Source: Bryoerythrophyllum caledonicum (lineage: Eukaryota > Streptophyta > Bryopsida > Pottiales > Pottiaceae). From it: a stretch of DNA of 64,000 nucleotides. Shown one piece after another: positions 1-64,000 of this stretch; within the stretch, counting starts at the first letter, position 1; each line of letters begins with the position of its first letter. The stretch is from NCBI GenBank assembly GCA_963971425.1, contig OZ020525.1, forward strand, positions 10,546,187-10,610,186. Direction: 5' to 3'. Below the pieces are notes generated by a model, which was given only the letters and a program-made list of their open reading frames with translations, searched no databases and was not told the DNA's origin. Both the position numbers and the translations under genes were made by a program.

Positions 1-8
1 GGGAGCTT

Positions 9-411
9 TAAGGTTGGATGACCTATAACCACCACGAACCCCATAATGGACAAGGTAAAGTGGACTAAAACCACCACAGACCCACCCCATTTCCGAAATT
101 TTAGGAAGTCACATATGATTGGGTGTTAGTTCATGATTGGTTCAAAGCTGCCGGTTTTTAGTCAATGCAGAAGTGGTTATTGGTACAACTTAGTGTGGAA
201 ATAGAGAGTATGGTAAGTCGAGGAATGGGTCACGCCTTACTATCCACTTTGAAAATTTGTAGCAATTTCAATATGAAGAAATAAATGGTCACGACAATTG
301 CAATATTCATGAAATCCTATTTTGAATTCCCAAAAAATGTCTAACCACGTATACAAACGCTATAAATAGGTCAGAAAGCTTAAGTTGGTGGTTATAGGTC
401 ATCCAACCTTA
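9..411. mobile_element. Short inverted-repeat element (MITE)
   Basis: The two ends are a perfect 26-bp inverted repeat beginning TAAGGTTGGATGACCTATAA. The right copy occupies 386-411. Both outer edges are flanked by GCTT (5-8 and 412-415), a possible 4-bp target-site duplication. The roughly 400-bp size and lack of a coding frame fit a non-autonomous DNA transposon. The superfamily is not certain; the TAA/TTA at the ends would also suit a Harbinger-like element. Confidence 0.75.
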
Positions 412-415
412 GCTT

Positions 416-2345
416 GCATGGGGTAGGGCTCAAGAGGATTGATTGCCAAGCATTTCATTGGAGCAGAAAAAAAGGGATATGAACTTCCTCTTGCTCTCTT
501 TCGTTCCGTTTTTAAATCTCATACGATCTAGCACCATATTCCTCCTAGCTTGCCTCTTTGGGAAGCACTTTCAGGAAAACTCTAATGAATATTCTCATGG
601 TTATCCTGATGGAGTTATCCTGAAAGTACTTAGGATTTAAACCTTCACTGTCACCCCAAAACGTTGATAGGGGTTGTACACCTGAAAGTCCACTTGTTTT
701 TTAGAAACATAGTGGTTTGGTTAAATTTGGGGGTTATTCCATAAATTATGGTCCTTTGTCAGCCAACCAACATGCTACAGGGTTAATCATATAGGTACAA
801 TCACCGTCCAAACATAGATGCAAGGTGGCATTGGTGACTCCAAATTACTAATTTGGTTACATTAGCTTGTTCCATGCGCGTGGCCCATAAAATATGCAGC
901 GTGAGAATTTTCACCCTGCAAATATTGTTGTATTTAAATCTCACCCTGCTTTGGTGAATAGAGAAAGACACAAGGTCCTTTAAGGATGTTGCACCGCATC
1001 ATTTTGGCTGACACAAGGTAGCCACCCTTTAAGACTCAAACTTTGAGGAAAACTCTGATGATTTGAAAGAAAGAAGGGCCATTGTCAACTACATTTTTGT
1101 GTTAATTATAGACATGGCCCAGTGATTTGTGGGCAATGTCAATGAGCATTAGTCACATCTTGGATGAGAGCATCCCTCCAGCTCCCTTAAAGAGCCACTC
1201 ATAAGCTTGCTCTCCAGATTGCGAGCGACTTTTTTCAATAACGGCGGCCCACCAACCTAAGTTATCACATACGTCCAAAATCCAAGGCCCCAAACATCCC
1301 AGATGTCCCAATGCATTTGTCCCGATGCATCCGTCCCGACGTCTAGACGAGGGTAAATTAGCGGTTGGCCAATGTATCCTCGGTCGCCCGACGACCGGGC
1401 AGCAACTCTGCCGACCGGCAGTAATTGTGGTAAAAAAGGTTAAATTTTTTTTCTCTAAGTTACAGACGTCCCGTGGAGCTCCCAGACAGACGTCTTGTCC
1501 ATCCCGTCCGTCCAAACAACCTAGCCACCAACAAACTCACTCTAGAAAAAATTTCTAGTGGCTCCCTAGAAAGTTAGAGTTGTACAAGAACGAAGGACTT
1601 TCTTCTCTCTCTCTCGCCCTCGCTCATTCTAAAAGTTGTAGCCCTTTGTTTGCATGTGCGGAAACGCATCAACATTTTTGCTCCATGCTTGCAGCTTAGC
1701 ACCATTTCTTTCTATATGTGCAGATGAAGTGAAAGCAACCGCCAAGCGCCTTTCCAAGAAAGCACGTCGAAGTCGTTTTGAGTGTCTAGGGCGGAATGAT
1801 TTGCCCGCTGGTGGGGTGCCCACCGTAATTAGTCTCCCGGAAACTATTAAAAGACCTTGTAAACGTCCATCATGGTGACCTTTCACTATGTACTACAGGG
1901 GATGCTATGACTAATGGCTTGTTTACACCAAAAAGCTTGGGTTCCAACCCATGAACACAAGTGGTACTTTGTTGGAGGGATGACACCATTGTAAGTAGTA
2001 CCATGCTTGAAACATGCAATAAACAAATATAAATGATTGGCTGAAACATGTCTTCCCGAATTTCCTCCAGGACTTTGGGATTGGGTACCTCCGAGACCTT
2101 CGCAACAAATACTACACTTAGGTCCAGGAAGTCACTATCCACTTTAGCCATGTAGGATTCCAGCAAGGATTTTTATCCATTGAAAAAAAATTTGGGCTGC
2201 AACCGAAGTTTGATTTGGTGTGAACTCAAAAGCAAAGTACCAACCTTCCAATTAAAGCCCTCTACCTCTTCCAATTAATCAATTGCGCAGTCTACAATGA
2301 AAGGCGTCCTAATTTTTATTTAATTCCATCTCTGTTTGTCGTCAC
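416..2345. other. Intergenic DNA without a recognised gene
   Basis: No open frame here resembles a known family. Positions 416-480 (GGTAGGGCTCAAGAGGATTG onward) recur in diverged form at about 26085-26155, so they are part of a dispersed repeat. Positions 894-930 form a near-perfect palindrome (AATATGCAG paired with CTGCAAATATT). A frame at 1654-1878 with a basic stretch (KATAKRLSKKARRSR) is open but has no recognisable domain. Confidence 0.6.
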
Positions 2346-2347
2346 TA

Positions 2348-2564
2348 CACTAAAGATCACATTTAGTGTAATGCTCAGTAAATGACTTGTAAATGCGATA
2401 AGTTTTTACTTTAAGTGAATATTTTTACCAACTATGTTTATAATGATCCTCTTATTTGAATACTACTGAGAATTGTGCTCTTGGTAAAAATTGGCATCAA
2501 GAGTAAAAACTTATCGCATATACAAGTCATTTACTGAGCATTACACTGAATGTGATCTTTAGTG
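2348..2564. mobile_element. Tc1/mariner-type MITE, family TACACT, copy 1
   Basis: Arms of about 66 bp face each other (CACTAAAGATCACATTTAGT on the left, its complement ending GATCTTTAGTG on the right). TA dinucleotides flank both ends (2346-2347 and 2565-2566), the target duplication of Tc1/mariner elements. The core has no coding frame. Its subterminal sequence (AAATGACTTGTAAATGC) is shared with the element at 4624-4839, so the two are one family. Confidence 0.85.
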
Positions 2565-2669
2565 TAGTTTCTCTAGTTGACAAAACAACCACAATTATTG
2601 TACTTGTTTACCACTTATTGACTTTTGTGTCTGCGAATAGGGTCTGAACCTGGTGTACATCAAGGCTTA

Positions 2670-3003
2670 GAGCATGGCCACCCCTACCCGCTCCCTGCTG
2701 CGGTGGTGTGGAGTTATTTCTGATATGTAGGGTGAGAACTCAAAAGGAAGCCCCACCAGCTCACAATTGAGTCGTATGCCGGAAGAATCCTACAGGCTGC
2801 ACCACCCAAGATGCGAGAATATGAAATGTTTGCAATGAATGCAACCAATCAGTGGACACCGGGCTACAACCACCGGGCCTATTGCTCAAACACCAATGGA
2901 ATGTGCGGAAGAAGGGTGGCACGCTGCCCGGTGGCTAGGCCCCGCCACTATTCAATGCAAATGCATTAATGCCTACCGGGTTTGAGCACCGGTGGCCATG
3001 CTC
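2670..3003. mobile_element. Harbinger/Tourist-like MITE
   Basis: The termini are a perfect 13-bp inverted repeat, GAGCATGGCCACC, and both sides carry TTA (2667-2669 and 3004-3006). A 3-bp TTA/TAA duplication with a GAGCAT-type end is typical of plant PIF/Harbinger MITEs. The 334-bp body is GC-rich and non-coding. It sits just upstream of the lipase-like gene remnant. Confidence 0.8.
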
Positions 3004-3086
3004 TTATGCTTCACTCCGCAATCCGACAGTCTTGTCATTGGTGCAGTAGGATTGTGAAGAAGTTGATCTAGTAACTGCTTCACATC

Positions 3087-4379
3087 ATGTTTATGGAGGT
3101 GTGTCTCGCGGCGTTTGGATACCATGTTGCAGACAAACTGTCGAAAGATCGTGAGGATGCTGTGAATATGGTGAAGAACGCAACTCCCACATCGTTCATT
3201 GAACTGAAGAAGGTACATGAGGTTCTATCGTGTTTGATCAGAGGGGTGTACGCGGTGGACAAAGAAGATCTTCAGAGCTCAGCTCCTCAATTTTGGACGA
3301 GCATCGGTTACCAACCTGTTGATTTGAAGACTCTCAATCTGACCGGTGCTAATTATGATCGTGATCAGTTTGAGAAAGACCTCAAAAGGATCGCGGACGT
3401 GCCGAGACCCGCTACGGGCGATGTTAGCTCTGTAGCCCGCTTGGTGCTCTTCCGAAGATGCGAAGGCAGGGAAAATGAGGTACCTTCAATCTCATCTTCA
3501 TGACATTGAATGAGAGTGTTTCAGTTTTCCCTACATTCGTGCCGTGGTGTTAGTGATATATTTACACACTAATGTGTCCAAAACACAATTTATCTTTGCT
3601 CTAGATTAACTAGAAATGCCTTTCTTATTTGATCTCAAGTTTTCCCGTCTCTCTCTGGGAGAGACACTCGCTGGCTAAACTTACGATCTCACATCTTCTT
3701 GTACTTACAATATTGTCCCAAAAGTCTCATGCGAACTATAATGATACTGTTCGTTGCAGCATTTGATTGACGCCGGAGTCTATCCGGAGGTGACTGTTCT
3801 CCCGCCACAGTACGTGGTGGCTATTCGAGGTACCATACTTCGAAGTACGAAGAAGGGGTCCGGAAGAAGACGGTCAACCTAAAAGACGTCGAAGCCGACT
3901 AAATTTTTTTTTCTCGAGACCCCTGCATGCAGCGACAGTCTACAGACTTGACGTATGAACCTGTTCGTCGTTTGGTGAAGGCTATTTGTAGGCAGGGTGG
4001 AGCTTGCGTTGATCGTGTGTGGATAGCTGGGCACTCCCTGGACGCCATGATCGCCCTCCAAGCTACTCGTGAATTTGCGCTTGAGAACCCTTCGCCTTTG
4101 GTGCTCTGCCCTCACCTCTTCAATCAGCCCTACTCCAGCCTCTTCGGAATGGCAAATTCCGTGTGTCGCAGCATCTGCCAAACCCTCGATATAGGCATTG
4201 CGAAACCCTTCAATTACCTCTTCGGCTGGAAACCACCTCTTATAGATGAACTCAGGAATTATTCGAGCGCCGTGGTTCAGGATTACATTTATAAGTTTGC
4301 TGAGAAGGTGGACCCTGAGTATGGTGAGCGGATGAGAGTGGATTCGGCCACACTGAAGGATAGAAACTACTCAACGTAG
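3087..4379 (+). pseudogene. Class-3-lipase-like alpha/beta hydrolase, degenerate
   Basis: Exon 1 (3087-3479) and the start of exon 2 (3761 onward) join in frame across a GT-AG intron of 281 nt. Exon 2 reads YVVAIRGTI, the oxyanion-side strand of plant fungal-lipase-type hydrolases (the At4g10955 group). The nucleophile elbow appears later as WIAGHSLD, followed by a LVLCPHLFNQPYSS segment like the family's FLFNPP stretch. The elbow should be GHSLG; the Asp in place of Gly is abnormal. Between 3840 and 3930 the frame breaks: one frame stops at about 3880, another reads KKTVNLKDVEAD and then stops. The gene is therefore probably non-functional. The family assignment is from motifs only. Confidence 0.6.
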
Positions 4380-4623
4380 ACTTGCAGGAAGCTAGCGCCT
4401 GAAGTCTGAACTAATGCAACTAACGTAGTGTGACTAATGTTCGTCGACGTCTGTAAAAGCGTCAGCATGGCCTTCTGCTGAAAGGAAAAACCGTTGGACA
4501 CTAGACTTTGGGTACACTCAACTGACGGCTGTCAGTCTGGAAGTAATATGTTACATCTGAAAATAAAGGTTTCAATTTCATTCATTTGTCCACAAGTTAG
4601 ATATCATTATGTTTCTTTTGGTA

Positions 4624-4839
4624 CACTGATTTTGAAGTTTAGTGTCATTTCTAGCAAATGGCTTGTAAATGCTATAAGTTTTCACTCTTGATGAATATTT
4701 TTACCGACCATGTTCACTATGATCCCCTTCTTTGAGTAGTATAGATTGTTGTGCTCTTAGTAAAAATTTATATCAAAAGTAAAAACTTACAGCATTTACA
4801 AGTCATTTACTCCCATGACACTAAACATCAAAATAAGTG
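4624..4839. mobile_element. Tc1/mariner-type MITE, family TACACT, copy 2
   Basis: Inverted ends (CACTGATTTTGAAGTTTAGT on the left, matching CACTAAACATCAAAATAAGTG on the right side by complement) lie between TA dinucleotides at 4622-4623 and 4840-4841. The inner arms AAATGGCTTGTAAATGC and GCATTTACAAGTCATTT match copy 1. The element is non-coding and 216 bp long, essentially the length of copy 1. Confidence 0.85.
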
Positions 4840-4841
4840 TA

Positions 4842-6399
4842 ATATGAAAACAACATTATTGGATAAAATTTTGGAAATTTATTATTATTTTATGTTATAT
4901 TGAATATGTCCCATGACTTTTCTTGAAATAATTGGGTAAAACGTACAATTGGATTAAAAATCAAACATTCTTAGATTAAAAATTTCAAAATGGATTCAGA
5001 TTTTGTGTTGAGTTTTGCATATGGTTCTAAGCTAGCATCCCGCGAATCAGGCTCACGCTGGTGCGGTGCGGATAATGAAAAGGAGTCTGTAATAATCAAT
5101 GTGTCAGTTAGAAGATCCGCTGCAACACCTTTTCAGAACCTTGTGTTATTTTCTACTTGCAAAAGTAGGGTGAGATTTGTAAACATAAATGTTTATAGGG
5201 TGAGAAATCTCACCTTGCTTATTTCCTAGAGCATCTCCACCATGGCAGTGGGCTGTGAGAGATTTTCTATGATAATGTATGTACTTGAACTTACGCAACA
5301 TGGATTGCTGCAATTGATTCTTATGAGTGATTTAGGAACGCAATTTTTTTCTATCATTGAATAACTCTAAGATACATGTGACTTGAACTATCTTTTCTTT
5401 TTAGACCACGCAATAAAGCAATTATGCACTTGGCCAAGTGCGCTAATCGGCACTCATAAACTAGAAGATTTTTCCCTCAATTTGTTTTTTTTTCATATGC
5501 TAAAATCTTACTATCTCTTTTGTATATTTTGTGTTTGTTGTGTTACATGTTGCGTTACATGTTGCATTACATATTGCGTTAAATATGTGTACGTACGTGA
5601 ATAATATGCGAAATATATGATAACTATTGTTTTAAACTTATGTAGAATACATGATTACTAAGTTGGTTTTTTTTCTGGGAAATGACATTGTTCATGTACT
5701 TAAAATCTATACATACACAATTTATATTATAATATAGGTTCAAAGTATCATACTACAAATACAATTATAAATACTATTAATAATATGAAAAAACATACAT
5801 AATTTAGGTTTACATAATCACAAATAGAAAATACTATACTGAAACATGCCATACCTAAATCCAACATATCAATCATACTATAGTGGCCTATCCTTAGTCC
5901 TACCACCCTAAACACCATGTCTGTTCTAGTACGGTATCACTTTAAGGCACTCATCACCCTCTAGCAAAGCAACTCCTAATAAGTGTTTCATAACATAATT
6001 GACCATTTGAGCCAACTTGTCTTTCTATATTGGGCGATCTCCAAGACTATCAGATGCACACTAGACATATATCTAACCGCCAAGTTCATTGTGTCGTATG
6101 TGCGTTACGCCATCACCATTATAGTAGAACTCATCTTTAAATGATATCATTGATGAAAAGGCCCCTCGAAATGTGACAACATCCTCTAGTTTGCTACATC
6201 TTAAAACATAAGACAATATTAGTCGTGTATGACTTCCAATACTTTGGTGATTCATTGTTTTCTTACGTGTTTGTACTATCATATAATGAAATACCATACC
6301 TTGATGTGAGTGCAACAAACCTTTTGTGAAACAAAGCATTAAGTGTAAAGATATTAATTTCCAATCCTTGAACATCACGAAGGCTAGTAAAAGCCAGTT
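4842..6399. other. AT-rich intergenic DNA, no gene seen
   Basis: This stretch is AT-rich and has no convincing coding frame. A hairpin lies at about 5168-5215 (GGTGAGATTTGTAAACAT against ATGTTTATAGGGTGAGA and AATCTCACC). At 5530-5590 there is a short TGTTACATGTTGCGTTACAT repeat. Confidence 0.55.
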
Positions 6400-6475
6400 G
6401 GAGGTAGTTGAGCAACCTTAAAGTTAAGCGGGGTGGTCAAAGAATAGGACTCGGATAGGTGACCAAAGGAACTAG
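6400..6475 (+). pseudogene. 5S rRNA-like fragment (possible 5S-derived SINE head)
   Basis: AAGTTAAGCG (6421-6430), followed 20 nt later by GGACTCGGATAGGTGACC (6448-6465), closely resembles the internal pol III promoter of plant 5S rRNA (box A and box C). Spacing and order agree with 5S rRNA. The 5' third and the 3' end do not match well, so this is a decayed 5S copy or the head of a 5S-derived SINE rather than a functional gene. Confidence 0.5.
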
Positions 6476-6479
6476 GTAG

Positions 6480-9440
6480 AAATTTCCTAGATCTTCTTGA
6501 CTTCGCCTAGCGAAGCCCGCGGAGCTCAGGAAGCCTTTCGCCTACGAGCATTAATTATTTTTCTATTAAATTAAATCAAGGGCGGACATGTATGTGCGTG
6601 AAATTGAGAGGCATGCGCGCACACACCCCTGGAGGTCTGGCGGTTGTGGTATTGGGCGGCGTTTAGTTGCAGCTCTCCCCCTTCGCATGTTTCTCCGCCT
6701 GCCTCTCTGCCGCTCAAACTCTCCTTCGCCACTCACACACTCTTCCCACAGCCGCTCAAACCCTCTCCCCTCTCCTCACAGTTCACTGCCCCTCCCAGCC
6801 GCCGCTCAAGCCTTCTCCCCCCACCTCAAACCTTTTGTCCACCTTTGAAAGGGGAGAGTAGTTCCATACTACATACTACATACTACATACTACATTCTTG
6901 TTCTTCTTCTTCTTCTTCTTCAAAATCTACAGAATGGGTACATTTCATCGCGACTAGTTGTCATAGAAATTGCTATAGTTTGCCCGCCACACTCGAGCGC
7001 ACATTCTCACGCCATTCATTGGAAGTGCATGGATCTTCGGAACTTCACTTAGACTACAGATCCAACAAAGATGAAGTATCGATCCACCAAATTTGCAAAC
7101 CACTTCAAAAGTGACCTATAGGCCTCTTGTCCTTTAAGGTTTAAAGTTTGATCTTAAAGATGAGGTGGAGATCACTCAGAAGTGGTTAGGGAGGTTGTTT
7201 GTGAAATTTCAAACTAGAAAGGGGGAGAAAGATCAATGTTGTCTTCAAAAATAAGTGGAGTCGGGCCTCCTCGGCACTAAGGGCTCTTTAGAACAGAGCC
7301 TGCGCCTCCTGCTCTACGTGGGCCATTCTGCCCGCCCAGCTATAAGCAAACGCACATGACGACCATATGGGGCTTCATCTTCCAAATATGGTCCCCAGAA
7401 GTCCGGGTTGGGCTCCACATGCCCACACCAGTTTCACAGTAAAATGATAAATTCCAAACCAAACCATTTGGTTATTCTCTTCTGATTTACCTTTTTAACC
7501 ATATTATTACCACAACGTTCCTATTGCGTTCCGATTGAGTTCCCACGGTGTTCCCCAAAGTTCCCCAAGTGTTCCCAATGTTCCCAAAGAGTTCCCAATG
7601 CATTTACACCTAGGAACCAATTTATCCAAATTGCCTTTTGATTAGTGGGGCCCACCACTAGTCGTTCAGGCCCCAACGAGGCTCATCCGCACACATGTGC
7701 GTCTGCTTTATGACCCCGCACCCCATACCCGCCCCTTGATACCCTCCACTCTCTAGGGTCCTCTTCCCGCCCAACCTCCACGCGAACTCCAGACTCAAAG
7801 GGGTTGTTGCGAGACTCCGTCATGTTGCGCCGCGTCCTTTTGGCTCTCACTCTCTCCTGACAGTCTCTCTCCTTATGCAGAGTCAAGTCCAATTCGGAGC
7901 CATGTCTCAATCTCTTCTTCCTTCCTGTTGTAACTTATTATCTGGTTTGATTCAACTCCCCGAATGTGGATAAAAGACATCCAGAGAACAACGTCTCAGT
8001 TTCCTACACTTCGACAGCTCTCATATGTTCTGCCGGTACTTTGTGTGAAAATGAACACCTTGTACATGAAGTAAGAGCTCAACGCGGTTTCGGTGGCATC
8101 ATCGTTCCTCTCATGGACGCCAAGTCTGAATCTGTTTTCGGTCTGCACTAAAAGCGTTGGCCATCCTGACACAGAGCCCCTGATTTAACTGACCCCTTAG
8201 AGAGAGAGAGAGAGCTAGAAACATCATCACAGTTCCATCTGCATCCTATTCAACCACGAGTGAGTTTCAGATCCTACACAAGGGGCCCAGGAGGCGTTAC
8301 CACTTGAGGGGCATGGTGTAAACCGCACTTTTTCTTAGGTCCATTCAGTGAGTATGTGGGAAATTTCATTCCATGAGCAAAAAAGATTGTTTCTACTACT
8401 TCTAACATCCGGTAACAAGGTAATTGCTTTTGTTTTGACATATAAGAACTATTGAACGCATTCCGTGTGTGAAAGTTGGCTATTTTCACATATGCAAATG
8501 CCTTGTGAGGCCCCTTATGTAAGTATGTGGTACAAACGTTCACCAATTCCACACATCTATGAATCCACAATTCATGGTTGCTTGTATATCCCATATGGTT
8601 TGTCACGGGCAAGTGGAAAGACAAGTATAAGATGCAGAGGAGCTCCACCTCTATGGAGAAGGCCAAAGCAACCCATGAAATTGAGCTTTGATAGCTAGTA
8701 GTCTCCACCTTTAAAAAAAAAGAAAATGCATGTTAGAGTCGAATTGGAAATATGGAAATGTTCTTGGTTCAAATGATGGATAACATATAAAAACAGTGAA
8801 ATTAACATCTCTGAAAACATTGTGATTTACCATGTGGAAAAATTCCATATGTGAGTCGCGTTTTTACTACATGGAATGAGATTACCCGATTAGTGTTATT
8901 AACCTGGTAAACCATGTGGTAAAATCGGCTACATTCACTTCTGATAATATCCCTAAACTTTGTCCGAAAACTAAAAATTTCAGATACATTTGAGTTATTT
9001 GTAAAGGGAACCGGTCTTTTGTCCTCCTTTTTTCATGCAAAAGAGAATCTAACATGTATTTGAGTGTAGCCGCAAAGTAATCCTGTGAAAAAACTTCAGG
9101 GTTTGAGGGTTTTGAGGAGGTGTTATTTATGGCACAAGTGGCACAAATCTCCCAAAAAAACACAAGAACAATCATGAACGTCATGACACTCTGGCATGTA
9201 TCCTACATCCTAGAGTTGTGCATGATGTGAAGGGTCAATGATTGCTTAAAATAAAAGCCAGGCACAAACTCGAGTTTGGGAATTCTAAGGCTCAAAAACT
9301 AGTCTATCCAGTGTTCTATTCTAGGTCTACAGTGAAACCCTGCCAGTGGACTCGGCGACCCTGGCTTTTCCATTTTACAGGTTAGAAACTGAGGATTTGG
9401 GGTACTTTGCAGATAACTCTATTGATCACTGAACCTGAAC
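6480..9440. other. Intergenic DNA with simple repeats, no gene seen
   Basis: Contents are a pyrimidine-rich tract (6680-6850), a CATACTA microsatellite of about four units (6867-6896), a TTC run (6900-6921), clustered GTTCCC motifs (7530-7600) and a GA run (8201-8214). None of the open frames resembles a known protein. Confidence 0.5.
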
Positions 9441-9450
9441 TCACTGCGTT

Positions 9451-9724
9451 ACCTGATTCCGGAAGGAGACCTGTCCCTCGGTGCCCTTGGTGTTATGATT
9501 GTGAGTGGCGAAATGCGCAACGGTGCCATCCGCCAAGACGACGTTGAAACGACACCAGGTTGAACTCGTTCGGGTGCTCATTCTCCACCAGAATGGCGTT
9601 CGGGCCACCGAACTCCTTGGGCACGTAGAAGTGGTGCGTGAAGTCGAAATCCTTGCTCGTCGCCAAGTCCACCGTCGAGATCCAGTTCTCCAACGCAGCT
9701 TTCTTGCTGCGCATCCCCTTCCCA
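9451..9724 (-). pseudogene. LOX: Lipoxygenase PLAT/LH2-domain exon with a frameshift
   Basis: Read on the minus strand, this GC-rich block encodes TGKGMRSKKAALENW, then FYVPKEFGGPNAILVENEH and, after a 1-nt shift near 9550, NVVLADGTVAHFATHN and GQVSFRNQ. This is the beta-sandwich PLAT/LH2 domain near the N-terminus of plant lipoxygenases, where (G)AILVENEH is a hallmark. The block is bounded by an AG acceptor (TTTTGCAG) and a GT donor (AATCAG/GTAACG), so it is one internal exon. No catalytic iron-binding domain or neighbouring exon is visible. An orphan, frameshifted exon fits a gene fragment. Confidence 0.7.
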
Positions 9725-9959
9725 GTCTCTGCAAAATCTCGTCAAAAACAAGCTAAAAACGGTGTCACCCTGGCAAGAGGTGCTGCGGCCGACGAGCGTG
9801 GAGAACGTGCTGGCGCTCGTGTTGACCGGCCTGTTCCTGTACGCGGGCGTCTTGATCGTGTGGCAGCTGCTGCTCGTCGCGGCCGCCATCACGCTCTCCG
9901 CGCTCAAGTACGCCGTCATCGCTGCCATCCTCCTCGGTGTGCTCATCTTCTTCCTCTGA
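9725..9959 (+). CDS. Small hydrophobic protein, possible exon
   Basis: An open frame follows an AG acceptor-like site (CCCTTCCCAG) and runs SLQNLVKNKLKTVSPWQEV before a long hydrophobic region of about 55 residues (VENVLALVLTGLFLYAGVLI onward, ending GVLIFFL). Two or three membrane spans are likely. It has no ATG near its start, so an upstream exon would be needed. It lies directly head-to-head with the lipoxygenase exon on the other strand. High GC and a good hydrophobic pattern favour real coding. I do not recognise the family. Confidence 0.35.
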
Positions 9960-10089
9960 TCTAGTGATCATCTTTTGTATATACAACAGTTTTGATCAAG
10001 CTCCGACACTGAATCTGCCTTGGAAGTTCCGTCCTGCTGATGTAGAATCTGTCACTTGTGTTCAAGGTGTGCTCATCTTCTTCCTCTGA
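9939..10089 (+). repeat. Direct repeat of a small ORF's 3' end
   Basis: GGTGTGCTCATCTTCTTCCT at 9936-9955, which encodes the end of the hydrophobic frame, recurs at about 10065-10084 together with the following TCTGAT and TTAG. The two copies are about 130 bp apart. Confidence 0.6.
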
Positions 10090-10299
10090 TTTAGGGTTTA
10101 AGGTTTAGCGGTGCAGACACATGAAGCTCTAGGTTATGGAATTGCCAGGGTTTTCCAGCGTTGGCAATGTCGTGCCTTTTTTGTAAAATATACTACAATT
10201 TTGAGCAACCGACTCTGATTTCTTGCACTGGGAAGAATTTGTCACATGTTGCTCGTTTGCTCCGCCGGTGCGAGCAAACTTCCAAGATAGAGCTTCACC

Positions 10300-10328
10300 T
10301 ACCCTAAACCCTAAACCCTAAACCCTAA
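10300..10328 (-). repeat. Interstitial telomere-type repeat
   Basis: Just under four units of CCCTAAA. Similar short tracts on the plus strand occur at 12630-12645, 15531-15558, 23078-23095 and 23215-23260. These are internal telo-box-like tracts, not a chromosome end. Confidence 0.85.
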
Positions 10329-10525
10329 GGAACCACTTTCTGTTCACTGGGTGTGCAAAACTTGTAAACATGTGACAATGAAGGGTATTGCGGATCAAGA
10401 CTACCTGATTGCATGCGGATTGCGATTGTAAACACTCCCACTTTTATCTCACTCAATTTATCCGCCTGTCGCCTCGATTGATCCGCCGTCCGCCTACAAG
10501 TCCAGGGAGTCCCCACTCTTCTCTT

Positions 10526-10591
10526 CAAACACCTCTTCTTCTACATACCTCTCTTCTCTTCACTTCAAACACCTCTTCTTCTACATACCTC
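10526..10591 (+). repeat. CT-rich tandem duplication
   Basis: TTCAAACACCTCTTCTTCTA plus the following CATACCTC occurs twice, about 38 bp apart, just upstream of the small frame at 10635. A pyrimidine-rich leader of this kind is common in plant 5' UTRs. Confidence 0.6.
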
Positions 10592-10634
10592 CTCTCTCTT
10601 CAGTTCTTTTCTGGGTTTTTTTATTTTGTTGACG

Positions 10635-10850
10635 ATGGAAGCATGGAGGACGCGGTTAATGAGTGCGTGCGCTTCTTTTCGGGAGGACAACGAGGATGAT
10701 AAAGCGCGCATTGTGGCGGCGTTAAGCATGATTGAGGAATTAGTGCAAAAGAGGAAGTGCCGCAAGATGGAAGACTTCGGGGCGGAAGACCTCGGGGTGG
10801 TTCTCGTACAGGGAAGCGGAGGAACATTGAGAGAGCTCGGGTTGAGATGA
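10635..10850 (+). CDS. Hypothetical small protein (71 aa)
   Basis: An ATG-started frame of 71 codons begins MEAWRTRLMSACASFRED and is rich in charged residues, with an amphipathic helix (ARIVAALSMIEELVQKRK). It follows a CT-rich leader. No family is recognised and no introns are evident. It could be the first exon of a longer gene or chance coding. Confidence 0.3.
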   Translation: MEAWRTRLMSACASFREDNEDDKARIVAALSMIEELVQKRKCRKMEDFGAEDLGVVLVQGSGGTLRELGLR

Positions 10851-11257
10851 AGGGCCTATCTAGCATATGAAAAGGTCTTTGTTTCTCACTATTTTGTGGG
10901 TTGTCATAGGTGATGGGACACAAATTTCCCCTCAACAGCTTCGAAAAACCTTTTCGCGCACTCTGTAACAATACGCTCCTTTTGTCCTGTAGTAATCATC
11001 CATTGCAACCACAAAAACTCCTAAAGCAAGCATACGTAGAGCGCAAGTGACATTTTGCCAGGAGGACAAACCTATCAAATTGACACTGCTTCGCCACTGA
11101 TATCCATGCGATACCAGCCAAATACTCTTCTAGTATTACTGAGGCGTTCTTGCACAAGTGAACAACGTCGGAAACTTATGAAGGCTGCCTGTGATGTGCA
11201 TGCTGATGAGGATTTCTAAGTTTTCTGGCCATATCATTAATTCAGGCAAGAGAGTAA

Positions 11258-11777
11258 GGGCCGCTTCACACTTGGTGGCCAAGTCGAGTGGCCGTCAATT
11301 TCCACCAATGAGATTGCTAGAATGGTCAAAGTCCGACTTTGGACCTTCACACTTGTGCCCAAACTCCAAAGGCCGTCGTCCTACATGACAACACTTTTGG
11401 GTCGTTTTGGCGCCAAAGCGACGGCCTCTTGAGCAAAACTTGGGTTGCCCATTTAAGTCGACCCAAACTACAATCGAGAGTCTGTCGAACTTTTCATTAA
11501 AATAATCAAAAACTGACAAGATCTAGACCGTTCGATGAAAGAGACCAAACTTTTTGGCTGATTCTTTTTGGCTGATTTTTTTTGGCTGATTTTTTAGGGC
11601 TGATTTTTTTTGGCATAATGATATGGGGTTTGGACTTTGGACTTAGCCTTTGGGGGCTTCACACCACTACCAACCAAACCTTCAATCTATATTATTTAAT
11701 ATATTTTTTTGGCAAAAAAGTTTGGCCACTCATTTTGACGGACGGTCACTCGACTTGGGCATAGTGTGAAGCGGCCC
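11258..11777. mobile_element. Harbinger-like non-autonomous element
   Basis: The ends are GGGCCGCTTCACACT and its complement, continuing as a longer imperfect inverted repeat that includes CAAGTCGAGTG. TAA flanks both sides (11255-11257 and 11778-11780), the 3-bp target of PIF/Harbinger transposons. The 520-bp interior has repeated GGCTGATTTTTT units (11558-11610) but no transposase. Confidence 0.75.
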
Positions 11778-12226
11778 TAAACTCATTGACATCTGAGCAT
11801 ACGGCAAATGATACAAATGTATTTTTAGCAGCATGTGATCCAGTAAAGTTCCTTGACTTCCGTATTTCAAGCCAGAGCACTTTGAAATTGCCATTTTAGC
11901 GTATCAAACTAGTATTAGGCTAGGGTATTAGACGAGGGTATTAGACTAGTATCGCATACGTATCAGTTGATTGCTTCACGATTTGTGAGCGAAACTTGCA
12001 AGATGATGATCTGCAGAGAGACTCGATTCATGGCTGTTGCATGCTGGTCGCACTTTCATGAGATCGGGCGTCATGGCTGCCGCGGTGCAAGTAAAAGTAA
12101 GCTTTGCATTATGTGTGCGTTGTGTCGGAGGAAGAAGACGGCAAGAGACGGAACAGAACAATAGATGCATCCTCTTGCTTTTAGACCTAGACTTCCTCCG
12201 CTCTAACGTCGTCAATTTGTTGCAAG

Positions 12227-15177
12227 ATGGAGGAGGAGTTTGTGGACGCGTCGTCCGATTGGTTGGACGATGAGTCGTTGTCGACAATGATGGAGGGCGT
12301 GGAGGTTCAGGGGGTAGCGAAGGTGGAGGAGCCGAAAATTTCCCTCACTCGGGAGCAGCAGCTCGTTTGTGAGCTCGTTCACCTTGGCAAGGTGCGATTT
12401 CTTCTCACTTCCTTACAGTCCCTTAAATCTGGAATGCTTAAAAGTGGATTAGAATGTGTTGGAGGTGTTCATTCCGTGACTTGATAATTGATTGGCCAGA
12501 ATGTCTTCTTCACGGGATCTGGAGGGACGGGGAAGACGTTTCTCATGCAGCACATTCTTGGATTCCTCAGCGCGGAGTACCAAGCGCCGGGCGATGTGGT
12601 TATCACGGCGCCAACAGGAATTGCTGGTGAGGTTTAGGGTTTAGGTTGATGACTTTTTCTGAAGCGATGGAGTGCATTCAATGTGTGCTTTTGTTACTGA
12701 CATGTTTGAGGATGGTGAATGATTAGCAATTCCGATTGGAGGGTCTACCATCCACAGTGCGACAGGCATTGGCATACCGCGGACGACGGAGGATTTTAGC
12801 AGAATGTGGAAGCAGCCGAACAGGAAAAAATGGCGTACTGCGAAAGTTTGGATCATCGACGAAATCTCGATGGTGAGCGCTGAGATGCTGGAGTATTTGG
12901 AGCAGACAATCAGCAAGATTCGGACGACCTCGATAGAAGTGGCGAAGCCCTTTGGTGGTCTTCAGGTGTGGGGTTATTCTTCCTGCTCTAGGATCATTGC
13001 GACAACTACAGTGCGCTCATGTGTTGTTGTTCTTGCAGGTCATATTCGCAGGCGACTTTTTCCAACTGCAACCTGTGCAGGAGAGGTCAACTGCCACCAC
13101 GCCGCAGAGCAATCAGTTTCTTAACAGAGGTCTTGCATTTGAGGCACTGGCTTGGCACAGAGCCAATCTGGAGACGGTCATCTTGAAGAACAACTTCCGT
13201 CAGGTGGAACACCATGAGTATTAGTTTTTGGTTTTTATTCGGGTTTTGGCTGATGAGTGCCAAGTACGTAACGTGCACACCATGCTTTCATGAGGCTGAG
13301 GATTTGCACCTTGTCATGTGAACTTTTTTCTGAGGTTTCAGATTGGCTCTACAATGCAGGGGGATGGGGATTTTATTAAGATGTTGAATGGTATCAGAAC
13401 TGGGGAGAATCCAGCAGCCTTGGAAGATATTGCTAAGCGGTGCTCCAGGGAACTTGATGAGGTAGCCGGGATCAAACCAACAGTTCTTTACTCAAAGTAA
13501 GTGCAATCACCACTGATATGCAGTTTCAGAAATTGCTCTTCTATCCTGGTTTTCCAATATGCAGCAATTCCTTAATGGTGCATCTCTTGTTTGTTTCAGG
13601 AATAAGGCTGCGGATGAATACAACTTGAAAGAACTAAATGCGTTGCCAGATGAGGTGGGCGTGATTTGGATTGACCCACAACCTGCAAAACAGCCGGTGG
13701 TTTTAGTTGCGGATGATAGCATTGTCACTCTTACAATGGAGAGCAATGATCCTGTTCGCTACCGAGAGGAGCTCCGTGTGTTGGAGGGGGCAGAATTCTG
13801 GAAAAGCTGCCTTGCGGTAAACGAGATCACCTTGAAAATTGGTGCGCAGGTACATGATGTTCCAAATGCTTAAGCATTTTGTGTTGCATTGACGATAACT
13901 TTGTAGAATATTCTCTCTGATGTTTTGGATGGTCGGAATTATTTCTGAAGCATGGGCAACCTCACCATTTGATTTTGGCGGAAATGATTGCTTTCCCGGG
14001 ACACTTAGGTCATGCTGCTCCGGAATTTGGAGCTGGCGGGGAAGAAAAGCGATCTTGTGAATGGATCTCGAGGAGTTGTGATTGGATGGAAGTCAAAAAA
14101 GGAGAAGCTGGAGGCATTACAGCGCAAAGTCGATCAGTTGAAGCCGGCGAGTGGATCAAAGGTTCATCCCGAGGAGGCCAAGCTGTTGTCAGCAATTGGA
14201 AAATTGAATCGCAGCAGCATTGAGTTCATTCCCGTTGTTGCGTTCAGAAACAAGCGTTCGCTCGAGTGCGATCCGGAGCTGTTTGAGTATCCAGTTTTGA
14301 ATGTTGGAGAATGCAGAAGATTGCAGGTTAAATTCTTTTCTTTGCTTTTGTGTTTCGTTTTTGTTTTATGTGCACACTAGCTCCTCATTTAAGGCGCATC
14401 TCTATTGACATTTTCTGCATGGTAATGCTTCTTTACTGACAGGTGCCGCTTAAGTTGGCATGGGCAATCACCATCCACAAGTGTCAAGGTACAGTACCAC
14501 CAATACCGCTCTTGTTTACTCCAATTCGCATCTAGTTTACAGTTCATGCATTCAGTCAAGTCTATCGATTTTCCTCAACCATGTAGTTGATGCCTTTCTG
14601 TCGGGTCTGCTTAATATTTCAAGTGTGGTTGTTGCAGGAATGACGCTTGACTACGTGAAAGTCTATTTGAAAGACATCTTCGCCGAGGGCCAAGTGTACG
14701 TAGCGCTTAGTAGAGCGCGCTCCATGAATGGTTTGCAAGTCGTCGGACGCGCCTCACGTAGTTATGTCAAGTACGTGTTGTCAACCAAGCTCACCTCTAT
14801 TGTTTTTTTTCTACAACATTAATGCTCATACTGAATAAACTGGTGGTGATTTGAACAGAGTAAGTCCGAAGGTGGTGGAGTTCTACGAGGCCTTGGCGAG
14901 GAAAGAAGTGCATCCGGTGCCGCAGCTGCGGTTCCCAGCTCTAGTGTTGGACTTTCCGGAGCAAGACTTAGAGAATATTGTGGTCCAGCCTGGCAGGAAG
15001 CACACCAGCTCCACCTCAGAGAATCCGTTTGAAAAATGCCCTGAGCAAGTGTTCTGGAACAAAAAGCTTTTGCCTGACAGGGAGGTAACATTGCCTGTTG
15101 TCTGTTACCATTGTAACAAGGAAGGCCATCCTGCATGGGCATGTAAGTTGGGGAAAAAGCTCCGAATCAACTGCTAG
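12227..15177 (+). CDS. PIF1: PIF1-family DNA helicase with C-terminal zinc knuckle
   Basis: Ten exons join in frame: 12227-12391, 12500-12626, 12727-12965, 13039-13203, 13342-13496, 13600-13849, 14009-14326, 14443-14488, 14638-14770, 14859-15177. All introns are GT-AG, 73-159 nt, giving 638 residues. Walker A GSGGTGKT is at residues 61-68, Walker B VWIIDEIS at 138-145, and the GDFFQL motif at about 182. Later motifs are HKCQG and GQVYVALSRARS, the superfamily-1B motifs V/VI. The C-terminus has a CX2CX4HX4C zinc knuckle (C615, C618, H623, C628). PIF1 helicases unwind DNA 5'-3' and act on G-quadruplexes, forks and telomeres; compartment is unclear because no obvious presequence is seen. A telomere-type tract lies in intron 2. 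A broken duplicate follows directly downstream. Confidence 0.92.
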
Positions 15178-15957
15178 TTTCGTCCCAGAAATCATCGCTA
15201 AGTTCCAAGCTGCGTTTTAGGTTTGCAAGAAACGCTTGTGAAGATGCTGCAAACATCATGATGATCAATAGCTGATCTAGAGTCCTGATATGCTGTAAAT
15301 GATCAATAGCTGGAAATTATTCGTCACCATCCTGCGTTCTGACGTCGTGGTTGCTCTTGCTCCTTGTCCCTTTTCGTTTGGCGAGTAACCAGGTGCGAGT
15401 TTCTCTTCCTTCTATGCCGGTGTCGCGGAACAAGGATGTTCACGTCCATGACCGCCAATCACAATCACGTTTCGATGAAGCCCTCATTTCGAGATGAGGA
15501 AGAGGAGTGTACCGACAGGCATTGCTGGTAAGGTTTAGGGTTTAGGGTTTAGGGTTTATGAAGCATTCCTTTGAACCTCCCCACTTTCTCAGATATTGTT
15601 GTGTTTTTGGATGGTCAGCCATACCCATCGGAGGATCTGTAGTGGCAAGCAAAAATAGTTGTACAAGAGAAGTGTTTTTAGAAAACCAGCTACCAAATCT
15701 ACATGGACTCTTATAAAATAGTCACAAGCACAAGCACGTGTAGTTGCAACAAGCATAAAGTGCAAAGTTTTCAATGAAAATATGAATTAGAAAAATACAC
15801 AATGATTCAAATGTACAACAAGCATGTACAATTCTTTTTGTTGAAATTGGTTTTTATTGCATATCAACTATAGAAAACAAGACGATAGATTATAAAACAC
15901 CTTTACAACTCAATGATTCAACTCGTAAGCACTCACAAACACTATACAAAAATTTAT

Positions 15958-15980
15958 ATTTAGTGTAGTATACACTAAAT
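15958..15980. repeat. TACACTAAA palindrome
   Basis: ATTTAGTGTA, GTA, TACACTAAAT forms a perfect palindrome around a 3-nt centre. TTTAGTGTA/TACACTAAA motifs recur at 16010-16055, 16108 and 16470-16495 and match the termini of the small MITEs at 2348, 4624 and 26391. Confidence 0.7.
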
Positions 15981-16215
15981 ACGAACCCATACACCACTTG
16001 CAAACGATGCATTTAGTGTAGCGACAAAACCCTACACTAAATGCCAACTGCTACACTATTTGTCAATTTTAGTAAAGATTTCAACATAATTTTTTTCACT
16101 TGTGCACATTTAGTGTATCAATAGTAGAAGTATAAAAAAAGGTCTAGCAGTCGAGGGTTGTCAGAGTATCTTATCAGCAGCTTTCAATTGGACACAACTC
16201 ATTCATTATAAACCC

Positions 16216-16295
16216 GAATTGGACATATGAGGTGCTTTTTGGCATCTACAAAAAATGTAGATGCTAAAAAACACCTCATTTGCCCAATTTGGACA
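16216..16295. repeat. Long hairpin inside the insertion
   Basis: About 34-nt arms (AATTGGACATATGAGGTGCT on the left; AACACCTCATTTGCCCAATT on the right) pair with few mismatches around a short A-rich loop near 16254. It would fold into a near-complete stem if transcribed. Confidence 0.7.
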
Positions 16296-16605
16296 AGTTT
16301 TGAATGAGTTATGACCATTTGAAAGTTGCAAATGGAGAGAAGCATGGGCTGGAATGATTGGGGGATTGATTTGGGTTTGAGTGAAGGTTACATTAATGAC
16401 ATTGGTAGCTAACACCAATTGTCAACTTCTTTACAAATAGTGTACTAGAGTAAGTACACTATTCGTACCACTACACTAAACACAAATTTTAGTGTGCCAT
16501 TGTGTGTACCAACTTTTTGCTTGGTAGCCATCAAGAGCTCATTGAGGCATGAAGTGTATCAACTTCCTAACAACATCAACTTGTGCATTGTACCAAATTC
16601 TTATT

Positions 16606-17330
16606 CTAGAAGTCACTTTCACCACTGGGTTTCCTCTCAGGCCTTCTCAGACTACAATCTACTTCATTCCAAAGATGCTCTATTGAATTGAGCTCAAGTG
16701 ATTCCGGAGGGTGTCCAATAAACAAAAAGATTTGAGCACGCAACCAATCTACAAACATAACGTGTAGTGTGTTTTGAATCATAGTCATGTTGGAAAATAA
16801 TCTTATCATCTTCTAAACCTTGCATTTGTATAATGTCCATTAGTTCCATCTCTAAAATGTTGCGTTATACATTTTTATCCATCTTCCCTTCAATTAGATG
16901 AAACTGTCAACTCCTTCCCAACTCATACAACCCCAAATCATTATACTTCCTCCCCCATAAATTGCACATGCTATTTTAAAAACGTTTTCCACTCTTTCTC
17001 AAATAGTATTGATGCCCAATTGAACCAAAAAGATTGAATTTGGACTCATTAGACAAAATGACATGAGCTCAAAACTCCTGAGAACTCCTAATCTTCATAC
17101 TTGCACTTCTTTGTCCACTGCAAATGACATGCTCAATGTTTCTTTGTCAAAAGTGGCTTCTTGGTCTTTACACATCTTCTCAACCCTTGCCTCCAAAGAC
17201 TCCTTTTGACTGTATCATCACTCAATTGTCTGCCCTCAAATCGTAACGCTTCCTGTAGCTCCCATTGTACTAGTACTTCGATCATTTAACCTCTTCACGA
17301 TTATATCATGGTCACCACATTCATCAAGAA
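16606..17330 (-). pseudogene. Decayed Tc1-like transposase
   Basis: Minus-strand reading in shifting frames gives the Tc1 series: LSDDTVKRSLWRQGLRR, KTKKPLLTKKH, VILSNESKFNLFGS (first catalytic Asp now Asn), YGGGSIMIWGC-like, IIFQHDYDSKHTTR (second Asp region) and LELNSIEHLWNE (NPIEHLW-type, catalytic Glu). Several stops and shifts break it. It lies in the 1.7-kb block that interrupts the duplicated PIF1 copy. Flanking TACACTAAA motifs suggest it may be related to the nearby TACACT MITEs, but the outer ends are not clear. Confidence 0.8.
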
Positions 17331-18722
17331 TTCTTGTGTCTACCAGGTGAAGTTTTGCCTTTCAGACCCCTCTCTCACAAAACCTTTGCACACTGCAATC
17401 TTTTGTTGCTGATGACAGGGAGATTCCTGACGAAGTAGAGGGCGGTGACCCAAATATTTATAGACTGCAGCTTGCTCGGCTGAAATCAGCAGAAATTTGT
17501 ACTCAGTGCCTTGCTCTTAAGGAAATCACCCTGAAAAGCCGGTGCGCAAGTATGACACGTGAACTCTCATCTCAGTTACAGAGCTCGAGTCATTTCTTGA
17601 TATCTGAGCTTTGATACGCAGGTCATGCAGCTGCGGAACTTGGAAATCTTGGGGAAGGAGAGCGATCTCGTAAATGGATCTCGTGGTATTGAGGTTGGGT
17701 GGAAATCCAAGCAAGACAAACTGAAAGAATTGGAGTCGTATAAAACAAGGCCAAGATATTCCGACATCAGCTTAGAAAAGACTCAAGAGCAGCCGCGTCA
17801 AGTTCCAACCTCTTTTATTTCACGTAACATCATCCAAACCTAGATCAGATGCAAATCCTCAGAATCAGGGTCACAAACATTCCGAATTGGTTCTTCTCAA
17901 TGGGGACATGTGATAGTGGAGCCCGTGATGATATAGAAGTTTCAGTGTACCCACATATATTTTGACTGCAACAATCATCATCTCTCTTCTGTGCTCCGAC
18001 TCGTACCTGGGCAGTCAATGTTGATGTCACTGTCTGAGAAGATGGATATGTTTCAGGAACGACACTTGACTACGTGATTGTCAATCTGGAGAACATCTTT
18101 ACCGAGGGCCAATTGTACGTAGCGCTTAGCAGAGTGCGTTCTGTGGATGGCTTGCAAGTGAACGGCGACAACGTCATGACGACCCATAGCTGATCTGGAG
18201 TCCTGATATGCAGAATGCAGGTACCAGTGCCAGGAATTTTGTCACCAGCTCAATGAGAACATGACTCGCCTCAATCTAGCCGGATACTAGCAGAATTTTA
18301 ATTTTGGATTGTAGTTTTTTCCAGATTTAGTTTTGAATTTTCCTGAGGTAGCTGATGCCGTGTTTGACAAAGTCCCTGAGAAAGTGTTCCCGGAGATGAA
18401 TTTGTTACCAGTTATCTGTTACAATTGCAACAAGATAGGCCATCCAGCACCGGCATGCAAGTTGGGGAAACTGCCCGAATCAATTGAATCCAAGACGCGT
18501 CGAGTTCATTAGTAACCAAGAAATACCTGACATGTTCCTAGATGCATTTCCTCTCCGATATAAAAATATACTCTGTGAGCAGTCATTGTACATACTTTTA
18601 CATTCTATGACACACTATCTTATACCAGATCTGAGCTTACAAAAAGTGTCATTCCATAGACAAACACTACCTGAATACCTGTGTAGATTGCTGACATGAA
18701 ATGTGAGCACAAATTACGACCA

Positions 18723-21700
18723 TCATATGTGTAGTGAACCGCTACTACTACTACCATGGTGACGGGAAGAACCACCTTGCTCACTCTTCTCCCGCAACTT
18801 CTCCAACACAATCCGCCGCCTCTCATCCAGCTTGGTCCCCACCTTCTTCCCTAGCGAAAACATCTTGGTGCGCCGTGACACTCTCGGGTCTAAACCTGAT
18901 GGTAGATTAGCCTGGTGGACAATCTACAACAAAATCACCAGAGGTCAGTTGAAAAGCCGCCCAAAGTCTCACCTCTCTTTTTGTTTACAATACTACTAAA
19001 GGAGAAGTCATGGATCTTAGCCACCTTTTTCCTCTTTGAGCTGATTATAGATCATAGTTTATAATGAGAAATGAGGTTAAAAATCACGGTATCTTGGCCT
19101 CACTGTACAAATGACTTCAGTAAGCATTCAAGGGATTAAGGGGTCAGTTAGACTTGCAAACAGAAAACTGCTCCTCAGCTAGAAGACCAAAAAATCAGAC
19201 TTCCACAAGACTAGTAGGAATACTAACCTGATGGTGGGACTCGTTTTCCGAAGCTGAGCCCTCGGACTGCATCAAGAGATCATTGTACACGGCATCAATC
19301 GCCTTGTCAGGTACCGCACCCGCATCAAAATCACTACTAGACCCCAGAAGCTTGCTGTAGTCGTTGCTATCCAGCAGAGGCTTTCTTAAATCACTAGACT
19401 CTTCGTCTCCCCGGACTGATGAAGAAGCCGACGAATTACTAGCTCCTGGTGGCCGTGTGGGAAGCGACAAGCGGGGGCTTGGCTGATCTGGAATGGCAGG
19501 TTTTGGTGACTGGCTCCTGAGATTGCTTTGAGAATGAGGGTGTGTGGGAGGGTTCGCCAGCACAACAGGCGACCCAGGATGAGGCAAGGCTTCTGAAACC
19601 GGGCTCTCGTTGTGTGATCCATTGCTGTCAGTCTCCGCAACAAACTTGGATTTGTCGAGATTGTGGTGATTTTCAGAAGGGTCGGCAGAGAACGCAACAG
19701 GGCAGGCGCTTTCTGGGAGCCAGTCCTCTTGTTCAGCCATCATCCAGTGAAGCAAGAGGTCTTGAGAGTATGGCATCACAATCGACTCACGAATTTGTTC
19801 CTACAGAAGATCAAAGTTCAGAACTGGAGCAGCAAGGGGACATCTATGTTTGATTCAGCATAATCATCTTATTAAGGAAAGTAGTACCTTATCCAAATCA
19901 TGAGAAACACGTAGTTCAGCAGACTAGGTTCAGTTCAAGCTCTCACTAAATTCACCTCCATGACAGATGAGACTTGAATTTCAATACCTTGAATTGATTG
20001 GCAATGAAGGTACCCAACGGTCCGCTGCTGATACGACGGTCGCCAATACATGGCTCGGGTACCAGGTCGATGCTAGGCATCTCCTTGAATGAGAACCATA
20101 TCCGATCAGTAGGTGGGGCTCTCATGCTGACGATACAAGTTGCCTTGACAGACACCAGCCTGATTTTCAGCAGAAGCGGCACCTGATCGGAAAGATACAT
20201 TAAAAATTAGAGATGAGGTATTAACTCCCTCTTCAAGCGAATGAAAATGAAAGGCGTACTAGACCTGAGAAACTTGATCGGCAACACGAGACATCATGGA
20301 TTTCATCGAGTTCATCCATCCTGCTCTTCTGCTACTGTCTTCACCTGTCAACAACAACAACAATGGTTAATATATTCCTGATGATCATTGGCGCACTTTC
20401 ATAAACGAAAAAAGTACCTGGTCCAGGTTTTTTTCTCATCAAAGTGGAGGACAGGTCTCCAGCTTCGAGATCTTCCTCAATGCCAGATACAATAGCGGCA
20501 GCAGCGGCCCCAGCCGACCCCGGCTCCGCCATATGCGAGGCCACTTTCTCCTGAGCATGCTGGTCTCTGACATCAACTCTCGTCTCCATCATGATGAACC
20601 CTCCGCCGTGCCACTCCAAGTCCACCTCCATCGCCAACGCCCCTCCCGCGTCCGCCGGCAGCATGCGGATCCCGGTTGCGAAAGGAGGCTCACATCCAAG
20701 GTCCAGCTCTCGCACAGTGATGGACTTGATGTAACTCGGCGTTTTTATCTTGGATATCAACCTCTGGACCACCAAAAACAGGGTCAGGATGGATCTACCA
20801 TGAATTTAACCTCTTTCTTCCTTTTCAAAGACGGCTTGAGTTCAGAGACCACCAAGCTCTTCCATGATTGAAGATTCTAGTTGAGACACTTCCAAGCTCT
20901 TCCATTGATCTGATAGCTATTAAGAGTGAGGAAACAGTAGTATTATGAATCAAAAGATCAGTATCTGATTGGAACTTTGGGTGACTTGACTGACAACAAA
21001 GTTTCAGATGGTGAATACTTTACCTGAATGAGGTCTCGTAACCAGAGAACTCGTGACTCGCTGTGGTGGACATCGAAAAAGAGGCGCCCCACGAGCATGT
21101 TCAAACAGAGCAGTCCCGGATCGACCTCTTTGTGAGTCTCGGTTTCATTCTCTTGGCCATGAATCAGTGCAGCTTCAAGCACCGGAGCTGCTGCTCCCTT
21201 CTCCACATCACTGTCACTGGAAGTAGAAGATTCATGTGGTGCGTCAATCTCCTTAACCCTTTCTTCGTCCTGAGCCGGTGCAAGCTGGCTGATTCTCTGG
21301 GTAAACTTTCCAAGCTCCTCGACGGCGCTGGGTGATCTGACCTGCTGCTTGTTCCGTCCCAACAACTTCTTCCAGATGAACCGCCTCTTTGAGAATGGCT
21401 CTTCCGGGCTCTTCACCTGGTTCTGAGTGATGAGGGCCACATGATTGGAGCCTGAGCGAAACCTCATCAGGTAAGGCACATGCCTTTCAGCTCCATCAGC
21501 ATACTGCCAATACTCTTGCTTCAACTTCAGAAACCAGCCATCGGCGGCAGTGTTGGCTCTTGCGGTTGCGCGCAGCACCTCGCACCAGGCTTCCTTCTCG
21601 TATCCTGACTCTGCATAGAAGAGACAATCGGTGCAGTCGCGGTATAACGTGCGAGTGGCATGGTGCAACTTGATGGGATACCTCTTCGACCTGTTTACAT

Positions 21701-22412
21701 GCCACAAAAGTCTCCACATTCTTAACCAATGTGTGAAGAGAAAAGCAGAGAATAACGCGGCATACATGAGATCAGCTCACCATTTTCCAGTTGGTCCCTC
21801 GCCAGCTGAGACGGTGAAAACTTCGCACCCTTCAAGAGAAATGTGCTCTTCAACACCATCGGCTGCCTTCAGAAGCAGACTCCCGTCCTTCAAGACGACG
21901 TGCCTCCACACCGGCGCAATCTCCAGAGCGTCGCTCTCTGCATCTCTCTCCTTTCCTGGCCTTTGCACCACGGCTTTGCTCAAGTCTCCTTCGGGAAGCG
22001 GAGCAACCCACAAATTCCCCTACACACATAAAAAAACGCTCTAGACTCACTCAAATGTTGACAGATCCAACCTTCAACCCTAAACACATCTTACCCTAGA
22101 AACCCAATTCACAAACGCTCCCAGATGACCCACTTCATCGAATTCACTGAGATGATTGGTAACCTGAAGGCTGAAGCTGTCACTTGAAGGATACGCCAAA
22201 GCAGAAGAAGCGACGTCACTCGGCTGAGGCTGCTTCTTCACCAACACTCTGGCGATGAAATACGCTACACACGCAACCTCCACAAGCGCGAGCACCAGAA
22301 TCCCGCCCAAGAACGAGGGTAGGCAGCTCCATGCGGTGCAACAACTGGCCTTCGGTATGATCAGAGACAAGCCATCACTCAACCCTTCCATCTCCACAAC
22401 CCTCTCCAACAT
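18723..22412 (-). CDS. TEX2-like PH/SMP-domain membrane protein
   Basis: Nine exons on the minus strand join in frame: 22412-22095, 22019-21781, 21690-21024, 20763-20418, 20344-20265, 20182-19988, 19923-19888, 19800-19228, 18923-18723, giving 884 residues. A transmembrane segment is at about residues 32-55 (LPSFLGGILVLALVEVACVA). A PH-like domain follows (about 110-225, KWSKRYPIKLHH). The SMP lipid-binding domain spans about 375-610 (LVGRLFFDVHHS, IKTPSYIKSITVRELDLG, PLLLKIRLVSVKATC). A Ser/Pro-rich linker and a basic amphipathic tail (RRTKMFSLGKKVGTKLDERR) end it. SMP proteins of the TEX2/Nvj2 group carry lipids at ER contact sites. The ATG at 22412 was chosen as the first in frame before the membrane segment. 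Confidence 0.9.
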
Positions 22413-23593
22413 GGCTGCAAACCCTAAAACCCAGGATTTAGAGAGAAGAAGGTGCCATCAACCGGAATGGCCACCATTACACTGGAGAGTGAATCATCTG
22501 GAGATAATTCAAGTACCAGAGACGTACTACTTCTCAATCTCTGAGACTACTAGGTTGTCCTGAGAAAGAAGACAACATATGATACATATGCAGCCTCAGT
22601 TTCGGAATCCTGTCTGTTTGGGGTTGAGATCATTTTGCACGTTGCCTCAACTTTCACGTCAGGTAATTTACCGGAAGTCCTAGGTTTTGACGCTTCCGCT
22701 CTGTCTTTTTCTATAGGGGTTGCAACCTCTAGGTTTGCACGACCTTCATCATTATGAGCTGATAATAAGCGTTGAATGTTTCTTTTGAGAATGCCTCTAC
22801 ATTTAGGTGTGAGTGTAATTTTCTGTTCTGTTGTCTATTGATCTTGATCGTTTATGGGTAGGGTTTAGGATTTTCAAGGTGGGTGGTGTGATTTTTCTTT
22901 TGTGTGGATTTACGGTGCTAGGTTCGTGGTTTCATTTGTTTCCAGGCTGGGATTGCGAGTATTGACAGTCTTGTGTGGGATTTTTTCTTCTGCGGATAAC
23001 CGTTCTTCATCTTTGTGAGAATGGTTCAGAGTTTCAGGTTGGGTGGTGTAATTAATTTCATTTCGCATGTGTATGGTTTAGGGTTTAGGGTTTCAGATTG
23101 GGTGGTGTGATTTTCCTTCCTGTGCTGTAAGGACACAAGGGTATGTTTTGCTCAATATCTGTTGGTGTCCTTGTCCTGAGAGCGTGTGCTTGTTTGGAGG
23201 TTTGCTCGTTAATACCAGGTTTAGGGTTTAGAATTTAGGGTTTAGAATTTAGGGTTTTTTGGGGTCTAGGCTTTGACTGCGTGAAATTTGTTTGAGACGA
23301 CTAGCTTTGGAATCCTAATTTTTTTGTGTCTGTGCCATCATTGCTTGCTAAACTCGACTAGAATTAGGTTTTGAGGGTTTAGAGGATAGGGCTTAGTGCT
23401 TAGGGTTTCAGGTTGTAGGGTTTTAGGATTTACGGTTGCTGAATGGATTTTATGAATGTCAACTGATAAAACTGAGCAAAGATTCTGATCAGGTTACAGG
23501 TCATGGATTCATGTTTTCTCTGTTGATTCTTCAGGTATAGATTTGCACTCTAGATCAGGTAATGAAGAAGAAGAAGAAAAACTCCGGTCCTAA
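22413..23593. other. Intergenic DNA rich in TTTAGGG-like motifs
   Basis: Upstream of the TEX2-like gene. GGTTTAGGGTTT-type tracts recur at 22860, 23078, 23218-23260 and 23370-23425. At 23563 an ATG begins a short Lys-rich frame (MKKKKKNSGPK) that runs into the transposon at 23594. It could be the start of a gene cut off by that insertion, but no downstream part is visible. Confidence 0.45.
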
Positions 23594-24831
23594 GGTAGAG
23601 GCACCCAATTCCGATCACTTAACCCTTAAACGACGGAGCCTATGACCGTGGCATCAATCTAAATTTTCAATCAACTGTATGCTCTAGTTTCTCATCAAAT
23701 ATAAGTGGAATTTCATTTTTTTTTAATTTCAGCGGTGAAATCATATGTCTCAATTATGTTACAAAAATCACAGATTTTTGTGTGGAAATTTGAATTTATT
23801 GTGATCTTCTGAAGCAAAAGTGAAGAAAATTCATATTAAATACAAATTATGCTAAATAAATCTGAAAATTTCATCAAAGGTGGACATTATAGTGTAAATG
23901 AAAGTTTCGTGTTCGGCTAAAATTAGAATCACGGTTATAGGTACAAGTTCAAATTGCAATAACTTAATCAACTTTGCATAAATTTTTTATTTTCAAAATG
24001 GTATGGAAACTAGACATCATTAGCTTCATTTCATTAGTTGGACTCAAATTCAAAAAATATCATTTTGATGGCTTGAATTTAGATCTAGAGCTAAAGTTAG
24101 AAGTTTCTCAATTTCATTGTATTGAGATCTGTGTCACAAGCATTTTCTTTCTTAGATAAAACATGATTACCTCAATGAGGCCAGTTTCATCATCCTCTAA
24201 TGCTTGTACATACAAGGAACTCTCCTAAAAAAAAAATTGGATGAAAAATTGTTGTTTACTTTTATTATCATCCAACAATGTCATCCGAGAAGCCAATTTC
24301 TGGCTACTTTGGTGTTTAAGGGTTAAGCTAGTTTGGGACTCAAATGACATTGTATGTCAAAAACATTCATGTAGAAAGATGCGGAATTAGGAATGAAACT
24401 CAACAAAATATTTTTTCAAATTTAATCACAATGAAATTTCGGAATCGATATAGAATTTAGAAGCCCAAAAACCACCGGAGCCCATAATCAAACTCTAGAG
24501 TAGGTGAGATTTGGTGCCCTCCTTTGCCCAATGCCAATAAGTGAGAGTGTCAAGTAAAAGAGAGAAGACATGCCATGGATAACCAACTCATGGACGGTAC
24601 CCAATACCAATCGGCCTTGTTCAACTTTTGAAACAATGCCACCAATGAGAGCTCAATTGAGGTGGAGCAACCCAAAATTGCACACATCATGATCTAATGC
24701 CGATAATGACTCGTGTTTTTAGATTTTGAGATATCGGTTTTGGGTCACTTCATACACCATTTCATGCATTTGCCATTTTCATGCACCATGCCATGCATAC
24801 TCTACTGATTGGAATTGGGTGCCTCTACCTT
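23594..24831. mobile_element. Inverted-repeat element carrying a nested transposon
   Basis: Both ends begin AGGTAGAGGCACCCAATTCC in opposite orientation (23594-23613 and 24812-24831), and TA lies outside each (23592-23593 and 24832-24833). The next five bases match with one change. The left end runs directly into the TTAA element at 23623, so that element was inserted close to this one's left terminus. No transposase is seen. TA flanks suggest Tc1/mariner mobilisation. Confidence 0.7.
23623..24322. mobile_element. piggyBac-like non-autonomous element (TTAA target)
   Basis: The ends are CCCTTAAAC and its complement GTTTAAGGG, flanked by TTAA on both sides (23619-23622 and 24323-24326). A TTAA target with CCC-type ends is characteristic of piggyBac transposons. 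The 700-bp interior is AT-rich and non-coding. The inverted repeat is short (9 exact bases), so the superfamily is inferred mainly from TTAA plus the similar element at 37528-42126. Confidence 0.55.
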
Positions 24832-24833
24832 AG

Positions 24834-26240
24834 AAGGCCGAAGTGAATAAAGTGTCTGTTCGTTCCACCACTAGATCCATGTCCACCGGACATAGACTTC
24901 GTAGCATGGAACTACTCCCCCTCTCGAGGGTAGTTCAAGTAACACGAAATGGAGTTCCTAGAAACAGAAGATTTGCAAGATAAAAGTTCATGGCCTTCAC
25001 TTTCAAGACCCCAAATTGTCTGAAAATTAGAGTTCATGGCCTCTGATACAATAGGGGAGACTTCTGACATGACTAATCTGATAAGCTATTCACCACCTTT
25101 CCACCACCCCAATTTGCAAAACTATCACCCTAATTTGTGAAACTATTCACCCTAATTTGTGAAACTATTCACCCCAATTTGAGAAACTATCGACGACGTT
25201 TCCACCACCTGAATTTGAGAAACTATCAACCACATGATTATCAAGTCTTCTACTAAATCCACCACTAATTAGTAGAGGCGAAGGGTATTGCCGTGTGAAG
25301 GGAGGAGAAGGGGTGGCGGGCCGGAAAGTCTTACTAAGATGCCTCAGCTATTCCTCCTCAAGGGTATCTCCGGTTCTCCCAAGAATATTCCCAGTTCTCT
25401 CGAGGGTATTCCCGGTTCTGTCAAATGCTAAAAATCCATAGCATTCAAATCATTCCAATGACAACATCCATTCGTCTCAAATTATCATAATAAAATAAAA
25501 GTTTGTTTTTCTCAATTTTCTAGGTGACAGAAGTAAGTAATCTGCAGTCAGGGTCAATATAATGAAGGTTTTTTGTTGGTTGATTAGCTCTTTCTCTTAG
25601 CTTTTTGATATACTTGGCCATAGAGTCGAAAAGTGTAGTTCCCGGTGTGCCTGAGTTTGCAAAAGGGCCACTGCAATGGATTAGAGAGAACTGAAGATAC
25701 CCTTGGAAGAATCAAAGAATTCCTCAAGGGAAGACAACCCAGGTGCCCAAGTCCCTTCCGCCCATCAGCAATCACTTGGCACGGTAGACTCGCCCGCCGG
25801 CCTTTCTCTTTCCTCCACATGGCGATACCCTCTGCCTCTTGAGCGTTCTTACCGTAGTTCCATAGATATGCGTTTCCGTTTTTATTATAGTAGTAGATGG
25901 TGTTGTATTTGAACATGATAAGGTTCACATATTGAAATGACCTCCAAATGATAGATGTTAGTTGAAGTATCTTCAATCCAAAGGTGTGAGTTTTGCTAAA
26001 CTTTGTAACATTTTTTATATCCTACAAAATAAAATACGTGCATGTATATACGACTTCCAACTGGCATTCTAGGATCGACTTACATAAGGTAGGGGTCAAG
26101 AGCATTGGTTGCGATGACTACTTATGCATTTCATTGGTATAGAAAAAAAGGGGCATTAAAAGAAAAATGCTCTATTTTTGTCGACAAAAAAACCAATGGT
26201 GAAATTTAGTCAAAATGCTAACTAGCAGTATAAGTATTTA
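24834..26240. other. Intergenic DNA, no recognised gene
   Basis: Apart from the tandem arrays at 25086-25230 and 25363-25420, and the dispersed repeat at about 26085-26155 shared with 416-480, nothing is recognised. Minus-strand frame 25584-25976 is open for 130 codons but has no known motif. Confidence 0.45.
25086..25230 (+). repeat. Tandem 22-27-bp repeat
   Basis: AATTTGTGAAACTATTCACC recurs about five times with small changes. A second, shorter array of about three units (GGGTATTCCCGGTTCT-type) follows at 25363-25420. Confidence 0.7.
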
Positions 26241-26811
26241 GAGCATCCCAACAATGGCGAGAATATGGCGTTTGCAATATATGGACCACGACTAGATTTA
26301 AACAATCCCCCGTTGATCGCCCATGCATCCCTTGAAATCCTCAAACCACGTCATAGCAACGATTGTTAAATGATTGGTTGTCACCTACTACACTAAACAC
26401 TGAATATAGTGTAGAGGGATTATTGATGTAGATCACTTACACTAATTTCCATCAAAGCATGTGCATGCCAAGTTCTGATTGGGTATTTGTTCTCAAGCAA
26501 GTGTGTGTCAGTCAACAATTACATGTAAATTTTCGATTAGTGTAGGAAATTTCAAATAGTCTGGTCTACACTATATTCACGGAACGGTGTAGTAGTCGTC
26601 AAATGCCTTGATCCCTTTGAAGAGATAGTCTATTGAAGCAAAAAGACACGCTAGAAGGCCTTCAATGTGGCGTTGACTTCTATATTTGAGAGACAGCTGC
26701 AGCTTTTACAATTTTGGGGGTTGCTGGTGGGGAGCCAATTTCAATTGTCGAAACCCGTTGCTGCTAAATGCCATGTTGCAATGACATTTGTTGTTGTTGT
26801 TGGCAATGCTC
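26241..26811. mobile_element. Harbinger-like element interrupted by a MITE
   Basis: TTA flanks both ends (26238-26240 and 26812-26814). The left end GAGCATCCCAACAATGGC pairs with the right end (complement GAGCATTGCCAACAACAAC) with mismatches. A TACACT-family MITE sits inside at 26391-26589. GAGCAT ends resemble the element at 2670-3003. A further GAGCATCCGCACC end begins immediately at 26815. Confidence 0.5.
26391..26589. mobile_element. Tc1/mariner-type MITE, related to family TACACT
   Basis: The inverted ends CACTAAACACTGAATATAGT and CACTATATTCACGGAACGGTG lie between TA pairs at 26389-26390 and 26590-26591. It is 199 bp and non-coding. The inner TGAATATAGTGTAGA arm is shared by both ends. 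Confidence 0.75.
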
Positions 26812-26814
26812 TTA

Positions 26815-29076
26815 GAGCATCCGCACCGCTCCACCCTGTGCGGAGCACGGCGTGGAATGTGGTTGAGTGACAAATGTGGGGAAGCCAAAGGTTTTGAAGC
26901 AACTTTCTCCACCGCTGCAACGCCATTCGCACACTTCAAAACTATGTGTCACTCATCACCCGCACCCAACTTTTCACGGACCCCGGATTTGAGTCACTAC
27001 TAGAAATCCAAGGATAAATAACTAGGGGTTTGCTTCTTTGTTTAGTTATAGATGGACAATCACTAAATAACTAAACAAAAAGGCAAAACCAAATAATAAC
27101 TACATAAATTTTTGAAACGTGCTTAGTTATTGTTGTAAGTTATTGATTTCTGTATTTTTTTTTGGCCACGTGGATTTCTCATCCATGTGCTAGCACCGAA
27201 TATCATCATGGGGAAATAATAAGGTGGCTGATGACATGGATTTAAGTGTTAGATGGATTTGATGTGGATATTAGCGTAAATTTCACAATGACGTGGAATT
27301 TGAGGTGGTAGCTGACGTGGATGATGACGTGTTTCCCTTGATGGCGTGTTTCCCTTGATGGCGTGTAATCATATGTAACAGCTTACGTGTCACTTCTTTT
27401 GGGACCTACTTGTTATTACGTGGAAGTGTTTGATTGAATGAAATCTACAAGTGCACTATATAGTTGTTTTGTAGTTATTACGCAGTGTTACCATGGTCAT
27501 TTATAACCTATTTTTGTAGTACATATTTCCTTATTATAGTTCACATGCACTTGTAAAGTAACGTCACAGTTATTCTCTTGTTACTATATAGTTGTTCTAG
27601 AATGAAAATACTGTAGTATGAAGTTGTTTTATATTTATTCCAGAGTATTTTCTAGTGATTTTTCAGGTATTACACAATTATTGAATAGTTATTCTCTAGT
27701 TATTTTTGAGTTAATAAGACCTAATTATTAGTTACTAAATAAGTGATTCTGGAGTAATTATCTAGTAATTACATAGTTATCTTCTAGTGATTACTTAGTG
27801 ATTAGGGAGTTATTTTGAAGTGAATTTATTAGTTATTACTTATATATAGGCATTGCGTACACATTATGCCTCCAAAAAACCATACATGCATAGTGATTAG
27901 TTTACAAGTACGATAGTAAATAAATAGTGAAATATTGTCTCGTTCAACAAAATACTCCAAAATCCGAGCCGGAATGTATTGTTAAATCTTCACTTTGATC
28001 TATTGATTCTTATGATTTACAAAAAGATATGCAAATCAATGATTTGCTTGCAAACAATCAAAAATAAACTAGTAAACTAGTTTCATCAAGCATTCCAAAA
28101 CATTTAGGAGGCCAAAGTTTACTCATTGGATGAGTCATGGTTGAAATCCTTAACTCCTAAATGTCATTTGGGAGCTCTTTATTTCACAATTTGTGAAAGC
28201 CTATCATGAAGTGCAATTTGGAAGATTAATTTTGTGAAAATGTTTGAACAAAAGTGGTATTTGAAAAGCCTTACAAGTACATCTATATACAATTCGATCT
28301 ACCAATACTGTCACCTATATTCATGAAATGAAATAAAAACCAAAAATTCTAAATTAGTTATTAACAATTTTTGGAATAAACTTGTTTTCAATGGTCATGA
28401 TTTTTAAATGTAAAATTCCACAAAGGATTTTAATTTTTTATGTTTTTCTTTTGAACTTGATTTCCTCAAATGATTCATTTCGTTTTTGAAGAGCCACATT
28501 TTGAACTAAAGTGCCCTACTTTTTGCCTTGACTTTATTCCAATCTCTTACGTACATAACAATTGTTACAATATAGTTTTGAAAATCCTCCCCATTCAAAT
28601 ATTGGTCAAGAATCACAGAAAAGTTGGACCGGTGAAAAAAACTACTTGTGGTACCAACAAGACATGTTCCGATTCCTTGATTCCCTGAAATATGGTTGCC
28701 TAGGCATTCTACCCAAAAGACATGTTTGAGTTCGACTTGATCATTCAGAACATGATGTCAACAAGGTTAAGGGTTAGCGCCGCAACTCCTACTTCCGTTA
28801 GGATCCTAAAACGGATCCTAAAACCGTCAGCAAGGAAATCTTCCAGATGCTCTTGATGTTACAATGCTAAGGAATGTGCATATATGGAGAGAGGATATGA
28901 TTATACTATTATTTTTCAGTGATAGCCAACAGAATTACAATTCCAACCCAAGTGATTTCATGTTTTTTCGATGAAAACTGAATTAGTTATGAATTTTCAA
29001 AATATGCAACCATGTTTAGTGGGTGGCAAGCAGTAGGTACCCTCCATAACCAACGACCAAAAGTAAGGGTCTTGAC
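26815..29076. other. AT-rich DNA with TAGTTATT clusters
   Basis: Inverted arms at 27012-27046 and 27062-27098 (ATAACTAGGGGTTTGC against GCAAAACCAAATAATAAC) form a hairpin. GACGTGG motifs and a doubled GTGTTTCCCTTGATGGC occur at 27150-27365. From 27450 to 27850 TAGTTATT/TAGTGATT-type octamers recur densely, like subterminal transposase-binding repeats. No gene is seen. Confidence 0.5.
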
Positions 29077-29078
29077 TA

Positions 29079-30648
29079 TAGTCTAACCTTGATAATATCA
29101 CACTTGTTAATAGAACACCTTGATATTGTCACCCAAAACCTTGAAACGGATTCTTGTAGTGTAAAACTCCCTTGTTAAAATCACTATCACCCTTGATAAT
29201 ATCACATTTTTTTTTCAAAACTTGTAGTGTAAGTGTGACAATATAAAAAATGGATGGATGAATAAGCATAGATGATGTCCTATCTCGTTGGAATGTTGTA
29301 TTGTATGTACAAGTGAGGGTGATTTGTGGATGAAAAATGTGGGCAAATCATAGATATTGGTGAGGACGAGAGTTCTGGGAAGTGCGAGGGTTTCGAGCTC
29401 GAACCAGCATGACTCTGGAGAATATGAGGGTTTCCTTGCGGCGGCCGTTTTCCTGAGAGTTTCCTTGCGGTGGCATTGAGATAAAAACTCAAGGAAACTC
29501 AAGGAAACTCAAGGAAACCAGACAAGAGATACCTGAGGGTATCTGCAAGCTGTGCCGGATTGTAAAGTTGGGGTCGTGATAAGTCCGTAGGTTGGGTCGC
29601 AGGTCGTTGGAGTGTGGAGGATGCGATCAAGTCGTTGGGTCGCAGGTCGTAAGTCGTTGGGTTGAATCATCATCTCAATCATGGCTTCTGGCAACGCATA
29701 GCAATCAGAGTAAATCTCAATGTCGTTCTGGGACCTGCAGATGTCTTTCTTCAGAGAATCTAGAACCTTCTTTTGTCTGGTTTCTGAGGTGCCTTTGTTG
29801 TAAAGCCCCTGGATCACTACGAACCGATTGTTGGTTTTCCGAAACAAAGCAGCCACCTGCTGCACACCCCCAACGACTTGAGTTACAATTCAGCTCATGT
29901 GGGAGTAGCGATTTTTTCCTGGTACTACAACGGCCCCTGAATTTGTAAATTGCTAACAAATTGTTACTAGGTGTAGGAATCATGTGGATCTTTAGGGTGG
30001 TACAGTACTGCAGTGGTCGATTGATTAGCTCAAGTTGTGATTGTGGATTGCTATGAAGGCCTTTGAGGTAGAAATGGGCCTGAGCGGTGGGTCACCATGA
30101 AGAATTATATGCGTTGTTGACTTAGGCTCTGATCCGGAATTTCCTACAGAGTTTTAACAAACAAAAATTCAGATGAAGAAGAAGCCGCTCCTTCCAAAGT
30201 GTACCATATTTTTATAATTGAGACTTGCTGGAGGAGCGAGTGCTAAACCTGAGACCTAACATAATTTATATACGTTACACCTTGTCACCTGCTATGTCTC
30301 AATGATTATTTCACATGAGGTGAGATAAATAATTTATGTTAGGTCTCAATGAATTTAGTAGCTTGTTATGTCTTAATATGGATGTCACTAACTAAAAGTG
30401 ATTCATTTCTTTGGTTTTTGTGAGTTATGGCAATTATTGGTGATTAATTCAAGTTGAAAAACCAAGTGTATGATAGTTTGTTGTTTTATTTAATTTTCTA
30501 AATTTTTTTTGGATTTTTTTGGGATTTTTTTTGATAATATCACATTTTGCCTAAAATTGCCAAATGTGATATTATCAAAATTGTCACACCTTGATAATAT
30601 CACACTTTTGGGTGAAACGGAGGGTGTGATATTAACAAGGTTAGACTG
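29079..30648. mobile_element. Tc1/mariner (pogo/Tigger-like) non-autonomous element
   Basis: TA flanks both ends (29077-29078 and 30649-30650). The right end reads CAGTCTAACCTTGTTAATAT inward and the left end TAGTCTAACCTTGATAATAT. CAGT-type ends with TA targets fit the pogo/Tigger branch. CCTTGATAATATCACA-type subterminal units recur near both ends. The interior has a TCAAGGAAAC array (29487-29520), a 100-bp hairpin at 30250-30347 (GAGACCTAACATAA arms) and one open minus-strand frame, 29509-29865. Confidence 0.7.
29509..29865 (-). CDS. Hypothetical frame inside the pogo-like element
   Basis: A 118-codon frame starting QQVAALFRKTNNRFVVIQG follows an AG site (GTGTGCAG). Its first 65 residues look protein-like, with alternating hydrophobic and charged residues (TRQKKVLDSLKKDICRSQ); the rest is repetitive. 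No transposase motif is seen. It may be a captured host exon or chance coding. Confidence 0.25.
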   Translation of the reverse strand: MQQVAALFRKTNNRFVVIQGLYNKGTSETRQKKVLDSLKKDICRSQNDIEIYSDCYALPEAMIEMMIQPNDLRPATQRLDRILHTPTTCDPTYGLITTPTLQSGTACRYPQVSLVWFP

Positions 30649-30820
30649 TAATAGCAAACCTCCATTTGGAGCTGAGGTGGTGGTAATGGGATGGAAGAGG
30701 GTTGGATATACCCCAATTTTATAGGCGTTGGCTATGGGTTTTTGTTGGTTATGGGGAGGCTTACCTTATTGCATCCATGCATGAAAAACAAAAGCAGGTT
30801 TCTAAACCCTGGCATGGCCA

Positions 30821-33800
30821 ATGCTTACTTCTTCCTGGGGCGATGTAGCGATGCAGCAGGCACGGCAAGCTACCACTCGCGTCAGCCTCGCCATCAGGTT
30901 GCCTGCGCTGCTGCGGTCGTCCTTTCTCGCCACGCCCGTGCCGCCATGGCCACGCTCGGACTGCTCCCCGTTCATGTTGCACCACGTCCAGCCCGTCAAT
31001 GCCAGGACGAATGTCGCCGGAGAGACCCTTGCAGAGTGAGTACATGGTACTTGGATCTCGATTGTGTAATTGGTTTTTCTTCGTACTTGACTTGCTCTGC
31101 AAGAGACTCGTACGCGCTGCTGTTGGTTGCGGTTGTGGAGTCCTCCTCTGGGTTGGATGCACTTGTTATCTCACAGTAGACATTGTGGCATAGGTGAATC
31201 GGTGTTGGGAATCAATTCAGTTCGCGCTGAATCTATGTCGTTGTAGGTACAACTTTACGGGGGCTGTGTGCTCAATAAATTTTGCAGTTTGTGGAATTCG
31301 TTTGGTGGTTTGAGTATGCGGCAGAGGCTCCACGTAATTCACTCCAGGCTCTCCCTCTCACGCCACTGGAGTCACTTGGTCTCAATCTGATTGTGGCTGT
31401 ACTCCGGAACATGGCGTTTCTGTTCCTATCCACACAAAAAGGACGAAAAAGAAGGACGAAAGGATGAGATGTGCCTACAGCGACCCTGATTTATGTCTTG
31501 ACAACCTGAAACCCTAACTCCATGGTGTCCATGCTCGGTGCTCTGTGCGTCTTGGCTATGGATTTAAGTATCTCTGGTGGACAACAGTGTAATTGGTCAA
31601 TTGGCCTCTGTGGATGCAGGCAGACAGTGATGGGATTGTCCACTCGATTAGATTGCAGGCAACAGTTGCAGTGTGGGCAACGGTGTAGGAGCTTTTCGTT
31701 GGCGTGTGCAGCTGGTGCAGAGGTGAGTAAGTTATAGCTTTTGGCCATACACCTGTTGGAGATAAGCGGTTGGATGTTTGTGACTTGTGTTGAACCGATG
31801 TGGTCATGCTGGCAACATGTGTGTCCAAATATGAGGTCTCCTTTACAGCACTGAGGACTTCTAAGCAAGAGGACAAGAACCTGGTTGACCGAGCCCTAAC
31901 CCTTCAACCGCAGTGTTGCTGGGAAGTGTATGTCCAAACTGCTCCTGAGTTACTTTTTGGCACGCTATTTGGATTTGTGTGAGCAGGATGTCTGTGCGAT
32001 CACACACCTCAAGTCTCCATGGCCTGTCTATCCTTCTATATCCGTGCTCTCGTCCTCTCATGGGAGAAGACGCAGTGGACAAATCAGGTGTTCATCATAT
32101 TCACCAGTTTGGAAGAGATCAGCCCAGAGTGCCAATGCTTCAGGTATGTATCAGATGCCCGTTGTCATGGAGAGAGGTTGATGCAGTCTGGAGAGAACGT
32201 GACTGACATGGAGGAAATATGTTGCAGTCGATTCGGGCGGCACACAGACAATCGAACAACTTTGGGAGGAGTATTTTGCAGATTCTTCCCAGTGGTTGGA
32301 CAACAGAGTTGACAAGGTATCATCGGGACTACCTGTGAGTTGATGAGTGAAAGTGGATAAATGACTTAGATCAGCAAGTGAGGAGGATATTTCTTGCTTG
32401 CACAAGGTTATGGGCACCCAGTGGAACTAGACGCATAGAATTTGGCCTTGGCGTATTGTGGAGTGGAGCCTGATCAGGCCATTGTAGTTGATTAGAAACA
32501 TATATTCCTGGATCGTTGATTGTTGGGGCCAGATTAGGTCTCAGTGAGGTTTTCCAGATCTGATGGTGGGTTGTGGTGCCCACAGAAGAATCCCAGGTCA
32601 CCCGACTTGAAACATAAGGTGACGAGGAAAGCACTTTGGATAGATGGTTGGTCAACTCCAGCATGGGTGAAGGCAAGGCTCACACCGGTGACTGAAGGCA
32701 GATTGCAATGTCATGTTGGTTATGGCACCAGAAATTCCCAAGACACGGCACAAGGAAAAAGGTATTGGCATGAGCACGTAGCTCCAGGAATTGAGCCATC
32801 CCACTTCCTTATTGCCGCCAAAATTTGGGATTTGAGTGGGTTTGGGAGTTTAGTTTGTGCAACATGCGCTTCTCTTTCTCTGCATTGGTTGATGCTCTGT
32901 AAGTGGGTTGGCTTTCTTTGAATTGCTATGTATGTCAGGGATGGTAAGATTGCAAATGGACGTATGCAACTCCTGCTCATACCGAGAGATATGAGCTCAG
33001 GGTATGAACGTTCTTGCACCCTTAAGCACTAGTGTTTTTCTCGTAAGGTTGTTCTAATGAAGAATCTATGGTTGAGACAGGCTACGCATGGGCAACAACG
33101 GAGAAGGAAACACTCTGCCTACCAGTGTAGGAGAGCGGAGGCAAATTGTACAAGGTGGCGGTGGCAGTATGCATGTGCAAAGTGCTAGTACCACGAGTGA
33201 AGCAATTGCCATTCTGAAGAATCGGCTACAACAAGGCATCGCTATGGACTCGTACACGTATGTTGATGTTCTGAAGCGGTGCTTGAAGCAAGAAGACCTT
33301 GTGACGGCCAAGGAGGTACATGATTGCATCATCAAGAGTGGAATGGACCAAAATATATATGTGGGGAACAATCTATTGAGTGTGTATATCAGATGTGGGA
33401 GATTGGAGGATGCACGCCGAGTGTTTGATGGACTTTTGAAGAAGGATGTTATTAGTTGGAACGTCATGATTGGAGGCTATGCTCAGCGCAATAATGCTAA
33501 CGATGCAATGGAAGTATTCCATCAAATGCGTCACGAAAATGTGGAGGCGGATGAGATTACTTATTTGAGCATCCTGAAGGCATGTGGCAGTCCATCAGCT
33601 TTGAAATGGGGCAAAGAAGTTCATGCATACATCAGACATGGGGGCCTGGAATCGAATGTGCGTGTCGGGACTGCCCTCCTCCAGATGTACGCAAAGTGTG
33701 GGTGCATCAAGGAGGCAAGGCAAACCTTTGATAACATGATCAATGCTGATGTCTTCTCCTGGAACGTGATGATGGGCGCGTATGTGGGAAGTGGCAATAT

Positions 33801-35370
33801 TGAAGATGCCCGACTAGTTTTTGACAGAATGGAGGAACGCAACGTAATTACGTGGACTGTGATGATTGGAGCCTATGCTAAATGTGGTTGTGGTGAGGAA
33901 GCATATCGACTCTTTCTCCAAATGAAACGGGAAGGATTCAAACCAGATGCAATCACTTACATAAGCATACTGAATGCATGTGCAAGCGCAGGGACTTCGG
34001 AGTGGGTGAAGGAGGTTCATGGCCATGCCCTGGAAGCAGGATTGGAATGTGATTTGCGCGTGGGCAATGCGCTCATTCACATGTATGCAAAGTGTGGCCG
34101 TATTGATGATGCCCGACTAGTTTTTGACAGAATGGAGGAACGCGATGTAATTACATGGAATGTGATGATTGGCGCCTATGCAGAAAGTGGTTGTGGTGAG
34201 GAAGCATATCGATTCTTTCTGCAAATGAAGCGGGAAGGCTTCAAACCAGATGCAGTTACCTATATAAACATTCTGAATGCATGTGCGAGCGCAGGGGCTT
34301 TGGAGTGGGTGAAGGAGGTTCATGGCCATGCCCTGGAAGCAGGATTGGAGTCTGAATTGCGCGTGGGCAATTCGCTCGTTCACATGTATGCAAAGAGTGG
34401 CAGTATCGATGATGCCCGACTAGTTTTCGACAGGATGGAGAGACGCGATGTAGTTACATGGAATGTGATGATTGGTGGACTTGCACAACATGGATGTGGG
34501 CACGAGGCTTTGGAACGGTTTAGAAATATGAATGGAGACGGTGTAAAGCCCGACGGGCTATCATTGGTGGCAGTTCTGTCGGCCTGTAGTCATGCAGGCC
34601 TTCTGGATGACGGCCGTCGAATTTTTCTGGCTATGACGCAAGACTATGGCATCAAGCCTAATACTGTTCTGTGTAACTGCATGGTGGATCTCCTTGGGCG
34701 GGCAGGACAGTTGGAGGAAGCATTGCTGTTCATTGGTAATATGCCAGTTGAACCAGACGGAGCAACTTGGGGAGCCTTGCTTGGTGCTTGTAGAACTCAT
34801 GGTAATGTGGAATTGGCCGAACTTGCTGCTAAAGAGCGTCTGAAATTGGAACGAAGTGATGCCGGTACATATGTGCTGCTTTCCAACATTTATGCTGCAG
34901 CTGGCAAGTGGGAGCAGGTTTCATTGGTGCGCACTATGATGCAGGAGAGAGGTATACGCAAGGAGCCAGGGCGTAGCTGGATTGAAGTTGATAACAAGAT
35001 CCATCGCTTTGTCGTAGGAGATACATCTCACCCGGAAACGAAGGAGATATATGCTGTGCTGAACAGATTGAACGTAAGAATCAAGGCCGAAGGTTACATT
35101 CCTGATACCCGGCAGGTGTTGGAGAATATTGATGAGGAGGACAAAGAACTAGCTCTTTGCTCTCATAGCGAGAAGTTGGCTATTGCTTATGGATTGATGC
35201 GTACAGCCCGTGGACCTATTCGTGTATTCAAGAACCTTCGGATCTGCTCAGACTGTCATGCAGCAACCAAGCTCATCTCGAAGGTGACTGGACGGGAGAT
35301 TGTGGCCAGGGATGCTAATCGGTTTCACCACTTTAAAGATGGCGTGTGCTCTTGTGGTGATTACTGGTGA
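30821..35370 (+). CDS. PLS-class DYW pentatricopeptide protein (organellar RNA editing)
   Basis: The main exon (from ATG 33088) encodes 760 residues of PPR motifs followed by E and DYW domains. P, L and S motifs are clear (WNVMIGGYAQ, LLQMYAKCGCIKEAR). The DYW deaminase signature is HSE (693-695) with CSDC (720-723), and the last residues are CGDYW. Such proteins bind organellar transcripts base-by-base and convert C to U. An upstream exon is inferred: 30821-31035 encodes an Arg/Ser-rich presequence (MQQARQATTRVSLAIRLPA), ends at a GTGAGT donor, and joins in frame to GAG CTA CGC ATG at an acceptor at 33081 (intron 2045 nt). This would give 834 residues. Without that exon the protein starts at 33088 and lacks an obvious targeting peptide. 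Confidence 0.9.
33817..34422 (+). repeat. Duplicated PPR triplet inside the PPR gene
   Basis: A block of 303 bp (101 codons), beginning near GATGCCCGACTAGTTTTTGA, occurs twice in tandem (about 33808 and 34111), with a partial third start at 34411. The copies differ at few positions. One unit is a P-L-S triplet, so RNA recognition was extended by three bases. Confidence 0.8.
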
Positions 35371-37523
35371 TGTGGCGGGGCTCTCCAGTTTCTGTAGCAA
35401 ATTGTTGGGATCCGTTGGTTACTTAATGATGTGCTGGGGCAGGGAGTGTTTAGCAGCAGGTGTTTTAATAGCACATAAGCTAAATACTAGTTTCTGAATG
35501 GGGAGACAAATGCGTTGCACATGTACATAATTTGATTACTGACACTGGGAAGCTTCAGAAAGGATCCAGAAGTGTGAAATTTGAGATTTCATTTCGTTGA
35601 GAATGGTGTTATTAGTCATTGATTGGTAAGTAGTTCCATTCTCAAGTGGCAACGTACTCTAATTTATCCGAAACCTCTTTCTTCGTGATCAGTAATCATC
35701 TATTTGGCTGAGCTTCATGTGCACTATGTAATTGGTTAGTTCCCACTTAAGTGTTTGGTCAAATGGAACTCAGTTGAGGAAAACGTGACACAAAGGTAGG
35801 ACATCACACAATACCATGTTATGCCCCAATAACCCGTGGAGCTCGCTATCCTTGTGCGTTTTTTTGACATTTTCACCAATTTTGCGTGTTGACCCTTCAA
35901 GACTGAAGTAAGGTTTTTGTTAAACTTTCATTTCTAGCGCAATCAATTTCGAATGGTTGAATTTGTGGGACATCTCCAACTATACATATAACTTGTCTAC
36001 ACTTATTATTTCAATTACTGCAAGTTCTACACTTATTATTTCAATTATTGCAAGTGAGACTAATTGATATTAATAAGCTATGACTTTCTTTGCAACATGA
36101 ATTTTTTTACCCACAATGTGTGGTGGTCTTCCTACATGAATAGTATCAATATTTTTTGCTCATGGTGAAAATATACATCTTGCATAAAATGTTTTAGTCT
36201 TGAATAAATAGTTGGTGTGTCTTGCAATGTTGGCAATAATCAATGTATTGTGGCTTGTGTTTTTGAGCACATTACTTCTATTTTTACTTATACTTTGGTT
36301 TATACTTGCACCTATCCATAACTTCTATGATGCAAAGAATGGCATCAAACACTCTAAATTTTATTTTTCCATAATTTAAATATATTTTTGGAAAAAAGTC
36401 ATTGAAAAATCTTTTACTACCAAATTAGATGTTTTAGGCCTAAAATCTACAACTCTCACATAAGGACTTCTTTGAAGCTTATAATATCTCTTGTTTTTCC
36501 TTGTGTTTTTCCAAGTAAAGAAAGTTTAGGAATGCTTTCCGTAGTTGGAGTTACCTTTGTAGTTTGAATATATTTGTCGTTAACATCTTGATCTTTGAAC
36601 CACAGTTTGAGAGTGTTCCTCGTCAAGAAGACTAATGTAGCAGAGATTGGACAATTACGTAGAATTCTACCAATTCTTGTTGTGGACAATATCTGTCTCG
36701 CAAATCTCTAGGATTCAAAAACTTTGCTTCAAAAAACTTAGTTAGTATGATGAGGCACAAAAGAAAGATCATAAGAATTTGACTAATTTGAACATGCATT
36801 CTAGTTTAAGTCCAGTGGTTACAATAGCTCAAGAACTCAACGGTCCGTTGCGAAGGGAGGAATGTGTATATATTTCATTGAACCAATCTTGTATACAAAT
36901 GTGGACTTGGTATACAGAATCAGACCAAAACTGTGATCTTTTGTGCACTTGGAGCATCCAGAAGCGAAGGTGCTTCTTGGAGAATGCTATTCTGTGAGCG
37001 GTGAGCGGTGAGCTGTGAGCGGTGAGTGGTGAGCAGTGAGCAGAAAAAAAAAGAATTTTTGCAGTATATTGTTCGGATTTATAAAAAATTTAGCGATTCA
37101 TGAGTAATAAGAGTGCCTATGATCGTGAATTGTTATTCACTAGGGAAAAATAGAACTTATAAACAGAGGATGAATTTAAGTATAAAAGTAATGAACTTGG
37201 TTTTAGGATTTAAGAAGTTATCCTATGACCGTAGACCATGATTACTAGGGTATAAGTAAAACAACATGAGTAATTAGAAAAATTGTGAGTATTTTTCAAG
37301 AAATGAAATAACTGGATAACTGTGGAAATTTGGCATCAGCAGAGGCCTATATCCGTGTGAATTTGAGAGTGGAAGAACCGGTATAATTATGAACGATATG
37401 TATTAGTGCAGTGAGTATCTATGGGGAATGGGAGTGGTATAGCCTCCGTAGACAATTTGCACTAATATCCATGAAAGCAATATGAATTGGCTTGTTCATG
37501 CATACGTTTAATTGTATGACTCT
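35371..37523. other. Intergenic DNA, no gene seen
   Basis: Downstream of the PPR gene. A 27-bp direct repeat occurs at 35998-36055 (CTACACTTATTATTTCAATT twice). A heptamer array GTGAGCG of about seven units lies at 36994-37042. Minus-strand frame 36456-36689 is open but unrecognised. Confidence 0.5.
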
Positions 37524-37805
37524 TTAACCCCTAAAGGACCACGACCACTTTCGCTCTAAAACCAGTCCAAAACTGCCACTGCCAAAAAGAGACATGAAGA
37601 TCACATTTTCAAGTAAATTTCGGATTTTCAACCATACGATCTTAAAACAAACTTCTATATAATATGCCGTAAAATTTTGGTTCCAATCCACCGTACGGAT
37701 TGATAGACTTTAGTGTTTAAAGTCAAAACAATGGTTCATTTTCTTCCCTGCGTTGAGTAGATCAGCAGACTTTGACTTCACTTTGTATCAAATTTTTGCA
37801 TTGTA

Positions 37806-38752
37806 CAGTAGGGTGACATTCAAATTGGTGTGTGGGCAATTCCAGGGATGGTGTCCCACACTGCTGCCAACTTTGACGCCCTCCACAGGGCTGAAAAATT
37901 GTTCTTTTACCCTGAACTTTTGGGAACAACATCACCTCTATGTTAAAAACATGCATACCAAATTTCAAGTCCAGAGAACTTATAAAACAAAAGATATTAA
38001 AAATTAACCACCATGGGGTAGCTGTGAGAAAAGTTTCTCAACCGCCAACTTTGACACCATCCCAAGGATTGAGGAAATTTTTTTTGCCCATGGAATTTTT
38101 GGAGTGAGAACACCTTTATGTTGATTACATGTGTGGAAATTTTCAAGTCCAAAAAATGCACAAAAAAAATCACATCCCAAATCTACCAACATGTGTAATT
38201 GTGAGAAAAAAAGGGAAAAACCATTTTACTACTTCCAACTTTGACACCCTCCCTAGGATTGAGGGTTTGTTATTTCAACATGAAATTTTTGACACATGGT
38301 AACCTTTATGTTGATAACATGTGGGAAAATTTTCAAGGCCAAAAAATGTATTCAAAAGAAGATATTCAAAATCTACTAACATGGGGGTTAGTTGTGAAAA
38401 AAGTTTCACAGCTGCCCACTTTGACACCCTCCCAAGAATTCAAAAAAATTTATTTGTCCATGAAATTTTGGGTATGAAGTCACCTTCACGTCAAATACAA
38501 GTGTGGAAAATTTTAAAATCCAAAAGATTTACACAAAAAAACATATACCAAGTCTACCAACATGTATTGTTGTGACAAACAAAGGGGAAAGTTTACCACT
38601 ACTTCCAACTTCAACACCCTTCCTAGGATTGAGTTTTTGTTGATACATAATGAAATTTTGGCCACAAGATCATCTCTATATTGGTAACATATGAGATAGA
38701 TTTCAAAGCCAAAAGATGTATATACAAAAAAAAATTATTCCATATCTACCAA
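37806..38752 (+). repeat. Left long terminal inverted repeat of the Tc1/mariner element
   Basis: Made largely of five diverged monomers of about 180-195 bp. Each carries CCAACTTTGACACCCTCC, then a CATGAAATTTT segment, TTTATGTTGATAACATG and CAAAATCTACCAACATG-type blocks. Monomer starts are near 37866, 38046, 38235, 38410 and 38606. Confidence 0.85.
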
Positions 38753-39753
38753 CGTGTATGTCCTCCATTAGCATCAATCACCGCTTGTAACCTTGAGGGC
38801 ATAGAATGACATAGTTGAAGGAGCTTTGTACCACTAACCAAATTCCACTCTTTTTCAAGAACTACCTTCATCACTTCTAAGTTTCTAGGGCATTCCTTGC
38901 CATGTTGCACAACATCTTTTAGCATCCTCCAGACATTCTCGATTGGATTGAGATCGGGAGAGTTTGCAGGCCAATCGAGCTTTTCGAGTTGGTGGGTTTG
39001 TCTCCATTCTTCACATGTTTTGCTGCGATGAACAGGTGCACCATCTTCCATTAGCACTCCTTCTGGAAGTCTACTCAAGAAATGAATCAATTCGCCATCG
39101 TAGACCACTTCAACAAAATCTTTAGCAGAACGTTGAGTTTTTGGCATAAAGACAAGTTGTGACTTTTGTCCTCCAGCAAATGCACCCCAAATCATCAAAG
39201 ATGTCCGTCCACTTTTAAAAGTAGGAACTATACAACTTGATGAATAACGCTCATATGCACTTCTCCAAACATGAATTTGCCGAGAACTTTTTCCAATCTC
39301 AAAAGTAGATTCATCTGTCCAAACAATACGCTCTGACTCTTTTGGACTCCATCCATGGTACTTCTGAGCAAAAGCTAACCGTTGAGACATGTGATGGGAT
39401 GTCAAGAAAGGTTTTTTGACTGCAATTCGACTAAAAATACCACTTTTATGTAATACCCTTTGAATAGTACGTCTACACACTTGAGTACGGCACATATTAG
39501 TAATCTCTGAGACCGAGGAACGACGATGAGTTTTTGCATAACGCACAATATTATTCACATCTCTCTCACTAAGTTTTTTAGCGTGACTTCCACCGCAAGG
39601 TTTGCGCTTATAAGTTCCATCTTCTTTAAACGTTTTTACTAACCTCTGAACTGTTCTAACAAAAACTCCAGTAATGGCTGCAATTTGAACTCCTGTATTT
39701 CCTCCCTCACTCAAACCTATAATGCGAGCATGGATTTCATCTAAAATTGCCAT
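38746..39753 (-). CDS. DD34E transposase, Tc1/mariner superfamily
   Basis: An uninterrupted frame of 335 codons. The N-terminal half has two helix-turn-helix segments (about residues 10-45, VQIAAITGVFVRTVQRLVK; and about 60-105). The catalytic core has D147 in VWTDEST, D237 in LMEDGAP and E272 in NSPDLNPIENVW; 34 residues separate the second Asp and the Glu, so it is DD34E. All three catalytic residues are present and there are no stops. The stop codon lies just within the left inverted repeat. The enzyme should bind the terminal repeats and cut-and-paste the element into TA sites. It lies in the only apparently complete DNA transposon in the window. Confidence 0.93.
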   Translation of the reverse strand: MAILDEIHARIIGLSEGGNTGVQIAAITGVFVRTVQRLVKTFKEDGTYKRKPCGGSHAKKLSERDVNNIVRYAKTHRRSSVSEITNMCRTQVCRRTIQRVLHKSGIFSRIAVKKPFLTSHHMSQRLAFAQKYHGWSPKESERIVWTDESTFEIGKSSRQIHVWRSAYERYSSSCIVPTFKSGRTSLMIWGAFAGGQKSQLVFMPKTQRSAKDFVEVVYDGELIHFLSRLPEGVLMEDGAPVHRSKTCEEWRQTHQLEKLDWPANSPDLNPIENVWRMLKDVVQHGKECPRNLEVMKVVLEKEWNLVSGTKLLQLCHSMPSRLQAVIDANGGHTRW

Positions 39754-39919
39754 TATAGACTATTTTTTATGATGTTGATACAATACTAAATGCTCTTCAA
39801 TAAGTAATCAATATAACACTCAACCTATGGCAATTGGATTATATAATTCAGTAAACACAAAGGACTCAGCTTATGGCATGTGTACTAAATAAATCAATCA
39901 ACAACATAACACTCACATT

Positions 39920-40006
39920 GGCATGTGCATTAGGTGATAACCATGGCATGTGCATTAGATGATAACCATGGCATGTGCATTAGATGATAACCATGGCATG
40001 TGCATC
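39920..40006 (+). repeat. Tandem 25-bp repeat inside the Tc1/mariner element
   Basis: GGCATGTGCATTAGATGATA plus ACCAT repeats 3.5 times (starts at 39920, 39945, 39970, 39995), upstream of the transposase start. An 18-bp duplication (AATACCATCTCAACATTCAC) follows at 40190-40233. Confidence 0.85.
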
Positions 40007-40531
40007 AATTGAGTGAACCAAAAAATACTCTTGGACATACTCATGCCACATGTGATTCGTCAATACTCAGTAAACTAGTCAACAACACTCAAAAAAAATA
40101 AAAATATATCCACTCAATGGATCAGCCCATATGTGATTTGTCTACTCAATCAGTCAACAACACTCAGCCCATATCTAATATGTCCACTCAATACCATCTC
40201 AACATTCACTCTCAATACCATCTCAACATTCACTCTATTACAAATCACATGACAAAATACACACAACATTTCCTTTACATAGTGCTCAACAGATATTTGG
40301 AGGAGAAAACTCGTCATACGTGCATAATGCACACCAAACCTTATGACAAGTGGATTCTTCTACACAAAACAACTCTGCAATTCTACATGTAGATTTCATT
40401 GATCTTTTCAAGATGCATTTATGTTTGGTAGCTTAGTCACATGAATAAAATCAATGAAGAGTACGAGGTGTCAAAGATAATTTGACATTCTCAATATGCC
40501 CCTTCAATATAGTTTCTCATTGTTACAAACA

Positions 40532-41478
40532 TTGGTAGATATGGAATAATTTTTTTTTGTACATACATCTTTTGGCTTTGAAATCTATCTCATATGTTAC
40601 CAATATAGAGATGATCTTGTGGCCAAAATTTCATTATGTATCAACAAAAACTCAATCCTAGGAAGGGTGTTGAAGTTGGAAGTAGTGGTAAACTTTCCCC
40701 TTTGTTTGTCACAACAATACATGTTGGTAGACTTGGTATATGTTTTTTTGTGTAAATCTTTTGGATTTTAAAATTTTCCACACTTGTATTTGACGTGAAG
40801 GTGACTTCATACCCAAAATTTCATGGACAAATAAATTTTTTTGAATTCTTGGGAGGGTGTCAAAGTGGGCAGCTGTGAAACTTTTTTCACAACTAACCCC
40901 CATGTTAGTAGATTTTGAATATCTTCTTTTGAATACATTTTTTGGCCTTGAAAATTTTCCCACATGTTATCAACATAAAGGTTACCATGTATCAAAAATT
41001 TCATGTTGAAATAACAAACCCTCAATCCTAGGGAGGGTGTCAAAGTTGGAAGTAGTAAAATGGTTTTTCCCTTTTTTTCTCACAATTACACATGTTGGTA
41101 GATTTGGGATGTGATTTTTTTTGTGCATTTTTTGGACTTGAAAATTTCCACACATGTAATCAACATAAAGGTGTTCTCACTCCAAAAATTCCATGGGCAA
41201 AAAAAATTTCCTCAATCCTTGGGATGGTGTCAAAGTTGGCGGTTGAGAAACTTTTCTCACAGCTACCCCATGGTGGTTAATTTTTAATATCTTTTGTTTT
41301 ATAAGTTCTCTGGACTTGAAATTTGGTATGCATGTTTTTAACATAGAGGTGATGTTGTTCCCAAAATTTCAGGGTAAAAGAACAATTTTTCAGCCCTGTG
41401 GAGGGCGTCAAAGTTGGCAGCAGTGTGGGACACCATCCCTGGAATTGCCCAAACGCCAATTTGAATGTCACCCTACTG
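40532..41478 (-). repeat. Right long terminal inverted repeat of the Tc1/mariner element
   Basis: Reverse-complement copy of 37806-38752, with the same five-monomer structure. Small differences include GGCGTTTGGGC in place of GGTGTGTGGGC near the outer end. Confidence 0.88.
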
Positions 41479-42135
41479 TACAAGGTCTAAATCTTTTACC
41501 ATTGTCTTAAGCATGATGTTATTTCCCACCTCACCAGTTTTTAGAGGTAAAAAAGGGGTGTAGCAAATTCAAAACAAGTGTGCAAGGAGTGGAGGTCCAG
41601 AAATTGCCATTCCACGTTTTATTTTATTGTGAACTAGGTATGTATTCGAATGATAATCCAAATGGTCAATAAGAAGGTTTTCACCACATATAGTTATTGA
41701 AAAATCAAAAAGTGAAAAATATGAAGATCTCTAGGTTTTATGTAGAAAAGATGAATGTTTCTTTCCCCCGTTGCCCGACAATGTGTGAAAATGTTTGACT
41801 TGTAATAACATGCCTTTTTACACTAAAGACAAGATTTTTTTTGGAAATTTAGGAAGAAGGAAATATTCTTTATATGTGTGAAAAATCTCAATGTCAATAG
41901 AAACTTTTGTCAAATTTTTTGGAGGTGCCCGGAGACCCCACTTTTGGCTTTCAGTGGTACTAACTTTCAAACCACAAATCCAAAAAATAAAATAAAAATA
42001 TCTCCAAGAAGCTCTTATCAGAGGCTATCTTGTGAAAAAATTTCAATTAAAAAGGATTTTTTTTCGAATTGTAGGTACATGCCCAAAATCTAATTTGACC
42101 CTGGAGGGACGTTTGGTCCTTAGGGGTTAATTATA

Positions 42136-42262
42136 TTTGAAAATCGTAGCAAAAATCGTACCTACAATTCGAAAATGAAATCGTACCTACAATTCGAAAT
42201 TTGTTTGAAAATCGTACCTACAATTCGAAAACTGTTTGAAAATCGTACCTACAATTTTGTTA
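42136..42262 (+). repeat. Tandem repeat flanking the piggyBac-like element
   Basis: Four units containing AATCGTACCTACAATTCGAA in 24-34-bp steps. A reverse-complement copy (TTCGAATTGTAGGTACATG) lies just inside the element's right end at 42063-42081. Confidence 0.8.
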
Positions 42263-42265
42263 ATG

Positions 42266-45200
42266 AAATATTTTTTGCCGTTACCTCTGTTATGCAAAAA
42301 TGCTTTATTCCTTAATGAAGAAGAAAATAGTAAATGAAAGTTTAAATATATGTGGAAGAAATGCTCACCAGTGGAGGCATTCCAATCAAGAACAATGTCC
42401 TCAATTGAAGTAAGTGATTCAATCATTGACTTCAAGAAATCATCGAATTTCTCTCGAGGGCCCCGCCAAGGTGATTCTCCACCCAAATGCTGAGTTGAAG
42501 CATTTACCGGATTGAATAATATGTCAAGCTCCCCCAATGGAGCGCTAACACGGAATCCCGAGACATCAATAGTATCTCGTACAAATAATTGGACTCAAAA
42601 GCGCGTGCTCTGAAGCAAAGTACAATTATGTTTAGTGTAAATCTTCCAAAAATTCATGATATTGATACTGTATACATCAACAATAGCAAATAAATTTTAT
42701 ATAATCAAAAGATATAATTACCATGGCAGATTAATCCCGAGGTAAAGCAAGAGGGAGCTCATTTAAAGCCCACCAATCATTTAGTCACTTCAAATCGTAT
42801 GCACATTCTTCAATCTCCAAATTGCAAATCTCGGTCGTTGGTATGAAACAGAAGCAATGTTGCATTGTCATGGAGATAATTGTCGGCAAACTCAAAGATT
42901 GTATCAATATACTTCTCCGGCTTCACATTCCACGGAGGAATGGCCGAATTAGGATCAGAGATCCCTAGAACGGGTAAATTCTCTGGAATGTCGGCAATTA
43001 TAAGATCCAATCCAAAGTGCTTGTAAGTTTCACTTGAAACTTGTCGTGATCAATCTGCTCCAACTTGGAAAGCAATTGAGTTAAGAAATTAGAAATAATG
43101 TTTTATATTAATTTCAACAAACAAAAGTGATAAAAATAATTCATACCTTTGATACGAATTCATGAAGACGAGCCCAAGGCTAAGGTGGACCACCGGGCTG
43201 AGAAAGAGATTGCATGAGGGAAAATAGAGAGAAATTTAGAATTAAGGACTCTCAAGAGACAACCTGAATTGGTGCAACGGATGACTCTGATTGTTGAAAT
43301 TGACGTTGTTTGCATTGGTGAACATCCATGCGTGTAACTTCAATAAGACTAGATCCTGCAGCTTGAGAAGATGCCATGACTGGCGATGAATTCCAAGCAA
43401 ATTCATTATCTCTGGTCACATCTGTTTGGTTTGGTTGCACAAAGACATTGACAGTTGCCCTTGATGCAAGGGCAGTAGCTACAGCCTCCTCAATCTCAGC
43501 CTTCTTAGCCGCCTCTGTCTTCTAAGCCACTTCAATCTCCAACTTTGCCTTCTCAGCCTTGGTCAAGCGCTTCTTTTTGTTTGAAGTCTTATCCTGGACA
43601 ACTATTGGCAACAGAGATGACTGCTCGTGTTCTAAATCCTCGCCCTCACGATTAGTTGAAACATTGGAGTATGTGGAACCACAAAGACTGCTGTAAAGCT
43701 CTAACTCCTCGTCTGGAATGAAGTTAGAGCTACATTCAAGGTACCATCCACCACCCTGTAGAAGAGGGACGAAGTATTTCTTTTGCTGAATATTTGTGAA
43801 AATACATAGATTCGAAGAATATTGAATCCATGGAGATAGGAAAGCAGGGCATGAGACAACTCCAAGTGCATTTTTAGGCATCAATTCCCTGATAATGTAC
43901 CTAAATGAACATAGTACAACATGATAAGAAATGAGTGAATGAATTAGAAATGTTTAAAGAGGCACAAATTGAAGAAATTACATGAAAAATACTTGTAGAA
44001 TAGACGCTTGATGAGAAGGTCACCTTTCAGTAAATCATCGAAGTTTGATCCCTTCAGAAATGGTGGCTTAACACTTGGATGGACAATATGCATGAATGCC
44101 TTCTCCCACAAAATCATACGCCATTTCTCAATATAGTCCGACGGACGCATAATCCCCTGAGAGGCGTTCTAGTCCACAGTGAATGCGCCCGACTTACAAA
44201 GATTCTTGAATTCAACTATGAAGCTATCTTCAAGCTGCATATTGTAAACAAATATTAGTAAACAATGATAAATATATGATCAGAAAATAACAACAAATGA
44301 ATAATTGAATCATCTGTGCCTAAAATGATGCATGATTCAGAAATAAGTCAAGTGTGCTGTCTTTGAAACGTGCACTTGGAAACTGATAGACAGATTGAAT
44401 AAAAGCTGGAGAATTCCACTGATGCAACTACCTTGCTTTGAAAAGTGGCCCAACATTAGAAGTTGTAACCTTCTGCAACCTCTCGATTGTCATTTCAGTT
44501 GTTTTGAATTGACTGAAATGATTGTTGATCTACAAGAAGAAAATTCTAATGATTATGATGAAAAAAAATCAACAAAAGAATTATCAAATTGTCTAAACAA
44601 TCATTGAAAAGAAAGTAAGATAATAAGGGGAAAAATACATCTTCAAAAAATCCTTTTTCGTGCTTTGGATTTGCAACAGAAAGATATTTGTGAAAATCTT
44701 TGTTTTTATGGATTTCACCATCGATGCTTCAGCAACATTCATAACTCTCCACACACCTTCTGCTGTTCTCTCCTCTACAGGCGTGGTTCTTTCGTATTCG
44801 ATGGCGGCTTCGTCAGCAACTCGAGCCAGGTCTTGCTGCAATAACAATATTGTTTAAGACATATAAATTTGATATTTTCATATTGTTATTTATTCTTTGA
44901 ACAAAAAATTTAAATTCATAAATGATACAAAAATTCAAGATACATCTTCAGAAAGCACTTACCCGATATAAAAAGGATATGAATACATCAATAGTCAAAG
45001 AATACCAAGCTGCACGCGACTGTCTAACTTTCACACAAGACTTGAATTCTGTGGAGGTCAGAAGTTCCTTGAAGTCTTCAAGCTTGAGAGACCCATAATA
45101 TTGAATGTGTTGCAACCTTGCAGGGAGACTGACCTTTACATGGTTATTTTGAGTTGACCTGCATATTTACAATCAAATATGTCAATCCAAAGTTAGAGAT

Positions 45201-47771
45201 AATAGAAGATAATTAATAATCAAGCTATCAATGGAAAAACAAATATGGGTCCAGATGGTAATTACTAATACCAATTTACATCGTGCATACAATTAAGCAG
45301 AACCGAGATCTGCCCTTTCGGATTGAGCACAACACTAGAAACCGAGTAATGCCAGGATTTGTCATTGGGGTGAACTTCATTAATATAGCGCCACCATGCA
45401 TTACATCTGTGGTTTCCATTCCACACAAAAAACATTTTTCCTTTGAAATGTGCATACTCTAGATTCGAACCCAAAAACTCCTCAAATTTCACATTGGCAA
45501 ATTGCAAATGAGAATTCCACCTTGCCTTGATCTCAGGAGACACATCACGGATTAACTCTGCATCGTCAAACAAAGAAATTTAAAAAGAACGATCACCGTC
45601 AATGTATCCGCCTTCAAATCGCTTTTGAAGGACGCATACATCGACCTCCTACACAGGACGAACACGTGGCAATGGAACCATCCTGCAAAGAGGTACGTAA
45701 AAGGGGCCTTTGGTGACGCGCATATTTTCAAGGACAATCACAAAATTTGATTTCTGGTGAAGTTGCCGTGCCCTCTCTCCATCTTGAACATTGACCAAAC
45801 CACTTGGGCATTTTTATTCTGATCTAATTTTATTGACTTAAGATTTGTATTCTAATTTATAGTAACTTGTTCAAATACCTATGGTTATGTGTATCATATG
45901 CCTTATCATTCTTAAAAGTATGTGCATTGTTATTCAGATTAATGCGAAAGTTTCTTCACAGGTCAACACAACTCAAGACGACAAGGAAGGCCCTCTCAAC
46001 CCAGAAATTTAGGTTTGTTAATCATTTGTTTTAAACGTAAAATCTTAAGTCAATAATGACGTCATTGTTGATTTCATTAAAGCCATTGTCGAATTCATTA
46101 AAGCCATTGTCAACAAAGACTACATTAGATCAGAATAAAAATTTAAGCATAGCCTCTTTGAACAAGCCTTTGTCCACAGAGGCTATTCACCTACTTCTTA
46201 ATTGTCAGCTTTCAATTAGTTTAATGAATCACAATTGAGCAAAAAGAGTATCTTTGTCCACGAAGCCTTCTCACAACATTCAAATGTTCAAAAGCAACAA
46301 TAGTTTGACAGCATCACAAGAGACTTCGTCCACAAAGCTTTCATTCATAAATTCACACTCCAAACAAGAATTCATATTTGGACAATGAAACCACATTAAA
46401 TCAAACAAAAACAAGCTTTCCAATCCATCACATGTTGAATTTAAGAGTTCAACCATACCATAGGTTGAGATGATCCCTCAATAATGCCAATATCGCCAAC
46501 ATCTGTGGTACCTACTCCTCTTGGTATGCTCAGCCACATGCACACAACAATTTAGAATCCACGGTCGTAGAAGTTCTCACCTCACAAGGGCATAACATCA
46601 AAAGTTGCAAATATAAATGAGGCTTTGTCAACGAAGTCTCATTGGACATGCATGACAGCTCATGCCCATGTTCCAGCACAAAAACATGCTTCGTTGACAA
46701 AGCTTCATGGCTCAAACTCTGGTGGTACTAGAAGAACATTATGATGTACTCAAAGAACATGCTTCGTTGACGAAGCATAACAATTTGCCTCAAACATGCT
46801 TCGTTGACGAAGCTTCATACTCAAACTTGTTGTTGATTCATACACAAAATTTTCAAACTTGTTGCTGATAAATTTCCATACTTACTGCTGTTCGTTCATA
46901 AAATTCAGAGATCTTCATGTGTCGTACGAACATGATTTGTTATGACGTCGTTCATAAAATCATTCTTTCATTATTTTTTAAAACATATCATTACTGCGAT
47001 TTTATGAACGACGTCGCAGAAAAAACGATTTATGCCAAGCATGATTTTTTATGACAAGAATGCTGCAGTGATGTGCTACAAATCATTAGATGCCAAACCT
47101 GCGTGTTGAGTTCGAACTGAAATTTGGATTTCACTGGGCTCAAGTCATCTGAGAATCTGGTAAAACAAGTGCACAGATGCTCACCTTGTCGCCTGAGAAG
47201 GAGTCAATGGTTGCCGCTAAAGGAGATGAGCACGCCATATCGTCCAATTCAGCAACAATTCCTCCTCTAAATATGACCTACCACACCAACACAACAAATT
47301 AGATTTAAAGGAAACAATCAAAAATTTCCACTCACTAAAAAGGTTTTGTTAGATTACGAAGCCAAAGCCTGACGATCACAAAGCCTAAGGTTTATGATCC
47401 ATGAAGTTAAGTCACACGAAGCCAAAGTTCTGGACCGTTAAAGACGTAAGTTCCTGGAGTTCTCGACGTCCAAAGAAGAGGGTGAGAAACAGGCTTCGTC
47501 GACGAAGCCTTAGTTGACAGCTCGAATTAGTTGTCACTTCAGAAGATAGTATGTGCTCTCAAGCTAAAAAGAACTCTGACACCTCATGATGCGCGTCCAC
47601 GTCGAGGATGTGGACCCACTCTTCCCAAATAGGTGCAAGGTCAGCGCGCAACTTAAGCACGTATCTGGAGACACTACCAAAATAAGGCATCCTGGAAATG
47701 TCTAAATCCTAGCGTCCTGGAGATGCTGCCGCAGATCCTGTAAATGCTGCCGCAATTGGTGGCACGTTCAT
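42266..47771 (-). pseudogene. ParB-like plus DNA/RNA methyltransferase-like gene, decayed
   Basis: Minus-strand coding blocks occur in order. 47771-47583: MNVPPIAAAF, later YVLKLRADLAPIWEEWVHIL. 47270-47187: AELDDMACSSPLAATIDSFS. 45723-45275: VPLPRVRPV, then VWNGNHRCNAWWRYI, like the DGNHR core of ParB/Srx-type domains. 45160-44970, 44840-44640 and 44540-43950: helical blocks without a name. 43880-43250: Lys/Glu-rich linker (KKKRLTKAEKAKLEIEVA). 43010-42730: LIIADIPENLPV (motif IV, DPP[W/Y] expected) and DWWALNELPLALP. 42537-42370: WRGPREKFDDFLKSMIE, then VLDWNASTG (motif I). Motif IV before motif I is the beta-class methyltransferase order. At least five in-frame stops and several shifts break it, and the last exon is missing. 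Introns appear GT-AG. The function of this fusion is not known to me. Confidence 0.6.
46165..47509. repeat. Cluster of GCTTCGTTGACGAAGC palindromes
   Basis: Eight or more near-palindromic 16-18-mers of the type GCTTCGTTGACGAAGC lie at about 46168, 46253, 46324, 46621, 46688, 46761, 46798 and 47492 (the last, GGCTTCGTCGACGAAGCC, is perfect). A 17-bp inverted pair (ACGTCGTTCATAAAATC, 46954-46970 and 47000-47016) lies among them. The cluster occupies the gap between two coding blocks of the ParB/methyltransferase relic. Confidence 0.75.
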
Positions 47772-47777
47772 GAGTTC

Positions 47778-47950
47778 TGTTAGATTAGGAGAGAGATCGA
47801 TAGAAAGTAATGTATTCTATATATTAATAAAGTTGTTATACATATATATATGACCCTTGTTTATAGAGTCACGACTCTTCTATCAAGAGTCACACCTCTT
47901 TGTTTAATTGATGTACTAACTATACACAATATTTATACGTATGTCTAACA
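47778..47950 (-). repeat. 3' LTR of the copia element
   Basis: 173 bp with TG...CA ends. The purine tract AGTGGGAG (minus strand, 47951-47958) abuts it. Confidence 0.93.
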
Positions 47951-48088
47951 CTCCCACTAGTATACTAGGTTAAAGCTTCATCTGTTTGGATGAACATTAT
48001 ATCATCCTAAACGGTCTTCTTCTGTAACGTAGGGTTTGGAGTGTCGTTGCATTGCAGTCTTGTGGCTGCGCCTATGATGCCTGTGCCT

Positions 48089-48169
48089 GCGGCGATTGTG
48101 CCTGCGTCGCCTCTTGCGGCGATTGTGCCTGCATCGCTTCTTGCGGTGACTGTACCTACGTCGCCTCCT
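48089..48169 (+). repeat. 27-bp GC-rich tandem repeat in copia 3' region
   Basis: Three units of GCGGCGATTGTGCCTGCGTC plus GCCTCTT lie between the pol end and the 3' LTR. Both strands stay open across the array and give repetitive Cys/Asp or Arg/His peptides; these are by-products of the 27-bp period rather than evidence of a gene. Confidence 0.8.
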
Positions 48170-48799
48170 GCAGTGGCGGTGGCCTTTTCTGCTTCGCAGC
48201 TTGTGGTAGTGGCGGTGGGTCTTGCAAGGTCCGTGCGGAAACGAGCGGCGGCGGCTAGGCACTACGTTTGAGTCCGCTGATGCAGGTTAGAGGAGGCGGA
48301 AGTTGAAGGAGGACTGCCGGCGTTGGTGCTGAGGCAAAGTCGACGCTGGTTGAGTAGAGCTGCAGCTGATTGGATGGAGCATGTGAACGAACAGCGAAGA
48401 TGGAGACTAGCGAGAAGATGAAGCAATCCAAAAACAGCTCGATGTCGATAGTGGAGGTTGTGGACTCCTCGCCCAAGGACCAGTTCACGTGGGCGCAGAT
48501 CATGCACGATTTGTAGTACTTCGACTTCTCGCCGAAGGGGCTTAACTTCAGTCCGCGGTTAGACTCTTCCAGCAACTTCCAGAGCCTGAGCGCCATATTA
48601 ACTTTGCTTGAGTTCATTCCTTGTATTGTTGTGTTGTGATTTTGCTTGGTTGTTTTGGCTTGAGAGGTCTTTGAAATGTCACTTATGTGTGTAGAATAGA
48701 GGTAATTTCTCCCACTCAAAGATTGCTCAAGAGATAGAAAACTCCCACTGAAGTTGAGAGGTCTAAAAACCAAAAATGCTTGGCTTGGAGAACTTTTTT

Positions 48800-51700
48800 G
48801 TGTAGTGGGAATTAAACACATGCCAAGTTTATTTATATAATAGAGATGCTTATCTCGTGGTAATGCCTTGGTGAGGATATCAGTTGTCATTTCAGCTGTA
48901 GATATAAATAGAAGTTTAATTTTTTGGATTAAGACTTTTTCACGTGTTAAAATGATATTGGGTGTCAATATGCTTGGAACGTGAATGATACTTTGGATTG
49001 GCTGTTAAAGCAAGAGCGCTTTGGCTATCTGAATAAATAGGTGTAGGATCAGATTGGGGAAACCCAAGTTCTTGTAATAATTTTCTTAACCAAATGGCTT
49101 CAGCTGTAGCTTTAGCTAATGCCATATGCTCTGATTTGGTGGAAGAAAGAGCAATAGATTGTTATTTCTTGCTCCCCCAAGAGATAACACCGTTGGCTAA
49201 GAGAAAACAATAACCAGAGGTGGATCTTCTTGTGTCTTTGCAGCCAGCCCAATCAACACTATAATATCCATGGATGCCCCCTTGTGAGGAACGTTTGTAG
49301 CAGATTCCATAAGGTAAAGTGCCTTTCACATATTGCAAAGTTCTTTTAAGAGTTTGAATATGGGTTTCAGCTGGAGTACTTAGGTATTGTGCCAAACTAC
49401 TGATTGTATGAGCGCAATCTGGTCGAGTATTGACAATGGCATGCATTAGGCTGCTAACTATTTAAGAATAAAAGTGTTGGTCTTCTTGGGATACAAAAGA
49501 GTCTTCTTTGCTTAATCGAATCTCGGATTCCATTGGGGTGCTAATAGAGTTGCAGTCTAACATATTGTATTCCGTGAGTTTGGAAAAAAGGTATTTTCGC
49601 TGATGAATAAAAGTCCAACCTTCAGATTTATTTCTTATGATGGCATTGCCAAGGGTGAAGTGTAATTCACCTTCATCTGACATGTCAAATTCTTGCTGTG
49701 ATAGAGTTTTGATGTTGAGAATGAAAGTGAGCTGATTACTCACTAATATACAATCATCAACATAAACGTAAGTATGAGAAAAGTATTGTTAACTTTTCTT
49801 TGGATGTATATACTAGCATCAGATTCTAATCTGTGGAATTTGTGGAAAGTAAGGTATTGGTCTAAACGTTGATACGAAGCACGGGAGGATTGTTTTAAGC
49901 CATATAAAGATTTGCAAAGTTTGCAAATCAGGTCTGAATTTGAAGGTAATGAGAAACCTTCAGGAATTGTCATATAAATGTCTTCCTCAATATATCCATT
50001 TAAGAATGCAGTCTTAACATCCAATTGGTGGATTTCCAAATCATATTGAGTGGCAAGTGCCAATAAAACTTAAATTGAGTTAGTTTTAACCACAGGAGAA
50101 AATGTCTCCATGTAGTCAATGCCTTGTATTTGAGTGAAGCCACGGGCCACTAAACGAGCTTCGTACTTGTCTAAAGTACCATGAGCCTTTGTTTTGACTT
50201 TAAAAAAACCCATTTAGAAGTGATTGGCTCATGATTTGGAGGTAATTTGGTAAGAATCCAAGTTTTGTTTTTCTCCAAAGAATCACTTTCAGCTTAATGG
50301 TTGAATGCCATTGTTGGAAATCTAATCTTGATAATGCTTCTTGGAATGTTTGAGGAAGATCATTTGTATGTGAGACAACATTGGTTTGATGCCTTTTTGG
50401 AGTAGGCTTTTGTTTTGATGCTCGGCCAGCTACGGATTCAAGTAACCTTCGTGTTGGTTTGATTTGCCTTTTAGGTCTTGCTAGGGAACTTGGAGGTGCA
50501 TATTGGGGTTGAAAGTCTGATGTGATGTCATCTCTTTCAGGGCTCGCAGCATCTGAATATGAAGTTGGTGGGGTAGCATATGATGGTCCAAGTGGACTTT
50601 GAATATTTTGAGGTATTGAGGATGCCGGTTGTTGTGGTTGTTGTTGTTGTAATTGAGAAGGTGGAGGCAATATTTGTTTGTTTGGTAATTGACGATAGTG
50701 AGTTTGAATAGTAGGTTGAATTTGAAATATTTTAGGATAGATTAGAATCTCTTGGTCATCATTTATTTGAAAAGAGTGACTTATTGATTTTGCACTTAAA
50801 ACTTCATCAAATATAACATTCCCTGATATTATTAATTTGTGAGTATGTGTGTTTATCAAACGGTAAGCCTTAGTTTCTTTACTATATCCTATAAAGATAG
50901 CTTCAAAAGAATGGGAGTCTAATTTTCTGCATTGTTCTTTGGGTATGAAGACATGTGCTTTACATCCAAAGATTTTGAGATAAGATAAGTTGGGTTGATG
51001 GCCATACCATAACCCAAATGGTGTTGAATTGTTTGATATAGCTTTTGAAAGACTTCTATTTTGGAGATAATTGGCTCTATATAATGTTTCGCCCCAAAAT
51101 ATCTTTGGTAATTTTGCATATGATAACATAGATAGGACGGTTCCTATTAATGTCCTATTTTTGCGTTCTGACACACCATTTTGTTGTGGTGTATAGGCTG
51201 TAGTTATTTCCCCCTTGATGCCATGTACTTGACAGAAATTTTCAAATTCAGTTGAAAGGTATTCATCACCTTGATTTGTTCTTAGGATCTGGATGGTATG
51301 GTAAGTTTGATTTTCAACAAAACTCTTATATTGCTGAAATTTTGTAAATGCTTCTGATTTGTACTTCATTAAGTAAATGGTACAACATCTTGAGAAGTCA
51401 TCAATAAATGTGATGAAATATAGGTATCCTGTATGTGTGGCCACTTGCATAGGTCCACATATATCAGAATGTACCAATTCCAAGATTTTAGTAGCTCTTC
51501 TTGCTCCCTTCTTAGGGAACTTACTTTTGTGTTGTTTGCCGTCTATGCATGATTGGCACAAGCTGATTTTTTTTTCATCAAGAAGTTTAATTTCTTTAGA
51601 CATACTTTGAATTTGCTTAAGTCTCTGCTAATTGATATGACCTAGTCTTAAATGCCATAAATCAGTTGTATTGTGTAATGTAATGGTTGGTATTGCCAAA

Positions 51701-52041
51701 ACATAGTTGTTTGAGATAATAGTCTCACCTAATTCATATAAATCTGGATTTAATTTACATTTAGCTATGATTTGACTCAATTTGTTGATAAAGATAGAAA
51801 TTCCATCTTTGATATGAATTTCACCTCCTGCTTGATCAAGTAGCTTGGCTCAAAATAGATTCTTGGCCAAGCCCGGAATGTGCAAAACATTAGGTATGTT
51901 TTTCTCATCCCCATTAGTCAATTTGATAAGAACATCACCATGTCCTTCAATGGTGTAGGATGTGGAGTCATCCCCTAAATAAACTACTTGGTCGTCTTGA
52001 CACTTGGTATAGTTTGAGAATCCTTCTCGCTGATGACACAT
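48800..52041 (-). pseudogene. pol: copia pol (protease end, integrase, RT, RNase H)
   Basis: Blocks in order on the minus strand: protease remainder (52041-51850, VLHIPGLAKNLF); integrase (51603-50760) with HSDICGP, RTNQGDEYL and PQQNGVSERKNRT; RT (50063-49460) with QLDVKTAFLNG and YGLKQSSRAS; RNase H (49446-48840) with TRRSTSGYCFLL, YSDSQSALAL and MTTDILTKAL. The integrase's second Asp is Asn (normally RSDNGGEY). The RT YVDD box straddles a frameshift near 49760. Several stops separate the blocks. Confidence 0.92.
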
Positions 52042-52044
52042 GTG

Positions 52045-53293
52045 CTAGGTGGCCCCAGAATCCACATACCAAGTGGAATTGATGTGTCCTTGGGTTTTGG
52101 AGGCTACCACATAAAGTTTGTTGTCGGTTGTTGCAAGACTGGTTTGTCTTATATTATTACCTTTTTCTGCAGCAATTCTGGCTCTGCAGTCTTTGATGTG
52201 ATGCCCAGGCTTTTTGCAATAAAACACTTTTTCTCTCTTGCAAGAATCTTCTTCTCAAAAGGTTTGTAGCCACTGCTCTCTCCTTTTGAATCTGAACTTG
52301 TTTTAAAGCTCTTGTTAAAGTAAGGTTTCTTGCTTTTGTTGAAATTCTTCTTTCCAACATAGAGTGCTGATTTGTTTTGAGAAGTAGGACTTGTATCTTT
52401 GATAAATGTCTCTTCTTGAATCAAATTAGTGATTAATGTTTGCAAAGTGAGCCCAATTTGCCTTGGCAAGGAGCGAATGAAGGGTTGATAATTTTGAGGG
52501 AGACTCCTCATTAACATAATTACAGCTTCATCATCTGGTATAGGTGATCCAGCTCCTTGTAATTGCTCAAGATGAGCTCTGAAGTTATGAATATGTTTGA
52601 CAATATTTGTATTGTCTTGCATTTTTAAATTAATTAATCTATCATTTAAATGCATTTTTGTTACTATGTCTTGAGATTCAAAAATGCTTATTAATCCTGA
52701 CCAAGCTAAATGTGATGTGGTGCAGGATTGAATGTGGGAGACTATTGAATTTTCAAGGCAGTTATTGATGATGGTTAATGCTAATGTATCTTGGTCCTCC
52801 CACATGCTTATGCTTCCTGCACCTGTTTGAGGCAAAGCAGGAGTTCCAACAGCTATTTCTGCTTCTGTCACAGCCATTGGTAAGTATTCAGTTCCACTAA
52901 CTATAGGCCATAGTTTTTTTGTTTTAAAAATTAGAGTTAATCTATGTTTCCAAGTATTAAAATATGAGCCATTAATTTTTGTGACATGGCTGATGTCTAC
53001 TTTATGTGTTGACATTTCTAATATTCTCCTCTTAAAATTGCTTGAATTTCACATTCTTCAATAAAATCATTAGAAATGAGTTCTAGATTTTCTTCATTGA
53101 AGTTTGTGAATGTTTCAATGTATGTTGCAGAGGTGTTGCAAATGTCAAATGTATTTTGCCCATATTCAAATGGTTGTTCTTGCTCTTGAATTGGAAATGG
53201 ATCTGATGGTACTTGTATTAATGCATTATTCAAGTTTCTATTAACAAATTGAAGTTCAATTTGAATTTCAGCTCTTTCAAGCTCAAAAGTCAA
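52045..53293 (-). pseudogene. gag: copia gag and start of protease
   Basis: The main gag frame starts at 53015 (MSTHKVDISHVTKINGSYFN, then WKHRLTLIFKTKKLW), the capsid-like UBN2 type. A further frame upstream to 53293 is open. The nucleocapsid zinc knuckle lies at about 52185-52225, but a 1-nt deletion splits it: one frame gives KCFIAKS, the other FYCKKPGHHIKDC. The second frame continues to the protease active site WYVDSGAT at about 52045, then a stop. Confidence 0.85.
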
Positions 53294-53403
53294 TGGATCT
53301 AAAACATCTTCGCCTACATTTTCCTGTAGCAGGATTTTCGAGATAACACATTGTGCTATTACATGTTATGATAGCATATCTTTATGCCAACTATGTTTAC
53401 ATT

Positions 53404-53415
53404 GCTCTGATACCA
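53404..53415 (-). promoter_or_regulatory. Primer-binding site (initiator Met tRNA)
   Basis: Minus strand TGGTATCAGAGC immediately follows the 5' LTR. This is the standard plant copia primer site, complementary to the 3' end of tRNA-iMet. Confidence 0.93.
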
Positions 53416-53588
53416 TGTTAGATTAGGAGAGAGATCGATAGAAAGTAATGTATTCTATATGTTAATAAAGTTGTCATACATATATATATGACCCTTGTTC
53501 ACAGAGTCGCGACTCTTCTATCAAGAGTCACACCTCTTTGTTTAACTAGTGTATTAACTATACACAGTATTTATACGTATGTCTAACA
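53416..53588 (-). repeat. 5' LTR of the copia element
   Basis: 173 bp, the same length as the other LTR, with about ten substitutions between them. All that I counted are transitions. Confidence 0.93.
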
Positions 53589-53590
53589 AA

Positions 53591-54050
53591 TTCATGTGGG
53601 CATGATCATGTGCACGTAGATCCAGAGTTCACGTGGGCATGATCATGTGCGCGCGCAGGTGTGAGGTTCTATATCCAGAACCACCACCGCCACCAACGAC
53701 CAACGCTATGATATATCAACCAGCCACTCGAACAACACACCCATCCGATCCCTCGCCACCACGTGCCATCCCCGAATTCTTCCCGCGACACTCAACCGCC
53801 CCCCCGACTGTTACAAGACTTTCCGCTTTGTGATTAGTTATGCACCAGGTTCAGCATGTCTAACTTCGATAAAGCTTCCGAGTCAATATCCAGTCTATCC
53901 TGTCTATCCAGTCCTAACTTCGATAAAGCTTCCGAGTCTTTACAGTCCTAACTTCGACGTCCAGTTCTGAGTCAATACCTAGCTTCTGAGTCAATATCTA
54001 GCTGCTAATGTCCACTCCAGTCCTAACTTCGACATCCAGTTCTGCACTTA
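53591..54050 (+). repeat. Tandem repeats right of the copia element
   Basis: TTCATGTGGGCATGATCATG is repeated at 53591 and 53631. From 53857 to 54050, CCTAACTTCGATAAAGCTTC and GAGTCAATATCTAGC-type units recur several times. No gene is seen before 54270. Confidence 0.7.
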
Positions 54051-54269
54051 TCAGCATGTACGTGGTGGACACTGTTCATAAACCGTGCATGGTGACCCAT
54101 GCACACGCACAACTTCCATTCGCTTCCTTCCCAACAATTCCTTCTCACCAGTAGCAGCTGCAATCTCGGCCCTAGGTTGAGCTGAAGGAATCCTATCCTA
54201 TGTCTCCGATATCGGGTTGGAGAATCATGAATCTAGGTTTGCGGTTTTGGGGGTCAGTTGCTACAAACA

Positions 54270-54578
54270 CTTAGCTGCCACTTGGTGGACTCGCCTGATA
54301 TGGTGCGGAAGCAGATCAACTTCAAGCGGCTGTCGCTGACGGACATCACCATCCCGGAGCTGCCGCGCGCGCCGCCCAAGAAAGTGATGTGGAAGGCATA
54401 TGAGGACGCGCATGTAGAGCAGAAGTGGGCGAGCAGCTCGTGGGGCAAGAAGCTGGCGGTACGCACGCGGCGCGCAGCTCTGACGGACTTCGACCGCTTC
54501 AAGGTGATGGTGGCACGCGTGAAGCACAGCTCCATCGTGCGCTGTGAGCTCGGCAAGCTTAGGCAGGAGAAGGCATAG
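54270..54578 (+). pseudogene. RPL14: Ribosomal protein L14 (60S, eL14), 5'-truncated copy
   Basis: The frame reads LVDSPDMVRKQINFKRLSLT, then KWASSSWGKKLAVRTRRA and LTDFDRFKVMVARVKHS before a stop, matching the C-terminal three-quarters of eukaryotic large-subunit protein eL14. About 35 N-terminal residues (the SH3-like beta barrel start) are missing, and no ATG lies upstream in frame; the first in-frame ATG encodes the M of DMVR. The body has no stops or shifts and is GC-rich. Either the first exon lies elsewhere or this is a truncated copy. The adjoining repeats and retrotransposon favour truncation. Confidence 0.8.
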
Positions 54579-56495
54579 TGCGTCGCTACGGGAGTGGTGC
54601 TGCTGCGATCACGAGTTGGGCCGAGAAGCTGAAGTCATGTTCGAATTTTCTCACTTATAAACCTTCATTGTTGTGTGCATGTTACCCTTTTCAGCGAAAG
54701 GCTCAGACTATGATTATGCACCTTGTAATTTATCGTTCTTGTGATGCATTTCTTAGGACAATTATTCATGTGCAAACTTTTCTGATACCTCTAGCTTCAA
54801 ATTCTAAAAGACTAAAGGATTGATAGGCCATGCTTTCACGATTTATATTCGTACTCAAAATCAAAAACAAATTAGCCTTTACCGTGATGTCGCGAGGTCA
54901 GGATTCAGGACTAAGGTAGAAGGGAATTAGGTCGGGATATTGGGGTAGCAGGTGTGGGAAACAAGTACGAGGTTGGGATTGCGGGGAACATTATCTATGT
55001 CTTTGTACCGGATATCATTACCTAGGTGATGGAAGTTGAGGTCCGGGTATTATATTAGTGAAGTTGGTTTTTAAACAATTCTGGTTAAGGATATTGACTA
55101 AAATTGACGAGGATGATGGATTTTGAAGTATGCTATCATAGCTTTCTTCAAAATTGCATCAGTCCTACATGACAACAAGAATAAAAATGCAATATGAAAT
55201 ACCACTACACGTTATTATAATCTCAGGACATGTAGACAAAACTCCACAACATAGACTAAACTCATAATGGTATGGTTCAAAGCATACTTTTTGGTTTGGA
55301 ATCACAGTCTCCACCGCTTCTGGAGTTGATTGTGCCTCCGCTGGTGATGGAGTTGATTACTCAATATCCTCCATAATTGCATCGGTTCCTCCTCTTTCCT
55401 TGCCCTTCCACACACACATTAGTATCATAATTAAATGAAAATATAGGAACAATGAAGATGAACTTAGCTAAGTCATCACATCATTGTTACATAAACTCTT
55501 GCAAAGACATTCAGAAATTGATGTAAATATAACTATAAACTACTAACTAAAAAGTCTTACAATTGAATCTCCTTCATTGTCAAGAACGAGGTGTTGTTCT
55601 CCATCTCTATCACGTTGTCTTAGATTATACGACAACACCCTTGCAATATCAGAAATGTCAGTGTCAGAAATATTTGCCTTTCTCCTTCCCATCTTAGCCG
55701 TCTGCAATTGTTGACGACTTAAAAACAAGATGCCTTGCCTCCTACGCTTCTTCTTCCTCTCACTTTCCACAACTAGACAATCCGTCGTAGTTTCCTCATT
55801 CCAACCTAATGACAATTCCAGAAACCTAGGCGTACAAATGAATTTGAAAACCTCTCTTTTAAAGTTGTCAAAACACATTCGAAAGACGCTTCTTAATTGA
55901 ATTTAGAAGTTTCCAACTCACAATTGCTATATTAATTTGGATACAACTTGGCAGAAATATGATAGCTTCCTCTCTGTCAGCCGCCGCCATTCACTTCGAT
56001 AATTGTTCACATTTTATTTATAACTTACATCTCTATGAGTTGTTTGTCACTAATTGTTATTTTTGGTTCATTGCCGTCATTCTAATGCTTGATAATAACC
56101 AGTCACTTTAATTCATGAACTTGATGGGTTGTCAACCTTTCAATCTTATTCCAATCATTCAGTACAGTCAGAGTGCAATAATACACCGTGAATTGTGATG
56201 TCGTCTATTCTTTAAAAGTTTCTCTAATTGCATCTATCCGCCGTCATTCACTTTCAAGAATAGGACTTGCAAAAATACCGAATCTCAACGTTTTCTTTTT
56301 CATTTACGGCTATTCGGATAAAAGAATTTTATTCCTGGATTACTCCCAAAATTTACTTCTAGTAAATAGTTTACATTCGTCCCTGTTAGAAGTTTTTGTT
56401 TGTGCAAGTACTTAATCTTCTGTGCCTCTGCTAAACTCCCTCTTTCGTTTCGATTTAATTTTGTCTTTGAGAGGTTGCAATTTACTTAGAGTACA
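54579..56495. other. Intergenic DNA, no recognised gene
   Basis: One minus-strand frame (55543-55878) is open for 111 codons and has a nuclear-localisation-like RKKKRRR stretch and KMGRRKANISDTDISD, but no recognised domain. The rest is AT-rich. Confidence 0.45.
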
Positions 56496-59400
56496 ATGGC
56501 CTTCATTCATGCTGATTTGCATTCTGTGCCAGTTACATTTCCATTGGGTGAAGATGGTCATGCCATGGTCACTTCCACAACTCTAGGTCTGAGGTTTCAA
56601 TTTTGTGAAGAGTCTGTCTTTGTGGAAGAAGAGGTTTTTGACATTACAATGGGACAAGTCTCGCATGCTATGGGTCAGTTGTCGAGTAGGAACGATGTGG
56701 GGACATTCTTGTTGCTTAAACCCGGAAGTATCAGGCATACGGAGTCTCTGAGTCAGTTTCAGCAGCTTCCACTGAACTCCTTACTCCTCGGGAGTCTTCC
56801 ACTCTTAGCATTAAGACCCCAGTGCTTTCCAAAGTCAAAGTAGAGCTAGGTCTTGAGACCATCTATGAGCTTAGTGAAAACTTGGATAGTGAAGACGTCC
56901 AGGGTTCACTGTTAGAACCAAAGTGCAGAGAGCAGAGGGCGCTATCTCCGCAAACTATATGCCAAGAGTCAATTCATCCTATCAGTCCGTCACGTTCCAG
57001 GGAGCCGTCAAAATCTCCACCAATTTTATCAGTCAGCGTAGTACAAACCTTAATGAAACTTAGTGCTCATAAGAGATCAAAAAAGTCTTGTCCAGAATAG
57101 ATTTCAATGCTTTTAAACTACAACAGGTTGAATTTCTGCCGCCTCAATACAATGGAGACATTGTATTTGAATTTCCTCCGTTAGGAGTCTATGGCCAATA
57201 AATTGCAGCCAAGCAGCTTCGTGGCATGGACAAACATTATGATGGCCATGCTTGTTCTCGCACCATCACGTCTAATATTTAGAACAAATTGAAACTTACA
57301 TTTTGTACCTCTTCATGTCTTGGCCACCTCCGTTGTGACAATGTCGACTGTGAGTATCTATCTCCAGACCATAGAACCGCCGGTGTGAATGAGACTGAGT
57401 GGGATGGAATATCTGACAAAGTGTTTGAAGTTGGGTCCAGTCCTCCTACCGGTTCTACACTAGTTTGCAAAACATGTAATGTCCCACCTACATGTATTGC
57501 AGTTTCCTCAACAAAGATATACAATGTGTCCGCAACACCACACATGACGAGAGCATGTGTGCATTTAGGGTCTCACGACCATCCAGTCAAGACTGGTGAT
57601 TACTGTGACTTCATTGAGCAGATCGAGAGCTTGATTGGTGAGCAGGTGAAACGAACTCCATTAGCAATTCGTTCCGCCATTGTGCTTGAAACATCGAAGG
57701 AAGTACTTGGCCCACTCCTTTTGGCTAGGGTAGGTGAAGAACATTAGTCCTTGGAGCTCCTGGAGTTGCTACCAATCTTTGATTGGTGCAAGCATCTAAC
57801 CTCTCCGAGTATTCGTAATTCTGTCTCCACTTTTAGGCATCTGCGACGGTATGGAATCATGGACAACAATACCAAGCTTCGAGGCTCGAGCACCTGAAAC
57901 TTTGTTCAGGAGAATATGTTTCCGAGGCAAGAATCAGATATGGACAAGGTCTTGAAGATGTCCGAGGTCGGGCTAGGCAGCGGAGTTGACTTGGTGAAGC
58001 AAATGCAATCTGGCGGTGACCTTGAGAACGCCTAGATAATGTTTGACTATGTCAAACGTGTCAGATCCTGGACTACCATGACTTGCCACGTGCACGACTC
58101 CACTTATTGTCGGGTCATGACAATTGCAATATGTGACATGCAATCGGAGGACTTTGCAGCCCAATAAGTTGTATGGAAGAATCTGAATGCTGTCATGGCG
58201 CGCCACGGTGTGCATCAAGTCAATTTCAAGGGATTCATGGCCGATAGCGCCCAGGCTAATTGGAATGTTGTTCGCATCATCTACGGAAGTGGAGACACAA
58301 GTGAGAAAATGGTGGATAGAGAAAGGACTTGAATTTTTCACAAGACACAGTCTCTGGAAAAACACACCAAGGTTGACATCCGTTAGGACCTCCTAGCTCA
58401 ACACCAAAAACCGTGCCAACAATACAAGGATGCCAAGTCCATGGAAGAAGTCGATACTAAATATCTTGCAATTTGAGCGTGGTGGATGTCGTCCTGTGCT
58501 GCATCTGAAGAAGGCCTTCCTCGACTGGAGCTTTGGCTTGCCTTCTGGCACTTTCGTTACCGGCTGTGGCATGGCTTCATGCAGCTAGTAATTCCTCTAC
58601 CTTCCTCTACCTATTCTTCATAATCTACTTCACCTCCAATCATTATTTAAATCCTCTGATAATGCTAATTTGACACCATTTTACAACTGCAGGATCTCAC
58701 TCAAGACGAACTTGCAGAAATGCCATCATATAACCTTGCAGAATCGATCCATAACAAGTAAAAACAACAATCCGGCGATCAGGGGAGCGACCTATACGTG
58801 GCAACCGTAGACGACTTTGTTCGTGGCTTCATGTAGAGCGTAGCATATTACCAGTTCCTCAAAGGAGAGCTCCGTGGTACTGGTCTGTCAAAGAAAGAAC
58901 TCAAGTTCAGAACTGCTCAGAGGTTATCGGCTCGAACTGGAAACTCAAAACCACTCCACGAAGCGTTCTTGAAGATGCCTGGCGTTGACGTATTGTGCAC
59001 CAAAATGCCTCACCTTGAAGGGAAAAAGGTATTTGTTTCTCTTAAACGAAAGCCAGATACAACTTTTGGGTTGAATATGAGTCTCACAGGCCTGACAAGA
59101 ATAGCATGTCAAGACCGCGCATCTAAACCAAATCAGTGCTCAATGACAACGACCACAACCTTCCACTTCTTGATTCTCCTACACCTTCTGATCGGGAGGA
59201 GCCACTCCTTGAACCACACCGACCCATTCATCAAATCAATCGCCATCATGTCACTGTTGTAGAGGAGACTGCATGTGACCCTTCCGAATGGCACATGGCA
59301 CGCCTTCCGAAGACATCTGCCAAAGTGTGCTTCGCTCAACAAGCCATCACCAAGAAAAAGTGCGTAGCTCGGATTGTGCGAGACGGGAAGAGCACTGCTG

Positions 59401-60085
59401 CTCCAACCTACACTGGTATGATGGACAACTACAAGAAGAATTCTTCTTCTGCAATGACGACATTGAAAGATGCGTGAAGGGCACTCGTTGAAAGTGGGTG
59501 ATGTCAAGACCAGAAGTCCCAGAGGTATGGCTGGTTAAGTTGGGGACCAATTTATCTCGCAAAGAGATCCTCTCCTTGGAGAATGCAGGCTTTAGACTAC
59601 TCCATCGGAAGGAGATTTGGCCAGCAAGGCTCTTTCAGGACCAACCATTATCTGTGGACTTATCAGCTTACACGACTCTAGCATATCCAGACGATTATCC
59701 CACCAACAGATCAGGGAAAAATATCTGGCGCAACAAAAAGGCCCCGTCCACCAAGCATGCGAACAATTGTGCATCAGCCTTATCATTGAAAGGAAGTGTG
59801 CGCAAGTTATGCATGCTTTCTGCCCCTGCCCTTGGATGCATCATCTCATAGGATTCGGGCGCACCTCCAAAGGTACAACAATATTTTTTGACGATAGCAC
59901 AGCTACCTTCATGCACCTGCCCGAATTTTAAGGAGATGGCGACAAAAGCAATTGGAAAGCGTGGTGAGTGGGCCAACTGTAAGCACCTCTATTATGTATT
60001 TATAGTCATTTGTGGTTTGGATTTAGAGTCCGATACATTGAAGCTAAAACGTGCTCCTGAAGTAGATAATGTTTTTTCCCTCTAA
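56496..60085 (+). pseudogene. Transposase-like gene with SWIM-type zinc finger, decayed copy 1
   Basis: Coding blocks run in order but are broken by stops and shifts: MAFIHADLHSVPVTFP (56496), KVELGLETIYELSEN (56831), CDNVDCEYL with CKTCNVPPTC Cys-rich block (57290-57545), TRACVHLGSHDHPVKTGDY, MTIAICDMQSED (58115), FKGFMADSAQANWNVVRI (58228), WHGFMQ (58570) and CTCPNF...NCKHLYYVF (59910-60000). The last is a SWIM-type CxC...CxH finger, common in MULE transposases. The Asp-bearing core MADSAQANW and the Cys/His blocks suggest a DDE transposase, probably MULE-related, but the family name is tentative. CGA-to-TGA and CAG/TGG-to-TAG stops are frequent. Confidence 0.5.
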
Positions 60086-60951
60086 AGCTCTTAGTGAAGA
60101 TGTTGAATTCGTTTGAGATTGAAATTGATTCTATTACCAGGTGCATCACCTGACTGTGAATGCCTTACTCAACAGCAGCGAAATCAATGAGCTGACTCGA
60201 TGGAGGCTCGTGAAGTATGTGTTAAGCCAACATTTTGATAAATGAATCGTTGGGTGGTTGTAGGCTTGTAGCATCTGTCATTGTTGTTTCAGCAAAGCAT
60301 TGGCCTGAGCGCTAACCGTGAGAGTGGTAAGAAGATTTAATTTAATTTTTTGTAATATACCTAAAAATAGTAAATTTTGAATAAAATAAAATGTACTAGA
60401 GGACATAATAAATTGCTTCAAGTTGAAAGAAACTAAATTAGAGCCGTAAAGAAATAATATTTATTCTTCAAAGATCGCTGTTAAAAGTCAAATTTCCAAA
60501 TTGCCAACAATGAAGGTCTACTATTGTGCAATATGAACATGATCGTGGTCAAATGATTTGCTCCAATTCCAAGTTGGTTAGTATGAACTTGTGGACAAAA
60601 ACTGTGAGTATTGTACAAAACCTACATTTTTGCATCTTGTTTTGTTAACTGGAACTTGGTTTCTATAATTCAATATGCCAGAGAACCCTTACTATAGTAG
60701 ATCATCCTTGTTTAATAGCACGTTGACAATACACACAAAGGGGACAAAGTCTCATGATTTTCCAGAATATTATTTTTATAAAAGTGGCCATACAAAACCA
60801 AATTAAAAACAAATCAAATCCAACGGCTAGTTCATACTCTCATATTAGACAAACATTCTCCTCTAAAGTACGTCGCTAATTGCGTCGTGCCTAGAGATAA
60901 GCTCTTTGACTTCATTGAACGTCCATGCCTGGTAGCAAATGTATTCGTCAG
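60086..60951. other. Spacer between the two convergent transposase relics
   Basis: AT-rich, no coding frame and no clear terminal inverted repeat found by eye. Its position between the two C-terminal ends means any element termini should lie here. Confidence 0.5.
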
Positions 60952-63900
60952 TTATATTGCATCCCAACTGTGATCCCAAAATGTTGTATAAATGCTTGCA
61001 TGGGACCCATTTTCCACGCTTGCCTTGATCTTCGGGAGACAAGTATCACGTGTGATATCTTGGGTAGGAAAAAGCTGGTGAGGTGAAAGAACCTCGGGTT
61101 CAACATTTATTTCAAGGACATATCCTTTGCTTTCCAAATGCTCAATCTCCATCTGCGTAAGAATTGTGCCCACTTTTGTAGGCTATATTACAGGCACGGG
61201 TAGATAGTAGAGAATTTACAACTTCTTGGATCCATTCAAGCACCCATCAATATCATTAGGACAAAACCAAAACTGACACAACTCAGTTTCTGTTGTCCTA
61301 AACTTCTTACGTACACCTATGAAGGTTGGAGCGGCCACCGCTTTCTATTGCTTGGCAATCTTCACGCCACATCTCTTGGTTCCTTGACTGCTGAAGCAAA
61401 GCACCCCACTTGTTCTCGATATCCTAGCAATGTGCCAAAGGAAGTCACTGTAATTCCTATCTGTCACTGATGTAATAATGTTAGTCTTCAGCACAGTATC
61501 CGGCACATGCTCATGAGTCATTGTAGGCAGGCTACTACGAAGACGTGATGAAACAATTGTTTGCCCTGGTTTTGGGAGGCTATAGTTCACATGATCATGC
61601 CTATGCAAATCACTCTCATCACTGGGAGGGATATCTAGTTTTCTCTTCATTGATCCTAACACGAATTCACCTTCAACATACGGAATGGGTGTGTTGAACA
61701 GGATACCATTAGATCATTCACAAAGAGCTTTAGCAATCTTAGCTTGGTCTCCAGATTTTCTTGCTTCATGGAGCTTCAATTCAGAGCCCCTTGGACCAGT
61801 GCCACCTCCTTTATCTCCAAGAAAATCATAATAAGCAGTACACTGTTGCACTACTCTGATGTAATTGTCAATGCAACAATTGAATAGATCTTTCTCATTC
61901 TTTCCAGAAGCTTGTTGCGACTTGTTATAAATTGTCTCCAAGCTGGCATGTTGCAAGCTGGCATGTCTGAATCTTTGTCCAGGGAAACATGTTGAATATC
62001 AAAAATAGAATAGGAGGATACCTTAATGTTGTCATCATCTAAGGACGTGTCATCGCTTTCTATTTTATAGGATGAAAATATTACCTTTGATATGTAGCAA
62101 CCCCATTGTCCATATCGGAAGTGCCAGAAAGCCAACTAATCATTCAACTCTCTCATTCCTTCTTCGGATGCTGCACTAAAGGAAAACCACTAAGCACAAA
62201 TTGTTGCATATGCTCCATTGGCTTCCTCAATATTGTGACTCTTATGATATTCTTGACATAGACGAATGCGTTCATCTAGCAAATCTGCATGGATGAGTTG
62301 CTTTGTGTGTCGCCTAAGGGACACAATCTAGTGGAACGTGCATGTGCGCTCACCATTAACAATGGATATTGATACGTCTCCAGATCCAAAAACAATGCGA
62401 ACTGCATTGAAATTAACTTGCGCGCTACCTGCAATAAATCCTTCGAAGTTAATGTTTGGTACACCATGTTTCTACATGACCTTCTTCATAGACCTCTACA
62501 TTTGACATTGATCAACCGTAGTTTCCGATTGGATGCTACATATTGCTATGGTCATTACTTTGCAGTAGTTTGCATCGTAAACATGACAAGCAAGTATTGT
62601 CCACCTTTTTGTTTGCTTCACATGGTCAAACATGATCCAAGAATTCTCCAAGTCCCCTCTAGGCTGCATGCGCTTCACAATACTAACTCTGCTTCTATCT
62701 CCATAAGTCAAAATCTTAAATACATAGATATTATTTGGGCCCTACCTCGGAAATGAATTGTCTTGGAAGAAATCAAATTTTGTGGTTGTCTTTAACTTCA
62801 GAGTATTGTCAATGTAACCATCAATGTTGCAATATGTCTCGTCTCCGCAATGACATGTCTCGGTGCTAGTGTAATCATTGCTGAGAACCTCTCCAATGCA
62901 CGGTTCAACTCTGTTCTTATCAACTACTCCGTTACTCTTTCTGGGTTCAAGAGGTCATGAACACAACTCTCTCTAAGAACATTCCGTTGTATTGCGGACC
63001 TAGTGGCATGAGTTATACTCATTGTCTACTGCATAATCATTTGCTTGAGAAAGTCCACAAATTTGCAATCCTCACCCTTCGAACTGGAGGACGATGACGA
63101 CCAAGATGAAGAGTCACTCTAGATGTGTTTGACATGCGCAAGGCAATGAAATACTATTTGCAAAAATACTATGACACACATGTTGGAGTTTCTTTATAAA
63201 AACGACAAATAATACTATTTTTGGAATCTATAATACATTTAGAAACAAAAGGCTCTGAAGTAGTTCTTTCCCAATACATCTTGTTTGCCTCTTTTGACCT
63301 CAAAAAATTGCCACAAACAATGGACTCACATTTCAAACTACCTACACACTTGGAGGAAGTAAAATGCAAACCAAGAGGATTTCTAATGCTGGTTGTAACT
63401 GAAGATGTCCACATGTGTTTGCCATACTTCTGTTCTATACCTTGGGAGTTTTCTCCTATACTAATGTGAGTAGGACGCAAGTAAAAAACAATACCTCCAT
63501 TGTACTCACTAGGTATGTACTCAATCTTCTTCGCTAGATAGTTGGCAACGTCAATTTTTTTCACCTCACTCTTCTTCCTATATAATGACTCCCTCAATCC
63601 AAAAACAAATGAAAAAATGCTAGAGAAAGAAAGAGGTGTATGAACGATAGAGACACTATGAGGCACTTGTGCTCTTGAGTTCTCAACCTTGGGAGTCTTC
63701 AAAGCTTCTTTAGGAAGAGAAGTAACCTCTAGACTTTCTTTGGCTTCATCATTGCTACTTAGAGTGACGAAGATCGTCCCATACGTTGGTATGATGAAGG
63801 TCTCCGATACTGGTTGAAGTCCTAGTTCAATCTTAACTTTCCAAATATTCTACAAATTTCTAAGAAGCGACGCTGCCAAACCAAAAGTTTTTGTGGATGT

Positions 63901-64000
63901 TTGAGACGTTTCTTGAATGGTCCCTTCCAAAACATTTTATGACCCTGGACTACTCTCCATTCCTTTCCTCTCTCTATATGTAGGACGCCGGTACAAAGTC
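60952..64000 (-). pseudogene. Transposase-like gene, decayed copy 2 (runs off the window)
   Basis: Minus-strand blocks mirror copy 1: KIELGLQPVSETF (about 63835), YIPSEYNGGIVFYL (63540), GSLKCESIVCGNFL and TPTCVS (63330-63170), WTILACHVYDANYCKVMTIA (62600-62530), FWHFRYGQWG (62130) and SRTSGVLCFSSQGTKRC (61400). Copy 1 has matching blocks such as KVELGLE, GHLRCDNVDCEYL, MTIAICDMQ and FWHFRY. The two copies differ substantially, so they are related subfamilies rather than a recent duplication. Frames are broken by stops. The 5' end lies beyond 64000. Confidence 0.5.

Follow-up and report, generated by a model that had tools for sequence, protein, structure and literature searches.

A transposon accessory protein described as joining a ParB-like domain to a DNA methyltransferase domain is encoded by the Sola1-1_Ec32 transposon of Ectocarpus (1104 aa), and such two-domain transposon proteins have also been cited for green and red algae (PMC12477816). 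In the portion of that report consulted here, these proteins belong to giant DNA transposons (Sola1 or EnSpm), have their gene and that of the transposase on opposite strands, and are presented without binding sites. A literature search that covered titles and the openings of abstracts, mostly without subscription papers, met no land-plant report of such a transposon protein.

VANDAL transposons are Mutator-like, and their VANC proteins are not known to share the architecture of a ParB-like/methyltransferase accessory protein. In Arabidopsis, VANC proteins have been described as anti-silencing proteins of these transposons, with targets in non-coding regions that are often tandem repeats and that vary between related elements, at least in the parts of these sources consulted (PMC5735166, PMC10398659).

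We analysed a window of 64,000 nucleotides (the whole stretch of DNA under study) in which a relic of a gene combining a ParB-like block with a beta-class methyltransferase had been predicted. The protein of this locus resembles the algal accessory proteins, as far as these are described in the source consulted (PMC12477816), in its two domains (a likeness by description, as the ParB half here lies below significance), in size (at least 1047 aa as compared to 1104 aa), in its orientation opposite to the transposase and in being carried by a giant DNA transposon; it differs in belonging to a plant-like genome, in an element with 9-bp target duplications, and in being accompanied by palindrome clusters. 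While the two-domain transposon protein is thus already in print for algae, the recurrent palindromes, with arms that differ by subfamily, are new here. The window probably holds a decayed copy of a Mutator-like transposon, the accessory protein of which would recognise its own element.

A decayed two-domain gene inside a larger transposon relic

The original prediction placed one minus-strand gene, with an NGNHR block, a Lys/Glu linker and a methyltransferase with motif IV before motif I, at 42266..47771. All of these peptides were located, on the minus strand and in consecutive exons: the open block 45579-45265 holds NGNHR, 43899-43147 the Lys/Glu linker, 43037-42813 LIIADIPEN (motif IV), and 42600-42367 VLDWNASTG (motif I). 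Chance does not account for these peptides, since their blocks are found again elsewhere in this genome. The gene itself is a decayed multi-exon relic (45.8-42.4 kb), in which several exons retain GT/AG borders and stops and frame breaks intervene. The predicted gene is present; its placeable exons begin at about 45813 rather than at 47771:

45274..45813, minus strand: exon E1 relic, ParB-like block with WNGNHR; 2 stops (family alignment A2)
44963..45157, minus strand: exon E2 relic (NNHVKVSLPARLQHIQYYG)
44644..44835, minus strand: exon E3 relic; frame break
44323..44526, minus strand: exon E4 relic; 1 stop
43992..44234, minus strand: exon E5 relic; 1 stop
43147..43899, minus strand: exon E6 relic, central region with Lys/Glu-rich linker; 3 stops
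42819..43064, minus strand: exon E7 relic, methyltransferase N-terminal half with motif IV ADIPEN; 1 stop, frame broken after 42819
42367..42606, minus strand: exon E8 relic, methyltransferase C-terminal half with motif I VLDWNASTG; 1 stop

The relic as a whole exceeds the predicted bounds; it is that of a large DNA transposon that starts at 36979, reaches 60040 or beyond and has two later insertions nested in it:

36979..37068, plus strand: low-coordinate end, terminal GGAGAATGCTATTCTG followed by 7-bp GTGAGCG direct repeats (36992-37041); the match to copies A7 and A19 ends at 36979
37785..41499, unstranded: nested later insertion, Tc1/mariner-like (label by eye), 971-bp inverted repeats, outside the system; the match to A7/A19 is broken between 37810 and 41474
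47778..53588, minus strand: nested later insertion, Copia-type LTR retrotransposon (label by eye, from end repeats and reading frames), 173-bp direct end repeats 94.2% alike, outside the system
56502..58590, plus strand: transposase relic, exon 1, divergent from the ParB-like/methyltransferase gene (tblastn with the E11 transposase)
58690..60040, plus strand: transposase relic, exon 2 (tblastn with the E11 transposase, three pieces, 47-58% identity)

Transposase exon 1 showed 57.5% identity to the E11 transposase over 506 aa (57079-58590), with weaker pieces at 56502-57082 (30-42%). A high-coordinate end of the relic was not found in the window (best score 12, with shuffles reaching up to 15).

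Copies in the same genome

Searches of the 437-Mb genome with the first block gave 1722 candidates, of which 150 were scored; their E values ran from 5e-103, that of the window, which is among the 150, up to 2.5e-41. With a motif IV exon taken from a different copy, 151 matches reached E<=0.001, and 150 out of 1729 candidates were scored. At 120/150 first-block places, a listed motif IV place followed on the same strand no more than 15 kb downstream (114 pairs at 1.5-4 kb; median spacing 2542 bp), while the control arrangements, motif IV upstream or on the opposite strand, occurred at 0/150. The two blocks are joined in one gene in copies of the family. Stop-free homologues exist in the same genome, where the original prediction had regarded intact ones as the mark of a real eukaryotic system; for one copy, a model with ten exons and no fewer than 1047 aa was obtained.

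The suggestion that the gene is transposon-borne held up well: copies are many and dispersed, and 3/3 elements with both ends read have the boundaries of transposons. These three elements, of 13788, 15021 and 15565 bp, have imperfect inverted ends with local scores of 29, 45 and 37 as compared to shuffle maxima of 17, 18 and 17; the score of 29 (element E3) takes in about 11 flanking bases. The outermost bases differ between the two ends of an element. All three are flanked by 9-bp target duplications, two exact (GGGCACACA twice and ATCTTGATG twice) and one matching at 8/9 positions (GGTTCGCTG/GGTTCGCGG); these were read by eye from the flanks, as the k-mer step of the script did not call them, and were later re-located. 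For a further copy, D9, the left end was not reached with 1.7 kb of extra sequence; a D copy showed no second end within the sequence covered. The transposase gene is divergent from the accessory gene; its first exon (3 members) had no Pfam match at E<=10, two second exons matched VGPC1_C only (0.07-0.24), and the MULE transposase profile of Pfam was unmatched. Copies C12 and E11 have 5.1 kb in common at 91.5% over the transposase half. A family of large Mutator-like DNA transposons that carries the accessory gene, with a decayed copy in the window, is on balance the best explanation of these data as a whole.

Plant transposons that carry genes are mentioned in print (Pack-MULEs, PMC12477816, in the portion consulted), and the accessory gene might likewise be an ordinary plant gene captured as a passenger. 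We consider this very improbable, as the gene is present in copies of five diverged subfamilies with near-constant block spacing and as dN/dS is below 0.5 in the informative pairs (A19-B379, 0.13-0.22; E11-E3, 0.08-0.41; B540-B379, 0.23-0.35). Young D pairs, which hold few changes, gave 0.10-1.46, and A19-A7, both partly broken, 0.62-0.81. A domesticated host gene is disfavoured because the 150 scored places are spread over 13 large and 5 small contigs and bounded elements exist. A recent bacterial or phage origin was also rejected; the gene has introns, and pattern-based scans of viral_contigs and genome_contigs, which detect only stretches matching few short peptides, confirmed no relative. 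By tblastn against phages, the methyltransferase domain gave 314 records (among the 20 listed, best E 2e-3 and all below 60% identity), and the first two exons gave 35 records, of which the best had E 0.3 and none carried a ParB annotation.

The methyltransferase domain

The predicted methyltransferase identity was borne out by profile searches. The Pfam N6_N4_Mtase profile (PF01555, cut-off 26.7) scored 28.0 bits with the whole C12 protein and 30.1 with its domain, and 5/5 members of alignment A1 matched at E<=1 (best 1.9e-7); the decayed pieces of the window had no match to PF01555. Among solved relatives, DpnA (5hfj) was matched at E 2.9e-4 and CcrM at 0.034, with MboIIA and RsrI above 0.5. 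The exon with DIPE precedes that with STG, in the window as well as in the copies. The domain shares motif order, profile match and cofactor-side motifs with beta-class DNA methyltransferases such as DpnA and CcrM.

By contrast, where these enzymes have a catalytic DPPY, motif IV reads DIPE in 5/5 rows of A1 and departs from the (D/N/S)PP(Y/F/W) pattern; in alignments below threshold, it faces DPPYN in DpnA and CcrM. These features bear on the possibility of a functional N6-adenine or N4-cytosine methyltransferase whose target would be its own transposon, at the palindromes or close to them; marking of this kind was proposed in print for the Ectocarpus protein (PMC12477816, in the portion consulted). 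Active self-methylation would agree with the N6_N4_Mtase match and with the conservation, in 5/5 rows, of the motif I region and the GRH..AFE cofactor side, but appears unlikely given the DIPE motif and a motif I that reads DWNASTG or DWKASTG as compared to DPFMGSG in DpnA. A DNA or RNA methylation system had been suggested as a possibility; because motif IV is DIPE in every row, methylation function, and hence catalysis by this methyltransferase-fold domain, is doubtful.

The first block

The predicted ParB/Srx identity of the NGNHR block fared less well. Pfam ParB_N (PF02195) matched 0/20 family members in alignment A2 at E<=1 and had 0 matches in the whole genome, and NCBIfam gave 0 ParB-type matches for the block. 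Other Pfam families scored better than ParB_N with the A2 members, the best being DUF1015 (E 0.031, 9/20). The sole PHROG at E<=5 was phrog_1033, 'ParB-like partition protein' (5/20, best E 0.3); a longer read-through piece from the window gave two PHROGs of unknown function instead (0.073 and 0.11). Within the G-x-H-R signature, N104, H105 and R106 are invariant in 20/20 rows of A2, and G103 is replaced by A in one row. A single-sequence AlphaFold model of the putative ParB/Srx fold had a mean pLDDT of 35, too low for use. Assignment of the block to a ParB/Srx-type domain is thus suggestive only, with similarity below significance. The locus is like the ParB-parS systems of bacteria and plasmids in its GNHR-type motif and motif order (by eye) and in clustered palindromes beside the gene of the protein; it differs in that the profile match is without significance and in that it belongs to a nuclear transposon.

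Palindromes upstream of the accessory gene

Recurrent palindromes, the arms of which differ by subfamily, lie upstream of the accessory gene. Those of the window are A-type:

46252..46265, unstranded: A-type palindrome, 1 mismatch
46324..46337, unstranded: A-type palindrome, 1 mismatch
46623..46636, unstranded: A-type palindrome, 1 mismatch
46689..46702, unstranded: A-type palindrome, 1 mismatch
46762..46775, unstranded: A-type palindrome CTTCGTTGACGAAG, exact
46799..46812, unstranded: A-type palindrome CTTCGTTGACGAAG, exact
47494..47507, unstranded: A-type palindrome CTTCGTCGACGAAG, exact

The top near-palindrome was of one kind in 11/11 copies from five subfamilies, with 3-11 copies as compared to a shuffle maximum of 2. 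Subfamily E was weak (top count 3 versus shuffle 2); E11 showed no overall palindrome excess (34 versus a shuffle mean of 32.4), and exact sites within 3.7 kb numbered one in E11 and none in E3. Genome-wide counts, which covered the A-, B- and C-types, gave 64 A-type sites (control 1), 22 B-type sites, every one of them on one of three B contigs (control 0), and 321 C-type sites (control 9). Among the sites listed, 50/50 A-type sites were upstream of A genes, 48 of them within 5 kb, and 44/50 C-type sites were upstream of scored genes, with no scored gene near the other 6/50. Of 37 stretches, which represent 35 distinct loci, none held more than one of the arm types A/B, C and D/E. Copies of a subfamily share sites by descent, and genome-wide exclusivity alone therefore proves nothing. 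C12 and E11 have C-type palindromes and one exact CTTCGG-type site, respectively; because their transposase half is common and their palindromes differ, the sites in this one pair follow the accessory gene.

In the copies read, the recurrent sites occupy the region that separates the divergent genes, some 0.5-4.6 kb upstream from the accessory gene. As many as 14 of them (<=2 mismatches) fall within 1.8 kb, and in A and B some of the sites form part of 80- and 107-bp tandem arrays. Palindromes are typical operators, and their position would also fit operators of the two divergent promoters, with the protein as a repressor or transposition regulator that has no anti-silencing role; we regard autoregulation alone as rather unlikely, since so many sites, partly in arrays, are more than operators usually need, and since it would leave protein size and the second domain unexplained. 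It is quite unlikely that the transposase or a host factor owns the palindromes and that these are unrelated to the ParB-like protein. Mutator transposases bind sub-terminal sequence, which would favour such ownership; against it, the sites are internal, the element ends carry another repeat, GTGAGCG, unlike the palindromes, and C12 and E11 are alike in the transposase half (5.1 kb, 91.5%) and unlike in palindromes.

The accessory protein and VANC, as described in the parts of the sources consulted (PMC5735166, PMC10398659), are both plant transposon accessory proteins with non-coding targets, putative ones here, that vary between related elements. Element-specific motif arrays in non-coding regions are found here as in the VANC system, weakly in subfamily E; the sites here differ in being two-armed palindromes.

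A possible route to self-recognition

Under the favoured reading, that of a self-recognising accessory protein of a Mutator-like transposon, the protein would load through its ParB/Srx-type first block onto the palindromes of its own element, in a manner akin to that of ParB on parS or of VANC on its motif arrays. Once bound, it might shield or mark the element against host silencing or, alternatively, regulate both of the divergent promoters. The methyltransferase domain has probably retained its fold and its cofactor pocket and would serve as a binding module; it is probably not a standard catalyst, because motif IV is without the usual proline and tyrosine. A fuller proposal, which we advance tentatively and with more doubt than confidence, is a plasmid-like self-recognition in which a ParB-type protein, a methyltransferase fold without the canonical catalytic motif and clusters of parS-like palindromes in the element's non-coding region are combined, and in which site and protein diverge together by subfamily; each element would shield or mark only itself, and this would be a form of anti-silencing convergent with VANC and built from bacterial-type parts.

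Subfamily-specific palindromes would represent matched pairs of protein and site, and DNA specificity is hence directly testable. If the proposal is true, it would make testable whether the algal ParB-methyltransferase transposon proteins are enzymes at all, and plant transposons would have a second, differently built route to self-recognition.

Structure of the relic and of the elements that carry the gene

The four peptides named in the original prediction all lie on the minus strand, in consecutive exons (tblastn) with GT/AG borders at several joints. The accessory gene is dead in this copy, because stops interrupt E1 (two), E4, E5, E7 and E8 (one each) and E6 (three), and because the frame breaks within E3 and after E7; the window yielded neither exon E9 nor exon E10. 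Features of the window are as follows.

45723 to 42367, minus strand: exons of the decayed gene
42152-42256: 31-bp tandem repeat, near the expected position of E9
36979 to 60040: relic element, from its start to the reach of its transposase part; high-coordinate end not found in the window
37785-41499: nested Tc1/mariner-like element (label by eye), 971-bp inverted repeats, 99% complementary, with 180-190-bp sub-repeats
38749-39759: 337-codon open frame, which looks like the transposase of the mariner-like insertion
47778-53588: nested Copia-type element (label by eye), 173-bp direct end repeats, 94.2% alike
60896-63573: second transposase relic of the same family, opposite orientation, pieces 27-46% identical to that of copy E11
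33076-35367: PPR-type frame, 764 codons, with a DYW-like tail
33790-34475: 303-bp tandem duplication inside the PPR-type frame
10301, 15532 and 23218: short contig-internal runs of telomere-like TTTAGGG/CCCTAAA

From the PPR-type, DYW-like frame and the TTTAGGG-like repeats we infer a plant nuclear origin.

The suggestion that the gene is transposon-borne held: a two-exon transposase gene lies upstream of it in the opposite direction, and both ends could be read in three elements elsewhere in the genome, E11, E3 and C12 (letters denote subfamilies; lengths, in ascending order, 13788, 15021 and 15565 bp). Their inverted ends scored 37, 29 (a value that takes in some flank) and 45, respectively, versus shuffle maxima of 17, 17 and 18, and target duplications, read by eye in the flanks, were exact in E11 (GGGCACACA) and E3 (ATCTTGATG) and matched at 8/9 bases in C12 (GGTTCGCTG/GGTTCGCGG). 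Long pieces of three D copies, each on a different large contig, agree at about 98-99%, and the three stop matching at a common right end. The transposase had no Pfam match; by eye, it holds a CxC...CxH stretch resembling a SWIM finger. In the transposase half, A7 (L031/L032) and E3 (L047/L048) share 4.4 kb at 96%, and C12 (L049/L050) and E11 (L045/L046) share 5.1 kb at 91.5%, while the ParB-like/methyltransferase genes of both pairs are far more diverged; element halves seem to have been exchanged.

Linkage, stop-free copies and selection

Across 437 Mb on 894 contigs, the first block as query gave 150 scored places among 1722 candidates, with identities from 99% (the window itself) to 49%, and the motif IV exon of C12 gave 151 matches at E<=0.001 (150 listed) among 1729 candidates. 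Comparing the listed places, 120 of 150 first-block places are followed on their own strand, no more than 15 kb downstream, by a motif IV place (spacing 1.5-4 kb in 114 of these; median 2542 bp), and for none of the 150 did one lie upstream or on the other strand; the two blocks therefore belong to one gene, as had been proposed. Subfamilies were set by first-block identity (A about 83-91%, window included; B 80-82%; C 71-73%; D 65%; E 49-52%), a grouping of convenience rather than a tree, with many intermediate places outside all five.

Stop-free homologues, of the kind that the original prediction called for, are present. The C12 model has ten stop-free exons and at least 1047 aa, probably lacking an upstream exon with the start, and the pieces recovered in D9, D1 and E11 are also free of stops. 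Compared pieces contain stops in B540 (E10), B379 (E5), D3 (E6), E3 (E6, E8), A7 (E6, E7) and A19 (E4, E5, E6).

dN/dS in the first block, middle and methyltransferase, respectively (A7's broken E7 excluded; synonymous sites saturated in most wider pairs)
E11-E3: 0.18, 0.41, 0.08
B540-B379: 0.26, 0.35, 0.23
A19-B379: 0.13, 0.22, 0.18
Window-A19 (pair holds decayed copies): 0.72, 0.74, 0.37
A19-A7 (pair holds decayed copies): 0.63, 0.62, 0.81
D9-D1 and D9-D3 (young pairs, few changes): 0.10-1.46

The two domains

The METHYLTRANSFERASE domain of the C12 protein matched Pfam N6_N4_Mtase at 28.0 bits (cut-off 26.7), the match covering the profile's motif I half. All five rows of a methyltransferase-domain alignment matched this family at E<=1; the window's own pieces did not. 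Among solved structures, a profile search found DpnA (E 2.9e-4) and, more weakly, CcrM (0.034), MboIIA (0.51) and RsrI (0.63); DIPEN stands opposite DPPYN in structure alignments of motif IV that are themselves sub-threshold. That motif IV has lost its tyrosine and its first proline argues against ordinary catalysis. DIPE is invariant (5/5 rows), and its conservation across subfamilies argues for some function.

By eye, the first block looks ParB-like in its motif order (VPL..VRP, GY, strand, DGNHR, helix, strand), and the N, H and R of GNHR do not vary across a 20-row alignment (G differs in one row). Profile matches were weak: none of the 20 members matched Pfam ParB_N at E<=1. Other Pfam matches were insignificant: DUF1015 (9/20, best 0.031), DUF6489 (5, 0.073), LAGLIDADG_1 (3, 0.19) and three further families. 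NCBIfam profiles gave no match, a PDB search gave noise, and a single-sequence AlphaFold model was useless. At E<=5, the only PHROGs family matched by the aligned members was 'ParB-like partition protein' (5/20, best E 0.3), a reading weakened by the match of a longer read-through window piece to two families of unknown function (E 0.073 and 0.11). A ParB identity is likely but unproven.

Palindromes upstream of the gene

TRF arrays of 80 bp (A7, A19) and 107 bp (B379) have units sharing, by eye, a two-armed core. Scanning the window with CTTCGTNNACGAAG gave seven sites with <=1 mismatch, all in 46252-47507, and one with 2 mismatches at 56618; with <=2 mismatches, 14 sites lie upstream of the gene in A7, 9 in A19 and 10 in each B copy, 2-mismatch sites also being scattered elsewhere in several copies. 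In a motif-free scan, the most recurrent near-palindrome was of the CTTCGTNNACGAAG kind in 11/11 copies (that of A19 reads GCTTTGT, one mismatch off), occurring 3-11 times per copy, whereas 50 simple dimer shuffles of each copy reached 2 at most. The palindrome total of E11 was not raised (34 vs 32.4 in shuffles), and the recurrent D arm, GTTTCGG, lies largely within an 84-bp array that is itself an open frame.

Exact arms differ between subfamilies: A and B share CTTCGT, C has CCTCGT (arms constant, two central bases varying), and D has both CTTCGG and TTTCGG. Within 3.7 kb, E11 carries a single CTTCGG site and E3 carries none, its one site lying just beyond. Of 37 stretches from 35 distinct loci (seven of 3.7 kb, thirty of 1.5 kb), none held more than one of the A/B, C and D/E types. 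Only E3 and L017 had no site; the L017 stretch consists largely of gene, its contig ending at that point. GCTTCGTNNACGAAGC has 64 occurrences in the genome (control 1); all 50 listed sites lie upstream of one of 18 compared A-group genes, 48 within 5 kb and two at 14.6 and 15.4 kb. All 22 GCTTCGTTGACGAAGGC sites (control 0) lie upstream of B genes on contigs C379, C540 and C576, the fourth B gene being at a contig end. For RCCTCGTNNACGAGGY (321, control 9), 44 of 50 listed sites, from contigs C1 and C2 only, precede a scored first-block place by <=6 kb; five of the other six form one C-type cluster (C2:28141682-28143143, G000) with no scored place nearby, either a relic or an element outside the 150 scored places. 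Shared descent accounts for the sites that copies have in common, but not for the presence of several in every element, nor for arms that remain paired as they change from subfamily to subfamily.

Relation to known systems and possible role

This kind of protein is already known in algae: the closest relative in print comes from Ectocarpus Sola1, a ParB-like/methyltransferase protein of 1104 aa whose gene and the transposase lie on opposite strands. Its authors note that proteins of this sort may bind the transposon that carries them and modify it (PMC12477816). Among the matches listed, from openly licensed papers only, there was no report of a plant-type host, of this carrier, of the change in the catalytic motif or, above all, of subfamily-specific palindromes. 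In structure, the nearest analogy is ParB on parS. As a working analogy, VANC from the VANDAL elements of Arabidopsis comes closest; its targets are often tandem repeats, which differ from one related element to another (PMC5735166, PMC10398659). Beyond the anatomy, linkage, conservation and site clusters, which are established, the accessory protein would bind its own palindromes, and this binding might in turn protect or mark the element. Taken jointly, a plasmid-like self-recognition, with a ParB-type protein on its own palindromes serving as a putative anti-silencing device, is a tentative reading that we consider possible rather than probable.
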